Positions 1 to 64,000 of a DNA stretch of 64,000 nt are shown here, piece by piece (the stretch's first letter is position 1; every line of letters begins with the position of its first letter). Below the pieces are notes generated by a model that saw only the letters and a program-made list of their open reading frames with translations, ran no database searches and was not told the DNA's origin. A program made the position numbers and the translations under genes. The DNA is taken from assembly GCA_031213475.1 (NCBI GenBank), contig JARUPZ010000017.1, positions 6,774,167 through 6,838,166 of the forward strand, in the 5' to 3' direction. The stretch comes from Nereocystis luetkeana. Its lineage: Eukaryota > Sar > Phaeophyceae > Laminariales > Laminariaceae.

Positions 1-1400
1 AATATACGCATACGTACGTATAGCAGTAGGTTTACAGCAGTTCAGGATGCCTAAACTAAGAAAACGAGCAACGAGAATGTCAGGCTGAGATTAACACAAG
101 AAACATTGAAATTCTGGATCCGATACCAAATAAATACTGAAGAAAAGAGTATAAAAACGCGCCCACATTCTCATTGCATAAATCCATCCTAAGCCAGCAT
201 TCCTGATTGGTATTGAGTGCACTTCGACTACTAGTGAAACACAACAACATTGCGATGGGTGGATAGCGGTGTCATCACATATGTTAGTAAGTGTAACTAG
301 TTACACGGCGACGGGTGCAGAGGGAATGCGGCTACAGAGGAAGCAGGACGGTAAGGGAAGACCCTCATATAGGTACGAATTTTTAGCAGTAGTATTGGGC
401 AGCTGCACCGCAACTACCTTCTGGGTGTTGCAGTAAAAAAACCTGGCAATTTATTAAAACAGCGAAGTCTTGTCATTCGACCATTTTTTTCAATAATGTG
501 AGGAGAGAACCCAGCACTTACTTGCAGCAGCAGGTACTAGGGTGGTAGGTGCTGGGGGGGTGGCGGAAATCACAGCGAAATTGGGAAAGGGCGGGTAGAA
601 AAGTGATTGCAGTAATGATCAGGTAAATACATCCATGAAGGGGTTTATGCTTAAATTTGGTCTGGGTTCGTCAAGTATTCAGGTCTGATTCAGTAGTATA
701 AATAGTAGATAGTGTGGTCCGGTGTCTGTTGCGCTCAGTAAAACACTGTATGCGCGAAGCTATGCCCAAATGCCAAGTAACCACATGCGTTAAAAAGCCT
801 CCCGAACCTCGAAAAGGCGTGTATCGGGATCACAGAACCTAAACATATTTGGTTCTACCGTGGAAAAAAGGGCTTAAAAAAAAAACGGCGGCGAATTCAA
901 AGAAAGGGCTCACAGGAAAACGCCCATTTCAAGCAAAATGTTGCACCAGCGCAACAGCGCCACAGTTTATTATATCCCTGGTTTGATTATTGGTAATTTC
1001 AGGAGTCGTTAAACTGTGATTTCCCTTCTTTTCGTGGATGGTGAGACTGATACACGCACTACTGTTGTACTTAGGCCGTTTCCTATACGGTTCAATTTTT
1101 GAGCTTCAGATTTTGACCCGATCGCCTTTTCAGATGTGAAGTTGGCAAATCGAAACAGCCTTCCTACCTACCAGGTATGCGGAAAAATCATATTTATTGT
1201 GTGTGTAGAGATTTGGTCAAACATCGAGACCAACGAACTGCTGTTTTTGTGGTTTGGCGCCGCGAAGAAACGCGCTGGGTGCGCTGCACTGTGTGTAGGA
1301 CCCAAGCGTCCGAGCCAAGGCTGACCATCTCTGGTCTGATGGCGAAGAGACGAGGCGAGTGCGCTAGAGCCACCTGTCTTGGTATTTTGGGTTCCATGTT
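1..1400. other. non-coding stretch, nothing recognised
   Basis: No frame is open for more than about 60-120 codons, and none of the small frames shows a recognisable domain. The overlapping frames at 1.14-1.62 kb on both strands look like chance openings in a locally GC-richer patch. No repeat, tRNA or promoter could be supported here. Confidence 0.5.
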
Positions 1401-1408
1401 TTGACTGA

Positions 1409-1435
1409 CTGCTGCTGCTGCTGTACATACAGCAG
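1409..1435. repeat. CTG triplet run ending in a CTGCTGT-ACAT-ACAGCAG palindrome
   Basis: Five CTG units run directly into TACATACAGCAG, so the last units can pair with the ACAGCAG that follows. The same junction, CTGCTGTACATA, recurs at 9.93 kb and 10.04 kb. This is a microsatellite with a shared flank rather than a gene part. Confidence 0.7.
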
Positions 1436-1676
1436 TGAACGTACAAGAACTCGTACGTATCCACGGAGTAGGTGCGTGCCGAGTGCGCTTCTCTTGGTCT
1501 CTAGGCCCGAGCCTGCGCCAGGCGACTGACGTCTGGCCACGGAGGGTCGCACCGCCCACCGCCCGAGCGTCGGGCGCGAAGCGACGCCGCTATACAGGTG
1601 TGTAACCTTCCAGCTCATCGATCGTTCTGCTGCTGTTTGCTGTCATGGATAACATCTTGAATTTAGAGAGCATCCC

Positions 1677-1767
1677 ATTTTTCGATTTGAAAACGTGATG
1701 ACCCAGGTCGTCGGATTTTGGCCCAAAATCCGACGACTTGGGTCATCGGATTCTCAAATCGAAAAAT
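1677..1767. repeat. 91-bp near-perfect hairpin
   Basis: Two 45-base arms meet at a single central base (1722). The left arm starts ATTTTTCGATTTGA and the right arm ends TCAAATCGAAAAAT. I count 40 of 45 positions pairing, with a cluster of four mismatches and one isolated mismatch. Folded RNA or DNA would be one uninterrupted stem with almost no loop. No target-site duplication is obvious at the ends. It could be a tiny foldback MITE or a hairpin RNA precursor; the sequence does not decide. Confidence 0.85.
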
Positions 1768-2960
1768 TTCCGGTCAGATTTTGCATATATATTTCGACTG
1801 CATATATATTATGATAAGCAGGGTCATTCGTTTTTTAGATCGAAAAATACAAATCTGAAGCTCGAAATCGAACCGCATAGGAAACAGCCTTACACAGTCA
1901 TTTATTTGGCAATAAATGAAATAAATGGTGATAAACATGAACAAGGTACCCAGTGCCACACACAAGGTAGATTAAGGGCCAGCCGACGTTTAATACCAGT
2001 AGTACCACCGCAGCTGAAGTACAGTAGGAGCGCGTTTTTTACTGTGTTCTTTTGTAGTAGATATCTGATGTCTTACCTCCTCCTACCTGCTATATATAAG
2101 AAAGAGCTGTGAAGGTAGCGCAGATATATATATAAGCTGGCCAGAGCCACAGGAATGTTGATGCTGGACAGGGCGCGCTGCTGCTTGTAGTTGACGATCT
2201 TCTGATTACTGCTAACAAATGGCACCCGAAACAAAGCGCACACTCAACAACAACAGCTGTCGTGATTTTGAACATCCGACCTGTTTGTCGTGGAGCGTAT
2301 GAAAATAACGTAATTAATATAGTGTTGATGCCCGATCTGTTATGTATTTCTACCTACTACTACTACTACTACTGTAGACTGATAGATAGGTAACCATATA
2401 TATATATATGTACATAACGATTAGACAGTTGACATGGGAACAATCCTTTTTGAAAAAGATAAAAACAGCAGCCCCCCGCGAGACACGACGCGAGCGCGGC
2501 CGTGGCTATATCCCTGGCAGAGACGGGAGGGGCGACCAAAGTGAGGCGCTAACGGGAAACAGCGCACCGAATTGTAACCTCATTGCGAGGTAAATCTTAA
2601 ACAACTAACAGATCTAAAAATATGCTTACCATTTTTCGCACCCCACCTCAATCAGCTATAATATGTGTACGAACAGGGCCTGGCCAGTCGAAATATATAT
2701 ATATATATGGGTAAACCATCCGAAGGCCGTATCTCGTGAGCCACAGCAAATAAATAAGGGCTTGGAATTTGGAGGCACTAACTCTCACAAAACACTGCAT
2801 GTACCAAACAAGAGTATATAAAGAAAGACGTTAGTTTTTCGACGAGCAAGATATCGGCGAAAACTCAAAACTACAAACCAACTGTTCAACACGAAATTCA
2901 TATTGGAATCGTATATCCCGATCAGGGCGAAAATTGGCGTAGACTTTTGGTCATTATAAT
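1768..2960. other. AT-rich non-coding stretch
   Basis: It contains short TA microsatellites near 2396-2410 and 2692-2708 and a (CTA/ACT) run near 2355-2372. The longest frame, 124 codons on the plus strand from 1738, begins inside the hairpin and has no recognisable domain, so I do not call it a gene. Confidence 0.45.
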
Positions 2961-2965
2961 CGGAG

Positions 2966-3172
2966 ATCTTTTTTCCCACTTTTCGACTTTTTGTTCGCGC
3001 AATTTTTCAATCTTCCACATTTCCCTGTTTTTGTTTTTCCTAAATATTGGAATGAATGTTAACAAACAGTTTTTTCCCCAACTTTTCGACCTTTTTTTCC
3101 CGCCATTTTTCAATCTTCCACATTTTCCAGGAGTCCTGTTCCTCGAATATTGGAATGCTAACAAAACTGATA
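2966..3172. repeat. tandem duplication, unit about 104 bp
   Basis: Two adjacent copies (about 2966-3068 and 3069-3172) share the order TTTTTTCCC, ACTTTTCGAC, ATTTTTCAATCTTCCACATT and then ATATTGGAATG. One strand is strongly pyrimidine-rich. The small frames seen on both strands are by-products of the duplication. Confidence 0.75.
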
Positions 3173-3439
3173 TTTTTGTTTCTGGAGAATTTCATGAATG
3201 AATAGTGACAGAACGCCTCCGTATATTGATACATACATGTCTCCAATTATTTCCAAAATTTGGAAATTATGGAAAAAACGCTCTCCGATAAGAATGAACC
3301 ATATACAGCCAAAGACCCTACGAGAAGGCCGACATATATGACTTTCATTGCCCAGTTCACCACCCATCAGGAGCTGTTGCCAAGACGCAATTTACCTACG
3401 TACGTACGTAAAACAAGTATGTACGTCAATTAATGCTGT

Positions 3440-5340
3440 TTTTTCTGCGCTCGAAATAAGCGGTTGGTTTGAGGTGTGGGCAGGAGGAGGTGGGCACACC
3501 GAACACTCCCTCAACGCTCGCCTCGGTGTCCGCAGTCGATGCGCGACGCCGCGCCTTGCCTAGCATTGTCGAAATGTCTACGGATCTGGCCAATTTTGTG
3601 TGCGACCCGACAACCACGGCCAACAGCGGTATCCACTCCCTCTTAGGTTCTCCTACTCCCCCAGGGCTATCGACTCCCAACTCATCTACGTCTTCTGACG
3701 AACGATGTTATCGGCACACGTCAACCGGCGTCCGCCGATCCCGGACAGTACGTACTTCGCCCTCCGTGGGTTCTGCAGGATATCCCAGACTCGTAGCTGC
3801 CCGCCCCGTATTGACCACACCACTCTCCCTGGGCCCAAGGACTGTTCTCCCGCGGACTTATCCGCGGAAGACTGGATCAAGTCACCAAGATTATGCCAGG
3901 AGCCACCTGTACCGACACCCACACCACAGTCAAGGCCAACTACAGGTACCGCATGTTCTTCTGAGTTTCTCCCTCGTCCGCATACGTTTAATGCTGTTGG
4001 CAGGGACTCCCAGGGTTCCTCGTCACGAGCGTCTCGTCGTCACCTACATCCCCCCGGGGCCTAGTCACAATGGACCTTACACTACACGTTTTCGGGGAGC
4101 GAAGCCGTCTCACCCACGTCTTCCCCGAACCCGTCCCAAAACACGTCCCCCTCTCCACTCCCCTCGACTTTGAGCCCCTCCCAAATTATTGTTTTCTGTA
4201 ATCATTCCTCGGTCTATTCCCAGTGGTATCCTTCGACGTTCACCATAGACAACGAGCACTACAACTGTGCGGAACAGTACATGATGTCGGAAAAGGCCAA
4301 GCTTTTCGGCGACACAGGAACTCGCCGGAAGATCGTGTCCTCTCCGAATCCCGGACGACAAAAACGCCTCGGCCGCTCCGTTTCCAATTTTACCCGATCG
4401 CTTTGTGTACAGTACCGGTACGACATCGTTTCCAAGGGCAAACACACCAAGGTTTCGGCTTCCACTTTACCACAACAACTCGTAGACACCGGCAACAAGT
4501 TTCTCGCCAAAGCAAGCCCTTACAAACTCGTCTGGGGCATAGACTTCACGTGTGATGATAGGCGGGCCTTACAACCTCTACTTTGGCCGGGACCCAACAT
4601 GTTGGGCGATATCCCGGTGAAGATCCGGCACCAGCTTGCCTCCCTCCCTCCACTCCCGCCCCCCCTTCGTGCCTCTCGCGTCTTACCCTCCGAAAATCGG
4701 ATTCACGATATCAACGCAACCGTCCCAGGTCCTACACCGCACTCCACGCTGGACCACCTACCGACGCCTTTTCGTCCTGAAGACACTCCGCCGCACGCGT
4801 TGGTCTCCGCCATTTTGTCCGGAGCTGCTCTTCTTTCTGCGCTGTCCTCACTCATTGCCGAACACGGACCCAGCCTCTCGAGCGGTATAGGTACCGTCGA
4901 CGACGCCTCCTTTACGACCAGGATTAAGGTACACAGTGGACCCTCCGCATCCAACCGCTACGGCCTAGTACCTCTACTGGATACCGGCTCTCCCCAGACC
5001 ATCATCTCCGCTGAAGCTTGGACCTGTATGAAGCGGAGCAACGCCGCGTCGGACGCCTGTGATCAACACGCTTCCCCTCGTTCCTGGGGTGGTTTTGGCT
5101 AACCCGCTCCGCTTCTAACTTCGATTTCCGTCCGACTCAGCATCCAGTTGTTTGTTACACAACAGCACTCCCTCCGAACTCGCCGTATGGGCGTGCATCA
5201 TGCCACGTGGGACTATGCAACATCCCCTTACACTGGTACGCGACAGCTGGATGCGGTTCGAACACCGCACGTACACCACCCTGCCTCGCCTCCCTTCTCG
5301 ACCACTCTTTGTCGAATTCACCCTAGCCACCCTCTATAAA
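3440..5340 (+). mobile_element. fossil LTR-type retroelement, 5' (gag/protease) part, with a NADAR domain
   Basis: Three regions appear in order on the plus strand. First comes a proline/serine/threonine-rich gag-like region (about 3.46-4.16 kb). A NADAR domain follows (about 4.19-4.64 kb). Last is a proline-rich linker leading to a retropepsin-like aspartic protease start with LLDTGSPQTIIS at 4974-5009, and then further protease-like sequence to about 5.34 kb that includes LVRDSWMRFE. The order gag-like, accessory domain, protease is what makes this an LTR-class retroelement, perhaps Ty3-like. No reverse transcriptase or integrase was recognised downstream, and no LTR pair was found. The copy is broken in several places and lacks its 3' half, so it is an old remnant. 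The region is GC-richer than its surroundings. Confidence 0.7.
4185..4637 (+). other. NADAR (YbiA-like, DUF1768) domain inside the retroelement fossil
   Basis: About 150 residues match the NADAR fold family by eye. The region opens with a short FCNHSSVYSQWYPSTF-type start, then the family hallmark YNCAEQYMMSEKAKLFGD, then RQKRLGRSVSNF, RYDIVSKG, the LVDTGNKFLAKASPY block, VWGID, and the closing GPNMLGDIPVKIRHQL. NADAR proteins act on ADP-ribose linked substrates: YbiA-type members are N-glycosidases, and some remove ADP-ribose from guanine. It sits directly upstream of the protease motif in the same element, so it is part of the element and not a host gene. This copy belongs to a decayed element and should be regarded as a fossil. 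Confidence 0.85.
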
Positions 5341-5344
5341 GGTA

Positions 5345-5860
5345 GTGTGTCGTGCCTGTCTTATCCAACACGACGTGGCAGTACATTGCCTACTCTGCTC
5401 ACTACATAACATCGTTGAATCTCTGTCCCGAGATGTTTTGAGCAGAGACCCTGCACCAGGTATTCTTCTACGGATTGACCAAGAGGCATGGACACTGATT
5501 GGGCTCGTTGTTGTCGGGTACAAAGAACGGTTTGATGTGAAGAACACATACATACCCCCACCTCCTCATTTTCACGGAGACCGAACACAGGGAGCAGGCC
5601 CATTCTCTCTGCAACACGAGAGTGTTCTCCCGCCATACTTTCTCGGAATCAATAACCGATTGAATCAACCCGGGCTGTACCGTTCGCGTGTACCGTTCGC
5701 GCCCATTGGCTGCGCTTGGGAAGGTAGCAGCACCGCCGACTTCCCACAATCTTTCAGGCAAGCCATACGTTTTGCAGCCGACGCCACCGTGAATGTTGCA
5801 CAGGCAGGGCACAGCTTGTTGGTACCACTGGCGGATAGAGCTTTCTTACCGAAGGGCTAA
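5345..5860 (+). CDS. unrecognised 171-codon open frame downstream of the retroelement fossil
   Basis: This frame starts MCRACLIQHDVAVHCLLC and ends DRAFLPKG. It is among the longer openings in the first 10 kb. No domain, signal peptide or membrane segment is convincing. It could be a host exon: a pyrimidine-rich stretch ending CTACAG follows at about 5883, which would suit an intron acceptor. It could equally be a chance opening, or sequence carried by the neighbouring retroelement fossil. I favour leaving it as hypothetical. Confidence 0.2.
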   Translation: MCRACLIQHDVAVHCLLCSLHNIVESLSRDVLSRDPAPGILLRIDQEAWTLIGLVVVGYKERFDVKNTYIPPPPHFHGDRTQGAGPFSLQHESVLPPYFLGINNRLNQPGLYRSRVPFAPIGCAWEGSSTADFPQSFRQAIRFAADATVNVAQAGHSLLVPLADRAFLPKG

Positions 5861-6941
5861 CCAACATCATTTTTGTTCTACAGTATGTTTCGTTACAGAC
5901 AGAGCTGCTGCTGTGGGCCATGGGATTGCTCGTCCGGCTAAGCAGGGCTCAGCGTATAGGTGGTCACCGATGCCAAATTAAGGACCTCCTCAAGCAGGAG
6001 CCTCAGGGAATCGCATGTGCATGTCTACTGTCGTTCAATGAATCTACTATAGGAAACATAACGCGTATAAAATTAAGAGATGTCAGGGTGCGCATAGAAA
6101 CCTTGGTACTGGGGAGTCGCCAGCTATGTTGGAAAGAGGTGAACGGTTGCGGCAGTGTAATAGTACTGGGCGAAGATGTGTTTACTCGGCGTCTCCCTCA
6201 CACCCTCGCTAAACAACCCCCCCCCCCCCCCCGCTGCAGCTCGATGCTACATCGTGCCAACTCACCATCAAGGTTTGTGCCCAGCAGCATCTTTGACGAC
6301 GACTCCCCAAACGATAATGTATACCCTCAATCTGGAGAACGAGTGTCTCCAAGAGAAGGTTATTTCCTCGTCGGGGGTGTAGCCATTGTGCTATGCTTCC
6401 TTGCGTGAAATGAACCATTTTAGCGTTTTCCGAAGTATCTTGTGCTGCTCGTGCGCAACTTCGAATACACGAATACACCTTATGAGTGTTTTGTCGCTGC
6501 CTACGGGTACGACTGCCGTTTGGCACACTTGACGCCCAGATGAACTCTATGACGAGCATCCCGCACTCGCGTGATGTAGTGTGCTGTAAGGAGCTGTAGC
6601 TGTCCGCGCATGTAGTGCAAACGATTAGTTGAGGGTTGTTTTAAGTCTCATCTTGAGTACCTCAAAACTCGACCAATTTCGACCACCACTCCTGTAGAAC
6701 AGCTTTTAGTCGAGATCAAGATCTCAGTTTAGAACCGGCAGGGGATCAATCTCGAGGGAAACACAAGCTGCTGTGATGATCATTCCATATGTTGCCCCTC
6801 GCTCTCGGGTAAGCCAGAACCAGGCGAAGTTATGAACGGAGCGTGCAAAACAAGCGATGTTCTTTCTGTTGATTAAAACACGAAGAGATTTGAGGAACCG
6901 GAAACCCGGGGACCAGAAGACGCTTGGGCGCCAACGTGGCC
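5861..6941. other. non-coding stretch with a 16-C run
   Basis: A homopolymer of 16 C lies at 6217-6232. Frames running through it (for example plus-strand 5920-6408) change their reading across the C run and have no recognised domain. Nothing else was identified. Confidence 0.45.
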
Positions 6942-7040
6942 TTAACCCCTTTAGGACCAGAGTCCCTTTTTCGGAAAAATGCAGTCTAATTCTACGTAGT
7001 TTGTCCCCAAGAGGGGACCGCGGTTGTAAAAAGGGTTCAA
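6942..7040. mobile_element. short TTAA-ended MITE, copy 1
   Basis: The element begins TTAACCCCTTTAGGACC and closes with GGGACCGCGGTTGTAAAAA before GGGTTCAA, giving imperfect terminal inverted repeats of about 25 bp. The core TTGTCCCC...GGGGACCGCGGTT is shared with the better-preserved copy at 10.17 kb. A TTAA end followed by CCC suggests a non-autonomous piggyBac-like element; this rests on end sequence only. Confidence 0.65.
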
Positions 7041-10000
7041 CGTATTTAACGGAATCAAATTTGGTAGACATATACCAACACCACGATTGAGCAGTTGGAA
7101 CCACGCACGCACCACATATTGGTATGCCCACAATATTCAACCGGCGCAGACCCTCCTGCGCAGGCGATGTTTCAGAACCCTTCCAGCAAAAACAGGCACG
7201 ATATAATTTTCAATGGACACCCGGCCAATTATCCGATTTCACGACAAAGAGAGCACAAAGCGCTCAGCGAACGACACACACACACACACGCACGCACGCA
7301 CTAGCTCAGCGGCAGCAGAAGGTAGCATAAGCTCGCAAAGCGAGCGGCCTTAGAGGATGGCTTTACGGCGGGTGCGGCTGTTGCTAGTAGTGCTATTACA
7401 TCCTCGGTTTATGTACACATACGTACTCTCGCACCCAGCTCTCCCACTAGAGCCGCCGCACACAACACTACAAAAACAGCAGCAGCACGAACAAGAGATA
7501 GAGGAACGCCACGATGGGCCTCGCGGTTGCAGCTTCTACGGCAACTTACCCCTGCTACAGCTTTACATACCAACCTCTAACGAGAAAAGCGACAAGACAT
7601 CATCTCCTCATCACAGCAAATAACACGGCAGAACAAGGTTCCCCTCCGCGAGGTGTGTAGGGGGGTGGCGCAAACGCGAAAGAAGACTCGTCGTAATAAA
7701 TCATGATCCTGTTTGAAAGTAGTAGCTGTATCTGTATCCACCCATCATTGACGTGAAAACACACACGCATATTTAAAAGGACTGACTATACTGTTTGACG
7801 AATTGATGTGGGGGCATTACCCCAATAATATACCCGTAAGTGGATGTTGATCCTGAAAAAATGACCCGCGAAAACAGTTCAATGTATGCGGCGTTAACGT
7901 AAGTACAAAAGAGTTGCCTGAGGTGGAGGTTGCGCCATAAAATGTGTTGTGACCGGCTCATTAAGGGACAGCAAATCTAAAAATATATATTTAAAGACAG
8001 CTTGATGCCCCATATATATCTTCATAATAGTATTGATTATAATACCAACTTGTGTCGAAACGGTATACTTCACATACTACTCCAAAATCAACTTTTGTAA
8101 GCTCCCTTCGTGCAAAGTAAAAAAAACGTATATCTCACATACTTTGAAAGTTCGATATTTTGTATACTGCCTCCGTGCAACGTTCCAAGATCTTGTCCTT
8201 TGGGACGTAATCTTCGAAATACGAAAGTGTTCCTGCCCTCCTGCGCTTTGAACATCCGGCCCTCGCCAACTTCCGCGGCTTCCCCCGAATTCCATCGAAA
8301 CATGAGTGTTTCGAGCTACCGAGGGCTTCCACTCAGTCTTCTCTTTGTACACTACATGCGCCGCGCTGTGGACTATTGCAAACAACAAAGCGGTACCTCC
8401 CTCTATCTCTCTGCAACAGCACTCAATTTTCAAACCACCCTCCGCATCTCCTTCTACCGCAGCTCACTTCGGTACACACACCATCATGCACGCTTGACAC
8501 GACAAGGTATCTTCGCCTACCAAAGCTTGTTTGTCCCCTCGCCTTGTTGGTGGAGATTTGTTTGAAGCTTCTGTTCCGCGTCATTATTTATTATGTATCA
8601 AAAACCCGCCGCATTATGTATTTTTCCTTGCCAATCGACTTCACCTCCCGAATGGAGCTTCAGTTCCGCCGCACTTTGCCGTTCCATATCGAAAACACGA
8701 TGCAGTATTTATTATTCACAGCTAATCTTCCACTTTTATCATCTTCTGGGCGCCAGATCTACACGTCCACATTTAACCAAGTAAGTATGCCGTCGACGAC
8801 AAGAAGATCTTCTAAATCGAAGGTGAACGTCACGCCAGAGTTTACCGTAACACCCGCGTGTTTCCGACTTTCCTTCGTATCCTACCGCGTTCTTCCCGAC
8901 TTAGGAGGTAATAATCGTGTGCCTCACCCAAAATTGAATACCGATCATCGTCCGTTCGTATAAAATGCGCCCGTATCTATTACCGTTGCAATAATCATCC
9001 GTGCGTAAACTTCGTCGAACCAAAATTAATTTGCACCTCCCCATAAGATATATATATATTGATATCCTACGAGCATCGTCCGGCCTTTGCTCAGGACGAC
9101 CCAATCAGGCACACTCTTCGGTCGATTAAACCACAATGACAGCCGTTCTTCGTGCGGATACATCTTGTACGGCATTTACATTTAAAATGTTCTGCCGCCA
9201 CTGCTTCTGTCCTCTCCATCATCCTCCGATTATTTGTGATAAAGTATGTTCGACATCGTTTTTATTTCAATATCCTAGCAGCACGGTCGTCTGGCCTCTG
9301 CTCTGACACCCCGATTTTACACATTGACATACATATTATTATCCTCTAGATAAAAGTAATAATATGGGCGACCGTTTATTCGGATACGTCGCGTACACGG
9401 CCATGGTTTGCGTCGACAACGTTTGACGTGGATCTTTTTCAATTATTTCTTGGCAACACGCCCAAAAAGTAATCGTTATAAAACATTTCATCTGCTACAA
9501 AATGGTACATACCTAGGTCTGTCTTATACGACAAAATGTTTGTATGTCCCGGAGTGGCTTTCTCATTTGATTTGTTCCTCCTGCTTCAGACGCCAGTCCG
9601 GCCAACGCCATACATCATCGACCAAGGTGTGAGCACCTTGGCACTAAGATGAGTGGGAGCCCTTAACCAGCTTTATCTGTCCAGAATTCATGGCGGGATC
9701 GTTGAGTTTGTCGACCGATGTCATCCACGCGCCCCCTCCGCCAGAAATAAAAAAACATTATTAACGATATGTACGTATTAAAACAAAGTAATTTTTCCAT
9801 CCACGCGTGTACAATCTAATGACATGTTTTTATGCAGGAAGCCTCAACAGCATATATATGTGTGATGCTGCGATGAACAGCGTAGCCTGGTAGAAAAATC
9901 CGACTACAGCTGCTGCTGCTGCTGCTGCTGCTGCTGTACATACAAATAAATGGGGCCCCGCAGCAATATTGAAAGTGTATGCATGCATACCATTCGTAGC

Positions 10001-10165
10001 TTCGTGCTGCTGCAGCCATGGCTCCATTGTATGGCAGCAGCTGCTGTACATATACGTGCTGCTGTAGACTCCCCAACGAAAATGTCGGTAGCGACCGATT
10101 TTGTGTAATTTCAGAGAGGGAGCAAGTTCACCAAATAAATATATATTATTGCACAAATCATGATG
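7041..10165. other. mostly non-coding AT-rich region with microsatellites
   Basis: It holds a CA/CGCA microsatellite at 7273-7301. There is an 88-codon plus-strand frame (7357-7623) with a leucine-rich start and a QQQ run but no recognised domain. Overlapping plus-strand frames at 8.1-8.96 kb also have no recognisable product. Two similar short segments occur near 9063-9097 and 9270-9306 (TATCCTA...GCAC/GCATCGTC...GGCCT). I see no supportable gene. Confidence 0.4.
9910..9937. repeat. CTG microsatellite
   Basis: Nine uninterrupted CTG units lead into CTGCTGTACATA, the same junction as at 1.42 kb. A related CTGCTGTACATA lies at 10041-10052, next to further CTG units. The glutamine/alanine/serine runs in overlapping frames are products of this repeat. 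Confidence 0.85.
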
Positions 10166-10266
10166 TTAAGCCTTTTAGAACCGCAGTCCCGTTCTTCTGG
10201 GGACAAACCAGTCAAATTTCAAGTAGTTTTGTCCCCTAACGGGACCGCGGTTCTAACAGGGGTTAA
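10166..10266. mobile_element. short TTAA-ended MITE, copy 2
   Basis: Both ends are TTAA. The left end reads TTAAGCCTTTTAGAACCGC and the right end, read inverted, TTAACCCCTGTTAGAACCGC. The terminal inverted repeats continue into GTCCCGTT on each side. This is the same family as 6942-7040 and clearer in its ends. The total length of about 100 bp leaves no coding room, so a helper transposase elsewhere must have moved it. Confidence 0.75.
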
Positions 10267-10895
10267 AGGTCATATTACCTAAAGTGACTTCCAAAGTGAT
10301 TTTCATAAATTATTTATGACACGGGGCCACAATTAGTGTCCATCCTCTGTATTGGCTCACCTATTGTGGCTCTTATATTACTGACAGGAATCTGGCCCGA
10401 CTTCCGTGGGGGCGGGAGGGCCTTTTATTCCCTAGTACAATATATCCCCACTCAAAATAACTGTTTCTTGGTGCTCAGGGTAACATAAAGAAAGGTTTCA
10501 CAGATAAATAATGTTCGAGAATATATTTTATAGGGTTTCCCCGTAAAAACAGAAATACCTGTTTGATGAAACTCGACGACAGTTTATCGGCGACCAACAC
10601 CCCCACTCACCGACGCAACGCATTATAAACGACTCCTACAACAATCAAAACTACTCGTCGACATCCAGCCCCTAACCAAGACACCGCCAAGTGAGTTTGC
10701 CGGACAATGTGACTCCTATTCGAAAACCGTCAGTTTGGCGAAACCATTCTATACGAATCTTACGACTCGTATCTTGAATGGTAGATGCATGGGTGGGGAT
10801 TCTATTTATTTGCGGTGGATGCGTCAAATGAAAAAAAAGAGGAAAATATGACAAAACGGGCCTTCCCATTTATTTCACGAAAAGGCACGAGCCGT
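10267..10895. other. non-coding spacer before the long-arm element
   Basis: No coding frame of note and no recognised repeat. It ends where the inverted arm motif GTTGCGAGATAGG first appears. Confidence 0.5.
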
Positions 10896-12134
10896 GTTGC
10901 GAGATAGGGGGTCCCCATAGTTAATATTAAGGGGATCCCATCATATCTTAGGGTGTTGCGAGATAGGGGATCCCCCTAGTTCAGGGATCCCTTTTTTCCT
11001 TCGGGGATCCCATCATATCTTAGGGGATCCCCTCATATCTTAGGGGATCCCCTTGTTTGATATTTCAATATCATCAATGATATGGAAAGATCACCGAACA
11101 TGGTTAGGAGATCCCTTTCAGCCTTAGGGGACCCCCGCCTTGTGCGTGCCAATCGACCATTTGATATAGCGTCTCCATTCGGTTTTTCTCTTCGAGATTA
11201 TCGTCAGCATTATTATTAGGGGATCCCTTAACACTATTTGGGTGGTATTCAATATCATCAATGGATTATTCAAAGATTGTCGAACACGCTTAGGGGATCC
11301 TCAACAGGCTTAGGGTATCCCCACCTTGTGTGTATTGCGTGCGCACCCAACATGTACGAATCGGATGTGACATGGCGTCTCCATTCAGGTTTTTCTTTCA
11401 AGATTGTCGTCGGCATTAAGGGGTCCCTTGACACGATTCGGGTGATATTCCCATAATATCATCATTGATATTGAAAATTATATTGGAATATCAACCACAT
11501 GGTGTTAGGGAATCATGTTGTTGGGGTGTTCTAACCTCAACGCGAGAGAAGATACTCTCCAAGCCTATAAGATTCCCTGAGCTTATTTTGAGGGGTAATA
11601 CCCAGTTTCACGCTGAAGACCATGTAGGTGTAATCCATGAACATGGTGGTAGGGGATGATGTTGGTGTTAGGGGATCATGTTGTTGGAGTGTTATAAACC
11701 CAACCCGAGAAAGGATATTCCCCAAGCCTGTTGGGTATCCCGCAAGCCAATTATTATTAATAGGATCCCTTAAGCCTCTTTTGAGGGCTAGTACCCAGTT
11801 TCACGCTGAATACCATGTAGGTATAATGCTTGAACCCCAAGGCCAATAATAGGGATCCCGTACGACAAAAAAAAAAGTCGTCGATCATTGGGGGATCCCC
11901 AGACTCACAGCGGGCGATTCCCTTAGCCTGTTGGGAATCCCACAAGTAAAAAGTATATCATTAACCGTATCAATAACACTGCGATCCTGATTTCTTGCTG
12001 AATGCCATGTAGATATTACGTTATGCATCTACTACGGGGGGCAAAGTAAATAGGACCTGCGATAAAGACGAAACCCTTTACATTCGCCTAATCTTACCAA
12101 CAACGTTTTGTCCTATTTACTATATACACCCGTA
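10896..12134. repeat. left outer arm with GGGGATCCCC palindromes
   Basis: GGGATCCC or GGGGATCCCC, often preceded by CATATCTTA, occurs again and again here and in the matching right arm (18.3-19.37 kb), more than a dozen times in all. Each is a perfect palindrome, so it reads the same in both arms. Iterated subterminal motifs of this type are where transposases of several DNA-element families bind; that role is inference here. Short frames in the arm are not genes. Confidence 0.7.
12033..12134. mobile_element. short MITE nested in the left arm
   Basis: It begins TACGGGGGGCAAAGTAAATAGGAC and ends, read inverted, TACGGGTGTATATAGTAAATAGGAC, so it has roughly 25-bp terminal repeats bounded by TA. 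The equivalent element stands at the mirror position in the right arm (18310-18431). The TA boundary would suit a mariner/Stowaway-type MITE. Confidence 0.6.
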
Positions 12135-12149
12135 ACAACAGCCAAGGCG

Positions 12150-14170
12150 GAGTGAGGTCCCCTAACGAGCTCCCTGTGTACGGCGACTCTGCCACACGTT
12201 GCTCCCTTCCGTGCCTCTCCGACCACGGCAATAACCAGCCCGCCCGGTCTATTATATCAACAATGATAATCGTGGGTCGTTTGTTAGTGAAAAGCCAGGA
12301 AAACATGAAATTTTCCCTTTCCCCGCACTCGACTGTCCAAGGCCTCCCCGTTTCATTTGCTACCTGCGTCTGTCCTCCCGACCACATGAAAACCAAACGT
12401 GGCCCCTCCCCTTCTTGAACAATGGTAATTTTTGCGGACTTCTACAATGAGAACCTCACCAAATATGTAGGTTAGAGCACCTCACCCGCAGCTCCGACCC
12501 CTGCGTGCTGCCCGTGTCCAGCACATCCGCCACTGACTCCCCGGTTTAGTCTGTACGACCGCAGGAACGAACAACCAACCCACTCCCCCTCCTGGGTAAT
12601 GATAATTTGCTAGTTTACTGTCGCATTATAAGCCAGCCTCATATCTACCAATGGTAGCCTCAAATACTTTACACTCGCCTGTAGGTCCTATTCGCGTCTT
12701 GCCTACCAGACGAACAACCAACCCCCCCCTCTCCTTGATGAACAAGGCTCATTTTTTCAAGAATTGCCGCAATGAAAAACAATCATCATATTGCGACTTC
12801 GAGAGGGTACACCCTCGCCTGACACCTACAAGTTGTCCGCCTCCGGTACCTCGGCCGTCTATTCGCCATTCCTGGCTACCTGAACCTATATTCCTCACTA
12901 CTACAGGACCAACAAACCCACCTGCAGCTGCCAAACTGGTACAATGCGCAATTATACAGAGCTGCCGCAAAGTAAACCCACCTTGACATCTTAGCCTCTG
13001 GTACCCTATCCTCGCCTGACCCCTACGCGCTGTCCGTGTGTAGTACCTCGGCCACTCATAGGGCCCTTTCCCGTCTTCCCGGCCACACAACCACTCAACC
13101 CACACGCCCCCCTTCCTTATCTGTGCTAAGTATTTGCGGTCTAATGAGATTAAAACCAGCATGATATCAGCGTTCGAACACCCCGCCTTGAACGGACACT
13201 ACGAGCTGTCCGTCTCTACTACCGCGGCCGTTCATTCTCCGACATTCATTGCTACCTGCCCCTGTCCTCCAAAAAACAGAAGCAGCAATCACACCCCCTT
13301 TGCCTTCCCCATCACGGCTCAATATTTTACGGATTACTTAAAATTAAAACCCAGAATAGTATTTACGTTTCAATACTCCAGTACCTCGACCCTTTCTTAG
13401 CCATTAATTGCCAACTGCGACTCTCTTTCCTCTCTACAGCAACAGCAAACCCACCCGCTCCCCGATCGTAACAATGAGAATGTGGCGGATCCCGGCAAAG
13501 ACAAGTCAGCCAAATATACTTGTTGGAATAGACCACCCTCGTCGGACCCCTACGACCTGCCCGTTTACTGGATAATTAACCACTCATTGCTCCCCCCTGT
13601 GTCTTCCAGAACACAGGAACAGAGAATCCATCCGCGTTTGTTCCTACAATGGCAATGTTGGGGACTTCAGCAAGAAGAACCAAGCATAAAAAAAAACGAT
13701 CGGTTTACTCCCCCGTCCCCCGACTCCTGACCAGGTGATTTTAACAGGATCATATCTTAGCTTGGAAATCCCCACCCTTGCCCGACCTCTGACGTGCTGC
13801 GCGTTCATAATATGCCCATTGGTCCTTCCCGCGTCTTTCCGGCCACACGAACAACACAACCACCAGCTCCGCTTCCTGAACAGCGCTGATTCTGAGGATT
13901 GCTCAAATGATAACGCCGCGTGATACTTGAGCTGGTATACTCCAAACTCACTCTACTTTTGATGTCGTTCCCGTGTACAATACCTCCGCCATCCATTGGT
14001 CAGTTCCCCGTCTCCACCGAACAACGGAACAACCCGCCCGCCCGCTCCACTTCCTCAACGGGGACCGTATGTTGCCAATAGCGGTATTTTAAACACCGCA
14101 CAATATTTAGGTTCGGATACCCCACCCTTGCCGGACCCCGACGAGCTGCCTGTGTAACTCCGCCATTGCT
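12150..14170. repeat. degenerate satellite, unit about 165-195 bp, about 11 units
   Basis: An anchor of the type GAGCTGYCCGTGTNNAGTACCTCGGCC returns near 12.17, 12.51, 12.84, 13.03, 13.21, 13.56, 13.80, 13.97 and 14.15 kb. Between anchors come a YCCCGTCTTCCCGGCCACA-like segment, a CCCACCCGCTCC segment, an AACAATGATAAT segment and CACCCTCGCCTGACCCC. The same units lie inverted at 17.35-18.30 kb. Frames of 60-137 codons inside the array are side effects of the repeat. Confidence 0.7.
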
Positions 14171-15700
14171 GATAGTGAAAATAAGTTTATATGGATATTG
14201 GTGACTTTGCACCCTGGACATTCCGGACATGTTCTCGTCCTAACTTCGCTTCATACGGACCGTGAGTTTGCACCCCAAGTAAGCAACGCAGGATATCCCG
14301 ATGCTTCGACACGCCTCGGTCCAGGCACCGAACGGGTCCGAGGCAATGACGACAACTCCATCGGACGTCGCTGCTGACCCGCTCGATACTGAATGCCCTC
14401 TAGTGTTGCCACGCTCGGATGTTCATGTCTTGCTCGGGTTCGCCTGCTGGGTTGGTGCAGGGTAACGAGCAAACGGTCATTCACGAACTATCTCTTCTAT
14501 ATTCGAAAGCTGGCACCTATTCCTCGGTTCTGTGCCACGACACAATTTGTGAGGGTTGCAATATAATTCCCGTAGACTAATCACGATATTGCATGAAACC
14601 TAACTCGACGACGCCGATGCATACCCCTTATTCTGCGTATGTCAATGGTCGTCCAGCATAAGTTGGAACGTGGGAGAATAAAATGCTTGCAATACCTCTG
14701 ACATAATTGTCCCAACTTCGATCTTGCTTGTGCGCCATGCATGCGCTCCACGGATCGTCCCCAATCCGGCAAATGCTCGGTCCAATCAGCGAACGAGGAA
14801 AACATATTCCATCCCCCATGTTCTTGAGTGACGGGTCGCGAGGAACCAGCGACATCTATTCTCTTGACGGGACGATGTTGCGCATCAGTGTCAGTCACTC
14901 GTGTACTTCACGTGCAAGGTACCTAATATTAAACTACAGCATCTGCGCAAGCCCAGCAACACATACAGGCGGAACCGAAAGGGGTCACAATCGGGGGGGA
15001 TACAGGTGTACTGATGTTCGGGGTTGGGGGGTGAGGGGTATCTGAGCAAAAACCTTCCTTGAGTAAAGGTCAGACGACTCGGAGTATGTGTTGAAATACC
15101 CACCTCAGGCGACCCCACATGCACCACAACCCCTTCGATAGGCAAGTGAGTCGGTAGGAGGGGGTTGAATCGTTGCGTAGGGGCCTTACCATCTACGATC
15201 CACGCATCTGACTGGGCGGACAGCGCTCCGTCCGATATAGCCTCGAGACGTGTGGAAGAAACCTTTTGTTACCTGTTGGAGTCCTGTGCGTTGCACAGTT
15301 GGGGAGTATCCGCGGATCGGACAGACAGGCGCAGGTTTACTGGAAACGACGCGTGGTGGAATGGGATAATATTTTGGTCTGCGGTTAGGCATGGGACATC
15401 AATCTCGGTTTGAGCGTACTCATCTCCTAAGACGTTTTTACCATATGACGGTTTGTTCATATTTGCCGTCCACAACTGAAAGGTAAAGTTCACTTAAAAT
15501 GTGACGTGCGCGAGGTCTTACGTCTTAGAAACGTACGATGCTATACAACATTCCTTATCTTCATAGGACGTCAACCATATAACCGCCTCATAAACCATGA
15601 GTTATCCGTTTGTTGTACTACAGACATCGCTGCTTAAGCCCTTGGTCTGATCTCCGTTATTTCCACCCCCTCGACGGGAACAACGAAGCTAAAATATATA
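14171..15700. other. unpaired core of the long-arm element, left part
   Basis: Several frames of 70-112 codons overlap on both strands. None has a recognised domain, and no two join convincingly. I see no supportable gene in this stretch. Confidence 0.4.
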
Positions 15701-16480
15701 CTATATGTTAATGTAACCTGCCTGAATTTCCTCTTTAGCCGTCTCGAGCATCTTAGACATGAGTTCCTTACGACCGGTCCCGTCGCCGTCGTCGCCCTCC
15801 AGACGTTGAAGAGGGTCGTTCACAATTATGATGCGCGTGTTGACGAAAAGAAAACACTGCCGTGATTCCCTCAGCTCTTGTACACACTCCCTCAAGCGCT
15901 CTGGGCCTGGTGACTCGGCGATACCCCACACTAATGCAAATAATCCTCTGCCAGCCGTACTATGTGCAACGGCGTCGGTGATCGACTTTTGCGTCCATCG
16001 TATCCACCAGTGCGTACGTCCGGTGATCCGGGAAATGTCGCTTCTTCGGGATCGGCGCATTTTCGCTTCTCTTGGATTCCTGGAGCGCTTCCGCACTATC
16101 GCCGAATAAAGAAGGGACTCCTGCGGGTCTTTCTCCCGCACACGACACAGCCGTGTTAAGCGAATAGGTGGTGTTCTCGATGTTCCGTTCATCCTGTTCA
16201 ATCGGCGCGTGATGTGTAGAAACTAAGGTTGCCGGAAATGCTCGTCTCCTCATCTGCATTTTCGGGTTTTTACACAACCCGGCACAGACTGCGAGCTGTT
16301 TGTTTGCCTCCTTCTCAGAGGTTCGTGTGGCAGAACCCCACAGACCGTTTCCGAAGGGCGAGCGGTAGCAACTCCTGGACCTTTTCGGGGGCAATGTCAC
16401 GGTGTCCATCATTGTTGATGGTGAAGGCGTCCCATTCCTCCATTAATGAGCCAAAGCAAGCAGTGATGTGTTTTTCCGAT
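15701..16480 (-). pseudogene. degenerate coding-like remnant inside the long-arm element
   Basis: Reading the minus strand, three adjoining frames look protein-like one after another. First is a segment with EEWDAFTINNDGHRDIAPEK (about 16.48-16.32 kb), then the frame at 16412-15960, then the frame at 16201-15701. The last contains RECVQELRESRQCFLFVNTR and ends KEEIQAGYINI. The switch between frames suggests one ancestral gene with frameshifts. I do not recognise the protein: no DDE/D triad, zinc knuckle or helicase motif is evident. Its central position makes a former transposition protein the obvious guess, but that is inference from place alone. Confidence 0.35.
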
Positions 16481-16884
16481 CTGTCGCAAAGACGATTGTC
16501 AGCCGTTTAATATACATTCCGTATTGTACCACTGGTACTTCTCTGATGTGATTTCACTTCGTCCCCAACGAAGACAATCTGTAGGGGTGAGGTTCGAAGG
16601 AGCCTGTTATCTAACCAGCGCGCAACCCCATCGCTTCACCACCGTATGTCAAGAAATAGGTTCACGGGGTGTGTGTAAGTTCTGCCTATCCCCTGTCGTT
16701 TTTGTGGGCTATCGATGGGAATCGGGTGCGATGGCGGTTAATTCACTGAGGATACGAGCACCTTTTCATATTTCGACTCCTCTTGTTATCGTGTCCTGTT
16801 TGTTTTTTTTTTCCTCGTATCTTTCTTGTCGTGAGGACTTAACCTTCACTTCTAAAAAGCGAAAACCTTTTTTGTTTTGTTCGC

Positions 16885-17170
16885 AATGTTCAGGGCTTTT
16901 CGCGGGTCGTGACCCGACCCGCCGGTAGGGTGAGAGGGGGTTTCAAAATGTCGCGGGTCCGGTCGGGTGGGGACGTGTCAACCTCTTTCAAAATGTCGCG
17001 GGTCGGGTCGGGTCGAGGCAGCATGTCAACCTCTTCCAAAATGTCCCGGGTCGGGTCGGGTCGGTTCAAAGGATTTCGAAATCTCGCGGGTCTGTTCGGG
17101 TTGGGCAGGATGTGTTGAAAATGTCACGGGACGGGTCCGGTTATTGACCGGTGAAATACAGGTCATTCCC
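16885..17170. repeat. degenerate GGGTC-rich tandem repeat
   Basis: AAAATGTCGCGGGTCGGGTC recurs at about 60-bp spacing with a CAACCTCTTTC spacer, then decays toward 17.17 kb. It produces repeated FKMSRVGSGR-like strings in one frame. One strand is G-rich with runs of GGGTCGGGTCGGGT. This marks the boundary between the unpaired core and the right satellite. Confidence 0.7.
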
Positions 17171-17349
17171 GGGTCAGGTCATCATGACCCGCGTTATTGT
17201 TCCGGCTGCCCCCCCTCGTCCGACTCGCGGGCCTGGCCAACGGATCAGTGTTTATTTATCACGTGTGCATGTACCTACCGGATGGCCGCCTTTGTGACCG
17301 GCGGGTCCGACATTGCACACCGAAAACAAATCACAGTTTCCTGACCAAA

Positions 17350-18300
17350 GGCTTCGAGCGTGGAGATACCGGCGCAGGGCGCAATGCCGGATGTACTGGA
17401 CACGGCCAGCGCGTAGGGGCGTGAGTGGGTGGGGTAGTACTACCTAATTACTGTGACGAGTTTTCCTAGCAGCGTTAAGCACAGTTAGCATTGTATGACA
17501 AGAAAAGTGGGCGTGTTTCAACGATGATCGGGAAGACAGACGCATTGAGCTGTGTACTCCGGATTGTTTGAACAACGACCAACTACGTGTGGGGGTCGGG
17601 CGAGGGCGGGGTATACCAGCGAAGATCTTATCCTAGATGTTCTATTCATCCATACCCAAAATTAGCATTGCTGACGAAGGGGAGCGGGCGGGTTGGTTAT
17701 TGCCGTGGTCAGGGTGTCACGGAAGAAACAATAGAGGATGAAGTGCACACTGGCTGGACCTAGAGGTCGTTCGCTGGTGGGATGTGTCGACCTGAATGTT
17801 TTTTGGTAGCATTCAGGAAAATTACCGCAGTTCAGGAAGGGGAGTGGACGGGTGTGTTTTACGTGTGGCCAGGAAACCAGGCTCAAGTAGGAATAAACAG
17901 CATATTTTCGGACACAGGCAACGCCAAGGATTCGGACGCGGGCGGGGTATTCCAACCTATGTATTGTGATGGGTTCCCTTAGCAGCGATCCACGAAATGA
18001 GCATACAGGGCGGAGTAGGGGAATGGGTTTTCTTGCTGTTTCTGTATTTAGGAGGACAGACGCAGGTCGCAATGAAACGGGGAGGCCTTGGACCTCATAC
18101 CCCGTAGGAGTCTGTCGAGGGTGGGGTAAGGGTAAACTACATGGTTTCCTGGCTTTTCACTAAAACACGACCCACTATTATCATTGTTGAGGAAGGGGAG
18201 CGGGCGGGTTGGATTTTGCCGTGGTCGGGGAGGCACGGGAGGGAGCCACGAGTGCCGAAGCTACTGTACACAGGGAGCTCGTTAGGGGACCTCCCCCCGC
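17350..18300. repeat. right-arm satellite, inverted relative to 12.15-14.17 kb
   Basis: About five to six units of the same ~175-bp satellite lie in reverse orientation. GGGGAGCGGGCGGGTTG is the inverse of the left CCCGCCCGCTCC segment, and GGGCGAGGGCGGGGTAT is the inverse of the CCTCGCC segment. The array is shorter than on the left, so the two arms have lost or gained units independently. Confidence 0.65.
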
Positions 18301-18309
18301 CTTGGCCGT

Positions 18310-18431
18310 TACGGGGGACCATAGTAAATTGGACTAAACGTTGTCGGTAAGACCAAACGTTGTCGGGAAGATTTAGGCGAATGCACAGGTTTTTGTTTTT
18401 ATCGTAGGTCCTATTTACTTCGTCCCCCGTA
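18310..18431. mobile_element. short MITE nested in the right arm
   Basis: It starts TACGGGGGACCATAGTAAATT and ends TACTTCGTCCCCCGTA. It is the mirror partner of 12033-12134, with an additional internal repeat of an AAACGTTGTCGG segment. Its presence at the same place in both arms shows that the arms share it by descent or by conversion. Confidence 0.6.
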
Positions 18432-19365
18432 GTAGATGCATAACGTAATATCTACTTGGTTTTCCGCATGAAATTACGATTGCGGTTTTACTGATACCGT
18501 AAAGAAGATCCTATTTTCCTTGTGGGATTCCCAACAGGCTAAGGGGATCGCCCGCTGTGAGTGAGGGGATCTCTCAATGACCGGCTATATTATTGGTCCT
18601 ACGGGATCCCTATTTGACGTAGAGTTCAGGGATTATACCTACATGGCATTCAGCATGAAATTTGGTACAAGTCTTCACAAGAGGCGTAGGGGATCCTATT
18701 GGCTTGCGGGACCCCCAACAGGCCTGGGGAATATCCTCTCTCGCGTTGAGTTTACAACACTCCAACAGCATCATCCCCTATCACCATGTGGTAAATATTC
18801 AATTTTCATTTTCAATATCACTGATGATATTGGAATATCACCCGAATTGTGTTAGGGGATCCCCTAATGCCGACGATAATCTTGAAAGAAAAATATGAAT
18901 GGAGACGCCATGTCATCTACGACTCGTACATGTTGGGTGCGCACGCAATACACACAAGGCGGGGATCCCCTAAGCCTGTTGAGGATCTTCTCAGCGTGTT
19001 CGGTTATCTTTGAATAATTCGTTGAAAAATATTGAATATCACACAGATTGTGTTAAGGGATCCCCCAATAATGCCGACGATAATCTCGAACAACCTAACT
19101 GTATGGAAACGCTATATCAGATTGCCGATTGCCACGCACAAGGTGTGGACCCCTTGAGGCTGATGGTGATCTCCTAAGCATGTTCGGTGATCTTTCCATA
19201 TCATTGATGATATTGGAATATCAAACAAGGGGATCCCCTACGGTTCGTAGGGATCCCCTAAGATATGATTGGACCCCCGAAGATATGAGGGGATCCCCTA
19301 AGATATGATGGGATCCCCTAAAGCAAAATGGCTCCCCAAACTAGGGGGATCCCCTATCTCGCAAC

Positions 19366-20390
19366 AGGGGGGTGGACTGGGGTCATGATGCAACACATAT
19401 GCCCGACTTAAGCATCGCTTCTTATCCACGTTTGCTTGCTTCAAATTCAGCGCTCCCTCCCTTCTGATATCGCCTGGGGTCTACGTAGGAATACGCTATT
19501 TTCACGAGGTAGCGGCAAGATTCTGAACATGCAATAGGTTCTCGGAAACCCCTGACTCGATTTCCAACATATGGTTTCCGGAACATGACACACGACTTTC
19601 TACTGCAAACATAAATGGAACTGCGCTTCGCGCGACCTTGAGCGGGTGTGTGAAAATTCGAAAAAAGTACTGGCATAACAATCTTACTTGTAAAACCCCT
19701 TGCTCTGACATCAATTCCTTTGATTGGCGTAACACCGACGTGCGCCAGCCCGGCAGTCAGTATGTTCTTGAGAGCTCGGCCATGGGTCAAAGAAAACAAT
19801 CATATCCGATTACGAGGTATCTCTCCGCCGTCTTTTGTTACGAACCAAATACCATCAGGCCCCAGGTTAGCCAAAACGGGCTACCCTGCCACGCAAAGCC
19901 TCTCGTCAACACTTGACCGCTGATCACGCGACCGGCACGCGAAGGTTCTCCCTATCGTATTCGAATGAGTGTTTCGCGCGATTTGCATTTCGTCGTCAAA
20001 GCATACATACGCACACACATATATACTGGGACCACGGAAGGGAAAAAAATAAAATAGGGGTATATCTACCCCACTTTGATATAGAACGGGGGGTGGGGGG
20101 GGAGGGGGGGGTGTAAAGAAACCATTCCCGCAGGAAGTGCCCGCGCGTCCCCTGTACCTGTCTAGAATCCGGTTTTGACCCACTGGCAAGGCGCCCAAAA
20201 CCAATGCACAGCGCGCACAACTTTTTATAATATTTGGTGTGGCGAGTTTTGAGGCTGACAGCACCGTGGCGAAGGAGAGTGCACAAACTTCCCCTCTTTT
20301 GAGTACAATCAGGGCCAACGGTGTGACGCCACAGACCTGTTACATTGATGAATTACACCTGTTTTTACGCCCCTTCCCCCCCTCGCTCGG
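19366..20390. other. non-coding spacer
   Basis: Minus-strand frames of 125 (19422-19799) and 145 codons (19881-20318) have no recognised domain, and the second is stretched by a G/C homopolymer-rich patch at 20088-20112. A CACACATATATA microsatellite-like patch lies near 20.01-20.03 kb. No gene can be supported. Confidence 0.4.
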
Positions 20391-20394
20391 GAGA

Positions 20395-20640
20395 TCCGTG
20401 GTCAATTGTCAAATGACTGAGACAAGCAACAAATGAGTACCCCCCTGAACACGTGCTTCGCGTTAAGCTCCATCGTGAATCTACCCCGGCAGTCCCCCGT
20501 GAGGTCATCAATGTATGTTCTAAGAGTGACGCGCTGTGCACGGGGGCAAATGTGAAAGGCTCCGTGCAGCCCGAGCTTGCGATGACGCGATGTTGAAGAA
20601 AAAACAAAACTATCGTCTCTCGACACGGAAATATAACAGA
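20395..20640 (-). other. unrecognised coding-like segment P, left copy
   Basis: On the minus strand this segment matches 25480-25800 on the plus strand. Shared protein-level strings in one frame are GCTEPFTF, RAQRV.LR.YI, C.GRFT.EL.AKH and LICCL. The two copies differ by a 7-base indel near the start of the block, but downstream most differences in this frame are third-base or conservative. That hints at past coding. I do not recognise the product. The best local frame is 20402-20737 (111 codons). Confidence 0.35.
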
Positions 20641-20989
20641 CATAGGCCGTCCCTGGTTTGGAATCATCTATCATCCTATTACAAATCCGTGGAACGTTCT
20701 GAGGGGTCCCATTCCAAAGAACAGAAAATCGCAGCATTTTCCCTACGTCTTTTCAGACCATCCCTTCATTTGTTCTTCATAGGTGAGATCTTCACGGACG
20801 TTTCGGTGCCACCCCTGCCCTGCCCCTTCACGGTGGCGGAGCCTCGAAACATAGGTAGTTGTCTCGAATAGAGATCCTCACGTGAGGAGGCCGACGCAAT
20901 GAAGGGGCTACCCCTACTACAGCACGCTGAAAAACAATATAAAACAAAGTGCTCACTAATCCATCGTTTCGCAACGCTATAAAAAAAAA

Positions 20990-21181
20990 GAAGTGCGTGT
21001 TGAATCACCCTTCAATCGTGGTGATAACTGTTCCCCACAACAACTAAAACAAAACAACGTTCCGCACGCTGTTGCCTGCTCTGTAACGTTTTACTGTTCA
21101 GTACAAATGAGCTTTGACATGTGCACAGAGCACTACCGTTAACTTCAATCTTCGCGAGACTGCCAAAATCGACCGCGCACG
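20990..21181 (+). promoter_or_regulatory. conserved 5' leader of the left GDPHM gene copy
   Basis: From about 21003 the sequence matches, inverted, the region just upstream of the right copy (about 27874-28013). Shared blocks include ATCACCCTTCAATCG.GGTGATAACTGTT, CCCACA.CA.C and CATGT.CACAGAGCAC. It is not open in a common frame in both copies, so it is probably untranslated leader, promoter or intron. Confidence 0.45.
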
Positions 21182-22120
21182 TTGCTTTATTGTTTCGCAC
21201 GCCCCATGTTTCGGTTCATGCGCCACACAGCAGATAACGGTGACGTGACTGGAGACCCGCACATGTCCGGCCTGAGAGGCCAGCACACCGAATGGTCAGG
21301 CAAAAAACGGTGGCTGGTACAGTCTGATCAAGAACGACGACAGCCAACTGCACATAAACGTCCGCGTGACTGCGCCCCTAGCCGCGGAATTTCTCGACAG
21401 GCAGCTTGTGACAGGGTTGTCCGTTGTATCGGGCGGACACTCGCTCGTGACCCCTACACGGTTGAGACGGCAGGCTGTCTTGATGGAATCGCACCCTGGC
21501 TCGCGGACGGAGCTCTACGGGTCACCTCTGACGGGAGCGAAGACATCGATCTCACACACCCTAGGGACAACAAAATCATCCACTCTGGGGGCATGGTGTT
21601 ATCCGCGACGAACCTGCCTGCAGAGTGCACAAAGTTCGGAGGGGACAAGATCTGGGCGGAAACATTCACCAACATGCAAGCGGCTCACCGCGTCCTGGAC
21701 GTCGACGAGAGCTTCGAGGAGTGGGTGTTGGACTCAAACACCCTAGCAGCGCCGGAGTGGTGCGCCAAGTACATATCAGAGTGTGGTCTCGAACAGGTCC
21801 AATCCACGTTTGTAACATTCAAGATCCAAACGTCTGCCGTGACGCTACGCCTAAATGAAGGGACTAACTACCAAGGAGGTGGCGACACTGACTGGGACGG
21901 GCGTCTGCTTCCCGATATCGAGTTCTGGCAAATGGATGTAGGCCTGGTCAACCTTCACCTCGGAGACGCCCTGACCGGTATTCTCGGAGAAATGTCGCGG
22001 CCCGTACTGAACGAAAATGGCGTCGAGATCATGGAAGGACCCAGGGTGATTCGTGGTAACGTGGAAGACTACCGCCTAGCGGGGCCTCTTGACCGGAGCT
22101 TCGCCCAGCCCTCCTCTTAG
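21182..22120 (+). pseudogene. GDPHM-motif (VWD-like/root-cap-like) secreted-type protein, left paralogue with a frame-shifted segment
   Basis: The 312-codon frame opens with TGDPHMSGLRGQHTEWSG, the start of a von Willebrand factor D-like or root-cap-like domain. It then loses similarity to its right-hand paralogue between about 21305 and 21455. In that interval a different frame (21366-21746) carries the matching TAPLAAEFLDRQLVTGLSVV. The original frame resumes at TVETAGCLDGIAP and runs on through AECTKFGGDKIWAETF, STFVTFKIQTSAVTLRLN and DWDGRLLPDIEFWQMDVGL to GNVEDYRLAGPLDRSFAQ. One extra base near 21305 and a 13-base loss near 21450 together explain this. The result is about 50 altered residues in an otherwise full-length frame. 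It is either a recent pseudogene or a tolerated variant. An upstream exon with a signal peptide is expected but not identified. Confidence 0.6.
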
Positions 22121-22930
22121 ATTGCCGATGGAAGAGTATGGTAATCTGACCTTGTTGGAGGTTTTGTCGCGTCGTTGTCCAAGGACACCCGAGACATGGT
22201 TCCGGTGCTTTACTCTAGCGTGGCTGGTGTGTCCCATGTACCTCGGGTGACGTGGTGCGTACTTCGGCTGTTGTGTCGTGGGAACAGTATGAAGCGAATC
22301 CCGGTAGAGACAATCGTCCAAGACTAAAAGTGCCGACGTGATTCATCCGACGTTTATATAACGAGCAAGCAGCAACGAGGGGCAGACAATACCGCAACCT
22401 GGCGAGTAACGAAGCGGTGGCGCGCTGTTGCAGAATTCGTTTGATTTATAACAAGCCAACATACGCCCCACTTCGGTACGCGGGAGGCGCGTCAAGACCA
22501 CATAGCAGGCACCAGGTATCAATGCCTGCTCTGCAGGGACTGATCAGTGCAAACGTTAGAGGGGTGGGCGCAATGGAAGACCTCGACAAGAGAAGCTAAA
22601 TCGAACCGGTCTGCACTTCCTCATCGTAGTATTTACCGGCATGCCGCACGTATTCACGTACACCATGGACTAAGTGCCCTTCTGGCGTCTCGAGGCCGTG
22701 GGAAACCTTGATGATCGTAGCCTTTCAAATAATTCGGTGGGGATGGGGGTTGCTCGAATGAAATAAAGAAGGGTTGGTAAAAGCCTAGATAAAAGGAAGG
22801 AACCCACATTTTGTTTGGCACAGACAGGGGAGCAAGACGTTGTATGATAGAAGGCCGTACGTGCTCCATTTCATATCAGTAGTCTACGCAAGTTTTCGCA
22901 TGCGTTCTGTCACTTACGGGCACTTATTCT
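22121..22930 (+). other. downstream flank of the left GDPHM copy, duplicated inverted at 26.17-26.88 kb
   Basis: Blocks such as GGTAATCTGACCTT.TTGGAGG, TTTTGTCGCGTCGTTGT and AGAAGGCCGTAC.T.CTCCAT occur in the same order downstream of the right copy. So the duplicated unit is about 1.9 kb and includes roughly 0.8 kb beyond the stop. The match includes no long shared reading frame. Confidence 0.6.
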
Positions 22931-23099
22931 CGGATGCGAGGGTTTGTTTAGGTGTCGAAATGGGCAAGACGCGAAGCAGTAGGTGCTGTATAGCATTCAG
23001 TGTGAATGCCCAAAAGGGAGCGAAGATCTTTGAATTTTCTTACACATGGCTGAAGAGGTATAACTACAAGAGGTTAGACATGCCAGTGGTCGCATAGAT

Positions 23100-24180
23100 A
23101 TTGATATATATGTATATGTGTTGGCCAGAATGATCGCGACACAACATTGATGGCGCTCCTGAGGTAGCTAAGTACGTATGAACTTAAAATTGCCAGGCCA
23201 CAGGGGTTATTAATTCACGATGGTGGCATTGACGCGGAAGTGGATCCTTTACCTATTTTCATGACAGATATGTTACGCCGGAGAAATATTGGATCAGTTT
23301 GATCACTCTGCGTGCTAATTTGAGCAAATTCTATTTTCTGGGGGTTCGGTTTAGATTTATTTATCGTTCCTCTTTTTTTCGGATTATATCTTTGGGAAAT
23401 CGGGTGAAATTTGCATGTTGCTGAGATGTTCCGAACGAACGTTGACGACATATTGAAGGCACGATATCTCCTGTTTCGGAATGAGGGTTCTGGACGAAAT
23501 ATGGTATATCTTGAAAATATATCAACGATCGTGGGTTTCGGTTTAGCGAAGATCAAACGGCAATATCACTGTAATATATAAATTGGGAGATTGGACGTTT
23601 TACAACTGGATTTAGATTTTCGTGGTGTATTTATGGTTTTACATTATACCTAGAATTTCGGACTGCCTTAACGTTTTTATGGCGTTCGATTGTGTCACGA
23701 GCAAGTTAGATGGCGAACGTTTTCGCACCACAAGTTCGAGCGGCCATTCTTCTGCAGCTCAGCTCCCCAACTGTTTCAAGGATTGGGGCGGACTTGCGTT
23801 CCCACGAAAGGAAGCCTTCTTGCCGTCCAACGATTTTATGATTGATGAAAAAGGATCTTACCACCACGAGTGTTTCACGTAAGGCCTTTTAGGTATTTTA
23901 TGATTTTGAGATTCCGACCGAGTTAACGGTTTCACCACGTCCGACTGTGCAACAAGCAGGGGGGTGTTCAATGTGGTTGTACCCAAGCCTGATCTACCTG
24001 ATTTCTGGATCTTCAACCGTGTTACGAAAATTGACGTGATACCTATTTCAAACCCGGGTGAAATACCTCACAGGGCCCCACGGGTTTATGATCGATGAGA
24101 GACGATTCCCAGAAAGGGATGGCTGCCTCTCTGTTTTTCATATTCTTTATCGAAACCTTGTGTACAACGTCTACGTTGCC
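23100..24180. other. non-coding stretch between the duplicated units
   Basis: Only short frames occur (an 86-codon frame at 23622-23882 and a 113-codon minus-strand frame at 23215-23556), with no recognised domain. The segment near 23.82-24.10 kb contains two TTTATGAT.GATGA-like repeats. Confidence 0.4.
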
Positions 24181-24182
24181 GC

Positions 24183-24611
24183 ATGGCAGCGTTGGGTGGA
24201 TACCGAGCCATCCACATGGTTAATGCCAGCCCCTGCGTGACGCATCCCCGTCTCACATACATCGATGTTCACCCCTGCGTCTGTCGGAACATGGCCACGG
24301 GAGAACATCCTGCGAGACACACTCTCGCTTTTATAGGTAAGGAACTGGTTCGTAGGTCACGGTGTCGTCCGCCGCAAGTCTGTTCGCCAAAAACAACAAG
24401 CCAACGATGTGCGTGCTGTTCACCGGCTATGGTGGTCTTCCCAGCTCCATTTACACTGTACGCCAGACACCTCACTGGCGCAAAGTTGTTCGGCACGATT
24501 TGGTTTGCTTCTCTGGCACCTGCTGTAACAAGGGCTGTCATCTTTGCTGCTGCCATGGGCTCCAACACAACGGGAAACCCCATGGAGTTCTATCTGCGAT
24601 TTCTTGATTGA
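24183..24611 (+). CDS. unrecognised open frame with a hydrophobic C-terminal half
   Basis: The last 60 residues of this 142-codon frame look protein-like: a hydrophobic stretch around LFGTIWFASLAPAVTRAVIF that could be one membrane segment, followed by GSNTTGNPMEFYLRFLD at the stop. The first half is compositionally different and may be non-coding. The opposite strand is also open (24269-24583) but reads less like a protein. It could be a terminal exon of a larger gene. I do not recognise the family. Confidence 0.25.
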   Translation: MAALGGYRAIHMVNASPCVTHPRLTYIDVHPCVCRNMATGEHPARHTLAFIGKELVRRSRCRPPQVCSPKTTSQRCACCSPAMVVFPAPFTLYARHLTGAKLFGTIWFASLAPAVTRAVIFAAAMGSNTTGNPMEFYLRFLD

Positions 24612-24619
24612 CATGGAAG

Positions 24620-25410
24620 ATGGTTGTAGCTGCTGATACTACATATCAGATATAGGTTTCGACGCAAGCTCTGCTAGCCCCTTTCAAAAGATAGTGCAGG
24701 CACAGTTTTTCAGATAGGGCTTTCTTTGCGTTTTGGCAGCGCAGGTGAAGAATGTGGGAGGGTACGCTGGGACGACAATATCGTGCTCGCCCGTGCCCAG
24801 AGAATTCTTGAAGCACCACGTGATATTCGTTCGCGACATCTAAGGACAGGGGTCTAGGGAAGCTTGAGCGTCGGAGATGTATCCAGCTTATCGTACCTGT
24901 CGGTGAAGTTTTCGACAGCGGTCGACATCGCCCGTGTATGGTCAGTTTCGAGAGCGTATCCCGTGTTGTAGACGTGATGTGCTGCGCGCAGTGTGCAGTA
25001 GACTACCTTCGACGACGGCGTTCCTCCCACGACAAATTTAACGCCGTCAGATGAAACGTGGGAAATGTCTCGGGTGGCCAACGGAAAACAAGAAGTTGTA
25101 AAACCTCACCACGAAGCGCATATAGCGTAACATGGGGCCGATGAAGCGGCAACGGTAGAAATACTGCAGGCAGCACTCTGGTATAGGGGCGTAAGATATA
25201 CTCTAGTGGTTGATGGGGGACGCTTGCTTTGGACGATCTCTAAAAGGTGCAGCAAAATCAACAGAGAGCATGAAAACAATATATCAGTTGCCGGTTAGAT
25301 AACGGCCGACCTCGCAATGTGTGGAGAATGAACTCGAACGTAACGAGGGCTAATACAGCCCAAGGCCACCGCGGCAATAAATTCCGGTACTTGCGTTCAT
25401 TTTCCGCCAA
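24620..25410. other. non-coding stretch
   Basis: No frame longer than about 75 codons and no repeat recognised. Confidence 0.45.
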
Positions 25411-25418
25411 CAAATGTT

Positions 25419-25865
25419 TTGGAGACTGCGGGAGAGTTTTGTTCCTTGATATGGGACCCCTCAGATAGTTCCGCGGATATGTGGTTGGATGAGAGAGTAC
25501 TCCAAGGCAGGACGGCGTGTATCTCTCATCTGTTCGTGGCGATAATATCTACTTTGATCGCAACTCTACGCCTCCTCATGGCACGCTCGGGCTGCACGGA
25601 GCCTTTCACGTTCTCAATTGCAACCCGTGCACAGCGCGTTGCTCTTAGACTATACATCGAGATACCCTCGAGGGAGTGCCAGGGTAGATTCACGGAGGAG
25701 CTCCACGCCAAGCATATGTTCGGTGGGAGGGGACTCATTTGTTGCTTGCCTGAGTCGAATTACTGTTGGCCACGACTCTGTCGAGCGAGGGGAGAAGAGG
25801 GCATCATAAGAAAAGGGGTAATACTTCAATATTGGAGATATGGGGCATCATACCGTTGCCCCTAA
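25419..25865 (+). CDS. unrecognised protein, segment P right copy
   Basis: A 148-codon frame contains ARSGCTEPFTFSIATRAQRV, then a C.GRFT.EL.AKH block and GLICCLPES. These strings are shared with the minus-strand frame at 20402-20737. The start METAGEFCSLIWD and the end WRYGASYRCP have no counterpart on the left. Either only the central 90 residues are a conserved domain, or the whole is a decayed repeat. No signal peptide, membrane segment or known motif is visible. It lies downstream of, and antisense to, the right GDPHM gene, whereas the left P copy lies upstream of its GDPHM gene. Confidence 0.3.
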   Translation: METAGEFCSLIWDPSDSSADMWLDERVLQGRTACISHLFVAIISTLIATLRLLMARSGCTEPFTFSIATRAQRVALRLYIEIPSRECQGRFTEELHAKHMFGGRGLICCLPESNYCWPRLCRARGEEGIIRKGVILQYWRYGASYRCP

Positions 25866-26169
25866 GAGAGAAAATGATTCATGCACTGCTGCCGGACATA
25901 GTTGATTTCATACACACGTAACTACCTCAGGATCGCGATCAATGTTTATGGTATGGCAATTCTGAGCAACGCAAACATGTCAACATCAATGAGACCACGG
26001 GTAGGTATTACGTCTTGCAGTTATAGCCCTACGGCCAAATGCAAGACTCTTGATAGATATGTGCCCCTTTTCCGAAACTTGAAATCGCCCTGAATCTTCC
26101 ACAGCACCCACCTTACTGCTTCGAGTCTCGTCCATTTAGACACTTAGCAAATCCCTCGCCTCGTAGAAT

Positions 26170-26880
26170 GGGTGCAGGTAAGTGTCAGGATGCATGCGAA
26201 CGCTTGCATGGACTACTGGTATGAAATGGAGTATGTACGGCCTTCTTTCAAGCAAACCTTATGCTCCGCTGTCCCGAAATATTTTTGATTCCTCTTTCTA
26301 TCAACAATTTTCCCTTCAATTCGTACGACCCCCCTCCCCATCCAGTTTATTCAACAGCTACGTTCTTCACAGTGGCTCCTGATCCCGAGAAGTCGGAGGG
26401 GCACTTGTTGCATGGTGCACGTAGATACATGCGGCATGCCGGTAAATACTACGTTGGAGACGTGCAGCCTGATTGGCTCAAGTTGCTCTTTTCTCGAATT
26501 CCCTCATTGAGTCCACTTTCTAACTCTTTTACTGACCAGTCTCAGAAGAGCAGTAATGAGTACCTAGTACATGTTATCTGGTCATATGGCGCCTCTTACG
26601 CCGTTAGTCACATGTGTGCTGTATTTTCTGCCCCTTGTTGCTGCGTCTCGCTTAAACGTCCGGTGAGTCACGTCGGCACACCTTCCGCCCTGCTCCAACG
26701 TTTCAACCCGAATACGCCCACCAATCTGGTCTGCTCGACTACATACCGGCGGCAGTATGCACTGCATCACCTCACGTATATGGAACGCACCCACGACGCT
26801 AGAATAAATCACCGGTTCCCTAAACAACGACGCGACAAAACCTCCAAGAAGGTCAGATTACCATTCATCTCCGCCGACAA
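26170..26880 (-). other. downstream flank of the right GDPHM copy
   Basis: Inverted match of 22121-22930 (see the shared GGCCGTACATACTCCATTTC block near 26.23 kb). The 223-codon plus-strand frame at 26261-26932 runs through this repeat antisense to the duplicated unit. The left copy has no corresponding open frame, so I do not treat it as a gene. Confidence 0.5.
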
Positions 26881-27873
26881 TCAAAACAGGGGGCGGGGCG
26901 AAGCCCTGGTCAAGAGGCCCGATAGGCGGTAGTCTTCCACGGCAACACGAATTATCCTCTGTCCTTCCATGCTCTCGACGCCATTCTCGTTCAGTACAGG
27001 ACGCGACGTTTCACCGAAAATACTAGTCGAGGCATCTGCGAGGTGAACGTTGGCTAGGCTTACATACATTCGCCAGAACTCGATATCGGGCAGAAAGCGC
27101 CCGTCCCAGTCCGTCTCACCCCGGCCTTGATAGTTCGTCCCCGCATTCAGGCGTAGCGTCACGGAAGACGTTTGGATCTTGAATGTGACAAACGTGGATT
27201 GGACCTGTTCGTGCCCCCGCTGAGAAAAGTCCTTGCCGCACCATTCCGGCGTTGCTAGACTCCTAGAATTAATCACCCAGTTCTTGAAGCTCTCGTAGGC
27301 CTCCAGGAGGCGGTGACCCGCTTGTATGTTGGCGAACGTATCCTCCCAACTCTTTTCGCCTCCGAACTTCGTGCACTCTGCAAGCAGGTTCGCCGCGGAT
27401 AGCACCATGGCCCCAGAGTGGATGATTTTGTTGCCCATAGGGTATGTGAGATCGTTGGCTTCGCTTCCGTCTAACGTCACCCGTAGTGCGTCGCCCGCGA
27501 AACAGGGTGTGATTCCATCGAGAAAACATGTCGTCGCAACCGTGTCGGGATCCTTCACCTCTACCACGAGCGAGCGTCCGTCCGATATGACGGACAGCCC
27601 TGTCACAAGCTGCCTGTCGGGATACTCCGCGGCTAGGGGCGCAGTCACGCGAAGATTTATGTGCACCTGGCTGTCATCGTCCTTGATCAGACTGTACCTG
27701 CCACCATCGACACCTGACCATTCCGTTTGCTCACCTCGAAGACCGGGCATGTGCGGATCTCCAGTCACGTCGCCGTTATCCTCTGTATTGGGCATGAAAC
27801 AAACCACGGGATGTGTGGAGCCATTGGCCAACGTGCGCGAACGATCTGGTTGTCTCCTGAACGTTGGAATCAA
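26881..27873 (-). CDS. GDPHM-motif (VWD-like/root-cap-like) secreted-type protein, right paralogue
   Basis: A single 330-codon frame is open across the whole conserved region. Order of landmarks: TGDPHMPGLRGEQTEWSG (about residues 38-55), a VDGGRYSLIKDDD block, VTAPLAAEYPDRQLVTGLSV, SLVVEVKDPDTV, AECTKFGGEKSWEDTF, QSTFVTFKIQTSSVTLRLN, DWDGRFLPDIEFW, SIFGETSRPVLNENG and VAVEDYRLSG near the end. The GDPH start and the GETSRP/EDYR close resemble VWD-like and plant root-cap-type domains. I remember stramenopile relatives that are extracellular, often with an N-terminal signal peptide. Here the first 35 residues are not a good signal, so an upstream exon may supply it. The function of the family is not established to my knowledge. 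It converges with the left paralogue and looks the more intact of the two. Confidence 0.65.
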   Translation of the reverse strand: MIPTFRRQPDRSRTLANGSTHPVVCFMPNTEDNGDVTGDPHMPGLRGEQTEWSGVDGGRYSLIKDDDSQVHINLRVTAPLAAEYPDRQLVTGLSVISDGRSLVVEVKDPDTVATTCFLDGITPCFAGDALRVTLDGSEANDLTYPMGNKIIHSGAMVLSAANLLAECTKFGGEKSWEDTFANIQAGHRLLEAYESFKNWVINSRSLATPEWCGKDFSQRGHEQVQSTFVTFKIQTSSVTLRLNAGTNYQGRGETDWDGRFLPDIEFWRMYVSLANVHLADASTSIFGETSRPVLNENGVESMEGQRIIRVAVEDYRLSGLLTRASPRPLF

Positions 27874-28015
27874 CGCTTGTGCTCTGTGTACATGCTAAGC
27901 TCAGTTTTACGCAGCCGTCTACGGTTACAAAGCAGGTATCTGCGTACGGGACATTTTTTGTTTTGGTTGGTGCTGTGGGAAACAGTTATCACCCCGATTG
28001 AAGGGTGATCGAACG
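27874..28015 (-). promoter_or_regulatory. conserved 5' leader of the right GDPHM gene copy
   Basis: Mirror of 20990-21181. The match stops at about 28013 (ATCACCCTTCAATCGGGGTG on the minus strand), which marks the outer boundary of the inverted duplication. Confidence 0.45.
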
Positions 28016-30180
28016 CACGGTTCCGTTTTTTCAACAGAGTTGTAACACGATCACTTGTTCCGGGTGTTTTGTTCATAGTTTTGTTCTCGTGCTATGGTAT
28101 GGGTAGCCCATTTGTTGCGTCGATCTGCTTACGTGAGGAACTTTGTTCGAGAGAATTACATATGTATCGAGGCTCTGTCTCTGTGAAGGAGCAAGGCAGC
28201 GGTGGCGTACCGAGGTGTCTTTAAACACCTCACATATGCAGAAGATTAAAGAGGATCATTAAATAGTATGCTTATTCCGTGTGGCCATTATGGAAAGAAG
28301 GCTAGTCTAAAAGAATCAAGTGGAGGAGATATAATATGGAGAGGAGCGAATAAGAGGGCATGGCCGACACTCGATCGCCTCGGGGAAATGCCCATGATAG
28401 GAGTGGGTGCACTCTACCGTACCCCGTACTGTTGCTCGTAATGTTCCCTACAACGTTATACCGAAGTGGTAACATTCTAGCTACGTTCGCATCATCGTTC
28501 CTGCTGTTCATGAGTTGGGTATACAGTAGACGTTACTACTAGTACGGCAAGCTCGTAGTAATAGAGTATCCAGATATCGTATTCGCCCGACGGTCCAAAT
28601 TTTGTTGCTCGTATACACGAGTTCGTGCGTAGAGACTGCACGCAAAACACAAACATAGCGGTCCCAACGTCCTTATGCTAACACTATCCTGCCGTAGCAG
28701 CAGCAGGCTTTATCTAAACGAGGCTAGCTACGCCCGATGTGCAATGCCATGGTCTCGGTATCCATCGAGTAGTAGTGTAGCATACTCATCGGTTCCCAAC
28801 ATGTTTTAACCGCACAGCTGAGATAACGCAAAGCTAGCGATATGCAGCCCATACCGTAGCACCGTGGTTTCAGAAGACGACAATTATATTATGGACTTTG
28901 TTGCTTTTGAACCTACTGCATCCTGCAAACAGATGCATCCCTCCTAGAAAGCAGGTAAAAGGAAAAGGTGTCCTCGCGTAATAAGCGACGATGACATGAT
29001 GGTCATCGCGACCTAGAGAGTTTGTAAATTCGAGCACAATATACGCGCAGGTAGTTTTCGACGTCAATTATAGACTGCGCAACTGAAATATCTCTTTTCC
29101 TTGAATTGAAGGCTGTCTACACCACCGACGTCGCCGCCACCAATGTCCCCTCGGGAAGTTGTTTGTGGGCATCGGTCGAAGAAGCGTTTGGCGAGGCCGC
29201 GATACGGAGCAGAGCAGACGGCAGGGGCTGAATGCACAAACAATCTTCGTGCCGTACGCGAAGGCCTATAAATCAGTGGAAAACTACCGGCGAAGGCTCT
29301 GAGCATACTTGGCCACGACGTGTTCGCCAGGGCTCAAGATTGAACGCAAAGTAACTTGTGTTTGTATTTTCGTGACATCCTTAAACCGTGGACCTGTTGC
29401 TGCACATCTGCTGCACATCCGTGGGTGTAGCGAGGTGATCCATGAAGAGTTCAGGACAGTCCTTCCTTACCGACGCAGGTGTAGCAGTTCGCCTCTGCAG
29501 CGCGCGTTTATCAAGTCTTCCACGTAACCGCGGTGGCTGGGGTGCGTTGTGTTCATCAAGACGCACGCGCGTTCGGCAGGGAACGTGACTTAAGAAGGGG
29601 GATTTCGTGTTGGTCCTTTTTTGTAACCTGACCAAACTGCGCAGCTTTCACGTCGTCGCCCACCTGCTACACACACCAAAGTAAACAATATACCGTGCGT
29701 TCTCGAATATACTGTGAAGCCCCGCCGCTGAAATGCGTTTGGGTGCGATGTTGCCACTCTCAAGTGGAAACAGTATCGATAGAAGGCGCTGCTCGTCCCC
29801 AACTTATATTTAATGACTTCGACAATCCCCTCGTCTCGACCAATATGTACCGCATAAGTTCGCGGTAATAGGCATTGGTTTAGTGTAGATATATTATGAT
29901 GTGTCGTTGTACCGGTCGTTAGAAACGTCACTGCGTACGCCGGTAGCACAGATGGATAGGGGGGGGGGGGGGGGGGGGGGGGGGTGGTGGCGCAGGGGAA
30001 TGATTTACACGTCGCAGACAAAACGCTCTCACTTCTCGGGCTAAATCCCTCATTTGTATCATCTAGTTCATCGTGTCCCGTTGGGGGACGTACAATATGC
30101 ACGATCTGGCACGCATTTCCTTGGTTGGGTGCAAGCTCCACAAATCCTGTACAGTCTCCAACAAAAAGCTAGGATCTACA
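28016..30180. other. non-coding stretch with a 26-G run
   Basis: A homopolymer of 26 G lies at 29959-29984. The 183-codon minus-strand frame at 29590-30141 crosses it as a run of prolines, and I see no domain in it. Other frames are under 95 codons. No gene is supportable. Confidence 0.45.
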
Positions 30181-33100
30181 GATGATTAGTACCACTCTGT
30201 CGACGAATAAAGCAAGGGCAAGCGGGAAACCACAGACAGACCCTCTGTCGATCCGGACTAAACCCCCTCTCTCTGTGTGCTTAAATGGAATCTCGGTCGA
30301 ACGGCGGGTAGACGCGAAACCACGTACCACGCATACTGGTACATACATCACAGGACAAACCGCCTCGCACAGACTACTTGCACGCTGGGAACGCATTGTA
30401 GGTCCGGGTTGTCGACCAGATGCCCGAAACGAGGAGAAGGCGTTCCGAGCACACAGCGAAGATTAGGACAACCGCATGATCTAGGTAGATGACAACAAGG
30501 TCATGGTTGTTGCTATTCAGTACCAGGTATGTCGTGAATCGCACAAGTATGGTGCACACACGTAAGGCTCGTCCGGCATACCCGCTAAATTCAACTGAAC
30601 CAAGACATACCAGTATGCAAGAACCGCGTTCCAGTTCCCAATGCATGCCTGTATGACGACCAGCTTCATGCCAGGTAGAACTGTGACCCTCGCGGTGACA
30701 GGAACGTTACGCCTGCTACGGCTTGCTAGTATGTATAGTGCAGCAGCGACCTATCCGCAATAGGGCGTGGAGACACTCACATAATCCGCAGTAATTCGTA
30801 AGGCGCCACATTCTCGAAAGATCCGGCGGGAAGCGTCGTGTGAGCGTTAAAGTTGAGGTACCTGTGGAGTCAAAGAGAGAAAGGGGCAAAAGTGATTGAC
30901 CTAGCGACAATGGATGCATCTGCTTGTTGCCTCAGCTAAAAGGGTGACACTACGTGTTTTACAATTTAACGACGGACATTTGAGGAACGTATCTAAGCTG
31001 GCGTAAACCCGATAGTTCAAGACCCCCCTTGCCCGCTTTCCTCAGGGGGCATCTCTCCCAAGCGAGTAGAAAGTACTCCTCGATGATCCTGGCCCGATCC
31101 AAATCCGACAGAACAAACAGTCTACCTCGTATTCGTTTGTCTTGTGCACTGTAACATTGACGAGCCTTGCCTTCGTAGCAACAGTGGTATCTCCATCGAT
31201 GTGGTACTCCTACCATAGTTGATCCCTACCCACCTAAACACGGTTCGGGGAGGTTGCTACTATTGTAAGAACTCAAAATCTCCCCAGACACCGTCGATAC
31301 CCGTGTCATCTGCACACCAAGGATCATTCCCTTCAAGTCAATCATGCTTGGAGTCAACGCGACCGGCCAATACCCGATGGAGGCACGGGTTCTCATACGT
31401 ACTTGCAGGTATGGCCCAATGGGTCCCGGTGCATATTACCATTGAAACTAGGGGCGTTTAGGTCGAATGTGAGCTTCCTCCTGATGATACGGCAGAAACT
31501 CGAACGCAGGCAGCATCCTCAACGTTCGAATCCCTTTTCTCTGTGTGTGCTGCCATCTTCTAAAAGTGGGGGTGGTGTCCAGGGTGCCCTCACAGCTGTT
31601 GCAAAGCCGATAAACCCACGAAGGCGTCAACGGGTAGGCTGGGCATCGTGTTGCGCCGTAGGTTCCTGGTACACAGTACAGTGCACAGCAGCAATGGAAA
31701 TTAAGTGTCACGAATAGGGATGAAAGGGTACGGATACTTGCGCGGGATGTACGCTGGACGTATCGGGGAGGGTATTATTTTCCCCCCGGTTTGTTCGGTA
31801 GGTATAGTTGCCAAGTTTGACCTGGGCGGTTACCGTTGAACGCATGCCCCTCACTTTGGGAATTGTTCCCCGTAAGGCTCCTGTATATATATGTTACCAA
31901 ATCACAACGGATACGCCGCTGTACCAAGCGGCGAGGGAGAGCGGGCGATTGCTAAAGTATAATCGGCGTCTCCGGTTACTTGGAAGACCTGTCCGCGTGC
32001 CTAGTCAGATCGATTTTGTGGTTTGGGTCTAACCGAGTGCATACTCGCAACGACTCTTTGTTGCATTTAAACTGGTGTGCGAAAATCGCGGGAGCGCGAG
32101 TTAGCAACATTTGACGAAGATGAACGATCAGGGGGGATGCTGAACCGTACGCGCGTTTCAAGTGAAGGCACGTGCCAACCGTGTACTTCCGTCACAGGCA
32201 TCGTGGTTCAACCGAACAATATGTGGACATGGCATATATACTCTATGGTGAAGATCTCTACGTGTCGCCGCTGCTGTAATTGTCATTCACTTTCAACCTA
32301 CTACCTTCTGAAGCCTCACAGGGGATATTTGCCAGGTGAATGACGAAGCTGGTGAAAAGCGCTACATTGGTGCAATCGATACTTGTATTCGAGGGAGGGC
32401 ATCGATCGCAAGCCGTGGCAGTTACAAGAACGCTGCCGCGCGTCTGTACAGCGACGATATTCCTCCGTGCAAGATGTGCTGTCGCACCAAGCTTTTCCGC
32501 CCGACGAATATTATGTGAAAGCAAGGATTCTGGCATTTGTCTGTTGGGCACTGTTGTAGTTTACGTAACATTAAAAGGAATTATCCTTCCAAGCAGAATC
32601 GGCACTCATTATTTATGGTAAGCAAACACCGTGGTTCAAACGATTGTTGATGGTGAAGGCATAACATCGAAACAAAATAGCGTTGGAGTCATAGCGCAGG
32701 ATGCAGGGTACTTCGCGAGGTCGGGCTGCCGACGGAGAGACGACGAGAACGGTTAAACATTCTCTCAGGCTGGCCTCTCATTCCGCGCCAGATGCGATCT
32801 CAAAGCCATCGGGCTGCAGAGAAGCGATGACCTCAAGCGCTCCCTCACAATGGCGTCAAAGCCTCCATGCCCTCGAACAGGTCGGAAGGTATCGTTGCGA
32901 TTCCGGCGTTTGCGAGGGCGCTGAAGAATGCCTCGTAGCGGAAAACGAGCGGAGGACCAACGTAAGCCGAATGTTTCGCATTCATGGGATGTTTAATTTA
33001 CTCTAACCCTACCTCGGGACATACAGAAGAACGGGCCCGTGATACCGAAGGGCGATAGGACACAATTATTGTTTTCTCGGTATTAAGATACTCGCTAACA

Positions 33101-33925
33101 AACACGGGCTGCTCGGACGTGACTCTATAACGTGTGCCTACCCACACGCCACTTCCTTCATAAGTAGTGCTTTCTCATGGCAGAATGTGCCCAGTTCAAC
33201 ACCGTATATACACCACCAGAGTCTGTACACTGGAGTTGTCCGTGCGTCATGCTTCATGCTTCATTGCTATCAAAACGTGTAAGGCCATACGTATGTCAAC
33301 ATCTAGCTGCATCCTATTTCGATAGATTCTGCCCGCCCGTCACGCAACAGAAGGGGCACAGTCGGCCGAAACCGTATTCATCTCCATACTTTCGTGCCGC
33401 TGCTCACGCCGCTTGAAGTGGACCTTAGGGGGAGAGGGGAGCTATCGCAGCCTCAGCGAGGTCTACAGATTTCTCAGCTTGATCCGCTCTAGTGCAGACT
33501 ATTCCACTTAAATCGGGCACAGTCTCGACCGGTGATGTCTCAATAAGAAAAGGAAGCAAAACACCAATGTAATAAGCCCCGCTCCTATGCCAGAAAACGC
33601 ACTTACTTCGAGGTGCGGTTCCACGGTTATACACAGAGATGCGCGCAGTTCCCAGATAACTGGGCGGGTTAGCACTCCGCCACAAGCCGAAACCGTCACT
33701 TTAGCGTGACGACGAGACCACTGCTGCGGTAAGAGGGTTATCCAATTTCCAGCGGAGAGGGGGGGCAGCATCCCTTCGTAACGGCAGGGGGGGGAGGGGG
33801 TGGGGGTACGCCCCTATTTTCAACGGTGGAGGCGCTACCCCGCTCACTACCGATATCAGTCCACTCGGGAGAGTGGCTCTGAATGTACCCCTCTCGACAC
33901 CAGACATGAGTATATAGTTGTTGTT
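30181..33925. other. unassigned stretch, many small frames, no recognised gene
   Basis: Frames of 60-104 codons occur on both strands (for example plus 31403-31717, minus 32258-32551, plus 32701-33006), none with recognisable domains or paired partners. One TACCAGGTA palindrome lies at 30521. Short spliced genes could hide here; I cannot show any. Confidence 0.35.
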
Positions 33926-33931
33926 TTAATC

Positions 33932-33957
33932 GTTGTTGTTGTTGTTGTTGTTGTTGT
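33932..33957. repeat. GTT microsatellite
   Basis: Eight to nine GTT units. They appear as a poly-valine or poly-glutamine run in overlapping frames (33738-34013, 33800-34027), which are not genes. Confidence 0.85.
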
Positions 33958-34199
33958 ATCACTAACTCATCGCCACAATACAATGCAGTCCGTGGTCGCA
34001 GGACAGACTCCAATAACTGTGGAGTGAAAAAACTACCTCGATAAAATTATAGCAAACAAATAATGGTGCACATGATATCTGAAGCACATCTACACCTCAG
34101 ACGAAAGATGAGAAGTGACGTCCGCTTACGTACGTACCAGGTATCAGATACATGCGGTACGCTGTACAAGTCACCACAGCAACGGAGAAGACCACACCC

Positions 34200-34690
34200 T
34201 ACACAGAAAAAATAGGCAGGATGAAAACAGCAACTCGACGTCGAGAAATCGAAATTAAAATCGAAAAATCACGATCCAAAAGGGAAGAGAGAGAAAAACG
34301 TTCAACTCAGGCAAGGAAGCAATAGAAAGTATGAAATCCAAATCGGAAACAGACAAGAGAATGCGCATTTTTTCGCAGATTGCAGGCTCGCACGCTACGC
34401 GAGGGGTGTGGAACACAGATACGAACAAGAATACAAACATAGATACTCGGGCACTAAACACACCAGCGAAGCAAAAAAATGACTAACAGACAAATAACGA
34501 AATGGAAGACGAAGCAAGGAAAAAAGCAAAGGCAGATAGCAAAAAAGCTACACCGAAGATACAACCAGCGACAGAAAGAGAGACAAACGGGAAAGAGGGA
34601 AATATGATAAAAGGGACAAAAAAGGACCAAAATCGGTGGGGTGGGGGGATAATACAAAAGGAAGGGGACTGGTGCGTAAGCTGCTGGCTA
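34200..34690. repeat. purine-rich strand segment
   Basis: The plus strand is made largely of A and G for nearly 500 bases (GAAATCGAAATTAAAATCG, AGGAAAAAAGCAAAGG and similar). No exact tandem unit stands out. Charged-residue frames such as 34502-34696 and their hydrophobic reverse (34454-34657) follow from the composition. Confidence 0.5.
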
Positions 34691-34699
34691 CGCTAACAA

Positions 34700-35400
34700 C
34701 ACCCAAAATTAGCCTGTATAGATCGGGAAACCGAATCACACCAAGGAGAACGAAACTATAGAGTGGCGCTCCAATCCATGGGCTCATAATTTGGCACAAA
34801 TTATGGAGCCATCGATGATATAGAAATTTCTTGGAATTTGTATCGAAACGAGGTCACTTCTTCTTCTCGCTCCCGAGACCACGTGCGCTTTACAGAGTTG
34901 GTCGCGAAATTCTTAAGAGTATGCCAAAAACCACCCGGTCGATAACAGCGCCTCCAGCAGACGCGACTATCGCCTCGACCCCGGGGCGTCACCTCCAGGT
35001 CGAACCGTAAGCTTGAAGCAACCCGGCGTTTGGTCTATAAAGTTCTAGACCTCCGGTTTCACGCCATCGACCTGCATTCGGAGCTTGTCATCTCCTCGGG
35101 GAATCGGAGTTGAGCTGTTTTGGGGGCGCTGCGCGTCCACCAGGAGACAGGGCAGGTGCCGTGCGAACGTTGGAACAGGCGGCACAAATCGAGACGGTCG
35201 AGATCGTCTGAGGGGATAATGCTGGTACCGGTGCCCCAGCTTGGGCGAGCCTGTGTGTAGCTGGCGAAGCTGGTCAGGATCGAACCGAGGACCAGCAACC
35301 GCTGAACACGGAAGCCCCTAGCAGGTATGACCGATAGCTTATCGGGTTCACCACCTGGACGCACCCCCCCCCTTAGGTACGCGTGGGTTTCGAGTTAATG
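34700..35400. other. non-coding stretch
   Basis: The longest frame is 101 codons on the minus strand (35059-35364), without a recognised domain. No repeat seen. Confidence 0.4.
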
Positions 35401-36140
35401 GATACGGCCGTAGCTCTTTTCTCTCTACGTTTTTGTACCGCTCACTCGAGTATACGAGGTTCAGATGCCTATCGCCGCTGTCCCCGCTGGCTGTAGAGCC
35501 GGAAAATGGGGTATACATCTCGACGATGATTGGTATAGGAGAGGGCCTTTCGATCTGCGGATGATTTTTTCACCACGATGTGGTGCCACAGGAACGGTTG
35601 CCCGATACAGTGTCGAGAGGTTATAGTGCCGGCTTTCTGATATAGTGCTGATATCTCAGGGGAACACGTACCGGCACTGCCGATCGACAACAGCAAATAC
35701 GTTAGCAGGAAAGCTGCGGAATCTATTTAGAAACTGCTGTATACCCTCTCGCTGTCGACTGTTGATGTGAGTGTGCGATACCGCCGTACCTGGTACGATA
35801 CTGTGGTATTTTCCCTCGCTTTGGACCGTTGAGTTGACTGTTCGATTACGCGGTATTTGGTACTGCTGTGCACTCTCTCTTGCCGCAAATGCGGTATGAT
35901 GCCCTGGTGTCTAGTACCGCTCTGTCCTGTCACTCACTTCAGATGGATGTGCGATACTACCGTAGAGTCGCTCGCTTTTAACGTTTGAGTTGAGTGCACG
36001 ATGCTGTGGTGTCGGGTACCGATGTACCCTCTCACTCACTGCTTTCTCGACACTGCTTTGTTCTCTCTCGGGTGTGTTTCGAGTTAAAAAACGATACGAC
36101 TGTAGCCCTTTTCCCTCCCTCGTTTGCCGTTACTCAGGTA
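35400..36140. repeat. degenerate tandem repeat, unit roughly 75-85 bp
   Basis: Units carry GTGTGCGATAC, then a CGGTATT/CCTGGTAC segment, then CCCTCTC.CTTT and GTTGAGTTGA. The ends also repeat: GTAGCTCTTTTCTCTCTACG near 35.41 kb resembles GTAGCCCTTTTCCCTCCCTCG near 36.10 kb, each followed by a GACGAGGTT or ATACGAGGTT segment. The array is old, since no two units are identical. Confidence 0.55.
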
Positions 36141-36785
36141 GACGAGGTTGGGTTGTCTAACGCCACTGCGTCCGACAATAACAACAATGGGGGGGTATAT
36201 TGTGACACAGGTTGGTATCAGGGATAGCTCGCCGCCGCTTATACACAGTCCTTGCCGCAAAACAGAGCGTTCCGTCCATGAAAAGAAACAAATCCAGAAA
36301 GATGCGGCATCAACCTTACTTAGGAGCATGAAGTCCTTGTCCTGTTTCACGACTGCAAACAAAATTCTAAAGAGAAGGAAGGAGCAAGTACTATAAATGC
36401 ATATATAGAGGTTAAGCAGACGTAGTCCAGAAGGGGAGTGAGACTACGTGCATAGGTTTCAATTTTGTTTTGGTTCCCCACGGATTTCTTTGTTCAGGGA
36501 ATTTTATGTTTCTCAGTGTTCAACGTTAAAGCTACTGCCGCGCATTGTCGGGTAGCGAACTCAATCACAATAGCTACAAACCTGTCCGCATAACACGCTT
36601 ATTCCGGCGTCAAATATCTACTGTCGAGACCAGCTGAAAGTCCATTTAACCAATACTCAGACTGGGTCTACGAGAGTAGAATATAGCCAAACAACCGGCA
36701 TGCAATGAAAACAATGTAATAAAGCATTCACCGCGCTACTGTTGAACGGGCACTCTACGTACTTCTCACTTTTTTGTCCCTCAGG

Positions 36786-36924
36786 GATAGGAGTGGGTAT
36801 TTGTCACGGCGGCATGGAAGGTGTGGAGATCAGATCCCCAGGGCTGAACTTCCACGCTGGCTACGTAGAACGTGCCGCCAACTCGGCTGTTGTTGCGTCC
36901 AACTGTTCGCTGACCGTCTGCTAA
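36786..36924 (+). CDS. possible single exon, product unrecognised
   Basis: After a pyrimidine-rich tract ending CCCTCAG, the frame reads as protein: ICHGGMEGVEIRSPGLNFHA, then GYVERAANSAVVASNCSLTV, then a stop. The composition (G/V/A/N rich with a regular hydrophobic pattern) would suit a beta-rich extracellular domain. No second exon was found, so this is only a candidate. Confidence 0.2.
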
Positions 36925-36999
36925 CAGAATTTACCTTGTCAAGTCCCTGGGCTCTTGGCCCTGCTTAACGCTCTGTTACAATATCAGGGTGTGTTTATT

Positions 37000-38160
37000 T
37001 GTCAAGAAAGAGGGGTTCTCGGAAGGGGGAGGGAAGGGGTGCGAAAGGGGACGACAGGGGGAGGTGAAAAAGAGTGAGCCCTCTATTGTTCACCTCCACA
37101 AGGACAAACAAGAGTTGAAACATGAAATAATGGACTCTGAATCAAATTCGACCGAGGGAAAACTTTGCAAGCGCTACATTGAAAAAGGGGAAAACACGCT
37201 GTCTAGAGTTCCACCTGAGTGTCACCCTTCGTAGCCCTTCCTCGGTCCAATGAGCCCCTCCGATGCATCGTTCTGCTTTAAGAAGTGGACGGAAAGCTTG
37301 TCCACAGACCACCTTGCGACTTTAAGAACCTGACTAAATAGACATAACAATATCTCATTACGTGTTACATAGGGGTTTCCCCATGCTGCCAACAACAACG
37401 CATACGGGACGCATGATGAACACGACGATTGCACGCGATAGGAGAACCTCCTCCTGTTGCGCTTGGGGAAACTTCCATAGCACCTCACATATTAATAACC
37501 ACATCGTCATCAAATATGCCAGACCTCTGGCTTCGAGACTCAATGGGTTAGAGTATATGCACACACCACCGATGTCTGGTGTGCCTTAAAATGGAAGGTT
37601 TCTTGCTCACCGGGCTCTGAACAACCGGTGGATTTTTTACACGGCAGTTTCTTATGATCTGGGCTCTGACCAACCGCTGCTTATTTCATAGGAGGTTTTC
37701 TCGTCCCGCTGCGCTCTCAGAAATTTTCCCTCCACTACTTTTTCCATGCTCTGAGAGTGTTCCTTATCGCGTGTGGATGTCGATCGCTGGTGCTTTATAT
37801 ATGTGTGCGCACCTCCCTTATTAGTCAGGTTAAGCTTCATTTCATACACCGAGTTTCATATTTTTCGTGACGCACTAAGGCTCGATTTCACGAGCATACT
37901 TGTCAAGTAGGGACCGAAAGTACGAAGTTGTTTCGTGGAAATCGCAGTCAGAACCTTGGCATAGATAGAGAGCTCGAGGAACATCACCTTCATGTGTTCC
38001 GCATTCCACGCAGAGCATAGCAGGTGCACCAGTAGTGCACAGCTAGCCCCAGGCGCGCTTGCTGCTCTCGGTTTAGCACATTCTACACAAGATCCAGCGT
38101 AGCAAGTAGACGAACTGCAGCCTCTACTCTGCCTGTATACGACAGCGTTCTGTAACTCAT
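37000..38160. other. non-coding stretch
   Basis: G-rich and A-rich plus-strand patch at 37.02-37.10 kb, then small frames only. The 128-codon minus-strand frame at 37856-38242 has a cysteine-rich middle but no recognised domain. It also runs across the palindrome cluster at 38.17 kb. Confidence 0.4.
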
Positions 38161-38168
38161 GAAGAGGA

Positions 38169-38206
38169 TACCAGGTACCAGGTATCTGGTACCACGCTAC
38201 CTGGTA
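38169..38206. repeat. cluster of TACCWGGTA palindromes
   Basis: TACCAGGTA occurs at 38169-38177 and, overlapping it, at 38176-38184. TACCTGGTA follows at 38198-38206, with a one-off variant (TATCTGGTA) between them. This is the densest place for a 9-bp palindrome that is scattered through the window. Confidence 0.8.
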
Positions 38207-39291
38207 TGCAACAAAGGCTAAGTAAACTGAAAAAGAGCCCACGACTGGTAAGGTCTAATCCTCACTACAAACTTGTACTCGTAGTCCCAGCCCAGCTGGG
38301 TGCACTTCTTTCACTTGCCTAGAGGCGCTAGAGGCAGACCGCATCTATCTCCTCGAAGAACACCACTTTTTGGTGTGTAAAGCGAAGATGGCCAAACAGC
38401 TGTCCCATGGCAGTTTCATTTATCTCCTATTTCGCCATGGAGAGAGTAGTCGTCTCGGTTTGCACCACTGCAGTTGAGCTGGGATACATCTGAGCTCTCA
38501 CAACCACCTGCAGGCGAAGGTCTAACCGACAACGCAATAGGATTGCGTTTGCAAGCCCTCTCCTTATGTACTTACACTGTGCATGGCCCGTTTCGAATGT
38601 GGCTTCGTTCATCGCAAACCCGTCGTGCCCATTCCCCGATGGGCACCATACATATATGCAAGTTTTCCCTTGGGAGTGGCATGAGCGTCGCGTGCAAGAA
38701 GACTTTCGCCGAAATACGCATTTGGTGGGTTGATTTGAATTATTCCACCAAATAAATACAGTTGTATATATACCTGGTATATATAAACAAAACTCTAAAT
38801 TCGTTTGCTCTGGTCGGTCGCTGTGGGGGCGTTTCGGTAGCCTTTCGCAAAATTGTCAACCTTGATTCGCAAGAGCTTTGAACTTTCCGCGAGTGAAGGG
38901 ACTTTTCGGGGACAGATTCAACAGGACTGCCGTTGATTTCAGCTGTTTTGGCCCGAAGGGACCGGCTATAAGACGGCATACGATAGTAGACCGATATTTT
39001 TTTATATTGTTCCGGAATAGTTTCAACAGGACTACGACGTCATGGGTATTTGCGTGCTTGGACACATGTAGACAGCATACGACGCGCGTTACGCTGGTGC
39101 TGCCTCTTCTTATACCGCTTGGCTTCTGCTCGTGTCGCTCGGGCTCGTGCCGCTCCTTCTGATGCCGCTCCTGCTGGTGCTGCTTTTACTTTCACTTCTT
39201 CTGTTGGTACCGGGTGCTCCTCCCGCTAGTGCTGCTCCTGCCTGGTAGATGGCATCGCCTCCTCCTGGTGATGCTGCTGCTTCTTCTACAG

Positions 39292-40560
39292 AGTGGACTG
39301 CACTTTTTCCTGCTGCCGATATTAAAGGTGCTGCCTTCAATACACCTCTGCCTCGCCCTCTTCTGGCGGATCTTGGAAGCCCATTTCGAACAGAGCCCCC
39401 CTGTCCAAGTCAGTGCTCAATCGCGCTGTAAAGTGCAACCGCTGCGTCTCCCAGCTGTACGATGGAGACAGAACTTTGGAGGCAAGGTCGATTTTGCGAC
39501 CTGCTGTCGTGCGTTAGTGGATCACCATGTTTAGTGGATCACATTGGAAAAAATGCGTAGTGGATCACCGGGCTAGTGGATCACAATTGCGAAAAATATT
39601 GAGTGGTGGATCACAGGGCTGGTGGATCACCAATTAATTCGAAAATAGCTGGTGGACCCCCCACACTACCACGGTGCAACAACTTCTCAACTTCACACAT
39701 TGTGAAACCCTATCCTGTTTTCCAGCAGTTATTCTCCCAGTGTGATCCACTAAGCATGGTGTTCGTTTATCTCTGGTACGAAATCGTATTTCTTGTTGCT
39801 TTTTCTATTTCGTACCAGAAAAAGATACAAGAAAGTACGATTTCGTACAGGAGATAAACGAACACCATGCCTAGTGAATCACACTGGAAGAAAAACTGCT
39901 GAAAAACAGAGAAGTAGAAAATTTGATCCAAAACAGCGTTATGAACTACCAGGTAGACAACAACGATTTCGAACCAGACAAAGCATCTAGAAATATTATT
40001 TCGTACCTGAAAAAGGCACAATAAGTACGATTTCGTACCAGAAAAGGATACCAAGACGTACGACTTCGTACCAGAAAACAGTACAAGAAATACGATTGCG
40101 GACCAGAAAAAGGTACAAGAAGTACGACTATATATACCAGAGATAAACGAACACCATGCTGAGTGAGTTACACTGGAAGAAAACCTGCTGGATAACAGGA
40201 TATAGCATCATAATGTATGTGTGAAGTTGAGGAGTTATTTCACCGTGGTTGTGTCGGGGATCCACCACTCATTTATTTGCGATATTTATTGTGATCCACT
40301 AGCCCGGCCATCTACCACTTTTTTTGGGAAAATGTGAATGTCATCCACTAGCCCGGTGATCCCCTACGCATTTTTCCCGACGTGATTCACTAACCGATGT
40401 GATCCACTAAGCATGGTGATCCACTAACGCACTACACTGCGACCGCGACACCTGCCCCGGCAGCGGGATAATCTTGAGGTGGTCCAAAGACTGTGAATTA
40501 TGCGCCTGGCCTATCGACGTCCGCACCGTGTCCTTCACGCTCGAGACAGGAAGTAGTGGC
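39292..40560 (+). pseudogene. cysteine-containing exon interrupted by a MITE
   Basis: A pyrimidine tract ending TTCTTCTACAG makes a good splice acceptor at 39291. The frame that follows begins WTALFPAADIKGAAFN and runs through SPFRTEPPCPSQC. It meets a TAA at 39429-39431, then stays open up to GRFCD at the insertion point. On the far side of the 936-bp insert the same frame resumes exactly as CDRDTCPGSGIILRWSKDC, then ELCAWPIDVRTVSFTLETG, and reaches a good splice donor (GGC/GTGAGT) at about 40560. The frame match across the insert, counting the target duplication once, is the main evidence that this was one exon. Cysteine pairs suggest an extracellular or zinc-binding domain; I do not recognise the family. 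The early stop and the insertion indicate a dead gene, or the insert could be spliced out. Confidence 0.4.
39502..40437. mobile_element. 936-bp non-autonomous DNA element, nearly all inverted repeat
   Basis: Left end GTGCGTTAGTGGATCACCATG follows TGCTGTC, and the right end is its inverse, CATGGTGATCCACTAACGCAC, followed by TACAC. The 7-bp TGCGACC flanks both sides (39495-39501 and 40438-40444), a target-site duplication of the size used by several DNA-transposon groups. The arms pair for more than 350 bases, including multiple copies of TAGTGGATCAC and of CTGGTACGAAATCGTA. No transposase frame fits inside. A 7-bp duplication does not fix the superfamily (hAT-type would be 8 bp and Mutator-type 9-11). 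Confidence 0.8.
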
Positions 40561-40579
40561 GGTGAGTTGTGTTCTGTGC

Positions 40580-40920
40580 TTCTCTGTTGCTGGTGTTGTT
40601 CGTGTTGTTGTTTGCTATCTATTTATACCGCCGCGGCTGCTGCTGTTGTTGTTGTTGTTGTTGTTTTCCCGCACGCGAGAACACGACTTGGTGGCGCAGC
40701 CCATTGCTGCTGCTGCTGCTGCTGCTGCTCCTTTTCCTGCTGCTGTAACCCCGCGCGCCTATCGTCCCTGATGTTGATTTTGTTGTGTACGCAGGCGTCG
40801 TTCGCGTTGTTGCTGTTGTACGCAGCTTTAATCGGTGCCTACCGCCGCTGTTGCAGCTGTTGCCTATGTTGTTGTTGTTGACGTGGCTGTTGCTGTTCCC
40901 GCATGTTGTCGACCTTCAGC
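40580..40920. repeat. compound TTG/CTG triplet region
   Basis: Runs of GTT (40645-40664), CTG (40708-40731) and mixed TTG/CTG follow the splice donor at 40560. They yield the long cysteine, valine or alanine runs seen in the 135-codon frame at 40474-40881. If the exon at 39.3-40.56 kb is real, this is intronic. Confidence 0.75.
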
Positions 40921-41439
40921 ACTAACTAAATACAAGACACAAATACATACCAGGTACTACAGTAATTTCGAGATTAGTTTTGCACACTCAGCAGAACGTA
41001 TAACCAAAACAAAATGGCCATTTTTTCTCTTGATACGAGCTTACACCGAGACAGGGGTGTAGTACGCGTACTGCCATTTGTGTATGCGCTTCTGCTGCCG
41101 TTGTTGTTATTTTGCACACTAGAACCAACTTTTTTTTCCGAACAGTTGCCGTTGTTGTTTACCGCCTGCGTTTCTTTCCACACCGAGACAGTGGTCTACC
41201 GCCGCTGCTGCTGTTGTTGTTCCGACACGATAACAGACAGGCGGTGAGTATACTATTAAAAACACGTTTCCATGCTTTATGCTGCTGCCGACTCTGCCGT
41301 CGCCGTCTCTGCCGTTAAAAAAGACGTAAGGGTTTGCCAACATCATTCATCGCATCCCGTTCCTATTTACCTTTCCTGCTTCCTGCCTCTACAGCGCACG
41401 CCAACGTGTATTTTCTAAAGTGTTTTTAAAGGTGTTTCT

Positions 41440-41800
41440 GCCAAAACCAGGTATAATAATACCTGGCCCCTTTCCGGCCAAAAGAAGCTACATTCTAAAA
41501 ACAAGTACAAAACACACCCCAGGAGCCCTGCTGTTGTCCAGGCTGACATCGTAGCTGATTTTGGCCTGCGGACCAACGCCCAGGCGGGTAGGGTGACCCG
41601 TGTACTGAGCCAAGCTGGGGAGACTATGATGGGTTTTGGTGGGTTCAAATCCCACACTACTACCTGAGTCGGGAGATATAATATCTCCACTCAGCTGCCT
41701 ACATCCTCGGAGTAAACCACACTTTAATGACGGCCACATGCAGGCCCGACCAAGGTGGAAGAAACGAACCGGGTTCGAACCGGTCCACGAAAACTAGAGA
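41440..41800. repeat. tRNA-like interspersed repeat, SINE candidate
   Basis: GTGGGTTCAAATCCCAC (about 41639-41655) is a complete T-arm-like hairpin with a near-consensus pol III B box (GGTTCAAATCC). About 40 bases upstream, TGAGCCAAGCTGG resembles an A box. A second perfect B-box-like GGTTCGAACC lies at about 41772. Paired AAAACCAGGTATAATAATACCTGG precedes it. On the minus strand the unit reads GFEPTKTHHSLPSLAQYTGH, a string I associate with repeat-derived predicted proteins. No cloverleaf of a functional tRNA could be folded, so a tRNA-derived repeat fits better. Confidence 0.4.
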
Positions 41801-42800
41801 AGTAAGTGTAGATAGGGGTTTCCTTCCGCTCTCCGGGGCAGAAAAAACAAACAAACTGATTTTGGCTGGAAAAGGCCAACTTACACCTGTTTTTTTCTAC
41901 TCTCTCTAGCTTTCAACTGATTTTGGCCATCTTTGAACCAATCAGAGGGGCCACAAACGTAAACTGTTGCTTCTCTCCGTATGCGTCTGCCCTTCCTCGG
42001 TTCAAATTATTCTGCATTACGCAAAGTGTAAACTCTGTACTCGCACGTACACGTTGTACGTCAAAGTACATGTCTGCATAAACATGCATACATGAGTACG
42101 CTGGTTTCACTTTTTTTTTCTTTAGGGTGTGCGACGTGCTTCAGTTATTCAATAGTTGTGGAGTCCTACTGCCGCTGCTTTGTTGTTTTCTATGGTCACA
42201 GCGGTCCATACATCACCATGGTCTTTATCTGCACCACCTCACGTCGACTTTGTCTCAGGTTTGGTACGTCAAGATAATTTCGTGCCGAGCTGGCAGTTCC
42301 GCGAGGACGGTCAAGAAGATTTGAGCTGTCAACGAACGGTGGGGGGGCGCCAGAGTCAATATTCTTCTTGGCGGCCCTGCCGTCGCAGAAGAAACAAAGC
42401 CTATTTACAGTGACTCTCGGCAGGTCCAAATGAAGCCCGTGGTATCTACGCCGTAAAGAAAACTAAAGGACTTAGATGTTGGAGGCCATATATGGCACAC
42501 TTCGTTTTTTACCCGACTTTCATGGACAGAACACCACTCGTGGCGCGCGTTTTTTACTTGGTTTTAGTATACACCTGATTATGCCTCAAACGGATCAGGT
42601 ATAACTGTTTTTGGCATTTGCCCTTTTGAAATTCTTCGTCAACAAAACTCATACCAACCAAAATATTTGTATTCAACACCACCTGTTAGGCTGGGTCATG
42701 CAATATTTTTTGAGTGAATGAAAAAAAGCAGGAAGTCGGATTTTCCTACGGCAAAAAGCCACACCAGGTCGGTGCGCCGTGTGCCGTCTTAAGACACGAA
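41801..42800. other. non-coding stretch
   Basis: Frames up to 85 codons on both strands. A possible splice acceptor (GACTTTGTCTCAG, 42247-42259) leads into an open stretch at 42.26-42.41 kb with no recognised product. Nothing else can be supported. Confidence 0.35.
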
Positions 42801-42821
42801 CGAGAGTAGCTCCCGCCGGGG

Positions 42822-43166
42822 TTGGGCGATCAATCTTCACCGCCAGCTCCTCGAAGGAAGCAGCGGAATGTGGAACTCCCTGGGGAGCTGCGTAAGGGGT
42901 TTGCTAGTCGCTGGACCAGCAAGGAGCTCTCGCCCTCGCGGAGTATGATCTGCTTGCGGCGGTCGGTCGTAGTCCGAAAAAAAACGTTAGATTGTTTTGA
43001 TACTGCAGCCGTAGTCTCGTCCTATTCGTATCCAAAGTTGTTTTGCCTAGAGCAGCTGCAGTTGGGCGGCCGCAAGGGACACGGTGGTGGCCAAGGTACT
43101 GTGATGCCCTCCCCCTCCGTGGTCGCCGATCTACAAGTGTTGGAGCCCAGTTGTGTACAAGCGTAA
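42822..43166 (+). CDS. unrecognised 114-codon open frame
   Basis: The basic, serine-rich first third (SSPPAPRRKQRNVELPGELR, then KGFASRWTSKELSPSRS) reads like protein and is locally GC-rich. The rest is less convincing. The opposite strand is also open (42904-43170). No domain, signal or membrane segment was seen. It may be a decayed exon or part of an old repeat. Confidence 0.2.
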   Translation: MGDQSSPPAPRRKQRNVELPGELRKGFASRWTSKELSPSRSMICLRRSVVVRKKTLDCFDTAAVVSSYSYPKLFCLEQLQLGGRKGHGGGQGTVMPSPSVVADLQVLEPSCVQA

Positions 43167-43566
43167 TCAATCATGTAGCGTCGTGACCCGTCATGAACCC
43201 AGTCTGTAACCTAAACGAAATTGTATAATGCCACCGAGGTCTTATGCAAAGCCAAATTTTATCACTTACTTTCAGAGTTGATCAGAAAAGGCTGCCAAAA
43301 AAACCATTTCATGGAATTTCAGGAGTGATAAAATCTCGGAGGAACAATTTTTCCACCAAACAGGCCCCATAAAACGTGATTTTGATACAATCTGATCAGA
43401 TATGGGACCAGATACCCCGAAGCCTCCGGGAACAGTCATATAATCACCTAAAAATATATATGCGTAAGATCCGGCCTTACATGTCTTCTTTGTTCTGTCG
43501 GTTCCTTGTCTATAATCTATGTTTGCAGGTCCAGAAGTTTGTGTCTACTACAAATGAACTATCAAG

Positions 43567-43796
43567 GATAACGGCATCTTGATCGGCCTGTGCAAGCCCC
43601 CCCTGCACTTCTCGGGCTCCAAGCACTCCAGGAAGCTCTTCATCGCCCACGACGAGCAAGCTCAGGGCGAACGCCACGCGATGCTCGGCGAATAGGCCCG
43701 GGTGGAACTGGAGAAAAGCGGCGCCAAGCGGGAAGGCTGTGTCGGTCGATCTCCTCGGTTCGGGCTCGGAATAGATCTTCGTCTTTAAGAGTCTGT
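43567..43796 (+). pseudogene. coding-like remnant, product unrecognised
   Basis: One plus-strand frame reads KDNGILIGLCKPPLHFSGSK, then KLFIAHDEQAQGERHAMLGE, a TAG at about 43693, and then ARVELEKSGAKREG in the same frame to a stop at about 43794. Codon choice is strongly G/C at third positions, unlike the flanks. A good acceptor-like CTATGTTTGCAG stands at 43517-43528, but a stop follows it in this frame, so the exon start is unclear. The in-frame TAG marks it as a broken gene or an old mobile-element piece. Confidence 0.3.
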
Positions 43797-43799
43797 TCT

Positions 43800-44709
43800 C
43801 TTGTCTATCATGATCTTCCGGTAGACCACCATACACAGTTCATCTGCCTTTGGTCTGCGCCTGGGGTCTGTGGACAACGAAATATCCTGGTTTTTTCAAT
43901 CTACCTTGGGTGTTTGCCAGGGTGCTGATTCCGTTGTTATTAGCGACATTCATTCGCGTTTGCGAGAGAATTGTTGCTATTACTTACTCCCGTCGCTTCG
44001 ACCTATTTTGCGTTTCACGCCGGCCTCGGGCCGACTGCTACGCTTTGTTCAAGACGTTTTTCTGTGAGGAATTTCTGCCGTAGTTGTTTTGGGCGTCCGC
44101 CAAATGTTTCGTTCGTTGTAGAACCGTTAGGTGTCGCAAGACATGTGTCTACTGGCGCTGCGATTCGTCCAGCAAGCGCTTACTGTCAAGGTTTTATATC
44201 ACGCTCGTGTCGCCTTCATATCTCATAACAGCTGTGATACATAATTACTACCTGCTTTTTCGGTCATTCGAAGTGCTCTCTTGCGTCACCCTCATCTGCA
44301 TGTTCCACTACTATTTTCCTTATACTAATAGGTATTTGGTTGTTAACAGGTACATTTGAGCTATTGCCCCAACTGCAGCACATACAACTGCAATTATTGG
44401 TGGAATAGTTCAAACCAACCCACCGAATACGTATTTCGGCAAGAGTGTTCTTACACTTCTATGCCCATGCCACTCCGAAGGGAGATCTTTTATATATATA
44501 TACCATATATATATATTCCCTCCACACAAATAAACAGTCATTCGTATCCCAGAATTGTCAGTTTGGTATGGCTCAAGAATTTTGGATTAGCTTTTCACAT
44601 GTAGACCTTTAAAGTGCATATCCAATACTTCCCAAACTATGATAATAACGACCACTCCGTCGTATGTCCCATTCTTATTCCCACTTCTACCTCTTATGGA
44701 AAACCCTCC
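43800..44709. other. non-coding stretch
   Basis: Frames under 92 codons only. A TATATATA-rich inverted patch (CCATATATATATA) lies at about 44490-44517. No feature supported. Confidence 0.45.
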
Positions 44710-47700
44710 TACCGGTACGTTGAATGAATCAGGCTAACCCGAGCTCTGATTGACGCCCCCCCCATCTCATCCTCCTGCACGAGACGCGTTCGCGTGATTG
44801 TGTACCTTGCTCGTTTTTATTCACACGTGGACGTCGAAAACGTTACCTACACTGCTGTAGCGATCACTCGGGATGTACCTGCCCATTGGCGTACGCCCAC
44901 TACACCGACGCTCGGCACAAGAGAAAAGATGACACTGCGAGTCCTAACCACATGACGTACGCACCGTCGTCCATACTCGCGACTGGCTGTCGTCTTTCCG
45001 CATTCATTGCCCACATCACGGGCAATTTAGCATGGGTTTTCATTGGTGGGCATACCGTGCGCTCTGACTATCCCCTTTCCCACAAAGACGATCATGCAAT
45101 GCGACAAAGATGGCTCCCCTCCTGCGAACATCTTGCGGGAAAAGCTAATCTCTGCTAAGTACCCTCTGACGGTCGATTGCTGGTCGCTGTACACAAAACA
45201 ACGAGACGCCATGAATTCAGGCAGTTCGGTCAGCGCTTCATTGGGATCGTCGACAGTACGCAGCCAAGGCCCTTTACCCTGCGCTTTTGTCTCGATCATC
45301 CAGGTGTTCTATTTCGCTTAGTAGTTTTTCAGAGTACTCTTCCCGACGGAACCAAGCGCGAGCGTTTCGACGAATCTTGCCATCTCTCTCTTTTTCCCTC
45401 CCCTGTCGTTCCCTGTACCTGTGATAACGTGCGTGTACAGTGCGCATGTAATAGTTTGAACGAGGCATGCATCATAACGGCCGTGGGAGTCAAACGAGTT
45501 CTTCTTCTCCGTTATTTATGAGCGTCCATAAAACACCGTTGTGTTCTGTGAGGATGAGTTTTATCTGGAGTACAATATCGAAACTGCCCGACCACCGCGG
45601 ACCAATGGATTGTTCGCGACAGTTGCTGGAGTGGGATAGCTCCCTGACGTTCGCTGCCGAGGTCTCTCTAGGCGACCTTGAACTCCCGTCCGGTAAATAA
45701 AGTGATCGGAACGCCTGGAATAGTTTTTGCATCGTGGTTCCATCTGCCTTCGAGTTCAAGGCGCCTCAGCCTTCTCACGACTAGGCAGGCCCTCTTGTCT
45801 GTGGCCCCACCGCTTTGAGACACCCACGATACGGCGGCCATGGTATCGCCTCGCATCAGAATCGGGTCGCCTGCCACGTCTGGCCTGTCTCGTATCAATT
45901 CGAGCGTCACCCACGCTGCCACAATCATTCCCAATACATCTAGGAGGTTGATCGTGGAGGCGTTTTACTATAATAGAGGTCAACCCAATTTGTTCTGGGG
46001 CTCCTCACTTAAGGAGCTCCACACCTCAACCGACGTTAACTTCGCCAAACGTAAATCCTCATCCCGATCTATAATCGCACGGCGCAATTATACAATTTAA
46101 GTCAGTTTTCGAAACAAGACTGGCATTCCGATTTTTTTGGGGGCGAAGGAGCCCCGTCGTTCAGAAAACAAATCGGCGGGAATGTGCTACCTCTATCGTA
46201 CAACGCGTCTGCATTGGTACAGGTCTCCTGAAGGTCGGCTTTTCTTCTAGGTTCGGCAGCCAGCTCTGTCGGCAAGCCGTATACCCAAAATACCTCCTTC
46301 TCAACACGGCATCCTCCCATCACCCCAAAACTTGCGTCAGACAGATATTGCCTTTTTGTCGGGTCATTTTATTGCCAAGTTGCAGGGCGCGCTAAGCGCC
46401 CCTCCCTCGAGTAGCAGCTCGTGATGTGTAACCCACTTCAAGAAGAGTAGGTCCGCGTGAAACTCTCTGCCAAGCTCTACCATGCGGTTCTGTTTTTTTC
46501 TAGAACTGGCGTCGTGTAATCCGGTCAGTCGCAACAGCCTCCACACGAAATACCTGCCCGCTCGCATTACTCACGTGATGTTCTACAACTTCCCGGCCAC
46601 GCTGAGAACGCCCCTTGCCGACTCTCGCCTTCAGCTCAAAGGCCACTGGCCAAGAGTCGGCCTTTTTTATGTCGTTGGCATTTTCCGGCAGGAACAAGAT
46701 TCTCATTGTGTGCAAAAATTAATAGTGAACCCTAACGCAATCAATCGTGGAGCCCCAGTTCGTGTTCTTCTTCGGGGCTCAAATGGCCGACACCCCTAAG
46801 TCCCCCGGTCCGAACAAGCGCGCGTGATCCGAGGCGCCGGAGGCCGATGCAGTTGAGGCCGTATTGTGGTCGTCTCGAACTTGTACCCTTAATACGAAAA
46901 CGTAGGTAAAATATCTCGGTAAATGGTGGGGGTGCAAGTGAGTACACGCAGTGAAGGAGAATTGGTTCGATGAAGTTAGTGGTATTCGATGAATAATGTC
47001 AGCTTTTTCATTTTGAATGAATAACGCCCTGCACATTGTCAGAAGGCAAATAAAAAAAAATAAAAAATAAAAAAAATATATATATAAAAAATACGAAAAC
47101 GTCGTCTACGTACACCATTGCGAAAAATATGTCGGAAATCGCTCCCCCGCTGTGCGCTTTGACCTTTGCGTCCGACGTAATCGGCGTGGGTGTACCCCCT
47201 TCCCTTCGATCTACCACCTTAACGTGGGCCATCGGTTATTTTCCTTCGTCTACCAGCTGAGTCGAACTCAAAGTGGTGTTGGCAGACATGACGCCCCAGA
47301 AAGCCGGCCATCCCGACCATCCGAAAGTGAAACGAAAGTCAATCACGACCAGATCTCCTACTGGGTAGCAAACGTTCTGAGCTTGGTCGGGGACGACCCT
47401 CACCTACCCGAAGGCGTCCGCCACATCGGCCTTATACATCAGTATCCTGTCTATTGAGATCTTCTTTCTCGGTGCCACGAGTTCGTCTAGAAACTTGGGC
47501 AGCGCGTGTGCGCAAAGGGGCATTGCGGAACAGTGTCAGGGTCAGTATCTCCGTTGAGCCCACCTTTCTTCCCTCGACGCTGCTCGTCAAACGACAAAAT
47601 CATTTATGACCCTGACCGTGTGGGCCACAACGACCCCCGACGGGGACACTCTCCGATTGGGGATTTCGAGTGCAGCCGATTTTTATATGACTGAGCCTTT

Positions 47701-50700
47701 CCTTAGCGTTACGTCTTCGCCGATGTTTTCCCAGACCGCTGGCAAATGCTCGTTGACACTGGGGTGGTTTCCGTACTGTAATGCGTGCTCTAGATCTGCC
47801 CCCGTCGCTGCTGCGCGGTACAGGTACCCTTCCTGTGACTATCCCGGCTGGTTTGTCGATTGCCCTGAACCCTTTCAAGTCTCCGAAGTACCATTGTGTG
47901 TGTACGGGGCGTATCGGTAGTCCAACCAGAGACTTTCCCTCGAGACACGGTTCCCACGACGGCTCGCTTATCACGCGAGCGTATACAGAAAGTTTTCCTT
48001 TTTCGAGCGTCACGATCGTTCTTTCCGAGGTTTTGTTCTTCTGCGTGCCATTGCTGCACCATGTTGTCTGATCGTTTCCGACTGCGCAACTCAGCATTAC
48101 AAGCCGCGACCGTGCCGACCCGATACGCGCTCGCGGGTCGACCGAAACGTGCGTGGGTTCATCTGGCTGATGCAAGGGTAGCTGGTTGTACCTTTGTTTT
48201 CTTTGCCAAACTAGGTCCAACGTCTGTGCTGCTGTGGGGTTTGTTGTGTGCGGAAGGGGTACTATATCGACGGCCCTCCTGATTAGAGCCTTCTGCGGTA
48301 TCGATACTGTACCGATTCGCGTGAACGTGGGGTAATCTGGCCCTCTGCCGAAGCTTAAATGTGATGTTGTATGCGCTTTTTTCGTCACCGATACCGTCTC
48401 GGTTTCGGTCGGAACGTGCTAATCTGGCCCTCTCCTCACACCAAGCCTGCTGTACGAAACCGTTCGCATCCTCCGTACGGTCTTGACTCGCAAAACAGTG
48501 GGGTAGTCCGGTCTTATGTACAGGCTGAAAGCCCCGTCTTCTGGTTTGTCGCTGGTGTATACACGTCGGGAGGTTGGAAATCCGATTCATGCGGTGAAAT
48601 TCTTTGCTGTATTTGTACATGCGAACGGACCATGCTGTTTGAGCTGAAAACCTTCTAACCTCTCTCTCTTGCGTGCTCTGACCATAGGGGCTCTCGTGCA
48701 TGCATGACGCGGCGGGGGGCGGCGGACGGGTGTTGGGATCATGCGAGGCCGTGTTGTACGATATTTCAGACAATACAGGTCAATGTGCGACCTTAATATG
48801 GCGGAAGGCGGGAAGTTTGATGTGTCGGACATGAGATGGTGGATGAGATGCGTGGTCTGGCTTGCTACACTGGCTTGCTGCACTGTGCTCCTACCTGAAT
48901 CACATTCTCTTCTTGCCGTACGGTCTCTTGCCGGGTCGCTGTCTCAGCCGATTTGCTGCTTCATTCACTGATTATGTTTCTCGGTATCGGATTTTCACCG
49001 TGAAACAGGGCCGGCGGCACCAAGCTGGTAGTGGGAGCGTGGAAAATTCCCACGGGATTCCTGGCGTCTGCGAAGATTATCCATTCTTCTCTCGCCCCTG
49101 CCTCCCCTTCGGTCGGCCCTGCCAGATGGCGCAGCCCGTATTGTCAGTGGCTGCCGATTCCCATCCCGCTCCGCCCCCGGCTGAAGCCCCGTCCCGGCCG
49201 CCGGCCGCGTAGTTTCTGCTCAATCGTGCGACGCTCAGCGGCCGAGAGGCTCCGGCCCCTTCTCCTGCCGCCACACCCCCGATAGTAGCAGCCGCCTGGT
49301 ACTGCGGCGGCTGGTATTGCAGCGCCGGCTGCGGCGGAAGCGGCGGAGGCGGCGGTGGCGGCGGCGGGAGTGCCTGGAGCTTCTGCTACTGCTAGGCGAC
49401 CGACGGAGCAGTGCCGGTGGCGGGGAGGTAGGAGAACAAGGAGTTTACACGCCGAAACACGTCGCCGCGCCATGCAAAATCACACACGCCCGGCGGAGTC
49501 CCCCGGTCCTGCATGCGAGCCTCAAAAGTGGACCCGCCTTCCGGGTCTTGCAAGTGGCCAGTCCGCTGCCCTTCCGTGCTGTGAGCTCCTTTTCTCTCAG
49601 AGGCTGCTTTTTCGGGGACCTGCATCCAGGACATCTGACGCGCCGTGAGGCTGGATCCCGCGCCTTTCTCCACCAACTCCCTTAGCCGCGTGAGTTCCAC
49701 CGTAAGCATGGGGATGCTTGTGCTGGACATGCGGGGCACGTATTGGTACGTCCGGCGCAGGACGCCCGCTTGCTATGCGAGGTCGACCATGCCCGCCTCC
49801 AGAGCGCCATTCAAGGCTGTGGGAAGAACCTCGCGAACCCTGCCTTTGTGTTATAATAGTGTCGTGTAGTGACGGCATAGGTATCCCTTCACAGTCTTTT
49901 GAAGTTGTCCGTGGTCCTCTAACCAGGTGCGAACCCGGGTTTTGCACACCGCCTGTGCTCCCTCTATGCCGTAGTCCAGGGTGGCCAAAAACACCGCGAC
50001 GAACTTCGCGAAGTGCACCTAAGCTGGCATACCCACCGGCGCCTGCCCGGCTGGCAGAGGAGGCTAAACATCATCTACGGCGGATTCGGACTTAGCCCTG
50101 AGCTGCTTTGTCATGGCGTCTGACATGTACGCCACCCCGTCGAGCGCGAGAAGCAGGAGACGGCGAGTTGTGACCTCCTGCATATTGTAGGCCCCGCACG
50201 CACTGAAGTACTCGAGGCCTTCCAGAGCGTGTCATAGGTACGCCACCTGCTTCGCGGTAGCTTTTAAACCCGCCGAAATCGCCACTTCGTCTGGCAACGC
50301 AGGCAGCGGCTGACCTCCTATGGCGCCGTCCGCCCACGGGGCCAACAGGCCCCCGGCGATAGCACCCCTGAAAGGTTGGTGGGCCTGCAGAAGAGGCTGG
50401 AGTTGCTGCTGCTGCTCCTTAACCTGCCGATATAACATGTTGAGCAGGATCTGTGTCTATAACAGTATATCATGCAGATGACACGGTTCCCACTTGCTAC
50501 TGCTGATGTTGCTCCTGCTGAGGCGGGGAGTCCTGGCTGCTTTTAAGACACGAGATCGGAGCTGCGATAGCGTGGTTGCTTGACAACAACTGCTGCAGAA
50601 CCGCCAAGATTGCAGGATCGGCTGGTGCTGCCCTGAGGCCCGAGCTGATGCCCGCGGCTCCGCCTTGGCCGATGCCTCCGCCCGGTACTCCTAGGCAGGC

Positions 50701-50830
50701 CAGCTCTTTCCCCTTGCTCGCCTCCCACATCCAGAGGAGCGACCTCACCTCCCACCACATTGAGCGGGGCGTGCTCGACTCCCTCTGGGAGGAACGGTCG
50801 GCCATGCCCAGAAAGTAAAAATCGACCAAT
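44710..50830 (-). mobile_element. fossil DIRS-type retroelement (gag-like, RT, RNase H, tyrosine recombinase)
   Basis: Read on the minus strand from 50.83 kb downward, the parts are as follows. A gag-like region (about 50.83-48.9 kb) is rich in glutamine, glycine and proline. A pol N-terminal region follows (about 48.4-47.5 kb). The reverse transcriptase region (about 47.48-46.4 kb) has the YVDD catalytic box and an RLFGPGD-type thumb segment. The RNase H region (about 46.1-45.5 kb) contains DPILMRGDTMAAVSWVSQ. A tyrosine-recombinase-like region (about 45.3-44.71 kb) has AHGMPTNEN and YVMWLGLAV segments. The RT-RNase H-recombinase order identifies the DIRS order rather than an LTR element with integrase. 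The copy is heavily decayed, with well over ten breaks, and its recombinase end is incomplete, so it is old. I could not find the split or inverted terminal repeats of the family. Confidence 0.75.
47047..47094. repeat. A-rich/TA simple sequence inside the retroelement fossil
   Basis: AAATAAAAAAAAATAAAAAA followed by ATATATATA. It stands within the region corresponding to the RT and is a local simple-sequence expansion. Confidence 0.7.
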
Positions 50831-51160
50831 TGTCTGGGCGCGCTACGTACGAGATTTGCTACGAGTTCTCATTGTTCCCACCGCTGCCGTCTAAGCCGAT
50901 GCAGCTAGCTCTAGTGACCAGATGCTTTCAGCTATCGTCTGATCTCGTCTCGTCTCGCACATATACAGGCTTCTACAAAATCCAAAACGCCTCCACAAAC
51001 TCCACCTGCCTACGGGAAGTTACATTACAGCCTTCGGGACGATGGATGGTCTGCAGTATCGCTATCTAGCCGGGAAGCAGTAGGTCGCTGAATCAATTAT
51101 TCAATTTCACAGTTCGAGGTTTCCCCCAATCGTTGTAAATTGGAGGTGCGAGAGGCGCTG
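50831..51160. other. non-coding flank of the DIRS-type fossil
   Basis: It contains a CGTCTCGTCTCG short repeat at about 50943-50956 and a 79-codon frame with no recognised domain. No terminal repeat matching the other end was found. Confidence 0.4.
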
Positions 51161-51620
51161 TGAAATTATCCCCGGAGTACAAGAATAGAAACGAGAAAGA
51201 GACGAAATTGTGTCGTATACAATGGCAATGACGAGTCGTCGTTGCCGTTTGGTCGTATACGCTAGGGTTACACCCCGAGCTCGAACTTTGTATCCTGGTA
51301 CTTGACCGGGTGGGGAGAGGTCAAGGCGGAACCGGAACCCAGTACCCGAGTCCCGGCAGACACGGGTATCCGGGTATCGGGGTTACCGTACACTGTTTAC
51401 TGCCTTTATAGCGTGTGAGCGGCGACGGGTAGGTCGAAGTTGAGGATCCGGGCACCCAAATACCCGGGTAACCATACACTATCTGGTCCCCCGTTTTTGG
51501 TTGAGCAGCGCCGTGGCAAGGCGGACACCGGTACCCCGACATCCGAGTATCCGGGTACCCCGGATACGATACGCTCTTTGTTTATTGTAGCGTTTGGCCG
51601 TGGAGAGGGTTTCTGTGTGA
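51160..51620. repeat. degenerate repeats with TACCCGGGTA-type segments
   Basis: Three to four loose copies of about 110-120 bp alternate a segment with CCGGGTATC/TACCCGGGTA/CCGGGTACC and a segment of the type ATACACT...TTTAT.GCG. ATACCCGGGTAACC and GAGTATCCGGGTACCCCGG are nearly palindromic. Confidence 0.5.
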
Positions 51621-51659
51621 AATAGAGGCAGATCCGGTGCGCAACTGGGTGAAACTGTG

Positions 51660-51930
51660 GTGTCGCCAGACCCGCTCACAGCGCACAGCGCGCGGCAAAC
51701 ACGCACAGCACGCAGACACATGACCCACTCACAGCACACTTCGCAAAGTAAACACAGACAACACGCACCAAATACCCAGAGCGTACGCCATACAGTGCGA
51801 GGGCACAGCACACAGGGGAAATACTCGACAGCAGGCACACAGAACACGCAAAATCGCACGCGGCACAGAGGGTACACGCCCAACGCATGCAGCACACACC
51901 GAACAGGACACAAAGCCACAGCGCCGTTAT
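51660..51930. repeat. CACA/GCACAC-rich degenerate simple sequence
   Basis: Short units such as CACAGCACAC, CACGCAGACACA and ACACGCA repeat without fixed period. On the minus strand they give a cysteine-rich 158-codon frame that I reject as a gene. Confidence 0.65.
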
Positions 51931-52940
51931 TAATTTGTTTTTTTTGCACTATCACTTACACTTTCCAGCTTAACCCGTCAGAGGATTTCATCTCAGAGGT
52001 CTTTATTTGGGTAAGTCTTGGTCACAGGTGTCGTCCCTTGTCCCTCCAAGTATGTGCCTTCATGTTTTGTCGCGCCTAGGGTTCAACATTCCCACTGCTC
52101 GTTATCTTTTATCGAATGTGGCTAGAGGTCATTTCCTAATAATAAACGAACAAATTACGAATCGCAAGGTTTTTGTCGTGAATCGTGATTGTTCTGTCGT
52201 AATAGAGAACAAAAAGCACTATTCAAGAAAAAAACAATAAATCTTTTCCGTACAAATTAAACGGAATAACGATTCATGACTCTTGCCGTGTCTTGAAATA
52301 CGCCTGATGAAGGCACTGCGCAACCCACGCACCAACTGTATCCGAGGGTCGGTATAGGTCATGGCAGTCTCTGCTCAGTACGCTGTTGGTGGACAACGAA
52401 CGGCCACACAACGCTACCACTAAGTGCGAGCTGACGAGCGGGTTGGGGCCTCGAAATTTGCAGGACAAGGAGGGACAGCCCGACGACAAACCCGAAAACA
52501 ACCTCGGGACGTCACAGGCCAGGCCAGGCAGACGACCTGCGGGATGCAATCTCTGGAACCGGGCTTGACCGACGGTCGATGACAATGGCGTCTAGGCTGG
52601 GTCAGTGTTCAGGCCGTGGTTCGAATGTACCGCGGACCGGGCCAGGCTCGGTCTGCCCGGCCCGGGGTGGTCGTGCCCCACTCGCGAGAGTTGGTCCCAC
52701 CCATCAAGGTCGTTGTGCTAAAAGTATCGGATTTGTTTTACTTTGAAGAAATCACAAAATGTGACGTTTTTCGGGTTTTTCATCAGAACGATAAGTCACG
52801 GATCGTGATGTTTTGTCATGCAAAAAAGTCACGAATCGTAACGGTGTTTCTGTTGGTTGTGAAATACCCTTGACTCACGCTTTCGTGCTTTCCATCAATC
52901 AATGGACATTTTTGCAAGAAAACGTTTTTATGAGAATATC
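51931..52940. other. non-coding stretch
   Basis: Small frames on both strands at 52.27-52.59 kb (minus, 103 codons) without recognised domains. CACGAATCGTAAC (about 52833) and ACGATTCATGACT (about 52268) form a distant inverted pair that may be the ends of a decayed element, but I could not extend it. Confidence 0.35.
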
Positions 52941-52945
52941 CTGAT

Positions 52946-53118
52946 GGGCCGCTACCGCTCGGAAGCAGAACAGAGAATCCTAGGTTGGTTGTACTGTGCT
53001 GGTATACTGGTGGGTCGCTGCGACTCTAAAACAGCGTAAAGAATCCTAGGCTCCTGGCAGTACTGCGCTGGTACACCGGTGGGTCGCTACCGCTCTAAAT
53101 CAGTGTTGGGACTCTAGC
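52946..53118. repeat. tandem repeat, unit 66-69 bp, about 2.5 copies
   Basis: GGGYCGCTACCGCTC starts at 52946, 53012 and 53081. Each is followed by a GAATCCTAGG segment and by TACTG.GCTGGTA.ACYGGT before the next unit. Confidence 0.75.
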
Positions 53119-53534
53119 CCCCCGCCCCCCCCCCCTCCGCCTCTTGTATGCCACGATTTACACGCTTCCGCTAAGTACAATCTACCTGGTATACGATAGG
53201 ACTCACCATGAACTTCCCATAGCCGGTGATGAAGTCATTCATAAAGCCACCTCTACATTCGCAAGGAGTACCTTCTCTCAGTGCAAAGAAGTTTCAGTTC
53301 GTGACGAAAACAGCATACCATGGTATATCATATGAAATCCGCAATAGGCGCGATCAACGTATCACACACAGCCTGAGAAAACGAGTTTCGATTAAGTCCT
53401 CGATTTCGCAGCGGTTGGTATTATTCTACGTATATATCAAAACGTACTATTCGTACCGAGAGACTGGACACATCTGGACAAACGTCTGAGTAGGAGATGG
53501 ATTCTACCTTACGCAGAAACGTTCGTTGAAAGAA

Positions 53535-53665
53535 GGTACGGTGACAAACGTCTGGCGAAGGTGAGTGAATAAGGGCAGCATCGACACACTCTACTGTGCA
53601 AGTTGAAACGACTGGCAAAGGTACGTGAAGTTTCGCAACATCGACACAGTCCAGTACGAAGGCAT
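53535..53665. repeat. two-copy tandem repeat, unit about 60 bp
   Basis: CTGGCGAAGGTGAGTGA and CTGGCAAAGGTACGTGA are each followed by CAGCATCGACACA / CAACATCGACACA and then by CTGTGCAAGTTGAAACGA or its counterpart. A TACCTGGTA palindrome stands outside the array at 53183. Confidence 0.6.
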
Positions 53666-53669
53666 ATTT

Positions 53670-54055
53670 CAATACCGATCGGTGAACCGCTATTACGAGT
53701 GAGACAGTCAAGCGAGCAGATATTTAGAGAGGGACAAAGTGGACAGTGTCTGTCTCGGCAGTGTGGCCACATTTAGCCATACGGCGAAGGACTGGCAGAA
53801 CTCTCTGGGGTCTCAGTTAAAGGTGAGGTGGTGTGTTGGGACGATGATTGCTGGCAGTGCAATCTACGTCCAGCCCAAGGAAGGATACACGTATAGGTGT
53901 TTGTCAAAGTGCATGCGGAGGCCTTCGAGAGAAACCCCCACCTCAGATGCAGGTGAGACGGGATGAAACAATAGTCTTGAAAGGTGAGTGCATGCTATGA
54001 GCGTGTAGTACAGATGCGGTGCTAGTAGTGGCGAGTTGGGCAAAATGTACGACGG
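53670..54055. other. non-coding stretch
   Basis: A 75-codon plus-strand frame (53739-53966) has no recognised domain. Nothing else seen. Confidence 0.35.
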
Positions 54056-54059
54056 CAAA

Positions 54060-54385
54060 GACCGCCGCTCTTTGCAACACCGTCTAGGGTCAGCACTGAG
54101 GGAAGAACAGGCGCTGCCACATCGGTACAACGGCGATGGACGAAGGAAGAATGCTGAAGATCGTCTGGACGAAGGTCAGGACCGCTGCTCTTCATGCCAC
54201 CGTCCAAGGTAAACACCACGGACAGGAGCGGTGCTGCAACATCGGACCGACATCGATGGACGAAGGAGGAATGCAGAAGAACCTCTGGACGAAGGTCAGG
54301 ACCTCCGCTCTTCATGGTACCGTCTCAGGGCAACACTGGGGAAAGAAGAGCAGCTGCAACATCGAGCCGACGGCCAGATGCGGAG
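54060..54385. repeat. tandem repeat of exactly 120 bp, about 2.7 copies
   Basis: ACCGCCGCTCTTTGCAACACC, ACCGCTGCTCTTCATGCCACC and ACCTCCGCTCTTCATGGTACC start at 54060, 54180 and 54300, and the GATGGACGAAGGA segment also repeats at 120-bp distance. Because 120 is divisible by three, a plus-strand frame keeps the same 40-residue repeat (WTKVRTAALHATVQGKHHGQ, then WTKVRTSALHGTVSGQHWGK). The frame starts ATGGACGAAGGA at 54136 and runs 89 codons. Whether it is translated cannot be told. Confidence 0.8.
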
Positions 54386-54389
54386 GTGA

Positions 54390-55640
54390 ATGGAGCACGC
54401 GCTGAAGCGGTCGACGATCGTAATGCCCACTGGGCACCGTCGCTTATTTGCGCCGGGCTGGAGCGGTGTTACAAACGCCGGGCCAACGACGGAGGGACGA
54501 GAAGCAAAGCTCAGATGATGTCGCCGGGCTAGTACCGGGGTGTCCACTTTGTGCCGACAATAGTTATGCGTCGGGAAAGGGGGGTGTTACACCGAGTGGC
54601 GCCAGGGTAGGAGGTTCATAGCGTTGCGATTGCCGTGACCAGCGCTATCGGGAGGATAATACCGCGCGAGAGAACTGTTCTGATCAGTGTCACGCGTCAG
54701 GTCTATGCGATAGGCAGAGGGAAAGCTTTGGTTAGCATCCTCTGAGCGGATCTTACAGCGGAAAAGAAGATCCCCGGTATGGTAACGGCTTCAGTCTCGG
54801 GTAAAGAGCGAGTAAAGAGGTTCCGAGACCACCCGATGTTTACTAAACACCATCAAGTGTAGAAAATAAAGCCAAAGCCAAGTGATACCCGTCCTATCGA
54901 CCCCCAGTCGCCTGGGCCCGGCCTTGCCCGTGGCGCCCGTCCTTGTGTCTGTGGCGCTTCGTTGATTTCTCACTTTGGCCTTTTGCAACTACCGCATTTC
55001 ATCGATTCACTTTCTGGGTGACCCGATCCTTACTGCGTGAAGGCACTTCTCGAACTCTCAAACGACAGATGAGCCGGCCTCAGAGATGTAACGAGCGCGG
55101 GTCCTTCTGAGGGTCTGATAGCTGGACCCTACTGTGCTCGGTTGTTGTAGCTGACCCCTGCACGTTGAACTCCTGGAGTGGAATACAAGGGAAGGAGGGA
55201 CAAGCCAGCGGGCTTTGAGCTCGCATTGCACATGATTGGGTATTGCGCGACATTTGCCGGGCAGAAACGACTACAATGGCATGAGGTGGGCGAATAGGTT
55301 TCCTCTGGTTGCCACTGATGTCTGTCATCACACACAGTGACGGATGCGTGTTGGTAGGTTGGTCTTACAAACCCGGCGCGTACTCCACCGAATACTGGCC
55401 GCAGGTCGACAACACCGGGAGTCGCTGACCGTAAACTGCACCAGGAAGGTGTTGTGATACGGATCTCAGAAACAACCGTGGGTTGAGGTTACCCCGATCG
55501 CATGCTGGGAATCCGGCTGACGCAGGACCTTCTTGTTGCTCAAATAAACCAATCATGGCTTCCCAAGATCCACAGCAACCAAAAATTGCACGTTTAACAC
55601 GCTAATACGATTGTCGGGCAACCAGACCAGGTAGAAGGTC
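54390..55640. other. non-coding stretch
   Basis: Only short frames (to 83 codons) on both strands. No repeats or domains recognised. Confidence 0.4.
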
Positions 55641-55648
55641 CAGAGTCG

Positions 55649-56130
55649 GTGAGACGTATCAAACGCCAGCGACGACCCAAGCACTTGAAATTCAATGGGT
55701 CCTTTCAAGGGGCCTCACCTAGTGGTGGTACATACCTTCCTCCGTGCCCTACCCTTGGCAAGACTGGCTGTCCTCGCTACTCGCGCATGTGCTTCCGACG
55801 GTCTCACTCGTGGTGTCAATGGACTCAGCGGCCCCGGCGCTAAGGTAGGCGCCATCGTCAACCACGTCGCACAGAGACGAAGAGAACCCGCACAATGCGC
55901 GTCTTTACACGAGGTACAGTATCCGAAATGCAGGGGACGCCTTTCGATCGCGGCAGTGTCATTTTTACTTCGTGGGTCAGCGATCGGGTGGTGGATGGCA
56001 CCGGTTCCACGCTTTCGAGTTTGTGTATGGGTCGTAGATACGGTAGTATATCGGGTAGCTTGCGATAAACACAAAGGACAGAGGCTATCCATTAATTGAA
56101 TTTGTACGCTCCTCCGATTCGGCATTCTGA
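55649..56130. other. open frames on both strands, product unrecognised
   Basis: A 134-codon plus-strand frame (55695-56099) and a 136-codon minus-strand frame (55715-56125) mirror each other over a GC-rich patch. Neither shows a recognisable domain. Such mirrored openings usually reflect composition. A decayed coding exon on one of the strands remains possible. Confidence 0.25.
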
Positions 56131-57200
56131 AGTGTTTTTTTTTTCTGAATTTGGTTGGTTGTCAACACCTGACGGGGAGACTACAGTACGGTTTGGGCTT
56201 CACAAAATTTGACTGATAGGAGTCTGCATAAAAGTGTATGCGGAGCATGATGCTCGAATATGTCTTGTGTACCCGTTCTTTCTGCAGTTGTCGGGGAAAG
56301 CACAAGGGACGATGCACATGTGCAGTTCCGGCACCGAAGAGAGCCCGGTGTACTACGAAAGTTGGCGTGCGCTGTGTGACCCAGGTTGCCAGGCTCCTAC
56401 ACGAGACTACAATACATTGTACTTGGTTCCCATGTTCTGTAACTCAGAGGGCGACATACATGATAGTACCCTACTCTATTGATTTCTGTAAAATTCAATA
56501 TTTCTGCATGCTCGGGTGGAAACGCGAGGAACGTACAGATAGACGGGTCTGGTTCCGAAGACGGACCCGCGTGGTGTATATTTTGGTCCATATAGCGGGG
56601 TTGTGTTACCAATTCTACATTTATTTGAGATAAAACCTTTTATGTGAGGATTCCTGCGGTCCGGCACATGCAGTACTCTTGCGGTGTAAAGGCAAACAAG
56701 GTTTGTGGTAATCTGACTGCCCCTGGCGGCTGCCAATTTAGGGTGGACATGTTGCTGCTTACAATATGCCAGCACGTTATGTTGTGAATTATGTTCAGAT
56801 GCTGGTGCCGTCAAGTTCGGTGTGCCATGGTGCTAATCTCAGTGCTGGCAACCTCTCAAAGGGTCATTTGAATAGGGTGACACACGTGGGTATGCGTTTC
56901 TTATACCTGGTACATATTAAAGTCGATGACAAAAGAGTACCTTGTACGGACAAACATCGAATAGTCGCATCACACCGCACACACACGGGGCGAAGGCCGA
57001 GACGGTTTGGGGTTAAAGCTTAGAAGATCTACCTCTGACACCCCACACCGTTGTGAATACGTTGGTGATCCCCGGCCCCCCCCTCGGCGCGGCCGCCAAT
57101 TGCACCCACCGAGCGCGTGATGATGGCGTCCTCGGCAGCGCGTCTACGCAAGATAAATGCTGATTGGCAACGACAACGTGTGAATGGAGGAGCCTGGCTG
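56131..57200. other. non-coding stretch
   Basis: The longest frame is 131 codons (plus, 56238-56633), without a recognised domain. One TACCTGGTA palindrome at 56904. No gene supported. Confidence 0.35.
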
Positions 57201-57219
57201 CCGGTTCGGATGACAAGCC

Positions 57220-57712
57220 TTGTGTAGCAAACAATTCCACGCGAGGATATGGGCTTTCCTCTCGGACCGAGGTGACGGTCGGAACGCCACGACGCGTTCG
57301 TCATCCAGTTTCATTCTGAACGCTTATCGCGGGGGGAAACATCATAATCGCGTGGGGCCGGGAAAACGTGTTCAGCTGTTTTCATGTCTGAGCTCGTTCA
57401 TGTTTAAGTGGTCGGACTGTTTCTTTGCCACCGATTCCGGGGTGGTGCATCCTATCCACTGCCTGACGCGGGGAGAGGTGGCGTTTTACGCCAACGACAC
57501 ACAGTTGGGGAGATGCGCGATGGCCACAGGATAAAAAAGTAGACGTGTGATTCCAAGCGTATGCGTGCATACTCGAACGAGGTGTGGGGGGCGAGGGCGC
57601 CCTGCAGGGTGGACAGCGGGGCCGTTGCTCTCATGATGGAGTTGATGTTACGCGTTCCTGGTCTACCGGATCATTTCCCTCTTTCCTCGTATCGATGTGG
57701 TAATATAATGAA
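57220..57712 (+). mobile_element. fossil fragment of a DIRS-type tyrosine recombinase
   Basis: A plus-strand segment contains FFATDSGVVHPIHCLTRGEV and, further on, a VDSGAVALMMELM segment ending near SSYRCGN. These match what I remember of the central part of tyrosine recombinases from DIRS-type retroelements of brown algae and oomycetes. It is on the opposite strand from the 44.7-50.8 kb fossil and nearly 7 kb away, and the two cover partly different parts of the recombinase. It is therefore a separate insertion. It is truncated on both sides and broken in a few places. Confidence 0.6.
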
Positions 57713-59310
57713 AGAGTAGCTAGATACGTTCGGAATGCCGATAAAAGTTCGACCTCAACTCGTAGCGTCTCGGAAGAGGGACCCCGTGTGCCAGCAGGGG
57801 GGGGGGCATAGCGAAACGAGTGATCGAGAGAGGGGGTAGGTAAAGCTCCGACGCATACAAAACTTCGACGCGTGTTTCCATAAAATACTCTACGAAGGTA
57901 TGACTGTAGGCTTGCGAAGGGAGAGAGAGAGTCTTGCGAAAAAACAGTTTGGGTGAGGACAAAACGAGTATAAGTGCGATAAACAATATGCGTCAGTGTT
58001 GGAGGAGTTGAGTGGTAGGGTAGCGTCAGGGGGCGCGGTCATCAGAGATAACTGCGGGTGGTACTATTCGTAGTGAGGAACCCGGCCGGAATTGCAGTAG
58101 AGAAAGGGAGACGGTCAAATGCCGTGGGCGAGGAGGTACTCAAGGGTTTGCAGGGAACTGCGATGCAGATATCCGACGAGGGAGGGGGAATGTCTCTCGC
58201 CCACGAACCAGAGGACTTTATTGGCGATGTAATTCGAACACATACATTCAACAGGCGAACCACAATACAGGTAGTCGCCCGGGTAGTCTGGTGGTTACCC
58301 TCGAACACAGCTATAAATATATTACTCGGATTCAAGTTTTGACTGAAAAGCTTACCATGTTGAGTTTTTGTTCAACGCATTTGCAAACACATGAACAACA
58401 TAACTTGCACGCGTGGGAATAGGACCAACGTTCGGTGCGAGTCGACGAGTGGAAAATGACCTGAATTGTTCCCCCGAAAAGAAGGCAGGGCACGTAACGT
58501 AAGGAGCAGCAGATCTTCCTGTGTGGCCCCGCGTATAAGTTCACGCCATTCTAGGAGGGAGAAATAACATGACGGAGAAAAAGTATATAGGGTATTTACA
58601 AAAGCTAAGGGTCGGAAAAAGTGCCTAACGACATGCCAGGAACATGTGTCCTCTTCTATCATCTCCTCGGCTGCGGCTGTGTCTTATCATAATGATACAA
58701 CAACAGAGGGAGCAGGAGGAATGACCGGAACATTACCAGCACGTGCTGGATAATTATTATATCGTCCTTCCCTATTGGTATTGTCATATAATGTCATGGT
58801 TTGTCCAGGACCATGTGTGCCGTCGATGTTTCAACACTTGGCATTGTATTTAAACGTGAACATCCACGACAACAAGTTTCGATTTGATGAGGTTTCCGAA
58901 GTAAACAAACACTCTCAATTCCTCAACACTTCCGAAGTAAAATAAATACTCTCTACTCCTCAACACAATCACCCATTATTCCCGGAACATATGGGCCGGC
59001 GGCATCCTTGTACAAGTTCGTCGTTAAAATAGGATACAAATATCTACTGTCGCACCGGTATACTGCTGTAAATCCTCTCTACTGTACGTGATACGGTGCC
59101 CGACCGTTCTAGTGGTCGACGTGCCACTGGCCGTACCTGCGGCAAATGGTCGATGCTTCAACGACCCCCCCACCCCGAAAAAAAGGCTTTTTTTTAAGCA
59201 CTGAACGGAAATGCGGCAGCGATAAAACATAGCCTGTCGTATTCATCCATTTAATACAAAATTTAACGCAGTACTCGATACCAGGTATTCTAGAGGATGT
59301 AACAATTATT
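57713..59310. other. non-coding stretch
   Basis: Mirrored frames of 94-97 codons at 58.04-58.34 kb have no recognised domain. A short direct repeat (GAAGTAAA.AAA.ACTCTC..TCCTCAACAC) lies at about 58.90-58.97 kb. No gene supported. Confidence 0.4.
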
Positions 59311-59314
59311 TTAG

Positions 59315-59690
59315 ACAAACAAGCCGAAAGTTTGCGCAGAAAGGAGGTAGACTTGGTGCATGGATGGGTTTCTTTTGTGTCCGAGGTTTTCTTCTTTCAG
59401 GGAAGTAGTGAGGAGTTGTCAATGTTGGAGATCATGCTGCACATACATTGTCGGATGGCAAGAAAAATAATAATAATAAATATTTTCAGTTACATACAGC
59501 AAAAAAATAGAGTAGACAAGCTATAAGTTGGCACGGAAGGGAGGTAGACTTGGTGCATGGGTTTCCTTTTGTTTCCGAGGTTTTTTTCTTTCGGGAAAGT
59601 TATGAGTGATCCATGTTGAAGATCATGCTGCACATTGTCGGATGGCAAGAAGAGAAATAATATTAATAAATATTTTCAGTAGTCTTGGAG
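59315..59690. repeat. tandem duplication, unit about 197 bp
   Basis: AGACAAACAAGCCGAAAGTTT and AGACAAGCTATAAGTTGGC open two units. Each is then followed by GGAGGTAGACTTGGTGCATG (59343 and 59540), TCCGAGGTTTT, GATCATGCTGCACAT and TTGTCGGATGGCAAGAA, and both finish with an AATAATA..AATAAATATTTTCAGT stretch. Confidence 0.8.
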
Positions 59691-59699
59691 TAGTAGCAC

Positions 59700-60690
59700 A
59701 CGCAATAGTAGCAGCAGGAATTTTACTTTGTAGTATTTATAGTACAGTACCTGGTAATAATGTGTACTCTAAGTTGCGTTCCATCCCAGGATGCGTGCAG
59801 GCACCTCTTGGATTGTTTAGCAGGAATGGCGGCAGTTGTATGTGTCGAGGGTGAACTTCACACGCACAACCAACGACAACGTCAATGTGGCAGCGACGAC
59901 ATTGGCGCCTTGGGCACCAATCAATGGCGAACCATACCACTTCGATCGAATATGCTACCGGGTTGTTTTTTTCATTAGTTTAGTGGGGGATCGAAACACG
60001 ATAGATAGTCTCACTATTTTCAAATCCCCCCACGTTTCTAGCTTTGTTTTTGGTTTCTTTCGTTTTCTCCTTTTTGCTGAATGAATGTATATATCGCCCT
60101 CGTCGTATCGAGTACGAAGACGTTGCATTGCCCTGTCTCCTCTGTTTACCCGTATTACAATGTAGTATCTCTGTGGCGCGGGTGTGTGAGCACAGAGCTC
60201 GTTTCTCTCTAGGATTGAAGACGCGGCACGGACGGCGGTCGGCGCCGGATATCGACGGGTCGAAATACCGGAGTATCGTGCAGAACACAAACCTATACCG
60301 TTAATACTATTTATTGTGGTACTTGAAATACTTTGCAAATGTTTCTCCAACCTCAACACAAGGCCGCAGATAACACCTTGGCAGTATTTCCGTCTGTGTT
60401 GCCTCCTCCATGTCTTCACCCGTACCTACAGTACACCTACATTATCACCTAGCGCGGGCATACGCCAAGCAGCGGGAGCATCCACCCGCCGCGGCGACGC
60501 CCCCCTAGTACCTGGTATATCGGAATCTGGGTTGGCGGGGTTGCGGGTGTGCCCGAGGTGGCGCTATTTCGACATCCAGTCATGTGTTCGAGTGGGTATG
60601 GGGTTGAATGAATGCAATATATATAATATACATTATATTATAATATGTGATATATTGTTTTTACACGTCGTATAATGTATATATATATAT
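59700..60690. other. non-coding stretch with palindromes
   Basis: TACCTGGTA occurs at 59748 and 60509. The 154-codon minus-strand frame at 59955-60419 and the 119-codon plus-strand frame at 60316-60675 show no recognised domain. TATATAATATACATTATATTA near 60.62 kb is a short AT palindrome. Confidence 0.35.
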
Positions 60691-60699
60691 TGTATATAT

Positions 60700-61792
60700 C
60701 ACTGCTTCGATGGTTTTGTTCCCTCTTCTGCTGCTTGCGGTGTCGAGTCGTACTCAAGTAGTGGTGGTATATTGTGGGGAGAGCAGACAACACCACCAGT
60801 ACTACTGTTCTTACGCGGCAGCCTCGTTTTTATCGATTGTAACGGATAAATACATCGTGTGTTTAGTTTGGCAAATAAATGAACGGCACGATGACTATTT
60901 TCCCATGTACCTGGTATGTATGTATGTATGTGCGGTAGTACCGATTATGTTTTATAAGGGCCCACCTTAACGCTATAAGGGCCCATCTTAACGGGGACTT
61001 CTACTTTTTTCGTTTTTATTTCTTTGTTTTTTTTTCTAATTTTATTTGCATCTGATTGGCCGAAGAGAGAATGACCAAGCAGGCAAATAATACATTTTAA
61101 ATTTGAGTGAAAAATCGTTATGGACCTTCTACGTGTCGTTTCGTTTTTTTTTCAATTTGGAGCTCGGGAATTCCTCGGCCTTGACGTAGCATGTGCGTGG
61201 TGGGTCTACACCCTCGGTGGAGTCTGGAGCGATTGATTCTAGGCCGCTTCAGTGACCACGATCGAGGCAAAAAAACGCGAACCTCAGCGAGAGGTGACCG
61301 GAGCAATAGCCGCGCCCACGCCCAACACACAATAGCACATCGTACCTCGGCGGTGGCGCCTCACAAGTAATCATAGTGGCTGCAATCCCAATTTTTCGGC
61401 GTGCTCGATCGGCCAACAATCACGAAAACCGAGCAAATGAGCAAAAACGGAGAATGCGCTCGAGACCTCGATAGCTGCATCACCGCTGCTGTTCCGCACG
61501 TACGTGGCGCTTGGGCGCTTCCTCCGCCCACCCAAGACACCCTGAGAGTGATAACTTCCGATCCTGCGCGACCAAAGAGAAAAAGAGGCTGGCGGCGGCG
61601 CGAACACGGCAGCGCAAACCTTCGCTCTCGTCTACGCGCGCGTCGTTGTTTGTCGGCTGGGCGTAGTGTGACGCGGTGCGTTTTTTCCGATTATTTTTAT
61701 TGACAACTGGCACGCTGTTCCCCGATAATAGGACATAATCACGTTTTTTTCTCGAAACCAAATTAAAATTCATTGAAACTGATTTTTTTCTT

Positions 61793-61823
<31 letters not shown>

Positions 61824-62120
61824 GCGTTCCCCGTTAAGATGGGCCCGAATACATATAAACTATACCAGGGTATACTATAATATATAATATGTACCAGGTA
61901 TAATATAGTATATATATATATATATATATATTAGAACCATAATCCGGGTAATATAATACCCCCACACACGGGAAACGAACCATCGTGCCGTTCGCTTGCA
62001 AAACGAAGCACACGATGTATTGCACGCTACATACATACAGTCGATAAAAAGGAGGCTGCCGAGGAAGAAAAATAAATACGTGATATATTATACCGGTATA
62101 TTATATATATATACCAGGTA

Positions 62121-62159
<39 letters not shown>

Positions 62160-62385
62160 CATAATCCAGGTAGTATAATACCACCGCACGCGGGACAAGA
62201 ATCATCGTGCCGTTCGTTTGTCAAACTAAATACACGATGTATCGGAACTTACAGTTGAAAAAAACGATGCTGCCGCGTAAGAACAATATTGGTTGGTGCT
62301 GTCTGCTCTCCCCACAATATACTACCACTACTGTAGTACGACTCGACACCGCGGCAGAAGAGGGAACCAAACCATCGAAGTAGTG
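60700..62385. mobile_element. AT-rich inverted-repeat element with nested insertions
   Basis: The left arm (about 60700-60955) starts CTTCGATGGTTTTGTTCCCT and runs through TATTGTGGGGAGAGCAGACA, GTTCTTACGCGGCAGC and GAACGGCACGATGA. The right arm (about 62150-62385) is its inverse over the same blocks. A partial third copy, in right-arm orientation, lies at about 61935-62070. Between them sit a second inverted-repeat element (60979-61846) and long TA microsatellites (61794-61823, 61912-61931, 62129-62152). No transposase frame was seen. Confidence 0.65.
60979..61846. mobile_element. 868-bp nested element with 19-bp terminal inverted repeats
   Basis: GGGCCCATCTTAACGGGGA stands at 60979-60997 and its exact inverse at 61828-61846. 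A tip-like copy, AAGGGCCCACCTTAACGCTAT, precedes the left end. The interior holds T-rich sequence, a GC-richer part with frames on both strands (100 codons at 61401-61703) that I do not recognise, and a TA microsatellite next to the right end. The size fits a non-autonomous DNA transposon. Confidence 0.6.
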
Positions 62386-63600
62386 AATGAAAAGCCAGAA
62401 GAAAGTTATTTCGTTTGCTGTATGAACAAGTATTCTGGTGGATCGTGCCGATAGATCGAGGAACCTGGTGGAATGTATGGTTCCACAGCAAGCTGACAGA
62501 TGCAACGGTTGGACGTGAAGCGAACTTGGGGTTCTGCAAGGAAGGTCGGAAGGGTCGTTCCAGGAGCTACTCAACTACCAGGTAAAAAAATTGTATGTAA
62601 GTGTTTAAAGTGAAGTGTTGTGTGCCATACACACCAACGGAGGCATGCCAACAAGGAACAACCGGTTTTCCTGATTCCTGACAGATACCTCGTAGCTGAC
62701 TTTCACATGAGAATGAAGATACACAATATTTGGTTTGGGTTTGTGACAGATGCCCTCCCCTCACAGTTAAAAAAAAGTACAATTTGAATTGTTGTTATTG
62801 GTGGCAGCCGTTAATGACACATAATAGTCTAGTCGGAACAAGCATTGGCAGTCTCGAGGTATCAAGTATCCAAGAAAATCGAGATAGATGGACGAGAAGC
62901 CTCGCCCCTACACACCAATTTGCCTATGCCCTCTGTTTTACAACCCTGTTAAGTTTTGTTTGGTTCTCAAGGGTCAATACCCATATAATCAACGAACCTA
63001 TAATTGCTGAATTTTCTTTGACGGCAATAGAATTATTTCAATCTTGGTTATTCCAGAATCGGATACCATTCACATCGGAAAGGCTATTCACAATTCGGGA
63101 AATCGTCAGGTGGGGCTTCAGGGCTTTACAACTGCATGACGTAGCCGAGAAGAATTCGTTGGAACTATTCACACCAACCTTACACACGTATATATGCGAG
63201 TATCCACTGAGCGACACGCGGTAGGTCGGCCCACGATTCAAACAGGTTTCGCGAAGGCATTTCTGGCTTATGGCTTGGTCTGCCGTCGGGGTAATTTCCC
63301 GTTTTTGTTCGAGTTACTCGTAGAGCAGTTTTAGTCTCCACGTAGTTTTTATCCTCATTGTAGTGTTGCGTTTCGTCCCTCATATATATGTTCTGCTCTT
63401 TCTTCTAGCTGTTTTTCGTGAATCTAGTGGGCCTGGTACAGACGATAGTTTACTGCTATCCATCATAGTATATCACACGTTACAGCAGTACAACAATCCA
63501 CTCTGCTGCTGGACTGTGGGTACGAGTAGGAACTGCCAGCAAAAAGGTTAGACCTTGGGAAGCCGCGAAGAAATTTGATAGCTCTACCACTACCGGTGTA
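62386..63600. other. non-coding stretch
   Basis: A 164-codon plus-strand frame at 62730-63224 has no recognised domain, although it is the longest in the last 3 kb, with some hydrophobic residues around FAYALCFTTLLSFVWFSR. One TACCAGGTA at 62576. Not called as a gene. Confidence 0.3.
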
Positions 63601-63773
63601 AAGTAGTACTTGAAAAAGATATGCCACGAAGAATTTACTGTATTACTCCACTCGAGATTGACCCACTGGCCGATCGCCGCCCCTCACCGCACTCGTCTTA
63701 CACGGCACATCGCGTCTGCCCAACCCCCCAAGAAATATCCTACCCACTCAGGGCGACAGCATCCTCACGGGCC

Positions 63774-64000
63774 ATGAAAACGCTACGTATGGGACGCGTT
63801 TGCCTGTTGGGAGGAATGCTGGCCAGTAAGTGCGTGTCTAGTGCGGCGTTGGAGACGCTGTCAGTGACGGAGAACAGCGTCGCATTTACTGTCGTCCTGT
63901 ACGAAGGAACCTACAGGCTCAAATTTCGCCAGGAGGGCACTCGCTCGTTCTACACGTTCAACACCGCTACACAAGTGACGGGCATTGAAGTCGGCAAGGA
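63774..64000 (+). CDS. 5' end of a probable secreted-protein gene, cut by the window edge
   Basis: The frame starts ATG in the context CGGGCCATGA and reads MKTLRMGRVCLLGGMLASKC, then VSSAALETLSVTENSVAFTV, VLYEGTYRLKFRQEGTRSFY, and on to GIEVGK at the edge without a stop. The basic start, hydrophobic core and VSSA end make a good signal peptide of about 24 residues, so the product is probably exported. The mature part alternates polar and hydrophobic residues like a beta-sandwich domain. An in-frame ATG also exists upstream at 63621 (152 codons earlier in bases, 51 codons), but it would bury the signal peptide, so I prefer 63774. A strong donor-like GTAAGT at about 63828 lies within the frame; if used, the first exon would end there. 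The family is not recognised. Confidence 0.5.
   Translation, partial: MKTLRMGRVCLLGGMLASKCVSSAALETLSVTENSVAFTVVLYEGTYRLKFRQEGTRSFYTFNTATQVTGIEVGK

Follow-up and report, generated by a model that had tools for sequence, protein, structure and literature searches.

Retrotransposons of brown algae were reported to carry NADAR domains in 2025 by Dinatale et al. (PMC12477816), in whose account a Ty3/Gypsy lineage of Ectocarpus, exemplified by Gypsy-12_Ec32, has the domain in Pol, with a suggested role in processing of the RNA intermediate. NADAR in a retrotransposon Pol is thus already published and the idea is not new. The same source describes divergent NADAR domains in the ORF1 proteins of Tx1 LINEs of Crassostrea gigas, and NADAR domains are also reported in polyproteins of RNA viruses (PMC9503650). 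In these accounts the domain was likewise recruited by RNA-templated elements, yet C. gigas Tx1 elements and RNA viruses belong to other element classes, and we infer that separate acquisitions are likely. The YbiA-type NADAR of Phytophthora nicotianae and NADARs linked to DarT1 are described to hydrolyse ADP-ribosyl-guanine (PMC11543638). According to that study, E125 of the P. nicotianae protein is the YbiA-defining glutamate and contacts the distal ribose, W89 and D130 contact the ligand, and exchange of D171 of the E. coli C7 NADAR, the counterpart of E125, for Ala or Asn results in loss of efficient hydrolysis. As host protein, Ectocarpus Esi0017_0056 has been characterized as a stress-induced protein of 391 aa with a NADAR domain at residues 132-291 and two predicted introns, accompanied by the paralogues CBJ32535 and CBJ27468 (PMC7922944). 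About 130 residues precede its NADAR domain and 100 follow it (PMC7922944); given the NADAR-Gypsy lineage, Esi0017_0056, with its two predicted introns, could conceivably derive from the N-terminal part of such a Pol by domestication.

Here we analysed a stretch of 64,000 nucleotides of the brown alga Nereocystis luetkeana (referred to as the window), in which a preliminary description had placed a well-conserved NADAR domain between a gag-like region and an aspartic protease motif of one broken retroelement. Our main reading, to which we assign a probability of about 0.77, is that the locus is a decayed 5' pol fragment of a retrotransposon with NADAR ahead of an aspartic protease, most likely from, or related to, the NADAR-bearing Ty3/Gypsy lineage of Ectocarpus. 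Support for this reading comes from the evidence for NADAR itself, an in-frame protease-like motif, the decay of the locus and a lysine, K149, in the active site. The features in question are as follows.

3699..4061, + strand: open stretch of 121 codons, in frame with the NADAR ORF, without known domain (from stop positions; no Pfam match)
4065..5102, + strand: NADAR-bearing ORF of 345 codons, stop to stop, with a retropepsin-like motif near its end
About 4203-4637, + strand: NADAR domain, ORF residues 47-191 (from the Pfam PF08719 profile, fold and residues)
4974-5006, + strand: LLDTGSPQTII, resembling an aspartic protease active site and in frame with NADAR (assigned by motif)
5119..5409, + strand: ORF holding HPLTLVRDSW (5221-5250), in a frame other than that of NADAR

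The NADAR domain in ORF 4065-5102 is real, with profile, sequence and predicted fold in agreement, and its presence, as stated in the preliminary description, was confirmed. In the Pfam profile search, PF08719 matched the ORF with E 1.9e-30 and 106.7 bits (curated cut-off 35.1), and the sole PDB sequence match up to E 1 was 8bau, the NADAR of P. nicotianae (E 4.7e-10), while the family profile run against the PDB retrieved two distinct sequences at E <= 0.01, namely 8bau and YbiA (2b3w). The AlphaFold2 model, based on 90 aligned rows, reached a mean pLDDT above 90 in every ten-residue block of residues 41-190, and a Foldseek search of the PDB returned 8bau (E 1.3e-9) and 2b3w (E 1.5e-6) as the sole entries with E <= 0.001. 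Against a viral library, Foldseek yielded 32 matches with E <= 0.001; 25 of these are named, 19 being called NADAR (phages and giant viruses), and three replicase polyproteins 1ab are found among the other named ones. A profile score above the cut-off and a NADAR fold, which together define the NADAR superfamily (PF08719), are accordingly both present. At 345 codons, the ORF is moreover unsurpassed among the open frames of the window, and none of 40 simulated windows reached this length (longest ORF per window, median 240 and maximum 334).

What is new here is the catalytic state of the NADAR domain in the window copy. Strongly conserved columns were defined as those with at least 90% conservation among 89 relatives, yielding 42 columns; eight of them (N67-M74) fall on the search pattern NCAEQYMM, and their conservation is in part a product of how the relatives were selected. 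The window NADAR agrees at 36 of the 42 and loses six, compared with a median disagreement of one among the relatives. Three of the 89 relatives, however, equal or exceed it (L131, L128 and L057, disagreeing in 12, 8 and 6 of the 42 columns, respectively), which speaks against regarding the copy as unusually decayed. The fold is that of P. nicotianae NADAR, and equivalents of its residues E43, K50, K75, R79, R93 and W133 are present, including the active-site Glu and Lys (E43/K50), which are retained as E70 and K77; both are common to all 89 relatives, with the E70 column lying inside the search pattern. Y84 of the P. nicotianae protein corresponds to F109, a Phe shared with 87 of 89 relatives. 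The window copy differs from P. nicotianae NADAR by E125 to K149, D130 to K154, W89 to C114 and D86 to R111, as well as by its fusion to a protease-like stretch. The first three of these correspondences, taken from the alignment with 8bau and the residue numbering of PMC11543638, concern positions with described ligand contacts. K149 (codon AAA at 4509) occupies the position of the glutamate that defines the YbiA subfamily, where the relatives carry Glu in 88 cases and Arg in one; C114 stands where Trp is found in 89/89, and K154 where Asp is found in 87/89, a change that needs at least two base changes. D160 takes the place of a Gly present in 83 of 88 relatives, so that, relative to the relatives' consensus, the substitutions read W114C, E149K, D154K and G160D. 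Description of the domain as well conserved consequently holds for most of the strongly conserved columns, but not for the catalytic glutamate.

Because the catalytic Glu is exchanged for Lys, the conserved Trp for Cys and the Asp for Lys, the window NADAR is probably inactive, i.e., not a hydrolase, as judged from its residues. Residues 148-160 account for eight of the strongly conserved columns and for four of the six losses; the hypergeometric value is 0.008, or 0.018 when the search-pattern columns are dropped, for a block picked after the fact. This clustering, together with the two changes needed for Asp to Lys, leaves some room for a different history, in which the retroelement NADAR would be, lineage-wide, an ADP-ribose-binding pseudoenzyme whose active-site strand had been altered before this copy died. 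We consider this decidedly unlikely; if true, the domain could anchor Pol, or the particle, on chromatin or RNA that is ADP-ribosylated.

The reading of the locus as a decayed fragment of Pol further depends on the protease downstream of NADAR. LLDTGSPQTII lies in frame with NADAR. A six-frame scan of the window with a strict form of this motif gave one occurrence (0.017 expected), corresponding to a scaled chance expectation of ~2e-5 over the 153 codons that follow NADAR; with a loose form it gave three (0.88 expected; ~1e-3 when scaled to the ORF tail). Both forms were picked with the sequence in view, and the chance figures are therefore optimistic. Scanning of the window with a relaxed PROSITE-like aspartic protease pattern yielded no match, 0.15 being expected. 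HPLTLVRDSW at 5221-5250 has a putative likeness to the end of a retropepsin, and ORF 5119..5409 may encode the remaining half of the protease beyond a frame break. Pfam searches up to E 10 listed no family for either protease-candidate piece. In the PDB, the first piece gave insignificant matches, including polyporopepsin (E 0.49), an antibody chain (0.89) and an entry named PROTEASE (1.4), and those of the second piece, likewise insignificant, were all urate oxidase-type proteins. AlphaFold2 confidence drops below a pLDDT of 50 over ORF residues 268-345, the protease-motif stretch included. The aspartic protease motif noted previously is thus present in the NADAR frame, with a possible second part in another frame, but Pfam or significant PDB matches are lacking, and we refer to it as a likely, motif-based putative protease.

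In a rival explanation, a host NADAR gene, for instance one like Esi0017_0056, became a pseudogene, and the DTG motif after NADAR is a chance occurrence. In its favour, three or more such NADAR proteins are known from Ectocarpus (PMC7922944), the protease is without profile support, and searches around the window copy detected neither RT nor LTR. However, the protease motif shares the open frame of NADAR, for which the chance expectation is about 1e-3 at most, and an origin from a host gene is regarded as unlikely. Esi0017_0056 itself resembles the window ORF in having N- and C-terminal extensions around NADAR and differs from it by two predicted introns, with no protease mentioned in the portion of PMC7922944 that describes it.

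As to the remainder of the element, the copy is the broken remnant that it had been taken for. In-frame stops at 4062 and 5100 bound the NADAR ORF, and the single stop at 4062 separates it from the stretch 3699..4061, which may represent a linker or the beginning of Pol. Codon-position GC is mixed, with the third positions of the 3699..4061 frame being highest over 3601-3900 and not over 3751-4200, and shows no clear frame through the region. A gag-like region upstream of NADAR, as proposed initially, was rejected, since Pfam searches up to E 1 gave nothing for ORFs 3460-4173, 3699-4064 and 3992-4201. At the same limit, no Pfam family of any kind, RT, RNase H, integrase and chromodomain included, was recognized over 1201-4202, 5101-8102 and 8001-11002. 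These scans comprised nine + and nine - strand frame pieces with stops read as X, a format that may miss a copy broken by many frameshifts, and over 4203-5100 the NADAR frame was the one run against Pfam at whole length. No direct-repeat pair flanks the region as LTRs would, although old or truncated LTRs could escape such detection, and there is no second copy of the NADAR ORF in the window. The hallmarks of a NADAR-bearing Ty3/Gypsy element, i.e., RT/RNase H/integrase, LTRs and a chromodomain at the integrase C-terminus, were hence not recovered here, and the surviving part is at most a fragment of the start of Pol.

Loss of these parts complicates assignment to an element class, and divergent NADAR domains in Tx1 ORF1 proteins (PMC12477816) might suggest that the window NADAR stems from another class of retroelement, such as a Tx1-like LINE ORF1 as in C. 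gigas. Endonuclease and RT were not found in the scanned pieces, which argues against such an element and makes this origin very unlikely. The protease-like motif bears on it as well: to our knowledge, Tx1 LINEs are without an aspartic protease.

Long inverted repeats span 10954-19366, with arms in several pieces (mainly 10954-12378 and 18051-19366) that are about 72-90% complementary and enclose about 6 kb, perhaps representing a large DNA transposon or foldback element; Pfam searches up to E 0.1 returned nothing, either for 12378-18052 (the three + frames) or for 12378-16001 (two - frames). Another long inverted repeat consists of 20311-23182 and 25437-28243, 69-77% identical, whose arms hold ORFs of 325 aa (21143-22117, + strand) and 337 aa (26884-27894, - strand) with starts related in sequence. 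Neither of these two ORFs nor the three + frames of 20300-28303 gave a Pfam match. A short repeat is found at 6968-7043 and 10195-10270, the two copies being 71% alike with GGGACCGCGGTT in common. Comparison of ten long ORFs of the window with Pfam resulted in two matches, both under their cut-offs, and three further stretches gave none, the Pfam scans taking in part of the window. Neither an Rfam scan of the window, at the gathering threshold, nor a tRNA scan returned a match.

Relatives of the window NADAR were collected by a pattern scan of viral contigs, where 60 stretches matched and all 60 encode a relative, and of prokaryotic genomes, where 77 of 88 matching stretches do. None of these 137 viral or prokaryotic loci has a DTG/DSG motif in its NADAR ORF, and the protease motif is also absent from the ORF lists of two viral loci (L011 and L023); the combination of NADAR and protease motif is therefore not a general property of NADAR proteins. 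No other retroelement copy was present in the two collections scanned. A tree was calculated from 90 rows, comprising the window and 89 of the 137 loci picked for diversity and length (L127, L133, L134 and L137 were omitted as short); the relatives in tree and alignment are all viral or prokaryotic, with no eukaryotic NADAR in the set. The window branch measures 3.38 changes per column compared with a median end branch of 0.64, exceeded by one row (L131, 3.75), and as the window row is a long branch outside any starred set, no donor can be named. These data bear on the view that the locus reflects recent bacterial or viral contamination or transfer, with no retroelement involved. The relatives are indeed prokaryotic and viral, which is in line with such an event, in collections made up of viral and prokaryotic sequences. 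Yet identity is low, reaching 44% over at least 130 residues, the branch is long and without a starred set around it, the surrounding pieces contain no Pfam domain, and two long inverted repeats are located within 25 kb, and we judge this explanation extremely unlikely.

A decayed fragment of a retrotransposon Pol thus accounts best for the locus. Like the NADAR-Gypsy elements described from Ectocarpus, it combines NADAR with pol-type parts, here with NADAR preceding a protease-like motif in frame; unlike them, it is broken, and RT, RNase H, integrase, chromodomain and LTRs were not found. Gypsy-12_Ec32 and the window copy are likened by description, not by sequence identity or by the order of NADAR and protease, which the published account gives in a figure only. 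Besides this figure-only order, the points that speak against a pol fragment are a protease without profile or structure match, the lack of an RT and of a second copy in the window, and the lack of another retroelement copy in the two collections. Recurrence of NADAR in related elements, which the preliminary description had raised as a check, is accordingly borne out on published Ectocarpus data (PMC12477816) rather than on data computed here.

In an intact element, cleavage of the Pol polyprotein by the protease would probably set the NADAR module free. By analogy with tested relatives, the released domain would work as an ADP-ribosyl hydrolase inside the virus-like particle or close to it, and its substrate might be ADP-ribose on guanines of the element's nucleic acid or another ADP-ribose conjugate. 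The window copy would stand outside such a cycle, with its frame broken, polymerase and integrase missing and the catalytic glutamate lost. Reversal of host ADP-ribosylation, which had been envisaged for the element lineage, appears unlikely for this copy because the residue equivalent to E125/D171 is a lysine.

The locus adds a probable further example of a retrotransposon NADAR, and it cautions that a strong NADAR profile match does not imply an active hydrolase. That retrotransposons have captured an ADP-ribose enzyme is a hint that modification of nucleic acid or protein by ADP-ribose may play a part when algae and their mobile elements come into conflict, and the published Ectocarpus NADAR families are the place to test this idea.
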